Part shown: positions 1-64,000 of the stretch, in pieces
How the letters are laid out: every line of letters starts with the position of its first letter
Position numbering within the stretch: the first letter of the stretch is position 1
Notes under the pieces: model-generated
The model's database searches: none
Told to the model about the DNA's origin: nothing
Seen by the model: only the letters and a program-made list of their open reading frames with translations
Origin: Jacaranda mimosifolia
Lineage: Eukaryota > Streptophyta > Magnoliopsida > Lamiales > Bignoniaceae
Assembly (NCBI GenBank): GCA_018894105.1
Contig: CM032133.1
Coordinates: 8,632,501-8,696,500 of the forward strand
Length of the DNA stretch: 64,000 nt
Reading direction: 5' to 3'
Position numbers and translations under genes: made by a program

Positions 1-723
1 TTATTTTACTTCATATTATTAAAACATGAATTGTAATTATTTTTAGCCTTTAATGTAAAAAAAAAATTTATTACTATTTAAACAAAATAATATGAATATT
101 TCAATTAAAAATATTATATTTGAAGATAATTTATACTTAAATAAGTTGTAGTATATAAAAAATTGTTCACCCTACGTTTATAAATTATACAAAAATTTAT
201 AAAACGATAAAATTTAAAAAAATAAATAAAATATTTAAGAAAATAAAAATAGCGTAAAGTATTTTACTGAATACTTTTTTTAAAGTAGATATATATTTAC
301 ACATATGTATTTTGATATGATAAGTGAGCAAATAATTTTTTTTATAATATAAAGCTTTTTTGTATGATTTCTTAATAATGTGGAAGTTATATTTACAATT
401 TTCATGACATTTGAGAATTTTAAATGTTAAATATTTATTGTTAGAGTAACTATCTAATATCTTTGTACTTTATCTATGAAAATAGCTTACATTAGGTTAT
501 TACTTATTTGATAACTAATTCAATAAGCAGTTTGTAACATATAATTTTTATCAGCCAAAATATCTCTTAATATTAAATATAACTCTGATAAGTAAAATTT
601 ATTTATTTCCATTTATATATGTAGCTATTTTATTATTTTTGAAATGATTAATTAAAATATATTATGTATATGAATAAAATAATAAGTAAATTTTTTGTAT
701 TCAGTTTAAAATAAGAATCTCAA
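1..723 (-). mobile_element. Helitron-like copy A, segment 1
   Basis: AT-rich DNA without coding potential. It aligns by eye over its whole length with 13783-14281 of copy B, including the shared stretch ATTGTAATTATTTTTAGC near the start, with scattered substitutions and indels. It is the 3'-proximal part of a minus-strand element whose 3' end should lie a few tens of bases left of the window. The segment stops where solo LTR F1 inserted. No transposase is visible, so the family would be non-autonomous. The Helitron assignment rests on the termini seen in copies B and C; here only homology is seen. Confidence 0.55.
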
Positions 724-1025
724 TGTAACATACCCAAAAATTCGGTGTTTTTGGAAAATAAGGATTTAGAAATCAAGGTATTGGTTGATCGGATTTTAGG
801 GCTCAAAAAATAAATAAAAAAGGACTTGATTGTAAGAATTTTGGAAGTTTTGAGGTCAATTTGCAAATAAGTTAGACTTGATTTGACCACATTTTGAAAC
901 TGTAAAGGTTTGCATGGAAGTTTCTAGGTCAACTGGGTCTAACTCCAACTTTTAAAGGCTGAAGGACCCAAATGAAATGCAACAATAAGATTGAGGGGCT
1001 AATTGTAAATTTTTAAAAGTCCCTC

Positions 1026-1033
1026 TATAAATA
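1026..1033 (+). promoter_or_regulatory. LTR TATA box
   Basis: TATAAATA lies about 300 bp into F1 and is followed by a CT-rich leader, as in a plant promoter. The same motif is at the same relative place in F5 (23793-23800) and in the 3' LTR of the complete element (21249-21256). If it is the Pol II TATA box, U3 is only about 330 bp and R plus U5 is about 2.7 kb. Transcription is inferred. Confidence 0.6.
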
Positions 1034-2675
1034 TTGGATTTTTCATCCCTTCCCCCCATTTCTCCTTCTTCCTCACCGCGATCACCCATCCTCCATCTCA
1101 GGTGACTTCTTTCAACAAACCCCATCTCCCAAATCTGAACCGGCCATCCTCTTCGCCTTACCTCCAGTAACACACTGGTACCTCTGGCACGGCGTTCCAG
1201 GCGACGGACCGATGGAAAAGTGGAGATGAAAGCTCAACTGCAGCAGAGCTCGATGGGTCCGGCGGAGCAGTAGCGGAAAGAGGCTTCTAGGAAGCTTTTC
1301 TGAAAACCCTCAGCTCGGGGATCACGGTGGGGCCACTGCATGGGAGTTTTTTGCGGCGCTGAAGGCGAAATCCAACGAGATCTTCACGGCGGTGGAAAAT
1401 AGCTTTATAGGGTTTCGGGGTAGTGATTGAAGGCTTTTTTGACGAAGAAACCTGAAATAGAGGAGGGTGTTGGACAGCTCTCATTGAGAGACATCTTCTG
1501 GTGGCGGCGTTTATCTTTTCTGGCGACGGTAGACAGCGGTGGTAAAGGGTTTCACCTCCTTAACGCGACGATCGCACTCGTGTACTTAGTTTGCCATTCT
1601 AAAATTCCTATAATCGAATCTTGGATTAAGAGTTGAAATGGGATTTGGAATATATACATGTATATTGTACCATTATTTATAAACCATGTATTATATCAAG
1701 AATAGAGAAATGATATATGATTGGTACATATATATCCCCATGCATGGATTATTGTATAGTTAGTGGACCCGGATGTATCATATTATATACTAACCTGGAT
1801 TAATTAAGTTTATTAAAGAATGTAAATCCCAACTTGAGAATTTTTATATATTTGGGACTTAAGTATTGACATTTGAGGTTAATCTATTGAATGGGCTATT
1901 GTTGTTAATTTGGGATTGATGTATGAGGACAAATATATACTTAAGGGCTAGATTACAATCTATTATTGGAACTGGAACAATCCCACAACTATTTCCGGTA
2001 GTAATCGCCTTAATTAGCACATTTCGTACTGATAGAATTGATTGGACCCTAATTACCGTATCAGTTGATTGATTAGTGATTTCAGTACTGTTAATAGTAT
2101 GTTTATGCGTATTAAGAATCAAAGGAGAATTTTAATGGTAAAAATACCCTTTTGTTTAGGTGACGAAGAAGTAGGTCTTGTTGACTAGTAAAATTGTTGA
2201 CTGTGACTGCTTTATCTGAGAACTATGAAGGTGAGGGTCTACCAATCTAGCACTTTCTCATACCTATCTGTTATTGTGATAAGCCCCTGTGAGGGTTCCT
2301 ATTTCTGTACTGTATTCTGTTTTGTTGAAATTTGAGAATTGTTTGAGTTTTTGATTGTTATCTGTTATCTGATATGTTCACCCCTGTGCGGGTTATCATT
2401 TGTTATTGATTCTGAATCCTGTATGTTCTGGCGCCTAGAGCTCTTTCTTGTATCTGTATCACTCTATTGCCTAAAATATTTCGTTTGTTATCTGTTTGTT
2501 TTGTTATTGGACTGTCATGCTATCGGTTCTCGTTGTGCTATCGGACTGTTATGTTATCTGACTCTTCTGTTATTTGACCGCTCCATTATTTGTTACTACC
2601 TATTGTTTGTTACCATTTTGTATTGTTATTCATTGCCTTGCTAGCATTATTTAGCATTTGTAATGTTATTGGGAA

Positions 2676-2886
2676 TAAGTAATGGGACGTTAATCCCTGC
2701 TATGTGCATGGGATAAGTCGTAAGCCCTAGGACATTAATCCTTGCTAGGTGCGTGGGATAAGCCGTAAGCCCTGAACTCGTGATTAAGTAGTGGGCTGTT
2801 AATCCCTGCCGTGTGCAAGGGATAAGCCGTAAGCCTTGGGACATTGATCCCTGCTCGGTGCATGGGATAAGCCGTAAGCCTAAAAC
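2676..2886 (+). repeat. LTR minisatellite, GGGATAAGCCGTAAG type
   Basis: About four irregular units share GGGATAAGCCGTAAGCC and TTAATCCCTGCT. The related array in LTR R2 (8620-8866, opposite strand) has the same units. Other LTRs of the family carry unrelated tandem repeats at the same relative position. Confidence 0.75.
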
Positions 2887-3782
2887 TCGTGATATAAGGA
2901 AAATCTGATAGGTGTGATCTGTTTCGTATTCTGACTAAATTTTGATTGTTTATATTCCACTCACAGAGCAACAAGGATGTGAAAGTTTCTTGGTCTACAT
3001 CGGACTGTTGTCCAGGTCGGACGAGCCGTCTGCATTTCTTCCCAAACTGATTTGGTTGAGATGGACCATTCATCCCAAACTGATCCAATTGAGAAGATCC
3101 ATGGCCATTCGAGCCGACAGCCACAACTCCTAAGCTAGTTTTTACTGATAATCTTGGAATTTGAAAATATTTGTTTTGCCCGATTGTATTCTAATTGCCT
3201 AATCTGATATATTTATTTGTTTGTATTTGGACTACATGTAATCTGATCTATTTTATCTGATTGTATCCTGACTGTAATCACTTGATATGTTCTTGTTCTG
3301 ATTGTTAAATGTTAATCTGTTGAGTTGATTCTTCCACAACAGATCCCTACTGCTTACTATTACGATTATCCCTCACTAAGTTCTTTGGACTTACTCCCTC
3401 ATATTTCATTGATTCTCTCATACAAGAATAGGCGATGAAGATGAACTTTAGGCTTGGATTGAAGTATAGATGTTTTGTAATAGATTAGGTGTTTATATCT
3501 GTATGGGATCACTTGTATGTTAAAGTTTTAAACTTAGAGATATTGTGATATGTTAAATTTGATTTTAAGGTTTGTAGTATGTATGAAATGATGAATGATG
3601 GAATTTGTTGTGGCATGTAGATTATACTTTTGTTAAGGTTTGTTTAGGTGAAGCTCGTCGCTGCTCTCTGATAATTTTGGAAATATTTTCTGATGGGCCA
3701 ATTGTTTGAATTATCGGTTGAGATTTAAGTCTGAATTGAGTGGCGCCTCAGCTTAGATGCTATCCCCAGTGGGGGCGCTACA

Positions 3783-3869
3783 ATCAATCCCTCATAAGTT
3801 TCTTTTATAATTAGAATATAAAATTATAAATAATTAAATGGATACTTATTTTCAATCTCACATCATCAA
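3783..3869 (-). mobile_element. Helitron-like copy A, segment 2
   Basis: A short strip between F1 and R1 that aligns with about 14282-14378 of copy B (shared CTCATAAG followed by TTTTATAATTAG). It begins with the right copy of the F1 target duplication and ends at ATCAA immediately before R1. Confidence 0.6.
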
Positions 3870-6322
3870 TGTAGCACCCCCTCGGGATAATCCCTAAGCT
3901 AAGATACCACTCCAATTCAAACTTAAATCATAACGTACAATACATCCGGTAGGCCCACAAAATTCCAAAATTCACCAAGGACATCAACATGCTTCAACTT
4001 AAGCAGACTACCACAAAAGTACTATATGCATACCAAAAGTCATCCCATAACATTCAACATAATATATACATACCACATATCTTGATTTTAGCTTAACATA
4101 TCACAACATCTCTAAGTCATAATATAATGCCCCTGTGAACCCACAAACACATATAAACAACTAGTCTATTACAAAATGTTCACCAGTCCAAGCCTGAGGT
4201 CCGTGTCAGTCACCCAATCCTGTTTGGGAAAATAAAAAATAATACGGGAGGGTAAGTCCAAAGGACTTAGTGAGGGAAAATTTCAACAATAAATCAGGAG
4301 GGATCTTCCAAGAAAGAAACAACTCAACATATCATAAATTAATAGTCAGAACCTGAACATATCTGGATACAAGCATTAACAAGTTTAGCAAATAGAAATC
4401 TCTCCTTCCTTACTGCTCAATGATCAGATTACAAACAATTAGGATACAATCAAAGTAAAATAAACCCGAATAACATATGCATTCCAACAAATCATAATAC
4501 GACATGCATATCAGATTCTCTTTGTTCCAATCGATTAAACTTGCCCAAGCATGATAGCTTGGTAAGTGGACCGTTTAGCGTATTGCTGACACCCAAGCGG
4601 AACGCTTGATGTGTCCCATATATCCAAATATCCCATTAGGATTGGCACTTGGCCTAACAATATCCATACGTATATTAAGTGTCAATTAACATATTACCAA
4701 CAAGGCAAGACAATGTCCTCTAAACAGATTTAGATAAGCCAAAAAGACTGAACATGTGATAAGCAGAGCGAAATCAAGTTGATAAATATCAAACAAGACA
4801 AGGAAAGCTATAGGTGCAAAAACAGACGTGCTAAGCTCTCATCAGAGGCACAATCAATGAAACAACCCTCTTAGGGTATTCGCATCAATTAACGAATAAC
4901 AAACGAGATCTCAAGCAACTTACAAATTTCAATAACCAAGATGCAACAATAGTATTGAAACCAATTTAACCCTCTATTAATTAGAAAATGGGGTTTTTCC
5001 TTCTTTTTTCTTTTTTCTCTTTCTTTTTTTTTCCTCTTAGGAGTTGGGGGAGGGTGTTCTGAAGTGGGAAATTTTAAGTCAATGAGAGGCAAATGAATTA
5101 AGCAGGCAATACATTATTGACTATGGTGTTTTGAAATAATTAAAGTCAACTTCATTGCTTGGACTGTCATTTCAATGTTAGCAAGCACTTGCGAAAATAT
5201 TAATTTTCAAATTATACATAAATCACATCAAATAGGCTTTCTTTTAATCATGGGTTATCACAATGACATATAGGTGTAAGCAAGTGCCAAATTGGTAGAT
5301 CCTTACCTCAAAAGCCTTAGAAATGTAGTCACAGCCTATTGGTCCGTAGGATCCAGCTCTTCGTCACCTAACTAAAAGAATAGGTCTACTGTCAAAATCC
5401 TCTTTCGACCTTATAATCGTAATTATACAAATAACGGTCTAAAATCAATAATTATTGGCTAAATTGATAGTTAAGGGTTCAATCAATATTTTCGAGAGAG
5501 AAAATGCTAATTATGCTGGTCTTGATAAAGGGATACAATCATGTATTTAATCATCAAGTTAACCTTGCAACATTATTCCATGTCACTTATGTCTCAAATC
5601 TACAAAATTAGTGTTTAATCTTCCAATTAACTCAATTAACCCAAAATTATCATATAATAATGCAAATTTGGCTCTACTAGGTTATAAAAATACACATGCA
5701 TTGTCTATATTCGAATTCCCATATCAAATCCTTCATATATCTCAACAATATACAAGATTGGTAAGAAAATAAACGATAAGAAATATCAATCCCAACTCCA
5801 ATTATTGCCGAAAACATTCTAATCGAAACTCCAGAATCACAAACCAATGACACACACATGATCGTTGCAGTGAGGCAAAGAATCTACCTCAGCACCGTTG
5901 CTATGTTGCCGTCCGAAGCCATTGGAAATGGTTAACACCACCACCATGCGATGCATCTCAGCTCAACCAACAAAATACCCACATCAATTTCATGCTTTGC
6001 TGCCGGGAAGATCGTCAATTACAAATTTGAAGTTGCTGGGCCTTAACTCGCTGCTGTCGCTGATTTCTTTAATTCCACCACCACCGTTGAGACAAACCTC
6101 AATTGAAGGCCACCATGATGATCCTCGAGCTGAACTATACCAGAACTACCACCCAGGTTACAACTTTTCCCACCAGTGACATTGCGACCACTACCTTCGC
6201 CGTGGCCGAAGCTTTGAGCTCAAATTTCGGGCATTCCATTGGTTGGTTTTGGATGAAAAATGTGTCGATGTGTTCCTTACTCGACAGGAAGAGGTTAGTA
6301 TATAATGTTTTGGGTTTCATCA
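3870..6322 (-). mobile_element. Ty3/gypsy LTR R1, first part
   Basis: Reverse-oriented LTR whose 3' end reads TGTAGCACCCCC on the plus strand. It carries the palindrome at 4253-4269, a poly-pyrimidine run near 4990-5040, the junction motif CGTCACCTAA near 5364 and a GC-rich part from about 5860. It is interrupted at 6323 by F2 and resumes at 12341. Without the nested DNA, R1 is about 2.8 kb. Its flanks do not match: ATCAA on the left and ATAAT after 12697. The left GC-rich part yields short reading frames (for example 5898-6179) that have no conserved counterpart in the other LTRs. Confidence 0.8.
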
Positions 6323-7761
6323 TGGAACACCCTTAAAATTGGGTATTTGAGAAAATGACAATTCAGAGATCAAGATATTGGTTAGTTGGATTTTTAGGGC
6401 TCGAAAAATTAATAAAAAGGACTTAATTGCATGAAGATTGGAAGTTTTGGGGTCAATTTATAATTTGAAGCAATTTGATTGTACAACATTTTAAAAGCTT
6501 TGTGGGGCAAAAAAAGAATATTTTGGGTCAAATAGGTTAATGTTTGGCACTCAAGCTTTTGAAGGATTGAATTGAAGTGTTGGAGGGATTAATTATAAGT
6601 TGGAAGAAAGATTTGAGGGTTAAATTATAATTTTCAAAAATGGGATTATATATAGTATTTCCCCCATTTCTTCTTCATTTCTTCCCGCATGCACCATCCC
6701 CCGCCTTCACGGTTGACTTCTCCAGCGACGTCTTGAACTGACAAACTAAACCAACCATCCTCTCCATCTCTTCACGATGAACACGTCGGTACCAAGAACC
6801 TCCCAATTTGACCTTTGAAAAATAAAAAAATCAAAGCTTAAGGTAAGCTCATGGCAGTGGGTGGCAGACGTGGCGTCCGACGAATTCTGGGGCGGACCAA
6901 GGGAGGGTCTTGACAAGTTCAACTCGGTGAACAACATGGTGGCTTTGGATTTTAGTTTGGCGCAGCGGAGGATGAGGGATTAAGCAAAAAACCTCACGGC
7001 GGCGAGTGGTGGTGCCAGGTGATTGGAGCTACAATTGGCAATCTTCCCAGTGGCAAAATGTGAAATTGATTGGGGCGTTGGGTTGTTCTCACTGAAAGGC
7101 ATCGGTTGGTGGTGGTGGTGGTGGTGATGACTACTTTCGGCAAAGGCGGAGCTAAGATAGTAACTTCAGCTCGTCACGATGATTGTCGCTATGTTCTCGA
7201 TTTGTGATTTTGAAACTTCAGTAATCAAATCTTAGGTATAAGAGTTGGGATGAGATTATATATATACATATGTATTGTACCGCTTATCTAATAAATCTTC
7301 TATTATGTCAAGGAATGAGGATTTGAGATATGATTTGGATGAATACACAAAATGCATGGATATATACATGTGTCTAGTCGACCCGAATATATTATACTAT
7401 ATGGTAACTTGGATTAATTAAGTTTATTAAAGGATTTAAACCCTAATTTGAGGGATTTCATGAATTTGAGACCTAAGTGACGATAATTGGGTTAATTATG
7501 ATGCTTGGACTATTGTTATTGATTTGGGATAATGTTATGAGGATAATTATGTAATTAAGGACCATATTACATCCCATTGTTGGAACCAATACGAATCCTA
7601 AAACTACCGTATTAGCTGAGTAATTAGTGATTTTAAAATGCTAATGGTGTAATTATAAGTAATTGTAATTATTAAGGATATAGAGCTGAACGGGGATTTT
7701 AACCGTGAATATACTCTTTTGGTTAGGTGACGAAGAAGTGGGTCTTGTGGACCAGTAGATT
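6323..7761 (+). mobile_element. Ty3/gypsy solo LTR F2, first part
   Basis: The forward LTR starts TGGAACACCC, a one-base variant of the family start, inside R1. The left flank CATCA (6318-6322) and right flank CGTCG (12341-12345) differ only by two CG-to-CA changes, as expected from decay of methylated CpG in one TSD copy. A CT-rich leader follows a TATATA stretch near 6645-6660, then a GC-rich part at about 6690-7200. The LTR is interrupted after 7761 by R2 and resumes at 10737. Without R2 it is about 3.04 kb. Confidence 0.8.
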
Positions 7762-10736
7762 TGTAGCGCCCTACTCGAGATAGCACCTAAGCTGAGGCGC
7801 CACTCAGTTTGGACTTAAATTGAACCCACAATACAGACAATAGACGCATCAGAATTTTTTTTCTTTCAAAACTTATCAGAGAGCCACGAAGAGCTTCAAC
7901 CTAAACAAACCTTAACTGAAGTACAATTTACATGCCATAACAGATCCCATCATACATTGTTTCATGCATACTACAAACCTTAAGTTCAAATATGACATAT
8001 CACAATTTCTCTAAGTTTAAAACTTAACATACAAGTGATTCCATACACAAATATAAACACCTGATCTATTACAAAATATATATACTTCAATCCAAGCCTG
8101 AAGTTCATCTTCATCACCTATTCTTGTATGAGAAAATCAATGAAATATGGGGGGTAAGTCCAAAGAACTTAGTAAGGGATAATCGTAATAGTAAGCAATA
8201 TGGATCTATTGAGGAAGAATCAACTCAACAAATTAACATTAAACAATTAGAACAAGAGCATATCAAGTGATTACAGTCAGGATACAATCAGGCAAAACAG
8301 ATTAGATTACGGGCAATCAGGATATAGTCGAGCAATACAAACATTATCAAATTCCAAGATTATCAGTAGGAACTAGCTCAAGAGTTGTGGCTATCGGCTC
8401 AAATGGCCCGTGATTATCTCAACCGAATCAGTTTGAGATGAATGGTCTGTCTCAACCGAATCAGTTTGGGAGGAAATGCAGACGGCTTGTTCGACCTGGA
8501 CAACAACCCAATCTAAACCAAGAAACTATAGCATCCTTATTACTCCATGAGCGGAATTCAAACAATTAGAATACAGTCAGGAATCAGAGCAGAACACGCT
8601 TATTAGATTTTCCTTATATCACAAGTTCCGGGCTTATGACTTATCCCACGCACTTAGCAGGGATTAACATCCCATTATTTATCCAAGAGTATATGGCTTA
8701 CGTCTTATCCTATGCATACAATAGGGATTAACGTCTTGTTATTTAACCAAGAGCTTCGGGCTTATGGCTTATCCCATACACACATCAGGGATTCAGGTCC
8801 CATTACTTATTCAAGAATTCAGGGCTTACGGCTTATCCCACACACATAGCAGGGATTAGCATCCTATTTTCCCCTATAACAATCACAAACGATAACAGAT
8901 AACAGAACGGTCAGATAACAGATAGTTAGACAGCAGAATGAACGGATAAAAGACAATCAGATAACAGAATGGATGGATAATAGATGAGATGTTTTGGGCG
9001 ATACAGGTAACAGGTAAGAGTTCTGGGCGCCTAGAACATATAGGATTCAGAATCAATAACAAGCAATAACCCTCACAGGGGTTTATCATAATAATATATA
9101 GATACATTCAAATGCCAGATTGACAAACCTTCATAGGGGTACAATAAATATTGAATAAGAAGTACCCATCGGTAGACCCTCACAGGGGTACATGATAACA
9201 AATGAGATCTCAATCAATACATAGATTTCAGTAATCAAGACACAGTATAGTACAATACAGAAACAAGAACCATCACAGGGGTTTATCACAATAACATATA
9301 AGTACAAGAAGTGCCAGGTTGGCAGATCCTCACCTACGTAGTCTCAGAAAATGCAATCCACAATCAACAATTTACTAGTTAGTGAGACCACTTCTTTGTC
9401 ACCTAATTAAAAGAGTCAGTCCATATTCAAAATCCCCATTCAACTCTAATAACCTTTAATAATTAAAATCTTGCTATTAACAGTCCTAAAATCACTAGTT
9501 AATCAATCAACACGATAATTAGGGTTCAATCAGTATTATCGATGCGAAACATGCTAATTAAGTCGATTATTACAGAAATAGTTATGGGGTTTGCATCGGT
9601 TCTAGTAATAGGATGTAATCTAGTCCTTAATTATAACATTATCCGAAATCAACAATAGTAGTCCAGTCATCACAATTATCCTAATTATCGTCACTTAGGT
9701 CTCAAATTCATAAAATGCACAAGTTAGGGTTTAAATCCTTTAATAAACTTAATTAATCCAAGTTAGCATATAATATAACATATCCAGGTCCACTAAGCAT
9801 ATGTATATATATCCATGCATTGTGTATATTCATCCAAATCACATCTCAAATCCTCATTCCTTGACATAATACAAGATTTATTAGATAATTGGTACAATAC
9901 ACATGTATATATATTTTCATTCCAACTCTTATACCCAAGATTCGATTATCAAAGTTTCAAAATCATAAACCAAGAACACAGTCACGATCATCACGATGAG
10001 CTGAAGAAACTATCCCAGCTCTGCCGCTGCACTGCTGTGCACCATTGTCGAAAAAAAGCTAAAACTACCACCAAGTGATGCGTTTCAGCTAGAGCTATTC
10101 AACACCCTAATCAATTTCATGGTTCGCCATCAAGAAGGCCCTCAATTGGCCAGAAAAAACCACATCACCACCACTTCTGTCATCTCTATTTTCTCCAAAT
10201 TTCGTTGCCACTGGTGGTCCGTTCTGAAAGCTGAAGCTACTGGTGTGTTCCTTGAGCTGAAAGCTTCAAAACCATCGCCTAGAAACTGGTCTCCGCCGTT
10301 GCTCCATCATGGCCCGTCGCTGTTAAAGTCAAACATTAATACTCTGGTGGTCTACTGGGGAATGAGTGTGCATGTGGTATCAATATGTTGCTGAGGGAGA
10401 GAAGAAACTAATGATCGGTTTAGTGTGTGGGTTAGGGTGGTCGTCGGTGAAGATCGCCGGTGGGGTGATGGGTGGTGCTCGCGGGAGAAATAGAGAAAAA
10501 AGGAGGGTGAAATGTTTTGTATAAATATATTTTTGGGAATTAGAAATTGGTGCCCGTATCTTCTACCCAGCTTCTAATTGAGTCCTCCAAGATTTTGAGC
10601 CCCTTCAATTCAGCCTCTAAACTAAGTTAGTGCCTTAATTTCATCAATTTGACCCAAAATAATTCCATGCAAACCCCAAATATCTTGATTTTTAAACCCT
10701 TATTTTTTAAAATACTCAAATTTCAGGGGTGTTACA
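7762..10736 (-). mobile_element. Ty3/gypsy solo LTR R2
   Basis: A complete reverse-oriented solo LTR of 2975 bp, TGTAGCGCCC to GGGGTGTTACA as written on the plus strand. A perfect 5-bp TSD AGATT flanks it at 7757-7761 and 10737-10741. It lies inside F2, and the F2 sequence rejoins cleanly across the TSD (GACCAGTAGATT continues to GCTGATC). It carries a minisatellite at 8620-8866, the palindrome near 8156-8172 and the GC-rich segment at about 9990-10500. It is the youngest insertion in the A nest, because it interrupts F2, which interrupts R1. Confidence 0.9.
8620..8866 (-). repeat. LTR minisatellite in R2
   Basis: Four to five irregular units with the plus-strand core GGCTTATCCCACAC followed by an AGGGATTA-type core. 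They are the reverse complement of the units in F1, so F1 and R2 belong to one subfamily. Copy number and spacing differ between the two. Confidence 0.7.
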
Positions 10737-12340
10737 AGATTGCTGATCATTTTTTGAGGCTACAGAAGTGAAGGTCTGCCAATCTAGAACTTGAATACAT
10801 CTATCTATTATTGTGATAAACCCCTATGAGGGTTCCTATTTCTGTAATGTACTGAATCGTGTTTATTGAAAATTTTGAATTGTTCATAATTTTGCACATT
10901 ATCTTTTAACTGATTAAAATACCCTTGTGATGGTTATCTCTTAATATTGATTTTGAATTCTATCTGTTCTGGCACCTAGAACATCTTGTCTGTTAACTGT
11001 CCGTTTTGTTATCTAGTTGTCTTGTTATCCAATTGTTTTATATCTGACTGTCTTGTTATCCGATCGTTCTGTTATCTGACTATTTTGTTATCTGGATATA
11101 TATCGGGAAAATATGTATCGATTGATTGATATGTTATATGTATGGGGCTATGTTTGGGTCGAGTGCCAATCCCAATGAAATGCTCGGATATGTTAACGGT
11201 ACGTTCGTGGCTTTTCTATGGGTATCAGCGATATCGCTAGGGACATTTCCCCTGGGTATCAGCAATGAGCCAGGGGCTTTTCCCTCGGCATCTACACCTA
11301 GCGATGAGTCAGGGCCTTTTTCCTGGGTATCTACACTCAACGATGAGTTAGGAGCTTTTCCCTGCACATCTACACCCAGTGATAAGTCAAGAGCATTTCA
11401 TTGGATATCAGCAACCTACCGTGTACCAAGCTGTCATGCTTGGGCAAGTTTGACTGATTGGAATAAACAGAATCTGATATGTATGTTCTGTTCTGATTTG
11501 TTGGACTGTATATGTTACTCGGGTTTATTTTGTTCTGATTGTATTATGATTGTTTGTATTCCGCTCATGAAGCAACAATGATGGTGTGGTTTCTTATCTA
11601 GATTGGGTTGTTGTCCAGGTCGGATGAGTCGTCTGCATTTCCTCTCGAACTGATTCAGCTGAGACATACCATTCATTCTGAACTGATCTAGTTGAGACGA
11701 TCCCAATCCCTGCGAGCCGACAGTCACAACTCCCGAGCTGGTACCAACTAATAACTTTGAAATTTGTTAATGTCTGTGACTGTATCTTGGCTGCTTGTAA
11801 TCTGATATGTCTGTAATCCGATCCTAACTGTAATCTCTTATTATGTTCCTATTATGACTATTAATTGCTATTTTGTTGAGCTAATTTTTCCTCGGCAGAA
11901 CCCTATTGTTTAATATTAGAATTATCCCTCTCTAAGTCCTTTGGACTTAACCCCCCTGGTATTTCTTTGGCTTTCTCAGACAGGGTTAAGTGATGAGCTT
12001 GAACTACAGGCTTGGATTGGTGATCATATTTTGTAATAGAAAAATGTTTGTACATGCTTATGGGTACTCTTGGACATTTTGTATACCCTAGAGATGTTGT
12101 GATATGTTAGGCCTGAATTTAACATCTGCAGGGTGTATATATTATGTTGAATATTATGGGATTGGTTATCGTTTGTATATAGTACTTTTGTTGAGGATTG
12201 TTTAGGTTGAATCTCGTTGCTATCTCTGATAATTTTGAAAAAATTTCTGATGGGCCTAATGATTGTATTGTGGGTTAATATTTATGACTGAATTGGGTGG
12301 CATCCCGGCTTGTGCGCTATCCCGAGAAGGAGGTGCTACA
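10737..12340 (+). mobile_element. Ty3/gypsy solo LTR F2, second part
   Basis: Continuation of the LTR split by R2. It starts with the right TSD copy AGATT and ends GGAGGTGCTACA. It contains CCCTATGAGGGTT, a minisatellite at about 11190-11410, the palindrome near 11933-11949 and the family 3' end. The 151-codon frame at 11126-11581 runs through the minisatellite and is a product of repeat units whose length keeps the frame; no known domain is recognised. Confidence 0.8.
11190..11410 (+). repeat. LTR minisatellite in F2
   Basis: About six units of 30-36 bp based on CTGGGTATCAGCGATGAG and the variant ATCTACACCCAGTGAT. The unit is unrelated to the one in F1 and R2 although it sits in the same part of the LTR. 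Confidence 0.7.
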
Positions 12341-12697
12341 CGTCGTCGTCGTTGGGGGTTGACGGGGGTGCATGTGAGAATGAAGAAGAATCTGTAGTGG
12401 AAATGATATATATATATAGGACTATTTTCTGAAATTACAGATTGAACCCCAAAATTTCTTCTCAGCTTCCAATTTGGTCCTCCAAAAATTTAGCCATCTT
12501 TAATTCAGTTCCCCAACTTCCTTAGTGCCTCACATTGGCCCAGTTGACCCAAAATAATCTCACTTTGACCCACAAAACTTCCAAATGTTGGTCAATCAAG
12601 TTTTCCTCAAATTGCAATTTGACCCCAAAACTTCCAAAAATAAATAAATAATGTTAAGAAAATTCCCACCAATCATATAATTTCTAGGGGTGTTACA
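12341..12697 (-). mobile_element. Ty3/gypsy LTR R1, second part
   Basis: The 5'-terminal part of reverse LTR R1, resuming after F2 with CGTCG and ending AGGGGTGTTACA on the plus strand. It holds the region upstream of the TATA-like ATATATATATAG near 12400. After it the Helitron-like copy A resumes, but about 1.39 kb further along than where it left off. Confidence 0.8.
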
Positions 12698-13709
12698 ATA
12701 ATATTTTTAAATATTTCATAACATCACATTATTCATGGTTTATTACTCAAATATGAAGTGTATATATATATATATATATGTGTGTGTGTATTTATCTTGA
12801 TAATTTGAGAGATTTGCAACTAAAAAAATAGTAAAATAAAAATATTCATATCAAAGATAGATTCTTATATGACATACAAAAATAATTGAAAATAGTATTA
12901 AAAATAAATATATAAAATATAATTAATTGAAATAAATAAGTACTGCGTGTTGGTACTTTTAAGTAATATCAAAATTACAATACTAAGTTGGCCACAAGAA
13001 TTTTAATTTTAAATAAATATTGAGGAAATAATAAAGTAATAACCTTTATAAAATATTTAAATATATTAGAAAAGTATCTGATTAATTTAGAATAAAAGCA
13101 AAACAAAAACCAATATAATGATGTGTTTCAAAAAGATATTAAGCGTTTTTTGCGAAATGAATTTTAAATAATTAAAAAGAAGAAAGAAACATTATTATAT
13201 TATACTAATTGGGGAAAAAAGTCCTAGAATTGAAAATATAGAATCATGCTATGAATAATGTGGAAATAAAATGTAAAAAGAATAATTGTAGAATAACAAA
13301 ATTTATATATAAAATAAATAAAATATTTATCTATTAATCTTGTGATAAATTAAATTTATAAGATAGAATTTTGTGATAAGAGTACTTAATATGATGCTTA
13401 TAAAATATGTTTTAAATTATAAACTTATTTGGTGAGATAAAAATGTGATTATAGATATTTTTTGAATTATCTTATGAGATAGAAATTTATATTGCAATTT
13501 TGGATAAACACAACATGATTTTTTAATTATAATAGATGAGTTGATTGTATTAAAATGAAATATAAAAGTAAATAAACAATCAATGAAAAATTTTCAACTA
13601 AATTAAAAAGCTCAAAACTCTAAAAATTTGACATGTGGCCAAAGTTGTACAATTAGAATTAAAATTACACAATTACGGATTCCACACAGTTATGCTATAT
13701 ATAATAGTA
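12698..13709 (-). mobile_element. Helitron-like copy A, 5' part
   Basis: AT-rich DNA that aligns with 15772-16501 plus 26376-26628 of copy B. It contains the uninterrupted sequence of the site where B carries two gypsy elements (13448-13464). Its last bases, read on the minus strand, begin TACTATTATATATAGC, close to the 5' terminus of copies B and C, though the leading TC is not preserved at the junction with B. A (TA)n/(TG)n microsatellite lies at about 12764-12790. Nothing coding is seen. Confidence 0.55.
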
Positions 13710-16506
13710 CTAGCATGTACCCTATGCGATGCATTGAAAATAATTCTAAGATTGAAATAATTTATTTTATGATAATATTTATTTTTTTTCATATGATTAA
13801 AACATGAATTGTAATTATTTTTAGCATTTAACGAAAGAAAATTTATTACTAATTAAATAAAATAATATGAATATTTTGATTAATAATATTATGTTTGAAG
13901 ATAATTTATACTTAAATAAGTTGTATAATATCAAGAATTGCTAATTCTAAGTTTATAAATTATACAAAAATTTATAAAATGATAAAATTTAAAAAAATAA
14001 ATAAAAGAATTAAGAAAATAAAAATAGCACAAAATATTTTACTAAATACAGTTTTTAAGTTAGATGTATATATATATATATATTTATACATACATATTTT
14101 GATGTGATACATAAGCAAATATCTCTTAATATTCCATATAACTCCGATAAGTAAAATTTATATATTTTTATTTCTATATGCAGTTGTTTTATTATTTTTA
14201 AAATTATCAATTAACATATATTCTGTACATGAATAAAATAATAAGTAAATTTTTAATATTTAATTTAAAATAAAATGTCAAGTCTCATAAGTTGCTTTTA
14301 TAATTAGTATATAAAAATATATGAATAATTAAATGAATACTTATTTTCAGCCGATATTTTTCAATTTCACCTCATTAATCCATATAAAAATATTTTTATA
14401 AATTATTATAAGAAAAAATATTAAAATAAATGTATGCTCTATAATTATAAAATAGTGTAACTAAATATATTAAAAAAATATAAAAATTGATATAATTTGC
14501 TATTTAAGTGATCATTTATCAAGCTTTTGAAAATTTTCAATTATGACAACTATAAATTTATTTCAAATAATTAAAAATTATCTCTCCATTATTATACTGC
14601 TAAAAAATTAAAATGATTTAAATTAATAATCTAAAAATAAAGTAAAGGGTTTCCAATTCTATAGGAAGTAATGTTTATATTTGAAACAAATTCTTCAATG
14701 AAATTATTGTTATATTCTATATATATAATTTTACCTAAAAAATATTTTACAGATCTAAAAAATATTATTCTAAAAATAACAAAATTTTAAAGACTTTTAT
14801 AAATTAAGGACTGCATATCAATTAATTTATAATTATTTATTTCTCAAACTTCTAACTCTTTCAAAAAGAAGTGATGATTTGATGTTTTACATAAATATTT
14901 GTTTATCATATGCAACAAATAAAGTTGTACAAATAAGAAATTCACGAATTTAACAGATAATTATAATTGTTAAGTATTTTAATTTCACTTTTGAAGTATA
15001 TTTAATTATATAAAGATGCTATATATATATATATAAATCTTAAGTTGTCTAGAAAATAGTTATTTAATTAATAAAAATAATTTATTTGATCAAATGATAG
15101 AATATTTTTAATTTATTTAATAGTTTTTTTATTAGAAATAATTGAATATTGCATTACTTCAACTGAAAATAAAGTGATTATATCTATATAAATAAAAAAA
15201 ATTATTAAATAGGAAAAGTTGGTTATTGTTTTGTAATAACTTAGATGTCAACTCTTTTTTCGGATAAATTTTAAGCTATTTTGAACAAAAATATATAATT
15301 AAATTAAGAAAATCTAATTCTTTAATGAAAAAATAAGTTAAAATTTATTAGATCTCATATTTATTAGATAATTTCATTACTTTGTATATTCATTTAGTTT
15401 TTGATAGTTAATATTATCAAAGTGAATATAAATATATCAATTGTACTTTTGCTTAGCAATGAAAATTTGATTTTTAGCTACATATGCATGATTTTTTATA
15501 AATAATTTATTTATTGAAGAGAAATAAGATGATTTTCTTATAAAAAATATTACACGCAAGTAAAGATTGAACCAATCAAAATAAACTTATCAAACACATG
15601 ATATTATATACAAAAAATAAAAAAAAATTCTTTCTTATATTATATGCACATAATTAGAAATGGGTAAATAAATTGCTAATAAATTTTATAAATATTTTAT
15701 AGAAAAATATATAGTATTTCTTCATTCATTTGATAAGAAAATTGAAATAATTTCAACAACTTAATAAAAATATAATATTTTTAAATATTTCATAACATCA
15801 CATTATTTGAGGTACATTACTCAAATACGAAATATATATAATTGTTTTTATATAGATAAATCGAGAGAGCTGCAACTAAAATAATAGCAAAATAAAAATT
15901 TAATATTAAAGAAAAACTCTTATATGAGCATATAAAAAAAAATTGAAAATAGTATTGAAAATAAATACATAAAATATAATTAATTGAAATAAAAAAGTAC
16001 TGCATGTTGATACTTTTAAGTAATATAAAAATTACAATCCTAACTTGGCCATAAGAACTTTAATTTTAAATAAAAGTTGAGGAAATAATGAAGTAATAAT
16101 ATTGATAAAATATTCAAATATATTAGAAAAGTATCTGGTTAAATTAGAATAAACAAAACAAAAATAACATACAGATGTGTTTGAAAAAAAATATTAAAAA
16201 TTTTCTACAAAATAAACTTTAAATTAATTAAATATAAAAAACAAACATCATTATGTTGTGCTAATTGAGGAAAGAAGTCTACAGTTAAAAATATAGAATT
16301 GTACTACAGATAATGTAGAAATAAAGTGTAAAAAGAATAATTGTATAATAAAAATTTTTATATATAAAATAAATAAAATATTTATCTATTAATCTTATGA
16401 TGAATTAAATTTATAAGATATAATTTGTGATCAGAGTAATTAATATGATGCATATAAAACATCTTTTGAATTATAAGCTTGTTTAGTGAGATAAAAATAT
16501 GATTAT
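13710..16506 (-). mobile_element. Helitron-like copy B, 3' part
   Basis: The left end reads CTAG on the minus strand, preceded at a distance of 10 nt by a short hairpin ATGC-ATC-GCAT (13724-13734) and followed by T. This is the usual architecture of a Helitron 3' end: a CTRR terminus, a hairpin about 10-12 nt inside, and insertion between A and T. The rest is AT-rich and non-coding. It retains the 1393 bp (14379-15771) that copy A lacks. The segment ends with ATTAT (16502-16506), the left TSD of the gypsy element. The full unit, without nested DNA, would be about 3.06 kb. Confidence 0.6.
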
Positions 16507-19303
16507 TGTAACACCCCTAAAATTTGGCATTTTGAAAAATAAGGATTTATAAATCAGAATTGGATTTTAGGTCTCGCAAAATAAATAAAAAGGGCTTAAT
16601 TGCAAGAAAATGGAAAGTTTTGGGGTTAATTTGAAAGGTTGAGAAAACCTAATTGAGCAAACTTCTAAAGGTTTTGGGGTTGCATGGCAATTTTCAAGTC
16701 AACTGGGTCACAACCATATTTTAAATAATTAGCAGGACTCAATTGAATGAACTTATAAAGTTCTAGGGGTGAATTTAGAAATTAAAAAAAAGTCCCCTAC
16801 AAATATCACATTTTTACATTTCCAACCCATCCCTCATTCTCCTTCCATACAACCACTTTCTTCCCTCTCGCCGACGATTTCTTCTGGCGATCATTAATTC
16901 TCAAAACTAAGCTGATCATTTCCTTCCCCTCACTCCTAGCATTACACTGATACCTCATGTGCACACTTATCACCGGCGGACCACTAGAACCGTGAGGTTG
17001 AAATTCTACTGCGGCGGTGAATGACGGGCGACAATAGAGCAGTGGGTAAAACTCATTTCTAGGCGGCGGAAAGTGAAGCCCTCAACTCAGTGATCATCGT
17101 GGTACTCTCATTCGGAGGTTTGAAGTGGCGAGGGCGACAGAAATTGGAGGAACCAACGCGGCGGTGAGAGGTGGCGTTGAGATTTTGAGGTGTAAATTGA
17201 GGCCTATTTTGGTGCCAAAACCTAGAATTGATAAGGGAATCGCGTTCAAGAGGTTGAAAGGCATCTTTCGGTGGTGATTTTGGTATTTTCTAGCGGCGAT
17301 GGACGGCGACGGAGAGACATTATCATCTCATCAACGCGACGATCACAACCGTGTGCTAGGTTTTTGATTATGGAGCTTCTATAACTGGATCTTGGGTAAA
17401 AAGAAAAAAAGAAGGGTTATGCTTATATATGTGTGTAGATGCTCATGTTGTACATAATTTCCATAAGATATGTATCATGCCAAAGAGTGGAGAATGGACA
17501 TGTGATTGATATATATATATATATTTCCATGCAAGGATTATTATATAGTTTAGTGGGACCCGGATATGTCATATTATATTGTTAACTTGAATTGAATAAG
17601 TTTACTAAAGATTTAAGCTTTACTTGAGGATTATATGAATTAGAAACGTTAGCAGCGATAATTAGGTAAATTTATGATGATCGGACTCTTATTTTTGAGT
17701 TAGGATAACATTAGGGGGATGATTATGTGATTAAGGACTAGATCGCACCCTATTATTGGAACGATATATACGCTTGAGTCTATTTCCATTTTAATCGACT
17801 TAATTGGCACATTTCATATCAATAGTGTCGATTAAATCATTTATTATTGTACTGATTGACGAACTAGTGTTTTGGGACTGCTAATAGAATAATTGTATTT
17901 ATTTAAGGTCGAGTAAGATTGTGATTTTGGATATATTCTTTTGGCTAGGTGACGAAGAGATAGGTCCCATGGACCAATAGGCTGCTGACTGTGGTAACAC
18001 TTCTAAAACTATGGAGGTTAGGGTCTAAGCTCCTCGGTGTTTATTTTTGTATGCCCTGTGAGGGTCTGCCAACCTGGCATTGTTTATACCTATCTGTTCT
18101 TGTGGATTGACCTTGTGAGGGTTCAATATGATTGTGTTCTGTACATGCTCTTATTTATTGAAATTTGTAATTTGTTCAAAGTTTTGCTTGTTATTTGTTA
18201 ACTAATTGGTATACCTCTGTGCGGGTTGCTTGCTTGACTTGTTTCTAATACGAACTTAATATGTCTGTTCTTGCGCCCAGAACTCTCGTTGTCTGTTGGT
18301 ATTAATCCACTTGATTCGTACTATTCGCCATATGATTGGTCTTGTTGATCTATCTGAGTTTGATTGGTATGTTATTAATTCATTTTGTGAGCAATATGTT
18401 ATGTGCTACGTTGTTATGCCTGGGTAAGTTATGTACCAAGCTGGCATGCCTGGGTAAGATATGTACCAAGTCATGCTTGGGTAAGTTATGTACCAAGTTG
18501 TCACGCTTGGGTAAGTTTTGTACCAGATTATCACGCTTTGGTAAGTTAAGTACCACGTTGTCACTTTTGGTTAAGTTTAGTTCGATTTGTATGAGGTTAA
18601 GTTTTGTACCGGGTTGCCTCGCTTGGGTAAGTTTAGTTTGACTGGAATAAGATACATCTGTTGTATGTATCCATTATAACTTGTTGAATTACATCGATTG
18701 ATTTGATCTATTTTACTTGATTTATTCTTGATCATTCGATTATTTCTTAACTGTTTGATTGTTTCTTGACTATTCGATTGTTTCCTGATTGCTTGACTGT
18801 ATCCTGATATGTTTGCTTGATTGTTGATTTACGATCTGTTGAGTTGATTCTTCATCGACATATCCCTTTTTTTTTTTTTATGATTACAATTATCCCTTAC
18901 TAAGTCCTTTAGACTTACCCTCCTGTTTTATCTTTGATTCTCTCAAATAGGGATTAAGTGAAGAACTTGGACTCCAGGCCTGGGCATGAACATATTTTGT
19001 AATAGATCAGGTGTTTGAATGTATATATGGAATCATCTGAATGTTAAGCCTGGACTTGAGATGTTGTGACGTGTCATGTTGATGTTGATGACTTAAGGCA
19101 TGTGAGTGTTTTGTTAGATATAAAAAAGTGAATCATAGTATGTATCTAATATTTTGTCAAGGAATGTTTAAGTTGAAATCTGCAGCCGTTTCTGATAAGC
19201 TTGAAAAGTTTGTTATGGGCCTATTGATTTGTATTGTAGGTTCAATTTAAGGTTGAACTGAGTGGCGCCTCAGTTTAGGTGCTATCCCGAGTGGTGCATT
19301 ACA
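16507..19303 (+). repeat. 5' LTR of the complete gypsy element
   Basis: TGTAACACCCC to GTGCATTACA. Compared with the 3' LTR, the bodies agree at roughly nine bases in ten by eye, but the first 90-100 bp are clearly more divergent. The TATA box is changed to TACAAATA (16798-16805), while the 3' LTR keeps TATAAATA. This LTR has about 240 bp (near 18194-18436) that the 3' LTR lacks. Confidence 0.9.
18421..18640 (+). repeat. LTR minisatellite, GGGTAAGTTATGTACCAAG type
   Basis: Unit starts (TGGGTAAG or a variant) at 18421, 18451, 18478, 18508, 18538 and 18568 give 30-bp spacing with one 27-bp step, plus a degenerate unit near 18624. All steps are multiples of three, which accounts for the open frame at 18336-18641. 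The 3' LTR has fewer units (22665, 22692, 22722, 22752). Confidence 0.85.
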
Positions 19304-19307
19304 GAGG

Positions 19308-19320
19308 TAGTATCAGAGCC
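19308..19320 (+). other. Primer-binding site (initiator-Met tRNA)
   Basis: TAGTATCAGAGCC starts four bases after the 5' LTR and differs at one base from the usual TGGTATCAGAGCC, which is complementary to the 3' end of plant initiator-Met tRNA. The related minus-strand element has the unmutated form at 50496-50508. Confidence 0.85.
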
Positions 19321-19906
19321 TAGGTTTTGATGACCTAGGTGAACTTGGGAATGATTGTTGTGACTGACTCTTTATTTAGGTTAGTTTGAGTATGAATTTT
19401 AGGTATTTTGCGTATTGGGAGTTCTTGTGTGATTCGAGGATTTAAGATGAATTTGATCAGTTGACGTTAGGAAGATGAGTTTATGTACTGCAGGATGCTT
19501 ATAGGATATTGTCGTACACCGTAGAATGATTAAGACTTGTGTATCCTTAAGTTTGGTTTACTTCTATCTAATCCTTCTATTCCTTTTATTCTTGGAAGTT
19601 TAGAGGAGTTAGAGTTAATGGACTTACTTGAGATTACGCTTGAATTGGGAATCATTTAGAATGTAAGCACTTGAATTAAGGGATACTTAAGCTATGTAGG
19701 GATATGATTCTTGAAATGTGGATTTTGGGCAAGAATATATGAAGTTGGATTTTGGAGTTGAATGTGGAATTGAATAAAACATGAACTTTTACGATAAGGC
19801 TTGACATTAAGGAAGTGAAGAGTTATGACCAGGGCGACCAACCAGTGTATAACCTTTTACTTCTGGTATTTCAGGCATTTGAACATATAACTAAAGGAAA
19901 TGAACC
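19321..19906 (+). other. Gypsy leader, non-coding
   Basis: Untranslated leader between the primer-binding site and the first recognisable coding frame. Nothing further is recognised in it. Confidence 0.6.
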
Positions 19907-20137
19907 ATGGACGAGGATGGTATGGAAGATTTGAAGAACGAGAATAAGGTCAGGAAGGAGGAAAAGGAAAACCTTCTAAGATGGTGTCAAGGTCTTGAGA
20001 AGAAGCTGCATGATATGCATAAGGCCTTAAAGGATAGAAGAGTGGAGTCAAGTCATTTTAAATCAGTACTTGGGGTAAGGAACTTTATGCTAGACATATT
20101 AATGAAGAGTGTAGAAAAAGAGGAGATTAAATGTTAG
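19907..20137 (+). CDS. Coiled-coil leader ORF remnant of gypsy element
   Basis: A 76-codon frame starting with ATG in a CCATGG context. The product is very charged and heptad-like (LLRWCQGLEKKLHDMHKAL), with a predicted coiled coil at about residues 10-45. It is clearly related to the frame at 33009-33554 on the minus strand: LLR.CQ.LE.KL is shared, followed further on by a V(R/K)..FM..I.......E.E.I block. In that second element the frame lies upstream of a separate gag, so this is probably an extra leader ORF and not gag itself. Here it stops early at 20137 and then joins pol remnants across a deletion. Function unknown; it could also be an N-terminal gag extension. Confidence 0.55.
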   Translation: MDEDGMEDLKNENKVRKEEKENLLRWCQGLEKKLHDMHKALKDRRVESSHFKSVLGVRNFMLDILMKSVEKEEIKC

Positions 20138-20149
20138 GAGAAGCAAGGG

Positions 20150-20400
20150 TACTACCAGTTGAAGGCTAGAAAAGACTACGTAAAGCAATTAAGCATAGTT
20201 CTCGGAACCTTGAGGAACATCAGTTGTATGCAAAATATAGCAAGTGCAGACATTAAATAAAGAAGGTGGCTTTTCTTGGACATATCATACCCCAAGATGG
20301 GGCAGAGGTTGATCCCTTTAAGATAGAGACGGTAGTCAACGGGAAGAGACTAGACAATGTGATAGAAGTTTGTAGTTTTCTGTGTCTTGTCGGCTATTGA
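20150..20400 (+). pseudogene. Reverse transcriptase C-terminal remnant (gypsy pol)
   Basis: Conceptual translation gives blocks typical of the palm/thumb end of gypsy RT: a QL..VL.TLR..QLYAKYSKC block, then KVAFLGHIIPQDGAEVDP, then KRLDNV.EV.SFL.LVGY. The frame has a stop after SKC and other lesions. The catalytic YVDD part and everything upstream are absent. It directly follows the coiled-coil frame, showing that gag, protease and most of RT were removed by deletion. Confidence 0.75.
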
Positions 20401-20610
20401 TGAAGATTGTGAAGAACTTTTCTAATTGGCTTACGCGTTGACTAAATTAACTCAGAAAGGTCAACTATTTGACCAAAATAAGAATCTGAATACGAGACAT
20501 CGCTGATGGATGGAAATTCTAGAAGATTGCGATTTCTCCAATACCTATAACCCAAAAAGGTAAAGGTAGTAGCCAATGCCTTAAGCTAAAAGGCTGAGAT
20601 GGCTCACTTA
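20401..20610 (+). pseudogene. RNase H C-terminal remnant (gypsy pol)
   Basis: Short blocks TKLTQKGQLFDQ and, after a gap, RWMEILEDCDFSNTYNPKKV followed by KVVANALS. They match the start and the end of the gypsy RNase H domain; the middle, with its catalytic acidic residues, is deleted. A stop replaces the residue after ANALS. Confidence 0.7.
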
Positions 20611-20729
20611 CAAGAAGTAGAAGCATCAGGTATATATACATGGATAATGAAACAAAAAGAAAGATTGAAAGTTTTGGAAAGTCTGAGTTCAATACCAAAC
20701 TAAGGTATTCTTCTTTTCTGTAAGAAATA

Positions 20730-20935
20730 TGTGTGCCGGAAGAAGTAGAAGGGAGATTGTTAGATATGATACACAAGTCAAGATATATGATCCATCCAAA
20801 AGAGACGAAGATGTATCAGGACTTGAAGAAGCAATTCTGACAGAATTTAATGAAAAGAGAATGTAGATCGACTGACTGAATCTACTTATTTTCTGCCAGT
20901 CGGAACAGTTCTCAGATGAGAATCTGGGGACCAGA
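20730..20935 (+). pseudogene. Integrase N-terminal remnant (gypsy pol)
   Basis: The block VPEEVEGRLLDMIHKSRYMI, followed by HPKETKMYQDLKKQF, resembles the region around the H2C2 zinc-binding domain of gypsy integrase. It is followed by a stop, then DRLTESTYFLPV, the usual opening of the integrase core, then a jump to what looks like the pol 3' end (ENLGTRFF-like) just before the polypurine tract. The catalytic core is missing. Confidence 0.7.
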
Positions 20936-20942
20936 TTCTTTT

Positions 20943-20953
20943 AAGAGGGAAGG
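20943..20953 (+). other. Polypurine tract
   Basis: AAGAGGGAAGG lies two bases before the 3' LTR, the expected place for the plus-strand primer. Confidence 0.85.
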
Positions 20954-20955
20954 TC

Positions 20956-23446
20956 TGTAACACCCTTAAAATTCGATATTTAGAAAATAAGGATTTAGAA
21001 ATCAAGGTATTGGTTAACCGAATTTTAGGGCTCGAAAAAAAAATAAAAAAGACTTAACTACAAGAAAATGGAAAGTTTTGGGGTCAATTTGAAAGGTTGA
21101 GAAAACCTAATTAAGCAAACTTCTTAAGGTTTTTTGGTTGCATGGCAGTTCAACTGGGTCACAACCATATTTTAATTAATTAACATGACTCAATTGAATG
21201 AACTTATAAACTTCTAGGGGTCAATTTAGAAATTCAAAAAAAGTCCCTTATAAATATCACATTTTTACATTTCCACCCCATTTCTTTTTCTCTTTCCCTG
21301 CGGCCACCTTCTCTCATCTCACCGATAATTTCTTCTGATGATCATTAATTCCCAAAACCAAGCCGACCATCTTCTTTCCTCACTCCCAGCATCACACTGA
21401 TACCTCATGCACACACTTATCACCGGCGGACCACCGGAACCATGAGGTTGAAATTCTACCGCGGTGGTGAGTGACGGTCGACAGCGAAGCAGTGGGTAAA
21501 AGTCATTTCTGGGTGGCAAAAAGTGAAGCCCTCAGCTCAGTGATCACCGTGGTACTCTTATTTGGAGGTTTGAAGTGGATACGGCGACGAAAATTGGAAG
21601 GAACTGATGCGGAGGCGAGAAATGGTGTTGAGATGTCAAGGTGTAAATTGAGGGCTATTTTGATAACAAAACCTCAAATGGATAAGGGCATCGGGTTCAG
21701 GAGTTTGAAAGGCATCTTTCAGTGGTGATTTTGGTCTTTTTCGGTGGCAGTGGACGTAGGTGGTGCGGCAGCGGTGGAGAGATACTGTTATCTTCTCAAC
21801 GCAATTATCACAATCGTGTGCTCAATTTTTGATTTCGGAGGTTTTATAACTGGATCTTTGGTAAAAGGAAAAGAAGAAGGGTTATACTTATATATATGTG
21901 TATACGCTCATGTTGTACATTATTTCCATAAGATATGTATCATGCTAAAGAATGGAGAATGGACATGCAATTAATATATATATTTCCATGCAAGGATTAT
22001 TATATGGTTTCAGTGGGACTTGGATATGTCATATTATATTTTTAACTTGAATTGAATAAGTTTACTAAAGATTTAAGCTTTAATTGAGGGTTATGTGCAT
22101 TGAAAACCTTAGTAGCGACAATTGGGTAAATTTGTGATGATCAGACTCTTATTGTTGAGTTAAGATAACATGAGGGGGGTAATTATGTGATTAAGGACTA
22201 GATTGCACCCTATTATTGGAACGATATATATGCCTGAGACTATTTCCATTTTAATCAACTTAACTAGCACATTTTATATCGATAGTGCCGATTAAATCAT
22301 TAATTATCGTACTGATTAACAAACTAGTATTTTGGGACTGTTTATAGAATAATTATATTTATTTAAGGCTGAGTAAGATTGTGATCGTGTATATATTCCT
22401 TTGGCTAGGTGACGAAGAGGTGGGTCTCAAGGACCAATAGGCTGCTGACTGTGGTAGCACTTCTAAGACTAGGAGGTGAGGGTCTAACCTCTTGGGTGTT
22501 TATTTTTGTATGCCTTATGAGGGTCTGCCAACTTGGCATTGCTTATACCTATCTATTCTTGTGGATTGACCTTGTGAGGGTTTAATATGATTGTGTTCTG
22601 TACCTGTTCATGTTTATTGAAATCTGTAACTTGTTCAAAGTTTTGCTTGTTAAGCTGGCATGCTTGGGTAAGTTATGTACCAAGCCATGCTTGGGTAAGT
22701 TTTGTACCAGGTTGTCATGCTTGGGTAAGTTAAGTACCAGGTTGTCACTCTTGGGTAAGTTTAGTTCGATTTGTATAAAGTTAAGTTTTCGACTAGGCTA
22801 CCACACTTGGGTATGTTTAGTTTGACTAGAATAAGACACATCTGTTATACGTATCCGTTACGACCTGTTGAATTACATCGATTGATCAGATCTATTTTAC
22901 TTGATTGATTCCTAACTGTTCGATTGTTTCCTGACTACTTGACTGCATCTTGATATGTTCGCTTGATTATTAATTTACGATTTGTTGAGTTGAGTCTTCC
23001 TCGATAGATCCCTTTTTTCCTTATGATTACGATTATCCCTCACTAAGTCCTTTAGACTTACCCTTCCGTTTTATCTTTAATTCTCTCAGATAGGGATTAA
23101 GTGAAGAACTTGGACTCCATGCTTGGACATGAACATATTTTGAAATAGAACAGTTGTTTGAATGTATATATGGAATCATCTAAATGTTAAGCCTGGACTT
23201 GAGACGTTGTGATATGTCGTGTTGATGTTGATGACTTAAGGCATGTGAATGTTTTGTTAGATATAAGAAAGTGATTCATAGTAAGTATCTAATGTTTTAT
23301 GAATGAATGTTTAAGTTGAAATCCGCTACTATTTTTGATATGCTTGAAAAGTTTGTTATGGGCCTATTGATTTGTATTGTGGGTTCAATTTAAGATTGAA
23401 CTGAGTGGCGCCTCAACTTAGGTGCTATCCCTAGGGAAGTGTTACA
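20956..23446 (+). repeat. 3' LTR of the complete gypsy element
   Basis: TGTAACACCCTT to AAGTGTTACA, followed by the right TSD ATTAT. The TATA box is intact at 21249-21256. It has a deletion of about 240 bp relative to the 5' LTR, joining GTTTTGCTTGTT to AAGCTGGCATG at about 22652, and a shorter minisatellite (22665 to about 22818). The palindrome is at about 23045-23061. Confidence 0.9.
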
Positions 23447-23463
23447 ATTATAGATATTTTTTG
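23447..23463 (-). mobile_element. Helitron-like copy B, 17-bp strip
   Basis: The strip between the complete gypsy element and solo LTR F5. It equals 13448-13464 of copy A: ATTAT, AGATA, TT, TTTTG. Its first five bases are the TSD of the gypsy element and its last five the left TSD of F5. Confidence 0.8.
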
Positions 23464-26370
23464 TGTAACACCGCTAAAATTTAGTATTTCGAAAAATAAG
23501 AATTTAGAAATCAGGATTTTGATTGGTTGGATTTTAGGGCTTGGAAAATAAATAAAAGGACTTGATTGAAATTTTTTTAAAAGTTTTGGGGTTAAAGTGC
23601 AAATAAGCAAGATTTGATTGGACCACATTTTCAAAGTTTTGGGTTGCATGGCCAATAATTTGGGTTAAATGGGTCAATTTTAGGCACTCAACATTTGTGG
23701 GGCTCAATTGAAGAATTAGTAAACTTCGAAGGACTCAATTGTATGCTGGACAAAAGTTTTAAGAGCCAATTTAGAATTCCAAAAAACTTCCCTATAAATA
23801 TCATATTTTGCAATTTCACCCTCCATTGTTCCTTTCTTCTCCACCAAAACCACCGTAAACCCCTATCTGGCGAACTTCCTCCTCCGACGGCCAAAGTTCT
23901 AATCTTATCCATCCATTCTCTTCCTCTCATCACGGCGAGCACGCTGGCGCCAAGAACAACCCATTTGACCAAAGAAACGATCAGAAACTGAGGTTCGATG
24001 AGAGCTCACGGTGGAGTTGATGGTTTCTACTTTCCAGCAATGCTTGGAGGTGGATCAATGGCTTTTCTTGATGGGCTCAGCTCGATGAACGAGTTGATGG
24101 GGGTCAATTGTGTGAATTGGTGACTGGCGAAGCCGAATCGGACGTGGTGGCTTCCAACAGCATTGAGCAAACTAGCGACTTTGAGATAAAAATTGGCTGT
24201 CTTCCTGGTGTCGTTTGGCAAAATTGATCGGAGCATTGTATTCCTGGAGCTGAGTATAGTATTTTGGTGGTGATTTTGCATATTTCTGACGGCAGCAATG
24301 ACGTGATGGCGGAGCATAGGCAAAAACTTCTCCTCATCGCGATAGTTGTGATGGTACCCTTTGCTAGTGGTTTCGAGGTTTCGATAGTCAAATCGGGGGT
24401 AAAAGCGTTGGATGATGCTTATATATATGCATATGTTGTATTACAATTCCTTAAACCTTGTATAATGAGGATTATATATGGTTGATTTATATCTATTCCC
24501 ATGCATGGATTAAGACATCGCATAATGGGCCTGGATTATGTAACAGTGGATGATAAGTAAAGATTAATTGAGTTAATTAAGATTAATTTATGGTTTTATA
24601 AAATTGGAACTCAAGAATTGATAATTGGGTGATATGAGATGATATGAGACTAGGACTTGGTATATGCATGTGCATGTATAAGTTTGGTAAACTTGAATTG
24701 TATTATTTTATGAAATGTTGGGAATTATCGAGCTAATTAGAAGAGAAAATCCTAATTTGTGAATTTGGAACCTACGTGAAAAGAATTGGGATAATTAGAT
24801 AAATAGGGTTGTTATTGTTGAGTTGAGACCCTGATACGAGATTAATTAGGTAGTTACTAATTTTAGACTAGTAATAATAAGATTGTTATTATTGAAGGTT
24901 ATCGAGGTCGAATAAGAATTTGATTGTGAATTTATTCCTTTGGTTAGGTGATGAAGGAATAGGTACCGCAGACCAGTAGACTGCTGATTGAGATTGCAGT
25001 TTTCTAAGACTACGGATGTGAGGGTCTAACCTCCTCGGTGTTTATTTTTGTATGCCCTATGAGGTTCTGCCAATCTGGTATTGTCTCTTATCTATCTGTT
25101 ATTGTGATAGACCCCTGTGAGGGTTTCTTGTTTCTGTTTTGTACTTGCTCTTGATATTGAAATCGTACTTGCATGAGTACATATACTTATTATTGGAATT
25201 GTACTCGCTTGTGATTTTGTTTGTTATCTGGTAATTGACATGTATACCCCTGTGAGGGTTATTTCTTGATTGCAATCTGGTATGAGTTTGTTCTTGTTTG
25301 TTCTGGCGCCTAGAACTTCCGTTTGTTAATTATTGATGTCTTGTTATCTATTTGTCCTATATCTTTTACTATTCCATCATGCTAATCCCAGCTGTTGAGC
25401 TTGGGATGAGCTGTTATGTTGATCCCAGATGTTAAGCTTGGGACGAGCCGTTATGTTGATTGACTGACTGACTAACTAACTAATTGATTGACTGATTGAT
25501 TGTCTAATTGATTGATTGACTGACTGACTGATTGGTTGGTGCAAAGAGAATCTGATATGCCTGTCATGTTTTGATTCGTTGGACGACATATGATATTTGG
25601 GTTTATTTTGTTTCGACTGTTCCCCGATTGTTTGTGTCCTGCTCGTGGAGCAATAAGAATGGTGTAGCTTCTTTGTTTAGGTTGGATTGTTGTTCGAGCT
25701 GAATGAGCCGTCTGCATTTCCTCATGAACTGTGATCGATTGAGGTGGACCATTCCTCCTGAGCAGAATCGGTTGAGATGATACTGGGCCTTTCGAGCTGA
25801 CAGTCATAACATCGATCTATTACCTACCTGAAGTTTTGAATTTGATAATGCTTGTTTACTGAACTTGTTATTACCTATTTTCTTCATACATTTCTGTATT
25901 GTATGTTATTTGACAATCTATTGAGTTGATTCTTCCTCAACAGATCCCTACTACTTATTATTATGAATATCCTTCACTAAGTCTATTGGACTTAAACCCC
26001 AATTTCATTAGTTTTCTCAGACAGGAATAGGTGGTGAATTGGAACTTCAGGCTTGGATCGGCGATCACATTTTGTAATAGAGAAATGTTTGTATATGCTT
26101 ATGGGTACTCTCGGACATTTTGTATTTTTTAGGAATATTATGATATGTCAGGTTTGCACTTAAGCTTCGCAACATGTTTGAACAATGAATGAAGGGATCT
26201 GTTATGGCAGGTAATTTGTACTTTTGTTAAAGTTGTTTAAGATGAAATCCACTGCTATTTCTGATAAGTTTGAAAGGTTTGTTATGGGCCTATTGATTAT
26301 TTATGGTTCAATTTAAGATTGAGCTGAGTGGCACCTCGGCTTAGGTGCTATCTCAAGTAGAGGCGCTACA
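23464..26370 (+). mobile_element. Ty3/gypsy solo LTR F5
   Basis: Solo LTR of 2907 bp, TGTAACACCGC to GGCGCTACA, with a perfect TSD TTTTG (23459-23463 and 26371-26375). It has a TATA box at 23793-23800, a CT-rich leader and a GC-rich part at about 23820-24400. A weak tandem repeat lies at 25375-25460 (CCCAGCTGTTGAGCTTGGGA type), with a GACT/GATT microsatellite to about 25535. The palindrome is at 25978-25994. Frames such as 23695-23991 and 24027-24323 lie in the GC-rich part and are not shared with other LTRs. Confidence 0.9.
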
Positions 26371-26628
26371 TTTTGAATTTTCTTATGAGATAGAAATCTA
26401 TATTGCAATTATGGATAAACACAACATGATATTTTAATTATAGAGATATGTTGATCGTATTAAAATAAAATATAAAAGTAAATAAACAAACAATGAAATT
26501 TTTTTAACTGAATTAAAAAAACTCAAAATTCTAAAAAATTGACATTTGGCCAAAATTGCACAGTTAAAATTAAAATTGCACAATTACGGGTTCCACACCA
26601 TTGTGCTATATATATATAATAGTATAGC
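26371..26628 (-). mobile_element. Helitron-like copy B, 5' terminal part
   Basis: Continuation of copy B from the right TSD of F5 to its 5' end. Read on the minus strand the end is GCTATACTATTATATATA. Solo LTR R3 inserted exactly across this end, and the right copy of its target duplication (AGATA, 29325-29329) keeps the original base, giving TCTATACT on the minus strand. That is the TC start expected of a Helitron, preceded by A. Confidence 0.6.
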
Positions 26629-26630
26629 TA

Positions 26631-29324
26631 TGTGGCGCCTCCACTTGGGATGATCCCTAAGCGGGGGTGCCACCAATTCAAGCTTGAAATTTAAATCAAA
26701 CAATGTCTGGGGAATCAAGAATTTAATCAATCTAAAGGAAAAACAACTAGCACTAGCCCAAAATATCATTCCATAGCACAATATGTAGAACCGAGTATCT
26801 TAGGTTTCATACAAACATCTTCATAACATCTCTTAGACAACTATCTCGATCGGGTGCAAACTACATATACAATCAAAACACCTAATCTATTACAAAATAA
26901 CCCTTCAACTGAAGTATGAGTCCTTGCGTCTCACGTTGACCTATCTGAAAAAAAAATATATATATATATACAAGAAAGGTGAGTCCTAAGGACTTAGTGA
27001 GGGAAAGAAAACCAGGGAGATATAGTAATAAATGAACAATTCAATAATAAACAAGAACTTCTGACGTGAATCAATAACGTACATGACACACACGATATCA
27101 AATTAGCAAACTGTTGGTCATTCCGTCCTTATTACTCCTGAATCAAATCATAATTACAAGTACCGGGCATCAGTACAATATAAGAAGATTTCCTTATCGC
27201 TCATTTGCTCGAGCACTCAGCTCGGCAGGTAATAGTTAATTTATATGGCAAGGTCGACCACATGTTGGATCCCATCACTCACAGTTCGCTACCTCCAGCT
27301 ACCTGTAAGTCAGGATCATAGATGGGTACTAGCCGTAAGACCTGTGTCTGTCGGTCCGTTTCGCCCAGCCGTCTTTCAGACCTAACCCCTGGGCCCAAAC
27401 CCCCCGTGGCGTCCCTCCGGGTGAAAATCGCCTGTGGCGTCCCATGATTTAAAACGATATAATGCCAACAGATAAAAATTTTAATCTTTATACAATAACA
27501 TGAATAGAAAAAGATGCAATCTGAATATCAATATACTGGCCAGCAAGGCCGTTCTGGAATAATAATCCAGCATTCTGCTGGAAATGGCACTTAGCCAATT
27601 CAACCGATAATCAACTATGCCATCAAAGCCAAATAACCGATATATAGAACGAACTCAAATGTATTAAAAAGATTTCTTGAACAATAAAAATGATATAAAT
27701 TGAACAGGTAATACGGGGTCAGCCAGCAAGGCTGAGGGGTACAAGGGACAAAATCGAATAACATATAAAAGTTTTGGACACTAGAACAGATAGAAATCGG
27801 AATTTATAACAAATGATAGCCTTCACAGGGGCATTCATATCAGATAACAGATAACAATTAGAGTCCAAATAATTCCTGGACTTCAAACAAATCAGAGTAC
27901 GGTATCAAAACAGAACAAACAAATATAAGAAACCCACAAAGGGTTGTTTCACGAAACAGATAGTATGAAAAATGCCAGATTAGCAGACCCTTACAGGGGT
28001 AGCAATAATTCTCAAAATACGATAATCAAATCAATACCAACCCTCACAGGGGTTTATCAATAAATTGATAAGTACAAGAGTGCCAGATTGGCGGATCATC
28101 ACCTCAAAAGACTTAGGGTATGGTTACAGTCTACTGATCTGCAGTTTCCTGCTCCTCGTTACCTAACCAAAAGAATCATTTACTTATTAAAACTTACGTT
28201 TAACCTGAATAACATCTAATAGATAAAATCCTACTATTAACTGTCTAAAATCAGTAGCTACCTGATTGATTCAATATATGAGACTTCGTCTGAAATTATC
28301 ATTAAGAAATACTCTTAATAGTGTATCTAATTTACTACCGGTTACAGGGTTCTTAATGATACTAGCGATAGATAAAAAAAAATAAAATTCAATCCCATAT
28401 TAATATCTTAAATAGTAGTAATAGGCCAACTAATCCAAAAATCTTAATTATTGTCAACTTAGAGCTCAATTTTCCAAATTTAGAGTTTTCTGGCTTAATT
28501 AACTCAATAATTTCTCAATTATCACCTTATATACAATTTTTAAATCCAAAATTCAATATAAACCATACATGAATACTTACTACCTAATATAATTCAAAAT
28601 GAATTACTCAAAGGTACAAGAAGTTTAAACAATTGAAAATGTATAAAAATCCTAATCTCAAAACCGATATTTACCTTGAAACACACAATCGAGACCCTGT
28701 AAAACCGAACCGAATGCACCAATGTGACCACCGCGATGAGAAGAAAATTATGCCTGAGAGCCGTCGCCGAAAAAATGCGAAGTCACCACTATTGGCTGAG
28801 TCTCGTCTTCCCGAGTCCAACAGTTTGGTTGGTTTTCAGTTTTGAGGTTGGGAAGGCCCTCAACCGCTGGAACCCGCCTTGAGTTCTTGCGTCTCGTCGC
28901 CTGGCTGTTCTTCCTCCGATTCTGCTGCTGCCGCCACGTCTAGCTTCCAGGCAGGTGGGAAGGGGTAGCTGGTAGTGTTAGGTGGAGGGAATGGTGGCCA
29001 ATGTTGGATGTTGGTAAAGGTGGTGAAGATGGTGAGAGGTGATGGGGTGAAGAAAGGAAAAGAAAGGAGAAAATGGTGATAAGGATGAAATGAAAAAGGA
29101 AAGTGAAGAAATAGTTGTTGTTTTTGTCTTTTATGAAATTCAATTTTTTTTTTTAATTTAGTCCCTCAATTCTTGTTAGTCATTCAATTAAGTTTTGCAT
29201 AATTGTGCATTGACCCCCAAGAAATTTAGGATATAAAAATAATATAAAGAATAATTAAATTTCCATAAATTTTAAAATGATAAAATTTTAAAGGCTATTA
29301 ATCATGAAATTTTGGGGTGTTACA
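26631..29324 (-). mobile_element. Ty3/gypsy solo LTR R3
   Basis: Reverse solo LTR of 2694 bp, TGTGGCGCCTCC to TGGGGTGTTACA on the plus strand. The flanks AGCTA (26626-26630) and AGATA (29325-29329) form a TSD with one mismatch. It belongs to the subfamily with a GC-rich block (about 27210-27440) containing GCTCGAGCACTCAGCTCGGC and GTACTAGCCG, shared with R5, R6, R7 and F7. The palindrome is at 26980-26996. The GC-rich leader end is at about 28680-28960, and the frame 28633-28845 falls there. Confidence 0.85.
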
Positions 29325-29555
29325 AGATAGATATGTTTGTTATTTAAATTTTTAGTTTTAGATATAAAATTATGAATTGGATCATATCTAAAAATATAAG
29401 TCAACCTTAAAGTTACATATCAAAATATTCAAATTTGCAATTACATTAAAATAATCACTTGCATATTATTAATTATCTAATATAATAATAGTCCGTGAAC
29501 AAAATAATGGATTGAGCATGCAATTGAATTCAAAGGTAAACTAGTAGCATGCATA
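29325..29555. other. Spacer between Helitron-like copies B and C
   Basis: It starts with the right TSD copy of R3. AT-rich sequence with no repeat partner recognised elsewhere in the window. It separates two Helitron-like 5' ends that point away from each other. Confidence 0.5.
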
Positions 29556-30775
29556 TCTATATTATTATATATAGCGCAGTTTTGTTCTTATTTAATTGTG
29601 CCAATTTGATTTTAATTGTGTAATTTTGTACACATGTTAAATTTTTATAATTTTGATTTTTTTAATTCAACTGAAATTTTTTTATTGGCTGTTTATTTAC
29701 TTTTATATATTATTTTAATATGATCAATTTCTATATTATAACTAAAATATCATGTTCTGTTTATCCAACATTGCACTATAGATTTTGTTATCATAAGATA
29801 ATTCAAAAAAATATTTATTATCATATTTTTCTCTCACTAAATAAGTTTATAATTTTAAAAATATTTTATAAGCACCATATTAAGTACTCTTCTCACAAAA
29901 TTATATCTTACAAATTTAATTTATCATAAGATAAATAGATAAATATTTTATTTATTTTATATGTAAATTTCATTATTCTATGATTATTATTTTTAAATTT
30001 TATTTTCACATTATTCGTAGTACTATTTTATATTTTTGGTTGTAGGACCTCTTTCCCCAATTAGCTAATATAATAACTTTTTTCTTTTTAATTAATTTAA
30101 AGTTCATTTCGTTGAAATTTTTTAATATTTTTTTGATAACATATTTTATATTATTTTTTGTTTTGTTTTTATTTTAAATTAATTAGATACTTTCTTAATA
30201 TATTAAAATATTTTATCACATGTTATTACTTTATTATTTTCTCAATATTTATTTAAAATTAAAGTTCTTATGGCCAACTTAGGATTGTATTTTTTATATT
30301 GCTTAAAAAAAATCAGCATGCAGTACTTTTTTATTTCAATTAATTATATTTTATGTATTTATTTTCAATACTATTTTTAAATATTTCTGTATGTTCATAT
30401 AAGAATTTATCTTTGATATTGAATTTTTATTTTACTATTATTTTAGTTGTAACTCTCTCAATTTATCTAGATAAAAAAATTATGTATACTTCATAATTGA
30501 GTAATATACATCGAATAATGTGATGTTATGAAATATTTAATATTATTATAATTTTATTAATTTGTTAAAATTATTTCAATTTTTTTATCAAATGAATGAA
30601 TAAATACTATATACTTTTCTATAAAATATTCATTAAATTTATCAACACTTGATTACCCATTTCTAATTATGTTCATCTAAGAAAGAATTTTTCATTTTTA
30701 CCATTTCTAATTATGTTCATATAAGAAAGAATTTTTCATTATTTGTATATAATAACATGTGCTTTGATAAGTTGA
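29556..30775 (+). mobile_element. Helitron-like copy C, 3'-truncated
   Basis: It starts TCTATATTATTATATATAGC after an A, matching the reconstructed 5' start of copy B. The next 1.2 kb are the reverse complement of copy B from 26628 leftward to about 15600, without the nested LTRs. It therefore supplies a second empty version of the insertion hotspot (29804-29821) and retains sequence flanking the A-specific deletion. Homology ends at about 30775, where decayed gypsy internal sequence begins, so the 3' end is lost. The 69-codon frame at 29720-29929 is low-complexity and not conserved in A or B. Confidence 0.55.
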
Positions 30776-31409
30776 GGCCCCGGGAAGAGTGTGAATAACA
30801 AACTCTATTTCTCTGTCAGGGGGTAGTAAGTTCAACTCTTTAGGGAGCACCTCGGAATACTTAGCTATCATTTCCACTCCCTATATCCTGACCGTGTCCC
30901 GAGGTTTATTTATGAGGTATGTCAAAAATCCTTGCCCTTCTTCATTCAAAATATGTCTAGCCTCAAGCGCCGATATGATCAGTATCGGGGAAGTGTCACC
31001 TGCCGAATGGTGTGTTGGTATTGATATCCCTTTTCTAAGTGTAATGCACTCAGTGTAGCAATTCACCTGTGCCTGATGGTGGTACAACCAATCCATTCCA
31101 AGTATTAAGTCATACCCTTGGATAGACATCTATAGTAGATTGGTTGGATATAATCGGTCCCAGATCATTACTGGGCAATCCTGATACATGGCGTTTGTGA
31201 TTAACCCTACTCCTAAAGGTGTCTAAACTTCAACTTGATAAGCCATGGTTTCGGGTTGTATATTTAATTTTTGAGAAAAATCAATAGATATAAATGAATG
31301 TGAAGCACCAGGATCATATAGTACTTTACCAAGACTTTTAGAGATAGTAATCATACCTTCTATGTTGGGGTTCAGTGCATCTTCTCCAGTTAGGGCATAG
31401 ACACGAGCT
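30776..31409 (-). pseudogene. Gypsy protease remnant
   Basis: Aspartic protease (retropepsin) region downstream of gag on the minus strand. The catalytic motif is DPGAS at 31301-31315, within VLYDPGASHSFIS. DPGA-type motifs are common in plant gypsy proteases, so this need not be a lesion. The flap-to-C-terminal part ends with DLILGMDWLYHHQAQVNC at about 31075-31125. In-frame stops interrupt the path after VEV and after TNLL, while the last 82 codons (30881-31129) are open. Homology ends at 30776 against Helitron-like copy C. Reverse transcriptase, RNase H, integrase and the 3' LTR are absent. Confidence 0.8.
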
Positions 31410-32460
31410 CGAACTTTCTATTTCCATTTTTCTGTTGGCATTAGGTCTTTCATTCTAAGGCAATGCTTCATAAAATGTTAGTCACTTCCACACCATAGGC
31501 ACCTTCATTGTTTCTGCCAACAATCTGCTTCTTCATGGCCAGTTATCCCACAGAACCCACACAGCATTGGTGCCTTGTCTTGAGCCTAATTTACTGTCTC
31601 GTCAGTCCGAGGAACTCATTGGGGTATGCCTCCAGTTGGTAGCTTTGGCTATTTCTTACTAGTGCCACTTGGTCCTCCAAGAGGTAGTCTTTTGTTTTCA
31701 ACCCCTATCTTCGATTTTTCAAATCTCTTGTAACTTTGATTCTAACTTTAGTGCTTTGCTTACTGCTATGTTGAAATTTGGTAAGTCAAAAATGGCAGAA
31801 TCCCCTTTGAGCTCTAGCCCTAGCCCTTGCACAAATCTTTGAGTCTGTTGGCTCTCATTCTCCAGAATGTAGGGCGTATACTTTATAAGCTGGCTGAAAG
31901 TTGCCTCATACTGACTAACGGACTAGTTTCCTTGAATTAAGTTCATGAACTCTCGTTCTCTTGATTGCTTGACCACCAAGGGTATATATTTGTCCATGAA
32001 CTCCTTGGTAAAGTTATCCCACGTCCTGTGGGTTCTTGAAGCAGTCCACTTGTAGTCGATCATTTTCCACTAGGTCCTCGCAAATCCCACTAAGAGGAAT
32101 GTGGCAAACCGTACTTTCTGCTCTTTTGGGTAGCGTTAGGTCTCGAATATGACTTCTAAATTCTCTACCCATTCTTTCATTTTTCAGTCATCCGGCTCTC
32201 CGAAAAACTTTAGGGTTTGAAAGCGAAGGAATCGTTTCGATGCTCGATCTTCAGCCATCTGTTGATCCTATGACCTAACTCCCGGTCCTCTTTGATCCTT
32301 AGGGTCTACTGGCTGACCCATTGAAGGGGTTTGTGAAACTTCTTCTTCTTGCAAAGGTTGAGAGCGAGCAGGTGCCCCTAGTTTAGGAGTATATCGGTTG
32401 TGGACCCGTTGCCCGAGAGGTCTCTCTCTTCGAGCAATTTTGGGCAGAGCGGGATGCCAT
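31410..32460 (-). pseudogene. Gypsy gag remnant
   Basis: The likely start is ATG at 32460-32458 (MASRSAQNCSKRE). About 60 codons later comes the retrotransposon gag domain: RFLRFQTLKFFGEPDD, MKEWVENLEVIFET, EQKVRFATFLL, then WDNFTKEFMDKYIP. Two CCHC zinc knuckles follow: an intact CGFCGITGHEEADC at about 31510-31560, and a second, CLWCGSD-stop-HFMKHC, interrupted by a stop. Several stops fall where the family usually has Trp, consistent with G-to-A decay. The protein would form the particle and bind RNA. The broken frame cannot make it. Confidence 0.8.
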
Positions 32461-33008
32461 CTCTTACTTTGAGATCTCTGAAGTATATCTCAAGCCTATG
32501 ATTATAAGTTGCATTCAACACCTTAGGCCATCAATAATCCCTTTAGAATTTCTTGAATCTTTCGAAAATAAAGAGAAGCAAAGTAGGTTTAGTAAAGATT
32601 CCAATTACGCATAGCAAAAGGAAGGAAATCTACTAACAAATATCAGAAAAATAATTTCATTAATATGATAAGTTAGCATTAGCAAGTTATGTTAACGTAT
32701 ACACAGGTTCAAAATTAGCAAAAGGGCTATGCTTACTATGCACCTGACCATATACAAAATGATAAAGCATAAGGAAAGGAGGGGGAAGAAAATATCAGCC
32801 GATAATACGATACCTAACAATCAAAAGTTACTACTAAACTACGATTGCCCTATATACATATATGCCAGGCATCTACTGCACCAAGTTTTCTAGCTCTACT
32901 CTTCTTCGTTAATGATACTAGACTCGGCGTCCTCGTTAACCTCCATCAGATCCAAAATCGCATTAGGAATTTCCTCAGCATCTTCATCCAGATCCTCCTT
33001 AATCGCCG

Positions 33009-33554
33009 CTATGGGGCCCTTGATGGGTTACTCCTCAATCTGCTCTTCTGTTTGTGCCCGAGCTCTGGAGCTAGACGAACCCTCGAAGGTCCCGCCTTAG
33101 TATCGATCCCTATACTGACTCCTGTGACTTGGTCTATAGACCTACCATAGTGAGCCACCATCCTGCTAATCTCGTCCATCACTAGGTGTGGTGCATCCAC
33201 GGACCTCTTGTAATCAGTCTCTAAAGCTCGAAATGTGGCCTCTATTTGATCTCGTATGGTACGGAGTCCTTGCACCTGTGCCCGTGCTATGCTCACCCTT
33301 ATGCGCTCCCGTTCAACGTCTCCCATGATTCTGTTCATGAAGTAGTCCTTAACTCTCAACATTGACTCTAGTTCATATGTCCCCGCTTGGCATTGTGTAA
33401 GTGACTCGCGCTAGTTACACAACTTTTCTTCAAGTGACTGGCACAATCTTAGTAAGCCTGTTTTTTCTTCCTCTAGAGCTTTAATCCTATCCTCTGGAGA
33501 TTCCTTGCTTTGTCCATCTATGGGCTCCTTTCCTTCTCTATGGTCGTCGACCAT
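33009..33554 (-). pseudogene. Coiled-coil leader ORF of gypsy element
   Basis: A frame of about 182 codons upstream of gag, starting at the ATG complementary to 33552-33554 (MVDDHREGKEP), broken once by a TAG (at about 33411) and otherwise open to 33009. It is Glu/Lys/Arg-rich with heptad spacing (IKALEEEKTGLLRLCQSLEE), then VKDYFMNRIMGDVERERIR and a long helical stretch to about residue 150. The relation to 19907-20137 shows it is a family feature. About 550 nt separate it from gag. Its function is unknown. An N-terminal gag extension separated by decay is the main alternative. Confidence 0.6.
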
Positions 33555-33725
33555 CCTACAATCACAAAAATCACATGAATCTATTTTGTTAGGGCCAAGC
33601 AATCAAACCTATTCCCATTCTATCCTTCGATCATGTAAAACTTTCTAAAGTGCCCAAAATACGCAAGGTTCAAATCTTATCAAACTTAATCAGCAAGTCA
33701 GCTATAAGTCCCAATGTTATTCAAT
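33555..33725 (-). other. Gypsy leader, downstream half
   Basis: Leader sequence between the coiled-coil frame and the hAT insertion site. Its other half is at 50469-50495, beyond the hAT element. No structure recognised. Confidence 0.6.
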
Positions 33726-33726
33726 T

Positions 33727-35622
33727 AGGGGTGTTCAGAAACAATCGAAACCAATCGAACCGATCAAAAACCGAAAAAATCCAACCGAATTGATGTGGTT
33801 TCGGTTTGGTTTCGATTTGAGTTTTTAAAAAACTTGATTTTTGGTTCGATTTAGTTTTTTTTTTATTTGGTTAACCGAATCGAACCAAAAATTGAAAAAA
33901 TTTAGTTCGGTTTCGGTTAATCAAAAACTAAAAATCGAACGACCAATTTTCAATTTGTTTGGTTAACCAAACTGAAAATTGGTTTGTGCATTTTTTTATA
34001 TATAAAATTTTATTATTCAAGTGCACTAGTTCTAGTTTTATTTCACATTTATTATTAATTTTTTTAAGTTAAAGATAAATAAATATAAATTTTCAAATAA
34101 TGTAAATGTTAATGTACTTTTAAGTTTTGGGATAAATAAAAAGAAATTTTTGATAGGTGAAGTAATTGAGAAAAAAAGAACTAAAGAAGTAAAATTGGAG
34201 AAGAGAAAAAAAAACTATGTTGTCTTTATTTTATAAAATATAATTGATTTTATCATCTTATTACTAAATATATCAAAATAGTTATTAAAAATCCTAAGTT
34301 TTATAAATAGTATAGATAGTAATATATGACATATAAAGGCATGAATAATAATGATGCAAAGAGGAAAAAAAAACAGAGGATGATTTAATATGATTATGAA
34401 TTTTTTGTTATACGAACTAATACACATACATATAAAAAAAAATAGATGACTATGATTTAAAGAGCTAAAAATGTGATATAAAAAGAACATTGAAAATTTT
34501 CATTTAATTAATTAATTAAACTTATATATATTAAAGGGTATGTGGTAGTGCACTACTATGGCTAGTAGTACATTACATTTGTTGGCTAATAAAGATTTTA
34601 TCTATATTATTATAAAAACAAAGACTGCTTTGTGTTTAAAATAAAAATTATTTTTGTTCATTTACATAATTTGTCCTTTTAATTATTCCAACAACAAAAA
34701 TTGACAATATAATTTATAATTATAAAAATTACAACATAATTTCTAAGTTCTAACTATATTATTAATTTATTCTAGATTCTACATGTGGAGGCATAAGTAC
34801 ATAACCTAAATAAATCCAAATATTATATTCAAATTCTAATTTTTAAATGATAATTTACAATTTATAGGTAAATTATAATTTATAATTGATATAGCTTAAA
34901 TTCTAAAGCATAATTTTGAATAATAATTCAGTAAATAACAAATTGGCACTTACTTGCCCCCAGTTCCAAATCTCAATCGACCAAAATTCAATTCCAAATT
35001 TTTAAAATTTCAAAATCATAAAATATTTATAATAGTATCAAAAAAATAGAATAATATTAAACACGTGACTCAATTAAATATATCGTATTGTTAGAGTTTT
35101 GTGAAATCTAATTTGAGTGAATGACTAGAGTAATGGAATACAGATCCTTCGTGCCTAAATGAGCTACTAACTAAGAAGTATTTTGATAATATTCGCATTA
35201 AATATAATGAGGACAATGTAGTTTAATTCACAAAGAATCTTTAAAACACTTTAAAGATGATAAAGTTGACACAATTAATTTTAAAATTTTAATATAATTA
35301 TTTGATATATGTCAATATTTTTCAGATTATATTAGATATTTTTATGTGCATACATAATAGATAATACATGTGTATTATAGGTATACAAATTTACACACAC
35401 ACACACACACACACATATTTTTCATTTGGACAACAACAATGAAAATCTTTTTGGTGCGATTAATAAATTATGGGGAAAAAAAAGGCTCTAAGCTTGTTAT
35501 ATATATATATATATATAAAGAGAGTTTTAGTTCTAACTCAATTCCTTTCCTTATTTCCTTTAGTTGACTATTGACCGCTGAGACTTGCCAAGGAAGATTG
35601 CAAGAAGTTTTAAGTTTCACTT
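33727..35622 (+). other. hAT left arm
   Basis: Non-coding. The first 280 bp carry many short direct and inverted copies of a GGTTTCGGTT/AACCGAA motif, probably transposase-binding sequence. The remainder is AT-rich, with a (CA)n microsatellite at about 35393-35415 and a (TA)n run at about 35499-35516. No transposase exon is recognised here. Confidence 0.6.
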
Positions 35623-37801
35623 TGAATGCAAGAGTAGCATTAGGATCTATAAGTCAAAACTTCATAAGTTTGAAAATAACTAAGCTACTTAAGCATCCAA
35701 GGATCAATTCATGCTATAGATCTGAATTAGGATGAAGAATTATCCAGAAACTGTCTGAAATCGGCATAGTGAAAAGATGGCAACCTTTGCCTTTGCTATA
35801 CTGCTTCAAAAATCACCAAATTAAATCTGGAACTCCACACACAGGGGAAGCTACTATAAAAAAATTGGAGCAAAAAGCCTTTTGGATCGCTCCAGAAAAA
35901 TTCGCCAACTGAAAGTTGTTGTAGGTGGATCTCCAAACACGAGCAAGTCAAGTGTTTTGCCTCTATTGATATGATCCACAATCTTCCAATTTCCCCTTAC
36001 TAGAAGCTAGAGTTAGAGAGGAGAAAATGAGGTAGAGTAGGCTGATTTTCAGGTTGGAAAGAAGAAGGAATGCAAAGCTTCAACACATGATGCAATGCAT
36101 AGAGAGAGAAAGAGAGATTTAGGAGGGAATACAAGAATCTAATTCTCACACTTTCAGCAATTTAATATTCGAATTTTGCTTACCCTCTATATCTATATAT
36201 ATAGAATGGAAGGTACATCACACCTTCCTCAAGGTGACCGCCAAGTGGCATGCCAAGTTGGCAAAATTAAAATTCAAGTTTTACTTGAATTTCATGTGCA
36301 TTTCAATTTCATTTGGAATCTAATTCCAAATCAATTAAGATGGTAATTTAAATAAACACTTCATTTAAAATTTCCCTCCAAAAAGTATTCTTTTCATCAA
36401 TTAAATTAAACACTTTAATTTATTTAATTATCCTTTGATTTAACTTTTAAATCAAACAAGCTTAAATTAGTCAACTTGATTCTTTAAGTCAACCTGTCCA
36501 ATTGATGGTCAACATGGTACCAAAATAATTAAATCCTTAATTATTGGTCTAATTTAACTCTTTAAATTAATTGATTAATTTAACACTTGTATTAATCAAA
36601 CCAAAATTGACCGTCAAATTGAATCCTTGAAAATCAATCACTAAAGGGGTGAATTTTTCTAACACTTAGAAAATTATTCTACCAATTTTGGAAGTTATTT
36701 GGCTTTTGTGTGTGACACAATAGGTTGTACCATTCATTGGACATGGGCTCACAACTCTTTGTGACTTTTGAAAATCTTATATTCATTTTAGTTTAAAACT
36801 CCATTTAAACTAATCGACTCAATTTAATTAATTTCATTAATTGAAGGGTACCCAATCTCCATGGTCGATGTCCAACCTTAAACCCATGGAGCCCAACTAA
36901 TTGGCCGAAATGAATATTCTGGAGAACCATCATAACTCTACGTGTACCACGCAAATACGGTCCTTCCGTCTCCTATCTCTCGAAAGAGGCTTAGGGCAAG
37001 ATATTTGTCGGCTCCCTAATAGCCTCGATACTATATCTCTATTCTTAATGTTCGATTCCCTTGTGTAACGTCACCTTTGGAAAACTCCTTTTCCAAATTA
37101 TCACACCACTTTGCGCAAAGATTTCTTGGAATCGATCATTATAGAACATATAGGAGATGCACTCGCCCTTCCCAAAAGTGAGGAGTCGGATTCCATCTTG
37201 GATCTCACAAACCTCCATGCTAAGTAGCTCATACCCTAGCTCAACTCGAAAGACCCGCTAAGTGGTCAAAGAAGAGTCAAAGCGTGAGGATCAGACACAA
37301 GGTTACCATGGATCATCAGGTCAGAGGACTAATAATATGCACTAGCGTAAGCGGGAGAATTAACTACTACCGACTTGCCACTACAGTTATCTAGCAGATT
37401 CTCTGGAGTGTCTTCAGTACCTTGTTCTCTAACAAGTAGCCACTAACATGCACCAGTATCTCATACAGATTGCTCATGGAACGGAGCAATATCCAACTCT
37501 TGGATTTATGCATCGTCAGTGCATGTCTATCCGGATCTAAGGTGCCTTGTCTCATAAGATCCTATGACTTGGAAGATTTAAGACCACGATAGTGTAAGAC
37601 TTATTCCATGATCACCACACATTGAACTGATCAAGTCCCATAGTCATGTGTGATCTAAGGGTTTCATCCAAATGCAAGTGAAGTAATATAAAGCATAAGA
37701 TAAAAGTGACCGTTTAAAGAATATCATTCAATCAAAATTATTTTACAAGGAAATAGTTTTTACAAGGCAATCTAATTGGATTGTCGGGCATTTTTCCAAC
37801 G
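35623..37801 (-). repeat. Copia 3' LTR
   Basis: About 2.18 kb, starting TGAATGCAAGAG on the plus strand and ending in TTTTTCCAACG, the complement of a TGTTGGAAA-type copia LTR start with one changed base. It matches 43414-45045 at high similarity. A plus-strand TATATATATA stretch with downstream sequence lies near 36190. The polypurine tract lies immediately on its right. Confidence 0.8.
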
Positions 37802-37816
37802 ATCTCTCACTTGCCC
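37802..37816 (-). other. Copia polypurine tract
   Basis: Minus-strand GGGCAAGTGAGAGAT abuts the 3' LTR. Purine-rich in the expected place, with two pyrimidines. Confidence 0.6.
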
Positions 37817-37998
37817 TAAAGCCAATGCCCCATAGCCTTGAACCTATCTTCTCAAGATGTTCTTCAAAGCCCTTTGCGTTAGGGGTTTAGTTAGTAGATC
37901 TGCATTATTCTCTTCGGAGGCAACTCTCTCCACTCAGATGTCGCCTCTATCAATGATCTCCCGAACAAATGATATAGTCTCAAAATGTGCTTGGAATG

Positions 37999-38436
37999 CT
38001 AATGAGATCTTGGCTCTCTAGCTTGCGCTACCACCCCGGTATTGTCACAGAAGACAACAACTGGCTTAGCAATGCTAAGCACTACATTCAATTCTTGAAT
38101 GAAGTTTTTCATCCAAACACCTTCCTTTGCAGCTTCCGAAGCCACAATATATTCTTTTTCAGTGGTGGAATAGGCCGTGGTGTCTTGTTTGGAACTCTTC
38201 CAACTCACCGCGCCGCTATTGATGCAAAATATAAATCCAGAAGTGGATTTGAGGACATCTACGTTGGATTGAAAACTCAAATCTGAAAACCCCTCTAGTT
38301 TTAATTCTCCATTGCCGTATACCAAAAACAAGTCCTTAGTTCTTGTTAAGTACTTAAGGATTGCTTTTATGGCTATCCAATAGCTCTCATAGGGATTGGA
38401 TTGGAACCTACCCATAACGCTTAGCGAGTGTGCCAC
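37999..38436 (-). pseudogene. Copia RNase H remnant
   Basis: The longest open part of the copia polyprotein, 145 codons. It holds the end of the connection domain (HSLSVMGRFQSNP, AIKAILKYLTRTKD), then RNase H: GFSDLSFQSNVDVLKSTSGF, in which the usual first acidic position of the A(D/Y)W(A/G)G-type block is SDLSF, then WKSSKQDTTAYSTTEKEYIV with the catalytic Glu region and VVFCDNTGVV with the third acidic residue. It is preceded by stops at the junction with RT. In life it would remove the RNA strand during reverse transcription. Confidence 0.85.
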
Positions 38437-39360
38437 ATACGGTCTTATTCATTAAACTGCATATATTATGCAACCAATAGCGGAGGCATAAGATATGTGA
38501 GACATCTTTCATTTCTTTTCCTCAGTCTTGGGGGCTGTAGACTTTGAGAGAGGAATTGTATGTCCCATGGGAAGAAATCCCTTCTAGGATTCTTCTATAC
38601 TAAACCTCTTTGGTATCTTGTCAATGTACGGTGTTTAGGATAGCCTCAGCATCCTCTTAGATCTATCTCTAGAGATATGTATTCCCAATATGTACGATGC
38701 TTCTCCCAAATCCTTCATGGAGAATTATGTAGATAACCATACTTTAGTACACTCTAACATTCTAGCCTCATTCCCAATGAGAAGGGTGTCATCGACATAA
38801 AGCACAATAAGCTGTAGTGAACTCCCACTAGCCTTCTTGTGCACACATGGTTTATACGTATTTTAGACAAAGCCAAACAATTTGACGATTTTGTCAAAAT
38901 GTATGTTCCAACTTTGGGACGCTTATTTGAGTCCATAAATGGATCTCTAGAGTTTGCCAACCTTTTGCTCACTGCCTTTGGATGTAAAACCTTGTGGCTG
39001 TTCTATATAGATATCTTCTTCAATGTCACCATTAAGGAAAATGGTTTTCACATCCATTTGTCATATCTCATAGTCATAATATACAGCAATGGCAAGTAGA
39101 ATCTGAATGGACTTAGGCATAACGACCGGCGAAAAGGTTTCCTTGAAATTGATACTAGGGCTTTGAGTGTAATCCTTTGCCACTAGTCACGCCTTCAAAG
39201 TCACTACTTCTCCATCCACTCCAAGCTTTCGCATATAGATCCACTTGCAACCAATGAGAACTATTCCCTTTGGTGGATCTACTAAAGTCCATACTTTGTT
39301 TGAGTACATAGAGTCTATTTCGGATCTCATGGCTTCAAGCCAATATCTCGAATCTATTTC
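38437..39360 (-). pseudogene. Copia reverse transcriptase remnant
   Basis: Conceptual translation gives the copia RT order: VWTLVDPPKG, GCKWIYMRKLGVDG, a VAKDYTQ block, FSPVV, QMDVKTIFLNGDIEEDIYI, QPQGF, SIYGLKQASQSWN and the catalytic LYVDDTLLIG, whose YVDD codons are 38788-38799. Next come FSMKDLGEASYILGI and SYASAIGCIIYA. Several in-frame stops and shifts break it. The order integrase before RT, read on the minus strand, shows it is Ty1/copia and not gypsy. Confidence 0.85.
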
Positions 39361-40391
39361 ATAACTTCATCGTAGGTCTTCAGATCATCATCCGATTGCT
39401 TCTTGATTCGGTCCGACCTACATAGAGGTTGTGTACTAGGCTTACTTGTTTCCACTGCTTGTGGGATTTCATGATCATCTTGAACTTCATCAAGTTCAAC
39501 AACAACGCCGTTTCTATCTAATAGAAATTTCTTTTCCAAAAAGTAGGTAATCCTCGAGACAAACACCTATTGTTCCGAGGGATCATAGAAGTAGTAACCC
39601 ATAGACTCTCTAGGGTATCCCACAAACTTGCACAAGGTGGATCTACTATCCAACTTATCTCCAACTGTCCATCTCACGTATGCGGGAGATCCCCAAACCT
39701 TAAGACAATGGTAAAAGGGTGCTTTGCCATGCCATATCTCATATGGTATTTTGGGAATCGACTTTGAAGGTACTATATTTAGTAGCTTCATCGCCGTAAG
39801 TAAGGCATATCCCTAAAAGGATATGGGCAAATCAAAAAGCTCATCATGGAACGTACCATGTCCAACAAGGTACAATTTCTCCTCTCGGCTACTCCATTGT
39901 ACTGGTGTGTGCCTGGTGGGTCTATTGAGAAAGAATCCCATTTCCCTTTAGATAATCCAAGAATTTAGTGCTCAAGCATTCTCCGCTTCGATCTAATCAA
40001 AGAGCTTTAATACTTAGCTCCAATTTATTTTCTACTTCACTTCTATAGTCTTTGAACTTTTCAAAGGCTTTGGACTTGTTCTTCATAAGAAACATGTGTC
40101 CAAACTGACTATAGTCATCGGTGAAGGTCCACAAACGTTCGTATGGATCAAATTCAAGAGATTTGTGGAGCGCTCCATTTTTCCTACAAAAGGAGCTTTG
40201 GTCATTTTTCCCTTTAAACAAGACTCACAAGTAGGAAGGTCCTCAATGCCACTAACATTTAGTGCTTTGAGGGATTCTAACTTGCTCGTCCTGTTCTTAG
40301 AGATATGACCAAGTGCATGCCAAAGAATGACATCTTCTTGGATATCTAATTTCTTTTACTTGATTGAATGTGCATTAGTGAAGGTTGAGAA
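39361..40391 (-). pseudogene. Copia integrase remnant
   Basis: The core includes FTDDYSQFGHMFLMKNKSKA with the second half of the catalytic fold, then KALRSDRG. The C-terminal GKAPFYHCLKVWGSPAYVRW block is followed by GYPRESMGYYFYDPSEQ, characteristic of copia integrases. A further 70-codon frame (39354-39566) is the linker before RT. Several frames are needed to read it, so it is not functional. Confidence 0.8.
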
Positions 40392-40769
40392 TCAAGTATG
40401 TACAATCCATTTATTAATGTACTGTGAGCAATCAAAGAACCATTCTTTAATGCTTCCAACTTCCCATTTGAGATAATATTCAAATCCTTCATTATCAAAA
40501 ATGGGAATTGAGATAATATTCTTTACAAGATGGGGTACATAATAAACTGATTCAAGTACAATGCAAGCATTCCCCAAGTTCAACTTGATAATGCCTTGGA
40601 AAGTGGCCGCAACTGTTGCTCCATTTCCTGAGTGGAAGATCAGATGCCCATGATGAAGACTCTTTCTTTTTTTCATCCCATGTAATGAATTACGAAGGCG
40701 AGAACCGCATACGGTATCAAGTACCCATATGGAAGAATTAGTTGTCATGTGCATTTCAATAAAGTACAT
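40392..40769 (-). pseudogene. Copia protease remnant
   Basis: A 125-codon frame with SSIWVLDTVCGSRLRNSLHG at the active site. The family motif is usually LDTGC, so the glycine after the catalytic Asp-Thr is replaced by Val here. Downstream VLESVYYVPHLVKNIISI is the conserved YVP segment. It follows the gag zinc knuckle within a few tens of codons, the usual gag-protease arrangement in a single polyprotein. Confidence 0.85.
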
Positions 40770-41591
40770 ACCTTTCTCAAGGGTTCCAAGGTAAGCTTTG
40801 CAATTTCTTTTCCAATGCCCCTTTTCACCACATTGGAAACAACTAGCTTTGATTCTAACCTTCTTCTTAACCCTCTCGGAACTCTTCTCGGGTTGCCTCC
40901 CTTTTTATGAAGAACTTTTCTTCCTCTTACCTCTCTTTCTAGGACCGCTAAGGCCCTTTGACTTGGAAGATGATACAAGCGTAAGGGGCTTCTCCTTTCT
41001 CATAGTCGCCTTCGTAGTCACAAACATATTGATTAATTCATTAATCGTAACATCTTACTTGGACATATTGAAGTTCATAACGAACTGATCATATGATGGT
41101 GGCAATGATTGTAGGATCAAATCCACGTAAAGGTCGTTGTCCATAACCACATCTAATTATCCAAGCTTTTCGATGAGTCTTATCATCTTGAGGCCGGGAT
41201 CATGGACATTAGACCCTTCACTCATCTTTGACCTAAAGAGCTCTTTAGACAAAGCAAACCTTTCGTGTCTACTTTGTACACCATACAACTCTTGTAAGTG
41301 TACATAGATCTCTTGAACATGTTTCATGTACTCATGAGTCTTTTGCTGCTTGTTGGACAAGGATGCCATCATGACACACCTTACTTGTAGATCATCACCT
41401 ACAAATTTTGTGAACATTTCACGTTGTGTGTCGGTGGCGTCATCACCTAGTGTGTCCACGGGACTTTGATCAAGGACGTAAGTCCCATTTTTAGAGCCAA
41501 GAATGATTTTAAGGTTTCCTAACCAATCTTGGAAGTTCGGCCCAATTAGTTTATTGGTTTGCAAAATGCTTGTGAGTGATTTTTTAGCCAT
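40770..41591 (-). pseudogene. Copia gag remnant
   Basis: It begins at the ATG complementary to 41589-41591 (MAKKSLTSILQTNKLIGPNF) and is open to 41157 through EIYVHLQELYGVQSRHERF. After stops it continues to the CCHC zinc knuckle CFQCGEKGHWKRNC at about 40798-40846. An upstream in-frame ATG at 41666 is possible, but the MAKKSL start fits copia gag openings best. It would package the RNA in the virus-like particle. The lineage is not assigned. Confidence 0.85.
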
Positions 41592-43398
41592 TTTGATTGA
41601 AGATTTTGAAAATCTACAAGAGGCAAAAAAAGTATAAGCATGTGATTGATTTGATATTAAAAACATGTTTATGGTCTTTCAAGCATGTTTTCCTCCTATT
41701 ATTTTATCAAACCCTTCACCCCCTTCAAGAATTTGGGAAATCATATTCCTAGTGAGAATCAAGATCCTAAAGACTTGCAAGTGGACCCCCATGATCGGAT
41801 GTATATCCACGAGCAATCCAAAGGTAAGCAACTTTTTCTAATTGCATCTCATACAATTCTTGATTTATTTGCCTCACCATTTCATGTAGATCCCCTGATG
41901 GATGACCTCTACATTACTCGATGTTAAGTCAAACCTGCAAATCAAACTTTGATTTGAGACGGGCGCCACAACATCCCCCGTGACCGAGTGTATAATGTGC
42001 GGGCATTTCTAAATCAAAGGTGCATCTCATGCAAAGTGTATGGTCATAGCTTTCCACCTAAGTATGACCCCCCATGATCGAATGTATATCACACAAATGT
42101 GGTAGCATCGTCATGTTATATACTATTGGTAGAAGGCTTAGATTAATTAAAACTCTTTTAATTTGTATTCATTTTAACTTAATATTTGAAAAACACTTAG
42201 ACATTCTAAGTGGAGGGTTTTTGCTTGCAAAGATCTCATCATTTTATCTTCTTATTTATGTTTTCTATATCCTAGACATGCTTCTCATACATCAATAGAA
42301 TATGGAAAGTATAAATAAGTAAATGGGCCTAGTGTACTCCTAGGGTGGGATGACCATAAGCTTAACCAAGTGGTGCACTTAGAGCCATAGGTGCACCACT
42401 TAGTTGATTTTAGATGGGTTGATTAAATCTAGTTATTACATGATTGTATCCCATACATTCATGGGTCTTGAAAAGTCTCGATGCCTCCATTGGTCTCCAT
42501 TACTCCATGCAACATTTACATGAATAGGAAATCCTCACTCCTAAGGATTCTACTTTCATAACTTCTACAAGGTAGAAATAAAGAGGCATGCACGCCTCAA
42601 TTTAATATAACCCATTTCAACAACTTGAAATAAAATTTAACCAATTTTCAAAAGCATTCAAATATGTCAAACGTAATTTTGAGGACTTGCACAACATTTG
42701 TGCATCTACCATTTGTGGTGCAAATATATTTCAAGCACAAAAGGAGTTGGAGAAAAAAAACTCAAAACACACCAAAACTTCAAAATAGGGGCTGCCGCCC
42801 AGCTTGGGTGCATGGTTGGGCAGGCCACGTGCATAGCGTGCGTGCAGTGCCCGGCCGACGCTTGGCAGTGCTCGGTAGCTCCCTATTTTGGGGTTTCAAA
42901 GTGCGTCAAGCAATTTTCCACTCAACATTCATGCACCAATAGTTTCAGCACATGTTCCCAACATTAAAACACACATTATAGATGAATTTCCAGATTTTAA
43001 ATCCTCTATTAAAAAAGGAAATTCAAGTGCTCAATCGTACCTCCAAAAATTATAGAAGGCTAGAAACATATTCTTCAAAATCTCCAATATAACTCCAATC
43101 AAATTGGATCCCAAAATGACCAAAACTATTTTGATCAAACATCAACATGCTATATCACCATATAACATCAATAAATGCTAAATTAACATTCAACATTTAT
43201 CTGCATGGATTGAAACATACTAAAACATGGATTAACACTTACATCACATAAAAGCATGCTTTCAATTCATGAAGCAATAGAGGCATAAGCATCATCAACC
43301 AAACACTCTAATCCATCACTTTGATCAAGTATTTGGTGATATTGATTAATTCATCACATGAATCAATCAACCAATAATCCCAAACATAGCATGAAAAA
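41592..43398 (-). other. Copia leader
   Basis: Long non-coding leader of about 1.8 kb between the primer-binding site and gag. It contains a duplicated motif CCCCCATGATCG(G/A)ATGTAT at about 41787-41805 and 42067-42086, and a GC-rich patch at about 42783-42880 in otherwise AT-rich DNA. The 92- and 89-codon frames at 42664-42967 overlap that patch in two frames and have no recognisable domain. Confidence 0.6.
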
Positions 43399-43411
43399 GG
43401 CTCCAATACCA
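43399..43411 (-). other. Copia primer-binding site
   Basis: Minus-strand TGGTATTGGAGCC sits two bases from the 5' LTR. It matches the usual initiator-Met primer site TGGTATCAGAGCC except at two positions. Confidence 0.8.
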
Positions 43412-43413
43412 CT

Positions 43414-45047
43414 TGAATGTAAGAGTAACGTTATGATCCATAAATCAAAACTTCATAAGCTTGAAAATAACTAAAATACTCAAGTGTCCAAGGATCTATT
43501 AATGCTATAGATCTGAATTAGGTTGAAGAATTATCTCTTGTAGCTCAAAATAAGGAGAAGATCAACTATCTCTCTCGGATCTAGAAACTGTCTGGAATCA
43601 GCACAGCGGAAAGGCGGCAACCTTTGCCCTGGCTATACTGCTCTGAAAATCACCAAATTAAATATGACATACCTCCACACAAAGGGAAAGCTATTGTAAA
43701 AAAAATGGAGCCAAAATCCTTCTGGATATATTCTCTAACCGGAAGTTGCTGCTGGTGGATCTCCAAAATCGAGCAAGTCAAGTACCTTGCCACTATTGAT
43801 ATGATCCACACACCAAACAATCTTCCAATTTCCCCTCACTAGAAGATGGGGTTAGAGAGGAGAACATGAGATAGAGTAGGCTGATTTTCAGGTTGGGAAG
43901 AAGAAAAAATGCAATGCTTCAACACATGATGCAATGTATGGAGAGAGAGAGAGAGAGTGAGTGAGTGAGACAGATTTTGGAGGGAATGCAATAATCTAAT
44001 TCTCACACTTTCAGCAATGTGATATCCGAATTTTGCTTACCCTCTATATCTATATATAGAGGGTGGAAGGTGTGATGCTAGTTGGCATCACACTTTCCTC
44101 AAGGTGACCACCTAAGTGGCATGCCAAGTTGGCAAAATTCAAATTCAAGTCTTCCTTGAATTTCACGTGCATTTCAATTTCATTTGGAAAATTAATTAGG
44201 ATGCTAATTTAAATGAACACTTCATTTAAATTTTCCTCCAAAAAGTATTCTTTCCATTAATTAAATTAAACACTTTAATTTAATCAATTATCCTTTGATT
44301 TAACTATTAAATCAAACAAGCTTAACTCTTAAGCATAAATTAGTCAACTTAACCATTTAAGTCAACTTGTCCAATTGATGGTCAACATGGTACCAAATAA
44401 TTAACTCCTTAATTATTGGTCTAATTTAACTTTTTAAATTAGTTGATTAATTTAACAATTAAATTAATCAAAACAAATTGACTGTCAAATTGAATCCTTG
44501 AAAATTGGTCACTAAGGGGGGGAATTTTTCTAACACTTAAAAACTGGTTCTACCAATTTTGGAAGCTATTTGGCTTTTGTGTGTGACCCAATAGGTTATA
44601 CCACCATTGGACATGGGCTCACAACTTTTTGTGACTTTTGAATATCTTATATTCATTTTAGTTTAAAACTCCTTTTAAACTAATCGACTCAATTCAATTA
44701 ATCTCATTAATTGAAGAGTACCCAATCTCCATGGCCGATGTCCAACCTCAAGCCCATGGAGCCCAACTAATTAGCCAAAATGAATATTCCAGAGAACTAT
44801 CATAGCTCTACGCATACCATGCAAATGCGGTCCTTCCATCTCCTATCTCCCGAAAGAAGCTTAGGGCAAGATATTTTCCTGTTCCCTAATAGCCTCGATA
44901 CTATGTCTCTATTCTTAATGTTCGATTCCCTTGTGTAAGCTCACATTTGGAAAACTCCTTTTCCAAATTATCACACCACCTTGGGCAAGGATTTCTTGGA
45001 ATCGATCATTATAGAACACATAGGAGATGCACTCGCCCTTCACTAAA
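43414..45047 (-). repeat. Copia 5' LTR, truncated
   Basis: It matches 35623 to about 37160 of the 3' LTR. The remaining roughly 640 bp (the U3-proximal end) are missing; at about 45040-45048 the sequence passes directly into an inverted copy of a related LTR. The true end and its target duplication are therefore not available. Confidence 0.8.
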
Positions 45048-46563
45048 GACGTTTCCAAAGATAAGGTCATAAAGGGAATTGAACATTAATAATAGAAACA
45101 TAGTATCGAGGCTATTAGGGAGCTGACTAATATCTTGCCCTAGACCTCTTTCGGGAGATAGGAGACGGAATGACCGTATTTGCATGGTACACGTAATGTT
45201 AGAATGGTTCTTCAAGAGCATTCATTTTGGCCAATTAGTTGGGCTCCATGGGCTTGAGGTTGGACATTGACCATGGAGATTGGGTACTCTTCAATTAATG
45301 AGATTAATTGAAACGAGTCGCTTGGTTTAAAGGAGTTTAAACTAATGTGAATATTTGATATTCCAAAAGTCACAAGGAGTTGTGAGCCCATGTCCAATGA
45401 ATGGTAGAACCTAATGGGTCACACACAAAAGCCAATGACATGGTCAATTGAAGGAAGTAGAGTTTTTTAAGAGTTAGAAAATTCATAACCGTTTTGGAGG
45501 AGGCAAAATTGTAGTCATTTTGACTTGATCAATTTGAATGTTAAATTGGTCAAATTAATTTAAGAGTTAAATTAAGATCAATTAATTAAGGGTTAATTAA
45601 TTGATGTCACATGACTATCAATTGGTCAAAATTAATTTAAGGGTTAAATTGACTTTGACTAGCTTAAATAGTTAAGCATTTTTGACTTAAGAGTTAAGTC
45701 AAATTATAATTGGTTAAATTAAAGTGCTTAATTTAATTGAGTTGGAGGATTATTTTTGGGAGAATAATTGAGTGAATGGTTCATTTAATGTGAATTGGAA
45801 TTTAATTGCAAGACATTTCATAAGATGAAATTTGTGCTTCAATTAATATTCTTATTCACTAATTACTAGTTAGTGGCCACCTTGGCAATGACACTTGGCA
45901 TCATCTCCTTGGGGATGTTCATGGACCACTCCTATATATAGATATAGGAGTGTGTCCGGCCAAGAGTGAGTGAGAGCAAGTGTGTGCATGACTAGTGTGA
46001 TTTCTCCCCACATTTTGTGTAGTGGGAATCTAATTTGTTAGCATCCTATTATTCTCTCCAACTTCCTCCTCATCTTTCTTCCCAGCCTTCCTACCCTCAT
46101 TCTCTGCAGATATTCCAACCATTATGTAGAGAACATGCCATAGATTTGGTGTGTTGACTTTTACATTAGAGGCAATCTAATTTGGTTGTTTTTGCTCTTG
46201 ACTGGAGCAGTTTTCTGGCAGCCGGTTTTGCTAGTTCTGGGAGGACCTCTGGTGTTCTGATTGGGCTGAATTTTGGACTAAAAAATCGTCAAAGGGTTGA
46301 GGAGTTCCTATAGAAAATTTAGGAAAAACGGAGGAGTCCATCCATGGGAAAATCGATGGTGATCCTGCTGCGTCGGTGAAGAGACAGTTTGACGGTTTTC
46401 AAGAGTTTTCTCTTGCTCTTCGATTTTCTGTAATCACCCAGGTGTTTTTCCCTTCTAAATCTAGATTCCATGCATGTCTTGATCTTGGGGGTGTTGTGTG
46501 GGCTAGTTTATTCAGTTTTATTTTTGAAATATTTGGATCCTAGTGCCACACGTACCTTCAACA
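45048..46563 (+). repeat. Copia LTR fragment, inverted
   Basis: Forward-oriented, more divergent relative of the copia LTR at 43414-45047 (shared AGTATCGAGGCTATTAGGGAG, the CCATGGAGATTGGGTAC block and the TATATAGATATAGGAG promoter region near 45931). It lacks its start and ends near CGTACCTTCA at about 46563. No primer site follows it, so it is a 3' LTR or solo LTR remnant. With the minus-strand LTR it forms an imperfect inverted repeat of about 1.5 kb per arm. Confidence 0.7.
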
Positions 46564-46985
46564 TTAAGGTTCCTTATATTATTATTACAAAATCTTTGTT
46601 CCAATTTATACTCCTCATCTTCTTTCTTGTGAATGAATCCAAAAGACTTTTAAAAAGCTGGTGTCTATCTTATAGGATAAAAGGAACTTTAGATGCCCAT
46701 ATTTGGCTGAGCAATTCCTAAGATTTTATAAAGAAGAAAATCATGGATATATATGGCTTCTTTTTATTAGTGTAAACAAACTATAAAGTCTATAATCATG
46801 AGACCTTGTAATGCTACTAGATTGGCTTGTAGTGACCTTGGATATTATCATGATTCATATTTTTGAATTATTACAACTGTTATGGATACAACTATGAATT
46901 TATGTGTTGTTTGATTCATATTTTTTATTTATTAATTTAATTTTGATTTTTTTGTTTCTACAGATTAAATCATTATAGCATCATT

Positions 46986-49304
46986 ATGGATACGATTCCA
47001 AAAAATAAGGAGATGGAGTTCACAATGAATGCTAACAAGGAGCAACTTGAGAATAGTGGTTCATTTGGAGTTGGAGAGCGACAATGTTCCTGCTAATTCT
47101 CAAAAAAAGAAAAAGAGAAAGAATACAGTGGAGGGGCCTTTTGAAGATTCAAGAAAAAGGTATGAGGTATGGAAATATTTTACCATAAGTTTGATAAGAA
47201 GGGTAAAATGAGGGCTAAATGTAAGTATTGTGGCAAATGCTATGCTGCTGATCCTATGGTAAATGGCACTTCTAGATTGAATAACCATTTAAAGACTTGC
47301 AAGAAAATTCCTGAGAAACATAGTGATAACTACACCATCCATAGTTTCACTCAAAGTAAGGATTTGAGAGATATGTCATCTCACACTAATGCCCCTAGTA
47401 AATTTGACCAAGAAGTAACTAGGGAGATTGTTGCTAAAATGATCATTGTGGATGAATTGCCTTTTAGGTTTGTTGAGTGTGAAGGATTTAGACAATTTGT
47501 TTCTGTTGCATGTCCCTAATTTGTTGTGCCATCTAGAACTACAGTTGCTAAAGATTGCTTGAAACTGTATTTTAAAGAGAAAAGCGATATAAAGGAGTAA
47601 TTCAAAAAATTTGGAACAAGGATGTCTCTCATAACAGATACATGGACTTCTAATAAAAAAATCAATTATGTGTCCTTGACTGCTCACTTTATTGATGAAA
47701 GTTGGAAGTTGAATAAGTTGATTTTGAATTTTGTTCCGTGTCCTAGCCATAATAGGGAAGGTTTTGGTCTCTTGATTGAAAAATGCTTACTTGATTGGGG
47801 AATTGATAGTATATTTACCATTACTGTTGATAATGCTTCTTCTAATGATACTATAGTAGCATACTTGAGAAGAAGATTTTTAGCATGGAAGAAGTCAATT
47901 TGTGATTATAAATATTTGCATTTGAGATGCATTGCTCATATTATTAATCTTGTTGTGAAAGATGGATTGACGAATGCTGGTGTGTCACTTGAGCATGTTC
48001 GTATTGTGGTAAGGTATTTGAGACAATCACCAGCTAGGTGAAAAAAATTCAAAGATTATGTTGTTGAGGAAAAATTAGGAAGTAAGAAATTGTTGAGTCT
48101 TAATTGTCCAACCAGATGGAATTCTTCTTACTTCATGCATGAGACTACTTTGCTTTTTCAGGGTGTGTTTGACAGGTATAGGATATGTGAAAAAGAACTT
48201 CGTGATGATTTTGGTCCTCAAGGACCTTATGGTAAGGTTGGGCTTCCCACAAATGATGATTGGTATATGATTGAAAGATTGGTGAAAGTGTTGAAACCCT
48301 TTTATGAAATGACTGTAAGAATTTCTGGTTCGAAGTTCGTAACTTCTAATATATTTTTGGATAAAATTAATGACATTGATTTTTTGATAAAACGTTGGGA
48401 AGTGGGTGAGGACTATGAGCTTTCACAAGTAGCAAAAATAAAAAAATGAAAGCAAAGTTTGATAAGTATTGGGGAGATCCTACTAAAATGAATATATTGT
48501 TGTTTGTGGTTGTGGCTCTTGATCCTCAGCATAAGTTGAAATATGTTTTCTTCACTCTTAGTCATATGTATGGGGGTCAATTAGGAAAGGACATGTGTGA
48601 TCGGGTTAGCAAAGCTCTTCAAGAAATTTTTGAAGAGTTCTTATGTATGGTCCTTCAAAACCATCTTCATAATTAGAGTCACTGTCTCCTCAAAGTGGTA
48701 GTAGTCTATTTGATTCCAGTGTTGACAGTGACCTATTGGTAGTAAGGGCTTTTAGATTGGCAAAGTACCGTAAAGCATGTTTAGATGAGGAGGGAGGTTC
48801 AGAAAATCAATCAGAGCTTGATACATATTTGAGTGAGAAAAAAAGAGAAAGATGTGCCCAATTTTGATGTTCTTGGATGGTGGAAAATGAATGCCTATCG
48901 ATTTTCCATCTTAGTGAGGTTGGCTCGTGATTTGTTTGCTATGCCTATTTCTATCGTTGCTTCTGAATCTACCTTTAGCACCTCAAGTCGGGTAATTGAT
49001 GATTTTAGAGCCTCTTTAGCTCCAAGAATGTCTCAAGCCCTTATTTGTACTTAAGATTGGATTCGCAATGGACCTCCAAAGCCACATGTTGAGGAAGGTT
49101 ATCCTCAAATCAAAAAACTTGAAGAAGGTATGCATTAAATTCATATATTATGATTCTAAAGATTAATATTTAATTATTATTTTTATGATTGTTAATACAT
49201 CCATGTTTTTCGTACTTATGAGTTTTTATATTTTGATTGTTTAATTTGTATTTCTAGATGTGGTTTCAAGTATTGGAGTAGATTCTGTGGTAATTGGCTT
49301 GTGA
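46986..49304 (+). pseudogene. hAT transposase remnant (BED finger and hAT dimerisation domain)
   Basis: It starts at ATG 46986, just after a possible 3' splice site (TTTCTACAG, ending 46963). The BED zinc finger is at about 47155-47313 (CKYCGKCYAADP, then LNNHLKTC). The hAT catalytic region follows with SLITDTWTS, ITVDNASSND and HLRCIAHIINLVV, then LNCPTRWNSSYFM and LLFVVVALDPQHKLKYV. The C-terminal dimerisation motif is FAMPISIVASESTFS. A GT-AG intron (49128-49257) fits a last exon ending at TGA 49302-49304. Frameshifts near 47080, 47185, 48446, 48650 and 48835 and stops near 47517, 47598, 48039 and 49052 disable it. It closely resembles plant RICESLEEPER-type hAT proteins. Confidence 0.85.
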
Positions 49305-50467
49305 TCATGATGGATGGATATTGTTTGGTACATAATTAATTTATTTGTGCAACTTATTTCTCTAGTTTTTTTTTGGTGTGGGGGTTGTTTGTAATAAATC
49401 TTTAATAATGTTATTTGTTATATTTGTTTTATTGTTATGTTCTTCTTATAGGAATTATGTTATTAAGATTTCATGCAAGTTGGGACATGACACATGAGGA
49501 ATGAAGGACGTGGGTGGATTCGGTGGAATTGAAAGCTTGAACCCCTCCAACTTTCAAGTAAGTCTTTTGTATGGAATTGGATGTACAAATTATTATTTGA
49601 AACTTGGATAATATGTTTGGACATGATCATTGATCATTGTGATGTAATTTTATACTACTATTTGCCTATTTGAAACTTGGACAAGTATACCTTTATAGTT
49701 TTAAATTTTAATTATGTAACTATATTCTTGTGCTCTATTTCAAGACTCAAGCATCATTATTTTTGTAGTTTGTAGCTACATTCTTGTGTTCTTGACTGTT
49801 TGCTGGTGCCAAATGATAGCTACATTCTTGTGTTCTTGATGACACATCATTTTCTATCATTAGTTCATTACTCTTGCAACTTGCATTATAGTATTATACA
49901 ACTTTTATTAAAAAAATATGTTGGTATCAAATATTTGTCCAATTATAATTTATTATCACTTAAACATTTTTTTACCAAATAGTTAAAAAAGAACAAGTAA
50001 TCTAATTCAAAATTCTTACCTAAAACTAAATATTCTTTGCCAAACAAACTTTTTGATACAAAAAAAAGTAATCCAATATTCTAATTCAATATTTTCACCT
50101 AAAAATAAATACTTTTTATTAAACTTACTTTTATCAAATAGATGTTTTGGTACTAAAAAAATAAGTAACCCAATTCAAATTTTTTATCAAACAAATTTTT
50201 ATCATACTTTTTTTGTACAAAAAAATATATATTTTTTTTGGAAGAACCAAAAACCGATTTTTCAATTCTATTAAAAACCAAAAAAATTAATTTATTAGTT
50301 CAGTTGATTTGGTTAAAAACCAGTTTCGGTTTGGTTTAATTGAACCAAAACTAAATCAATTGTCATCGGTTCGGTTCGATTTTCTGTTAGGCCTTTCAAA
50401 AAATCAAAATTTTTGATTAACTAATTGGACCATTCATTTCGGTCGTTTTAACCGAATGCACACCCCT
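49305..50467 (+). other. hAT right arm
   Basis: Non-coding 3' side of the hAT element. From about 50170 it has subterminal motifs (AAAACCGATT, GTTTCGGTTTGG, TCGGTTCGGTTCG) and ends at the right inverted repeat. The frames at 49800-49982 and 50053-50274 are AT-rich with no recognisable domain. Confidence 0.6.
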
Positions 50468-50468
50468 A

Positions 50469-50511
50469 TTCAATACCTAGGTCATCGATAATCTAGGCTC
50501 TGATACCATTC
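50469..50511 (-). other. Gypsy leader start and primer-binding site
   Basis: On the minus strand TGGTATCAGAGCC (complement of 50496-50508) follows LTR R4 after three bases. It is an unmutated initiator-Met primer site. The leader continues to the hAT target duplication and resumes beyond the hAT element at 33725, which shows that R4 is the 5' LTR of the gag-protease remnant. Confidence 0.85.
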
Positions 50512-52153
50512 TATAACGCCCATACCCGGGATAGCCCCTAAGCTGAGGTGCCACTCCGATTTAGTCTTAATTTCAAAACCCATAAATCGAACATAGGCCC
50601 ATACTTAACATTTCAAACATATCAAAAGCAATTATGAGTTCAACTTAAACAATCCTTAATAGAAAATTTCTGAATACGTGCCATAGTGATCCTTCAATAG
50701 TTAACATAATATTTACATGCCTCAGAATTCAGTTTTAGCATATGAACATCTAATCTATTACAAAATATTCACCAGTCCATGCCTAAGGTCCGAATTCATC
50801 ACCTACACCTGTCTAAGAAATAAAGTGATACTAGGGGGAGAGGGTAAGTCCAAAGATTTAGTGAGGGATAATCTTAAGAACAACAGTAACGATCTATCGA
50901 GGATGAATCAACTCAACAAATCACAAATTTAACGGTCAGAACAAGTCATATCAAGAAGCTCTCCTGCCTTATTGCTCTATAATAGATTACAGACAATTAA
51001 GGTATAGTCAAGTAAAGCAAGCTCGAAGCATATGCATTCCAATAGATTACAATAAAACATGCATAGTAGATTCACCTTATACCAGTCAGTCAATCAGTTT
51101 ACTAAAGCCTAATAGCTTAGTACATGGCAGATGCCCATACGGAACTGTTTGGCACATCGCAGATGCTTGTGCGAAATCCCTAGCGCACCACTGATACCTA
51201 GGGGAAATCCCTAGCATAACACCAACACCTAGGGGAAATCCCTAGCATATTGTTGACACCCATGCGGAACTGCATAACATGCCCTACATAACCAAACAGC
51301 TTGCCAGGATCGGCCTTTGGTCCAATAATTCTCCATGCATATAATAGAATCAATAATCGTTTGTGCAGATGCCCAAGGGGAAATCCTTACCATATCACGG
51401 ATACAAAGTAAACAAATATGCTAGCAAGGCAAATGATAACAGTACAGAAATGCCAATAAGGCAATACGATATCAGTAAACAATTCAGATAAGCCAATATG
51501 GCCATTTAAAGCTGTAATGGATGACGAGTGTGCCAACAAGACAACAGATAACGATACAAGACAGTATAGATAATAATACAATCAGACAATAGAGAGAAAT
51601 AGATAATAGGCAAGAGTTCTGGGCGCCAAAACAGACAGGAATCAGAATAAATAACAAGCAATAACCCTCACAAGGGTGTACACATAAGATAACAGATAAC
51701 AATCGAGATTTCAAGTAGTGTACAGATTTCAATAAGCATGATGCAGTCAGTACAGAAACAGGAATTCTCACAGGGGTTTATCATAATAACAGATAGGTAT
51801 GAGAAAGTGCCAAATTGGCAGACCCTCACCTCCGAAATCTCAGAAAAAGCAATTCATAGGCAGCAATCTACTAGTCAGTAGGACCCACTTCTTCGTCACC
51901 CAAAATCTCTAGTTTATCAATCAACACAAAAATTAAGATTTGATCAGTACTATGGTATGAAATGAGCTAATTAAGCCGATTATTACAGAAATAGTCATGG
52001 GGTTTATGTCAGTTGCAATAATGGGATGTAATCCGATCCTTAATTTCATAATCATTTTCATAACGTTATCCCAAGTCAATGATAGTAGTCTAATTACTAT
52101 AATTAACTCTATTGTCATCACTTAGTTCTTTAAAATTCATGAACTCCTTAAAT
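50512..52153 (-). repeat. Gypsy 5' LTR R4, truncated
   Basis: The plus strand starts TATAACGCCCATACCCGGG, so the LTR end is TTATA where other copies have TTACA. The palindrome-derived site is near 50842-50858. An array with CCTAGGGGAAATCCCTAGC units lies at about 51120-51400. The CGTCACC junction is at about 51894. The LTR stops at AAT (52151-52153), where a CACTA end begins, and its 5' third is not found again in the window. Confidence 0.85.
51120..51400 (-). repeat. LTR minisatellite in R4
   Basis: Irregular units containing AGGGGAAATCCCTAGCA or the variants CATACGGAACTG and TGCGGAACTGC, spaced about 30-45 bp. A third unit type in the same LTR slot. Confidence 0.65.
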
Positions 52154-52159
52154 CACTAC

Positions 52160-52400
52160 AACAAATTACACTTTTAGTAATGAATAATTTCGTTACCACA
52201 AGGCTGAAATTTGTTACCAAAAATATTGGTAACGAATTTTTCGTTACTTAAGTTTAGTGCCCTAAAGCTCGTTACAAAAAGTTTTAGTAACGAAATTTAT
52301 GGTTCGTTACGAATGATGAACTTATGGTGACGAAATGCATCGTTACCAAAAATATGAAATTAGTAACAAAAAAGTGTATTAGTTACAATAAATTTTTATA
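52160..52400. repeat. CACTA subterminal CGTTAC repeats
   Basis: At least eight CGTTAC/GTAACG or one-base variants occur in both orientations, including the perfect palindrome-like TTGGTAACGAATTTTTCGTTA. In known CACTA elements such clusters bind the transposase. Confidence 0.7.
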
Positions 52401-52479
52401 ATGTAAGGAAATATTTAGTTACTAAAATATTCACAATTTTATTGCATTTTATTTTTTTGTTACCAATACACAATATTAT

Positions 52480-53035
52480 TTTTTAATCTTGCTGGGCCGA
52501 CGAGGCGAGCTGGACCGAATGGGGCTCAGTATGGACACGCTGGGTTTCACTCTCTGGACTTCAGAGCGTTGGGCATAAGGCGAGCACCAGACCATTGGAT
52601 TGGGCCCCGAATTTGGGGCCGCTTCATCAAGCTTTAACATACTGGGCCATCCACTACACTGCACTAAAGCCAGATGGACACGATCTGTGGGCAGGGCTGG
52701 GAACTGCTGAGCCCGCTCATTGGACTCGGGTTCCCCGCTTCGAGCCTGCTGGGCATCGGCGGACTCGGGCTCCTCTCTTCGTCGTGCTGGGCTGAGCGCT
52801 TGGGCCTGCTGGTATGGGAAGCATCTTGAGCTTGGGCATCGGGCCTCGGGCTCGGGTTCCTCGTATCAGCCTGCTTGAATGGGCCAAACATCTTGGGCCT
52901 CGGCGCGGACTGCTCATTGGGCCTCGGACTTGGGCTCCCCACTTTGGGGGCGCTGGGCTGAGCGCCTGGGCCTGCTGGAATAGGCCCTGCATCTTGGGCT
53001 TGGGCGCGATGGACTGTTATTTGCCGAAATAAATC
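52480..53035. repeat. GC-rich degenerate repeat block
   Basis: A GC-rich island in AT-rich surroundings. Segments such as GGGCTGAGCGC(T/C)TGGGCCTG (about 52792 and 52961) and GACTCGGGTTCCCC/GACTTGGGCTCCCC recur at about 170-200 bp. It gives long low-complexity frames on both strands (for example 52664-53101 minus), rich in Pro, Ser, Ala and Arg, with no recognisable domain. It could be a captured gene fragment that was later amplified. Confidence 0.55.
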
Positions 53036-53042
53036 TGCAGGT

Positions 53043-53113
53043 TCGCTTGAAGTGGGATTCGAACCCGCGCCAGTGCCCACATGAAAAAAGCCTCTAACCA
53101 TCTTGCCTACAAG
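53043..53113 (-). other. tRNA-derived, Pol III promoter-like sequence
   Basis: On the minus strand, TAGGCAAGATGGTTAGAGGC resembles box A and the D arm, and GGTTCGAATCC is a perfect box B with T-arm pairing (GCGGGTTCGAATCCCAC). The distance between the boxes is near that of a tRNA. The anticodon arm and acceptor stem do not pair convincingly, so it is not a functional tRNA gene. It may be a SINE head or a domesticated piece of the CACTA element. Confidence 0.55.
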
Positions 53114-53880
53114 TGATATAAATTAAGATTAACATACACATCTATACTTATTCTCTTTGCCTACATTATTTTGTTCAAAATAATTAAAAATTTTATTTAT
53201 TTAAAATTATTAAAATTATATTGTTAGGATAAAATTTTTGATTTTATTTTTATTTAAATTATTTATTTTGATTAATAAATATATTTAATTTTTTTTATTT
53301 ATATATACACACATAAGGTCTCACATGGTTCAAACTCTAGATCTCACACATTTTGACTTATTTATTTTTGATTAATTAATAAATTTAATGAAATTAGTTT
53401 AAATTAGGGCTTGTTTGTTTATAAATTGGAGCATTTTGTCAAAATATTTTAGAAGTAGGTTGGAGAATATTATGATTGTTTGTTTGTATTTTGGGTGGTA
53501 GATGAAAAATGAATTGGTAGAAAATTATTTATTTATTTGTATTTGAGGATGGAACAAGATATTATATCAATAACTTTTTTATTGAGTTGGTAGGGTGAAA
53601 TTGACATTTTAAAATTACTATTGTTAGTATGATATTTTTAGATCTTATTTTTATTTTCAAATTATTTATTTTAGTTAATAAATATTTTTTTATATTTAAT
53701 AAATCTATTCAACTTAATCTAATTAAATTATTTTAAATATGATTATTTTTTAATATTATTGAGATGTATTTTAAAAACAAAATCATATTTAATTAAGAGA
53801 TGGATTTGATTTTTATTTTTCTTTTATAATTAATAAATATGTTTAATTAAATTTGATTAAATTACTTTAGATATGTTGAT
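53114..53880. other. AT-rich stretch without genes
   Basis: Low-complexity AT-rich DNA with three loose copies of a TTATTTTTATTT...AATTAATAAATAT segment (about 53225, 53635 and 53812). Probably still within the CACTA element. Nothing else is recognised. Confidence 0.4.
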
Positions 53881-55795
53881 TATAACACCCCCTCTCAGGA
53901 CAGCACCCAAGTTGAGGTGCTACACAATTCAGTCTTAAAATTTTGCCTGTAGCAATAGATCCATAAAACATGTCTCCAAATTCTTCAAGCCTTACAGAAT
54001 ATTAACTCCATATATCCTGGACACAATTACATAATACATATCATTCAACAAAACATGTACTGGTCTCAGGCAATCACCATCATTCATGACCTTTTAAAGG
54101 TTCCAATTTCACCCTGATATACATGAAACTTCATATAGGTACAATCAAAAGTCTATACTATTACAAAACACATTCAAGCCTGAGGTCCTTGCTCATCATT
54201 TCTACATGTTTGAGAAAAGTCAAAATAATGTTGGAGGGTAAGTCATAATGACTTAGTGAGGGAAGAGAGACTAAAACGATTCAAAGAAAGAAACGTGGTG
54301 CAATTATCAGTGAATAGGTATTAACAACAAGAATGCCCATATAAACATGCAAGGTATATATTACTTAGAAGATCAAAGTTTAATGAACTGTTGGCATCCT
54401 TCCTTATTGCTCCTAGATGAAATTATGGCTGTTAGTACCAGGCATCGGTATAATATAAATAGAACTTCCTTATCGCTCCATTGCTCGAGCACCCAGCTCG
54501 GCATGTAATAACTTGTTTGTAAGGCATGGTCGACCGCATGCCAGATCCCGCCACTCACAGTTTGCTACCTCCAGCTCCCTGTTTAGTCAGGATCGAAGGT
54601 GGGTACTAGCCGGTAGACCTGTTACCGTCGGTCCGTTCCGCCCGGTCGTCTTTCCGAACCTAGCCTCGGACCTAGCTCCCCCGTGGCATCCCTCCATGTG
54701 GGTTCCCCCATGGCGTCCCATGGTTAGTAATCTGTAATGCCAACGTATATGAGTTTAACCTTTGAACAATCAGTATGAATATAACAGGGTACAAATTTGT
54801 AACAATCAATATACTAGCCAGCACGGCCGTTTCGAAATAACAATCCAAGCACTCTGCTAGAATTGGCACTCAGCCGATACAATCAATAATCAAGTATGTC
54901 TTCTGGGCCAAATAATCAACACATAAAACAGATTCAAGAAATACAGGGTCAGCCGGCAAGGCTGTGGGGTACAAGGAATAGAAATCGACAACATGAAGGG
55001 AGTTTCGAGCACCGGAACAACTAAAACATATTCGATGACAAAGAATAACCCTCACAGGGGTGTTCAAATCAGATGTCATCTAATAAAATGAATTTGATAT
55101 CAAACAATAACCCTCACAGGGGTGCTCCAATAAGATGATAGATAGCAAATCAGATTTCAAGCATATTCAGAGTACGATATAGAAATAGAAACCCACACAG
55201 GGGCTTATCACAAATAACAGATAAATAGGAAATGTGTCAGATTGGCAGACCCTCACATGGGTTCAACAATTAATGAGAAGCTTGTACAAAGCAATAACCT
55301 AAAGTGGGAGAACCTCACCTCAAAAGTCTCAGAAGTCAGCTACAGTCAATGACCTATTGACATGAATTTCCTGCTCCTCGTCACCTAACCACAAGAGTGA
55401 TTTATTTATCAAAACCCATAATCCAATAGGATACCCCTCAATAATTAAAACCTTGCTATTGACTGTCTAAACCGGCAACCATCTAATTAATTCTATAAAA
55501 GACTTCATCCGGGATTATCGTAACAAAAATACTCTTAATACTACGGCTAATTTACTATTGGTTATAGGTTCTTAATGACACAATTAATAGATATATACAA
55601 CTTAATCACACATTGGTGATCTAATCAGATACAATAAGTCAACTAATCCAATCACTCAATATTAATCATAATGATCCAGTTGTCAATAAAAATCCAAACT
55701 TTTGTCGATTAAATCCCGATTACATAAAATTGGGGTTTTCTACATTTAGTATACTATATAACCTGTAGTTTATGAAGTAATACCATTATGGATTC
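53881..55795 (-). repeat. Ty3/gypsy LTR R5, truncated
   Basis: The reverse LTR starts TATAACACCCCCTCTCAGG. It has the palindrome at 54239-54255 with a paired substitution, the GC-rich subfamily block at about 54480-54725 (shared with R3, R6, R7 and F7), CCCTCACAGGGGT motifs and the CGTCACC junction near 55379. Homology to R3 is lost at about 55795, where forward LTR sequence begins. The left flank TTGAT has no partner at 59227. Confidence 0.75.
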
Positions 55796-56869
55796 ACTAG
55801 GCCTATTTAATCGATCAAAGGTGTTCATCAGGGCTATTCTTGAGCATCAGTGATGTGCTAGAGCTATTCCTAAGCATCTTTCGTCTGTCTGTTAGCCATA
55901 TGCTAGGGCTATTCCTAGGTATGGGCAATGTGTCAGGGCTATTCCTGAGCATCAATGATGTGCTAGGGCTATTCCGGGGCATCTACTGTCTATTTGTTTG
56001 TGATATGATAGGGCTATTCCTGGGCATCTACTGTCTGTTTGTTTGTGAAGTGCTAGGGCTATTCTTGGGCATCTATCGTCTGTTTGTCTGCGATGTGCCA
56101 GGGCTATTCCTGGACATCTACTGTCTGTTTGTTTGTGATGTGCTAGGGCTACTCTTGGGCGTCTACCGTCTGTCAGTGATGTGATAGGGAGACTGTTAGG
56201 CATCTTCCATCTGTTTTTCGTCTATTTGTCTATGATATGCTAAAGCTACTCCTGGGCATCTACAGTCTGCCGGTGACTGTTGTGTACCAAGCTGTCACGC
56301 TTGGATAAGACTGACTGAAATGTAAATGTTATTCGAGACTATTCTTTGACTGTTTGAACGTATCCTGTTGTATTTTCGTTAATTATTGATTGATGATCTA
56401 TTGAGTCAATTTTTTCCTCGACAGATCCCTATTATATATGTTACAATTATCCCTCACTAAGTCCTTTAGACTTACCGCCCCGTTTATCTTGATTTTCTCA
56501 AACAGGTATAAGTGAAGAATATGAGGTTCCAACTTGTAGTGAAGAAATACCTTTTGTAATAGAATGGGTGCTCAGATGTTTAATAGGGTTCACTTGAATG
56601 TTGTAATTGGATTTAGAGACATTGCGGTATGTCAGGATTGATGTCGGTGACATGATGCCTTTATATGTTTTGTTAGATGTAAGAAGTTGAATTATGACTT
56701 ATTTAAAGTTTTGAAGAGTTAGTGAGTTTGAAATCCGCTGCTATATGTCTTTGATAAGTTTTGAAAAAAAATTATGATGGGATTATTGATTGTATAGCTT
56801 ACTTCTTGGCTTGAATTAAGATTGAACTATACCTCAGCTTAGATGCTATCTCGAGATGGGGCGCTTCAT
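55796..56869 (+). repeat. Ty3/gypsy LTR F6, 5'-truncated
   Basis: The 3' half of a forward LTR: minisatellite, then ACCAAGCTGTCACGCTTGG, the palindrome near 56457-56473 and the 3' end GGGGCGCTTCA. Its first half is missing. The join to R5 is not at an LTR terminus, so a deletion is likely. Confidence 0.7.
55831..56190 (+). repeat. LTR minisatellite in F6, 30/45-bp steps
   Basis: GGGCTATTCC-like unit starts fall at 55831, 55861, 55906, 55936, 55966, 56011, 56056, 56101 and 56146. The steps are only 30 or 45 bp, multiples of 15, so a 114-codon frame with 10- and 15-residue repeats stays open. It is the cleanest example of the array at this LTR position. Confidence 0.9.
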
Positions 56870-58291
56870 TTATAAACCCCTGTGAGGGTTCAGCATGCCT
56901 TTCTTTTGGGAAATATATGAACTTCGATTGTGAAATCCTTGATTGCCTTGGCCCTTCGTGTTATCAATTATTTATTTCGTAGACCCTTGTGAGGGTTTGC
57001 TTATTAATTCTTGCTTCTAATATTGTTCAGCACAATCCGTGGTCTTGTTGGCATACTTGAATTCATTCTGTATTTCAGTTGATTGGTCTTGCTGGCATTC
57101 TTGAATGTATCATGTATGTTGGTTAATTGACCTTGTCGGCATACTTGAATTCATTCTGTATTTTAGTTGATTGGCCCTGTTGGCATTCTTGAATCTATCC
57201 TGTATATCGATTCTTTGGCCTTGACGGCATAATTGATTATTGATTGTATCGGCCGAGTATCAATCCCAGCGGAATGCTTGGATTATTATTACAGAATGGC
57301 CTTGCTAGCCAGGTACTGTATACATTATTGTTTCAAACTCATACCTTATTATATTGATGTTGATTGATTATAAGTTAAATTCTTATATGTTGGTATTATA
57401 TTAATTAAACCTACTGGGATGCCCTTGGGAAGTTCAACTAAGAGGGATACTACGGGAAGTTGGGCCCGGGGCTAGGTTCAAAAAGACGGCCGAGCAGAAT
57501 GGACCAACGATGACAGATCTCTCGGCTAGTACCCACCTATGATCTTGACTCAACAGGGAGCTGGAAGTAGCAAATTGTAAGTGATGGGATCCGGCATGCG
57601 GTCGACCATGCCATGAAAACAAATTATTACCCGCCAAGCTGAGTGCTCGAGTAGTGGAGCGATAAGGAAATCTTATTTATGCTATACCGATGCCCGTTAC
57701 TAGAAATTATAAATTGATCTAGAAGTAATAAGGTTGGAATGACCAGCAATCTATTCAATTTGATATCATGCGTGCTATGTACATTGTTGATACATAGGAA
57801 AAATTCTTGCTCGTTACTAAATTGTTTAATGATTATTGTATCTCAATAGCTTTCCTTTGAATCCTATCATTTTTTCTCCTTTCCTAAGTCCTTTGGACTT
57901 ACCCTCCTGTACTATTTTGATTTTCTAAGACAGGAATGGGTGATGAACTCGGACCTCCAGCTTGGACATGAACATATTTTGTAGTAGATCAGGTGTTTGA
58001 ATGTATATATGGAATCATTTGAATGTTAAGTTTGGACTTTCAGATGTTGTGATATGTCAAGATTGACAATGATAACCTAAAGATATGTATATGTTATGTT
58101 GAGTGTTAAGGAATGAATCATGGCATGTATTTAGTGTTTTATCAAAGTCTATTTAAGTTGAAATCTACTGCTGTCTCTGATAAGTTTTGAAGAAAAAAAA
58201 AATTATGGGCCTATTACTTGTTTATGGTTTAAGATTAAGATTGAATCGGTGGCACCTCAAGTTGGGTGTTATCTTGAGAGGGGGTGCTACA
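56870..58291 (+). repeat. Ty3/gypsy LTR F7, 5'-truncated
   Basis: Forward LTR from its middle (ATAAACCCCTGTGAGGGTT) to the end GGGGGTGCTACA. It has a minisatellite at about 57040-57235, the GC-rich subfamily block at about 57420-57660 (forward counterpart of that in R3) and the palindrome near 57889-57905. F7 begins exactly where F6 ends, so F6 may have inserted in F7 before the left halves of both were deleted. Confidence 0.7.
57040..57235 (+). repeat. LTR minisatellite in F7
   Basis: Four to five units of about 45-50 bp with the core TTGGCATACTTGAATTCATT or TTGGCATTCTTGAATCTAT. Unrelated in sequence to the arrays in the other LTRs. Confidence 0.75.
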
Positions 58292-59226
58292 ATAAATATA
58301 TATATATATACATAGTTCCATCCCAACTTTTTAACCCAAGATTTGATTATTGAAGTTCCGAAATCACAAGCCAAGTACATAGGTGCAATCATTACATTGA
58401 GAAGGCGATACTATCCCTTTACTGTCGTAGCGTTGCTGCCGCCCCCAGGAAAGACCAACACTACCACCAAAAGACGCCTATCAACGAGAGTTGTCTAATG
58501 CCTACCTCAATTGCTGGTTCTGCTGCCGCCCGTCGCCGTGAAGATTTTGATAAAATCTACCTTCGCTGCCGCGCCAAACTCCCATGCAAGGGTACCAATA
58601 CATTCCTCAAGCTGAGAGCTTCCAGAAATGCTACCCATAAGTGTGTTCTCGTCGTGCTCCACTGTCGCCCATCTCCCAACGCCACGGTCAGTTTTCAATT
58701 TTCGTTTCTTAGTGGTCCGCCGCTGAAACGCCATGCATATGGTTCCAGGATGCTGCTGGAGACCAGGGGAAGGAAATGGTTGGTTTAGTTTTGGGAAATG
58801 AGGGTTGACAGAGGAAATCGTTAGGTAAAGGGGAAGAGGGTGAGCGGTGATGAAGGAAGAAGAATTAGGGAGGGAAATAAAAATTAGGTTATTTATAGGG
58901 GTATCTTTTAGAATTCTAAATTGGCCCTCAAAACTTTACATAATCATTCAATTGAGTCCCTCCAGTTTATAAAAGTAGGACCTTGACCCAGTTGACATGA
59001 AAACTTCCATGCAAACCTCCAAAATTTCAATTATGGTCAATTAAGTCCTGTTTAGTAGCGATTGACCCCCGAACTTCTAAAATTCTTGGAAATTGAGTTT
59101 TCCTTATTTACGAATTGACCCCCAACATTTCAATAAAATAATAAAATAAAAATAACAACTAAAATTCATCAAATTTAAAATAATGAAAATTAAATTCTAC
59201 CAACCCTATGATTTCGGGGTGTTACA
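58292..59226 (-). repeat. Ty3/gypsy LTR R8, 5' third
   Basis: The 5' part of a reverse LTR that ends TTTCGGGGTGTTACA on the plus strand. It contains the GC-rich leader (about 58420-58780), a TATA-like CTATAAATAACC complement near 58888-58897 and the U3 side. It resembles R2 more than R3 or R5, so it is probably not the rest of R5. The frames 58498-58788 and 58507-58734 are in the GC-rich leader and are not conserved in other LTRs. Confidence 0.75.
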
Positions 59227-60349
59227 TATCTATTATCATATTTTTATCTCAGTAAATAGGTTTATAATTTTAAAAATATTTTACAAATACCATATTAAGT
59301 ATTTTTATCAAAATTCTATCTTATAATTTTAATTTATCATAAGATTAATAGATAAATATTTTATTCATTTTATATGTAAATTTTGTTATTCCACAAAAAA
59401 TTGTTTTGCATTTTATTTCCACATTATTTGTAGTGCAATTCTATACTTTTGGTTGTAGGATCTCTTTCCTCAATTAGCATAATATAATAATATATTTTTT
59501 AATTAATTTAAAGTTTATTTCATAGAAAAATTTTAATATTTTTTTGAAAATATATTTTTATATTATTTTTATTTTAAATTAATTAGATAATTTTCTAATA
59601 TATTTAAATATTTTATCAATGTTATTACTTTATTATTTTCTCAATATTTATTTAAAATTAAAGTTCTTATGACCAACTTAGGATTGTAATTTTTATATTA
59701 TTTAAAAATATCAACATGCAGTACTTTTTTATTTCAATTAATTGAATCTTTACTTATTATAATATTTTTATAAGAAAATTATTTTATTTCTCTTCAATAA
59801 ATAAATTATCTCTAAAAAATTATGTATATATAGGTAAAAATCAAAATTTCATTGCTAAGTAAATATTTTTCACAGTTGATATATTTCATATTTATTAACT
59901 TTGATAATATTAACTATAAAAAATGAAATGGATATGTGAAGTAATGAAATTATCTAATAAATATCAACTTATTTTTTCATTTAAAGAGTTAGATTTTTTT
60001 TTAATTTAATTATACATTTTTATCCAAAAAAAAGTAGTTGATAACTAAGTTATTTCAAAGCAATAACCAACTTTTCATACGTAATAAATTCTTTTATATT
60101 TATACAAATATAATCACTTTAATTTTAGTTAAAGTAGTACAATACTCAATTATTTCTAGTAAAAAAAAATATTAAATAAATAAAAAGATTCAATCATTTG
60201 ATCAATTAAATTCTTTTATTTCTTAATTAAATAATTACTTTCTAGACAATTTAGAATTTATATATATATACACACACATATAACTTTTATATAGTTTGTA
60301 TTAAATATACTTCAAAAGTAAAATTAAAATACTTAACAATCATAGTTAT
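59227..60349 (+). mobile_element. Helitron-like copy D, segment 1
   Basis: AT-rich DNA that aligns with copy C from about 29815 and with the reverse complement of copy B. It begins TATCT, the position equivalent to 13453-13457 of copy A, immediately after LTR R8. The 5' part left of R8 is not found. It ends with GTTAT, the left TSD of R6. Confidence 0.55.
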
Positions 60350-63031
60350 TGTAATGCCCCCACTCAGGACAACACCTAAGCTGAGTTCTCACTCAGTTCA
60401 ATCTTAAATTGAACCTACAATTCAATAAATAGTCCATAATCAAATGTTTCAAGCTTATCAGAAATTGCAGTGGATTCCAAATTAAACAAACCTGTTATAA
60501 GACAACAAATTCAAACCTTAAATAATCTTGTAACATACAACACATATACTAAATACATGCCACAAAATCTCAAATCCAACTTATCAGAAGTAGTGAAATT
60601 TCAAACTTAACAGACTCGTCAACCTACTAAGCAAATGCCATGATTCACAATCTTACATAACAAAATATTTACATTCCTTAAGCCGACCACATCAACATGA
60701 TGTATATCATAGCGTCTTGAGTCCATGCTTAGCAACCAGATAATTTCCATATATACATTCAACACCTGATTTATTACAAAAAGTTCATGTCCTGCCTGGA
60801 GTCCAATCCTTCACTTAATCCTTGTCTGAGATAATCAAAGTAAACGAGGGTAAGTCCAAAGGACTTAGTGAGGGAAAAGAAAATGATAAGATGCGAAGGA
60901 AAACTATTGAGATACAATAATCAACTATAAAATTCGGTAATAAGAAAGATTTTTTTAATAGGAACAGAATTCGGTAATAAGCAAGAATTTTTAACATGAT
61001 CAATAGGGTACATGACATACATGATATCGAACTTAACAAACTATTGGTCATTCCGACCTTATTACTCCTGAATCAAATTGTAATTACAAGTACCGGTCAT
61101 CAGTATAGTATAAACAATATTTTCTTATTGCTCCATTACTTAAGCACTCAGCTCGGCGGGTAATAACTTGATCATATTGCATGGCCGGTCACATACTGGA
61201 TCCCGTCACTTATAGTTTGCTACCTCCAACTAGTTGTAAGTTAGGATAACAGATGGGTACTAGTCGTAAGACCTGTTTCCATTGGTCTATTCCACCCGAC
61301 CGTCTTCTGGACCTAACCTCTGGGCCCAAACCCCCTATGGCGTCCCTCTGGGTGAAAACCGCCCATGGCGTCCCATGGGTTGAAAAGATATAATGCCAAT
61401 AGATAAGAATTTAACCTTTCAAGCAATAACATGAACATTTCATAACTTTACCAGATTTGCCATTTACAAGGCAAAACATTTTCCAATAACGGCTGGCATG
61501 GTCTATTCCAATAAGCAAGGTACATAAACAATTTAAGAGAACTTTTTACATAAATAGGTCTAGTACTAAAATCCAGAGGTGCTAATGGGGATAAACTCAA
61601 GAGGGGCCCCTACTGGACAAGCACTGTCAACTAGTTTAACTCTTTGCTCTGTAACAGACTCAAGAGGAACCTCCTACTGGACATGCCTTGTCAACTAGTG
61701 TGACTCTTTGCTCTGTAACAGACTCAAGAGAAGCCTCCTACTGGACATGCACTATCAACTAGTGTGGCCCTTTGCTTTACCTGGCACATATTTTGCAGTA
61801 CTGACCGAACAAATATTTAAAAGAGTCAAGATTTTCAATGTTCAGTTGCCAACGGGGCAAAATAATTTAACAAATTTTCCAACAAGGCGATCAACAATGT
61901 GCTTGAACGAACAACATGTTTATAAGAACTAACAATTATCAAAGAAATTCACAAAGTTCGATTGAAAAATAGTTATTTTCAAGATAATACCAAGTAGTTT
62001 CAAATTCAGGAGAACCTCATAGGGTTCGTTAATCCAGCAACATTAATCAAGACAGATATCAAATCAGTAGAACCTAACGGGCTCGACGCTAGATACGAAA
62101 TAAGCTCATACATACGATAACCAATTGGTAGATCCCTCACTGGGGTAACAATAATAAACAGAATACGATAATCAAATCAATATCAACCCACACAAGGGCT
62201 TATCAATAAAATCGATAGGTACAAGAGTGTTAGATTGGCAGATCATCACCTTAAAAGTCTCAGAAAGGAACCTTAATCGGCAATCTACTGATCTGTGGGA
62301 CCTACTCCTTCGTCACCTAGCAAAGGAATAAGTTCACAATCAAATCTTTTGAATCTTAACCATAAACATAACGAATGTCATTATCAAACTTAAGGGTATC
62401 CCAACATAGCCCTGATAATTCTTAGATGTTTAAGCAGTCCATGACCTTGTTTCCCAATTGATTTAAAGTTCAGAATACATAACTTAAATCCAATATTGAT
62501 TATGATTTCTCAATCATAATTCTTAATGCACTTAAATATCCTTATCACATTCCTCAATTACTCTAATTGTTCAGTCATAATTCTCAATTTTCATGTTACA
62601 CTCAAATGTTCAAGGTAATCACGCATCATAGTCCTTAACTCGATAAGTCGATAAACTGGTTGTTAACATCTTTTTTAAAGCCTCAACAACAATCTAATAA
62701 TTTATCCGAGTCAATTAAATTCAACACTATATTAATTACAAGATTAATCTATAACCTTAGACTAAATCATTGTTTAACATTCTTAGTTTAGATCACAATC
62801 AACTTCATCCGAAAATCCAATTATATTCGACAATTCAATCAAATCAAAATTTGATTATTGAAATTTACCCAAACTGGGTCGGATCGAGACCCAAGTTCAA
62901 GCTGAAAATAGCCTAGACGAGTCCGGGATCAAAATCTGCACAAACTGCCACAAGCCGCCGCCAGCCGATCAATCAATATCGTAATTTCTAAATCCATATT
63001 TTTAAAAATACCGAATTTTAGGGATGTTACA
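60350..63031 (-). mobile_element. Ty3/gypsy solo LTR R6
   Basis: Reverse solo LTR of 2682 bp, TGTAATGCCCCC to AGGGATGTTACA. The flanks GTTAT (60345-60349) and ATTAT (63032-63036) are a TSD with one mismatch. It carries the palindrome at about 60852-60868, the GC-rich subfamily block at about 61130-61380 and a minisatellite at 61575-61770. The GC-rich leader is short here (about 62870-62970). The frame 61708-61932 is a repeat product. Confidence 0.85.
61575..61770 (-). repeat. LTR minisatellite in R6
   Basis: Three units of about 62-63 bp with the core CTCTTTGCTCTGTAACAGAC and CCTACTGGACATGC. Again a unit not shared with other LTRs. Confidence 0.85.
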
Positions 63032-63166
63032 ATTATCTCTTAATACCATGACTTATTAAAAAATTTTACAACTTATTTGTTGCTTATGAAAGAGATAAAT
63101 AAATATTTATGTAAAATATCAAATAATCACTTCTTTATTAAAGAGTTAAGAGATTGAGAAATGAAT
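63032..63166 (+). mobile_element. Helitron-like copy D, segment 2
   Basis: Continuation of copy D between R6 and R7. It aligns with the reverse complement of about 14836-14960 of copy B (shared TCACTTCTTT and AGAGTTA motifs). Confidence 0.55.
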
Positions 63167-64000
63167 TGTAGCACCCCCTCTCGGGACAGCACCTAAGCTC
63201 TAGCACTATCAATCTTAAATACAGTACAAATAATAACTAGAAAACCTGCAATTTAACCATCTCAAAGGTAAAACAGTCACACTAATCCAAAAGATCATTC
63301 CATAGAGCATAATATATACAACCCAAGTCTCAGAATCCAACTCATTGAAAATTAATTCATTTATCCCAAAAGATCACTTCATAACATAAAATACGTACCT
63401 ATCCAGTATCTTAAGTTTCATACAACATTCTCATAACACTTTTCAAGCAGTTGTCTTGCTCAGGTGACTTATATGAACAACAATAGCACCCTATCTAATA
63501 CAAAATCACTATTGTCCAAAAGATGTCTCTGCTTCTCAATTTGACTTGTCTGAAGACAATTAATATCAAAGGGGTGAGTCCTAAGGACTTAGAGAGGGAA
63601 AAGAAAATGACCGGACTTAAAATGAAAGTTAATGGGCTACAACTATCGATGAACAACTTAATAACCACGAGAAGGAAAATAATAGACAACAATAAAAGAC
63701 AGTTTGATAACAATAAAAGCTTCAACGTGAATCAACATTTTTCAAAGTACACATGATATCAACTATTTTAGACTATTGGTCATTCCATCCTTATTACTCC
63801 CAGATCAATGTATAGTTGCTAGTACCGGACGTTGGTATAGTATAAATAAGTTTTTTTTTACTTATCGCTCCATTGCTCGAGCACTCAGCTCGGCAGGTAA
63901 TAACTTTCTTTTATTGGCATGGTCAACCGCATGCCAGATCTCGCCACTCACAGTTCACTACCTCCAGCTCCCTTTTGAGTCAGGATCGTAGATGGGTACT
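63167..64000 (-). mobile_element. Ty3/gypsy LTR R7, cut by window end
   Basis: Reverse LTR starting TGTAGCACCCCCTCTCGGG. The palindrome is at about 63574-63590 and the GC-rich subfamily block starts at about 63860 (GCTCGAGCACTCAGCTCGGC). The rest lies beyond the window, so solo or full status is unknown. Confidence 0.8.

Follow-up and report, generated by a model that had tools for sequence, protein, structure and literature searches.

Three abutting LTR insertions among nine in four copies of an AT-rich Helitron-like element

LTR retrotransposons nested in other repeats

The nesting of LTR elements in plants is non-random according to a survey of 12 plant genomes, in which, in the sections drawn on here, Ty3/gypsy elements are often found at preferred positions, the 5-bp duplications have AT-rich centres, and predicted nucleosome occupancy is higher at insertions (PMC6911290). 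The same sections report a weak overall effect of palindromes (p 0.61 for Tekay) and 26 near-identical nested pairs whose insertion points were always at least 50 bp apart (PMC6911290). The case described here, found in a window of 64,000 nt (the whole stretch of Jacaranda mimosifolia DNA that was analysed), is similar in that putative Ty3/gypsy elements lie inside other transposable elements and are flanked by 5-bp target site duplications (TSDs) with AT-rich centres. It differs in that the hosts in those sections of the survey are LTR elements, with the insertion points of near-identical nested pairs at least 50 bp apart, whereas here the host is a Helitron-like element and three targets fall within 17 bp (PMC6911290). 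A further comparison is offered by Beon1, a Galadriel chromovirus at one position of the 18S rDNA in Beta; its authors suggest, in the part of the paper cited here, that one integration in an ancestor was propagated along with the rDNA (PMC3605345). In both cases, inserts recur at the same place within a multicopy host; Beon1, however, is one family at one position, whereas here three diverged LTRs occupy three abutting positions. In the part of the open-access literature that was covered, we came across no paper describing a hotspot for LTRs within a Helitron.

The inserts are most readily compared with Bongo1-3 of Beta vulgaris, Tekay/Del elements with LTRs of 2,561-2,743 bp (not counting those with insertions or deletions), with which, as far as the cited part of the paper describes them, they share long LTRs, 5-bp TSDs, a tRNA-Met-type primer site and a purine tract (PMC3605345). 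The primer site lies 4 nt from the LTR here versus up to 3 in the Beta Tekay elements of that description, and our two-LTR element, unlike Bongo1-3, is without gag-pol domains (PMC3605345). The likeness to Tekay is one of description, not of sequence. Similarly, the host recalls DHH_Mothra, a non-autonomous rice Helitron which, in the part of its description used here, has a 5' TC, a 3' CTAG, a hairpin upstream of the 3' end and low GC; the hairpin stem of our host is just 4 bp, unlike that of DHH_Mothra, and this likeness too is drawn from the description and not from sequence (PMC4683698).

Four copies of an AT-rich host with Helitron-like ends

Four copies (A, B, C and D) of one AT-rich element are present in the window. 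Stripped of its inserts, copy B measures 3,062 bp with 16.8% GC, i.e., the element is about 3.06 kb long and 83% AT. Helitrons typically carry a G/C-rich hairpin some 10-12 bp before the 3' end. By its ends the host looks like a Helitron: the 5' end of copy C reads ATA followed by TCTATATTATTATATATAGC, and that of copy B, with one TSD copy removed, reads TCTATACTATT, so that both begin with TC, while the sole 3' end identified in the window is CTAG at 13710-13713, which conforms to CTRR. It belongs to copy B, where the minus strand shows the stem ATGC-ATC-GCAT, ten bases, CTAG and then T. This stem, read by eye in one copy, is weak, with 4 bp in place of the G/C-rich 15-20 bp expected. Copy B splits the 5' end of copy A (TCTA^TACTATT): the TCTA of A precedes the 5' TC of B and the TACTATT of A comes after the CTAG of B, which amounts to an insertion between A and T without duplication, as expected of a Helitron. 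Copy A is therefore older than copy B. The nesting can be read at 13695-13760, 26600-26630 and 29325-29345, with the two copies head to tail. An alternative reading as a tandem macrosatellite, raised by the A and B repeat spacing of 3,057 bp, was dropped given the nesting between A and T and the TC and CTAG ends.

Copy A is on the minus strand and consists of a 5' part (12698-13709) and a 3' part (1-723 and 3783-3869) that is split by a solo LTR. Copy B, also minus, extends over 13710-26630, which without inserts leaves 13710-16506, 23452-23463 and 26376-26630. Copy C lies on the plus strand at 29556-30772, is empty at the insertion site discussed below, and ends at a break near 30772, where an internal pol fragment is joined to it. 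Copy D, plus strand, comprises 59227-60349 and 63032-63166, being split by a solo LTR and cut at 63167 by a further LTR; the stretch 63032-63166 was also considered as a separate Helitron copy, which was rejected, as it continues copy D beyond the solo LTR. The sequence adjoining the broken end of copy C (30773-31400) is a gypsy-type pol fragment; its protease piece, an RVP_2 match at 30884-31129, belongs to this fragment and not to the two-LTR element in copy B. The window provides a readable example of Helitron-in-Helitron nesting and of LTR recombination apparently removing host sequence.

Nine LTR insertion events, three of them at abutting targets

The empty site is preserved in copy A as ATTAT-AGATA-TT-TTTTG at 13448-13464 (plus strand), about 255-270 bp from the Helitron 5' end, and copy C is likewise uninterrupted at 29804-29821, where it is 1 bp longer than A. 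In copy B, a perfect ATTAT duplication (16502-16506 and 23447-23451) surrounds the two-LTR element J4 (16507-23446, plus strand), and a perfect TTTTG duplication (23459-23463 and 26371-26375) surrounds the solo LTR J5 (F5; 23464-26370, plus strand), the two targets being 12 bp apart. In copy D, read on the minus strand, the LTR J7 (R8; 58292-59226) starts at 59226 directly after AGATA (59227-59231, TATCT on the plus strand). The empty sites, the two perfect duplications and the AGATA junction agree base by base with what the earlier note had described, and the three insertions share one orientation relative to the Helitron. That note also held that J7 had lost its left half, which is probably not so: from 53881 to about 55650 the minus strand holds collinear LTR sequence, which plus-strand LTR sequence up to 58291 separates from J7 and which is probably the rest of this LTR. 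The flank at the distal end of this sequence is TTGAT, not TATCT, and the AGATA target is therefore, as the note had it, still deduced from a single flank. A search of 53000-53880 with the first 255 bp of the Helitron 5' end (E limit 1) gave just weak matches with at most 68 aligned positions and no convincing Helitron.

The LTR termini in the four Helitron copies represent nine events (J1-J9). The account of the earlier note omitted the six that lie outside the cluster, at 12697, 3870, 724-3782, 26631-29324, 60350-63031 and 63167. J1 is an LTR start at 12697 flanked by ATAAT, and J2 an LTR end at 3870 flanked by ATCAA. J3 is the solo LTR within the 3' part of copy A (724-3782, flanks CTCAA/ATCAA), J6 a minus-strand solo LTR at the 5' end of copy B (26631-29324, flanks AGCTA/AGATA), and J8 the solo LTR in copy D (60350-63031, flanks ATAAC/ATAAT, the same host pentamer), whereas J9 is the LTR end at 63167 that cuts copy D. 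Two flanks are available for five of the nine events, perfect in J4 and J5 and with four of five bases equal in J3, J6 and J8; J1, J2, J7 and J9 have one flank each. Relative to the Helitron, J3, J4, J5, J7, J8 and J9 (6/9) run one way and J1, J2 and J6 the opposite way. The break of copy C at 30772 was left out of the count, as it involves an internal pol fragment and not an LTR terminus, and permissive +1/-1 BLAST matches, mostly AT-rich noise, were excluded as well.

One minus-strand LTR (3870-12697) has J1 and J2 as its ends, and its flanks (ATAAT/ATCAA) map to places in the Helitron about 1.4 kb from each other. Such mismatched flanks would be explained if the LTRs of two insertions had recombined into a hybrid and the Helitron stretch between them had been lost, and for this reason J1 and J2 were counted as two events. 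Further LTRs are nested in this putative hybrid on the plus strand (6325-12340) and on the minus strand (7762-10736). The flanks of the nested plus-strand LTR are CATCA (6320-6324) and CGTCG (12341-12345), a difference as expected from CpG deamination in one TSD copy.

All readable LTR starts (J1, J3, J4 twice, J5, J6, J7 and J8) are TGTAACA and all LTR ends are ACA; the LTRs are 2,491-3,059 bp long where both ends are known, and TG...CA termini are combined with 5-bp TSDs in the five events with two flanks. A single family is conventionally defined by at least 80% identity. Over the first ~330 bp, the 5' LTR of J4 is 0.78 identical to J5 and 0.73 to J7, its 3' LTR 0.73-0.74 and 0.68, respectively, and J5 is 0.70 identical to J7, so that at 0.68-0.78 the clustered LTRs fall below this limit, whereas the two LTRs of J4 are 0.90 identical to each other over the same stretch. 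The clustered LTRs are hence diverged lineages rather than one recent family; of the three events of one family proposed in the earlier note, the independence is supported and the common family is not. Compared in full (16507-19303 and 20956-23446), the LTRs of J4 show 87.6% identity over 2,465 aligned positions (K2P 0.138), and J4 is therefore old. Its 1,652-bp interior carries GTATCAGAGCC four bases after the 5' LTR (after 19303) and the purine tract AAGAGGGAAGG before the 3' LTR (before 20956), a combination with long LTRs as expected of Tekay/Del elements. We take GTATCAGAGCC, one base off the motif TGGTATCAGAGC, to resemble a tRNA-Met primer site. None of the three open pieces in the interior (19304-20955) that reach 75 aa or more matched a family above the cut-off (best Cnn_1N, 18.1 bits vs 28.5); reverse transcriptase, integrase and chromodomain were not found in these pieces, and the solo LTRs carry none. 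With the clade-defining domains absent, the resemblance to Tekay/Del-type Ty3/gypsy elements is a likeness and not an assignment, and the LTRs fit such an origin and do not prove it.

Chance, a mild hotspot or guided integration

We hypothesize that Tekay/Del-like Ty3/gypsy retrotransposons inserted repeatedly into an old AT-rich Helitron and into one another, and that most inserts have since become solo LTRs, presumably by LTR-LTR recombination. Ordinary nested insertion in AT-rich DNA is, in our judgement, the probable explanation of the locus, and the presence of three of at least nine insertions in four copies within 17 bp would then most likely be due to chance, with at most a mild taste of the integrase for AT-rich, flexible DNA. 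Perfect or near-perfect 5-bp duplications in 5/9 events speak for it, as do the scatter of the other six events along the Helitron, the two of four copies that are empty at the site, and a symmetry and hairpin strength at the targets that are not significantly unusual overall. Against it, the cluster is nominally rare even when AT content is weighted, its three insertions agree in orientation relative to the Helitron (as 6/9 of all events do), ATTAT/ATAAT recurs as the target pentamer of J1, J4 and J8 (3/9; P 0.0009 for this pentamer and 0.026 for any), and the site is one of 11 Helitron inverted repeats, a second of which J1 hits at its centre, the last two leads having been found after the fact. 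When nine targets were placed at random on 3,062 bp, three starts within 12 bp were obtained in 0.40% of trials (uniform, P 0.004), the AT-weighted P was 0.0043-0.0072 (with a 2- to 16-fold weight on local AT, or 2- to 10-fold on all-AT targets), the range for 7 to 12 events was 0.0017-0.0105, and 0.26-0.28% resulted if J1 and J2 were one event (n=8); all these values overstate the evidence because the pattern was picked out post hoc from 64 kb. In favour of ordinary nesting, the P of the cluster is no more extreme than 0.002-0.01 even before a correction for this choice, and two of nine events fell within 12 bp of each other in 26% of trials. The clustering beyond chance proposed in the earlier note is thus weakly supported, and suggestive only. 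It could also be imagined that one ancestral insertion was copied by segmental duplication and that B and D are not independent, since an LTR starts in both copies in the same orientation within 5 bp. We give this next to no credence and have rejected it: the junctions in B and D differ by one 5-bp register, J4 and J7 are 0.68-0.73 identical versus 0.90 within J4, and Helitron D, which shares 81.8% and 78.2% with B over two stretches, is no nearer to it than to C (84.6%) or A (81.8%). With two perfect duplications and a third event in another register, the three insertions are independent. Other explanations invoke the target itself.

The most substantial of these, which we nevertheless consider rather unlikely, is a mild local hotspot about 255-270 bp from the Helitron 5' end, where integration would be raised several-fold for Tekay-like integrases generally; as its cause, DNA shape (the AAAAATAT-8 bp-ATATTTTT inverted repeat and A/T tracts) or a positioned nucleosome may be envisaged with the same reserve. 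Apart from the nominal P of 0.004-0.007, it draws on the use of the site by diverged LTRs and on the inverted repeat AAAAATAT-GATTATAG-ATATTTTT, which copies B and C carry intact and copy A with one mismatch, its left half being seen in D. Moreover, J1, when placed using the sequence of copy B, strikes the exact centre of a similar inverted repeat, TAAAAATAT-A-ATATTTTTA, a lead found after the fact. The nesting preferences, the AT-rich duplication centres and the higher predicted nucleosome occupancy at insertions published in the sections of the survey drawn on here point the same way (PMC6911290). However, the site repeat is one of 11 inverted repeats in the Helitron (arms of at least 8 bp, loops of up to 12), nine of which have no insertion here, and although such repeats span 8.1% of positions and hold 4/8 scored events, they hold just 2/6 places (P ~0.08, binomial by hand on places). 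Symmetry around the nine targets was not significantly raised (P 0.35, 0.20 and 0.10 for 7, 10 and 12 flanking positions), the folding energies of 60-nt DNA at the eight scored sites, including the clustered one, were in the ordinary range with none extreme, and the lack of a palindrome effect for Tekay (p 0.61) and the spacing of the 26 nested pairs (at least 50 bp) in those sections of the survey also argue against a hotspot (PMC6911290). The narrower proposition that AAAAATAT-GATTATAG-ATATTTTT itself is an integration hotspot common to several diverged Tekay-like lineages, acting through DNA shape, a bound protein or a nucleosome and not through lineage-specific guidance, is in our view more doubtful still. 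Guided integration, with an integrase or tethering factor that recognises the Helitron sequence, would follow the model of the Ty3 and Tf1 integrases, which are tethered by host factors. Three insertions in 17 bp with a common orientation would suit it, but the registers and targets differ, the LTRs are diverged, the site is empty in two of the four copies, 6/9 events lie elsewhere, and the three scanned open pieces of J4 yielded neither integrase nor chromodomain; it is very improbable. The strong target preference or guided integrase suggested in the earlier note is thus not upheld: with no significant symmetry at the targets and no evidence of a guided integrase, the cluster is a lead for genome-wide testing, and ordinary nesting is retained as the preferred reading.

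A striking local cluster loses weight once the remaining insertions in its host are taken into account. If the hotspot were true, it would provide a concrete sequence for asking what plant Ty3/gypsy integrases recognise below the chromatin level. The perfect AT palindrome TAAAAATAT-A-ATATTTTTA lies at 15766-15782 in copy B, and the LTR junction of copy A at 12697 is at its centre. Elsewhere in the window, open pieces occur at 47166-48673, two of which (47601-48038 and 48042-48446) were scanned and resembled DUF659 and hAT-like RNase H families just weakly, below the cut-off. A copia-type element occupies 35622-45788; its repeats (35622-37178 and 43413-45048) are 83% identical, and gag-type (below the cut-off), zinc-knuckle and Pol_BBD matches lie between them.
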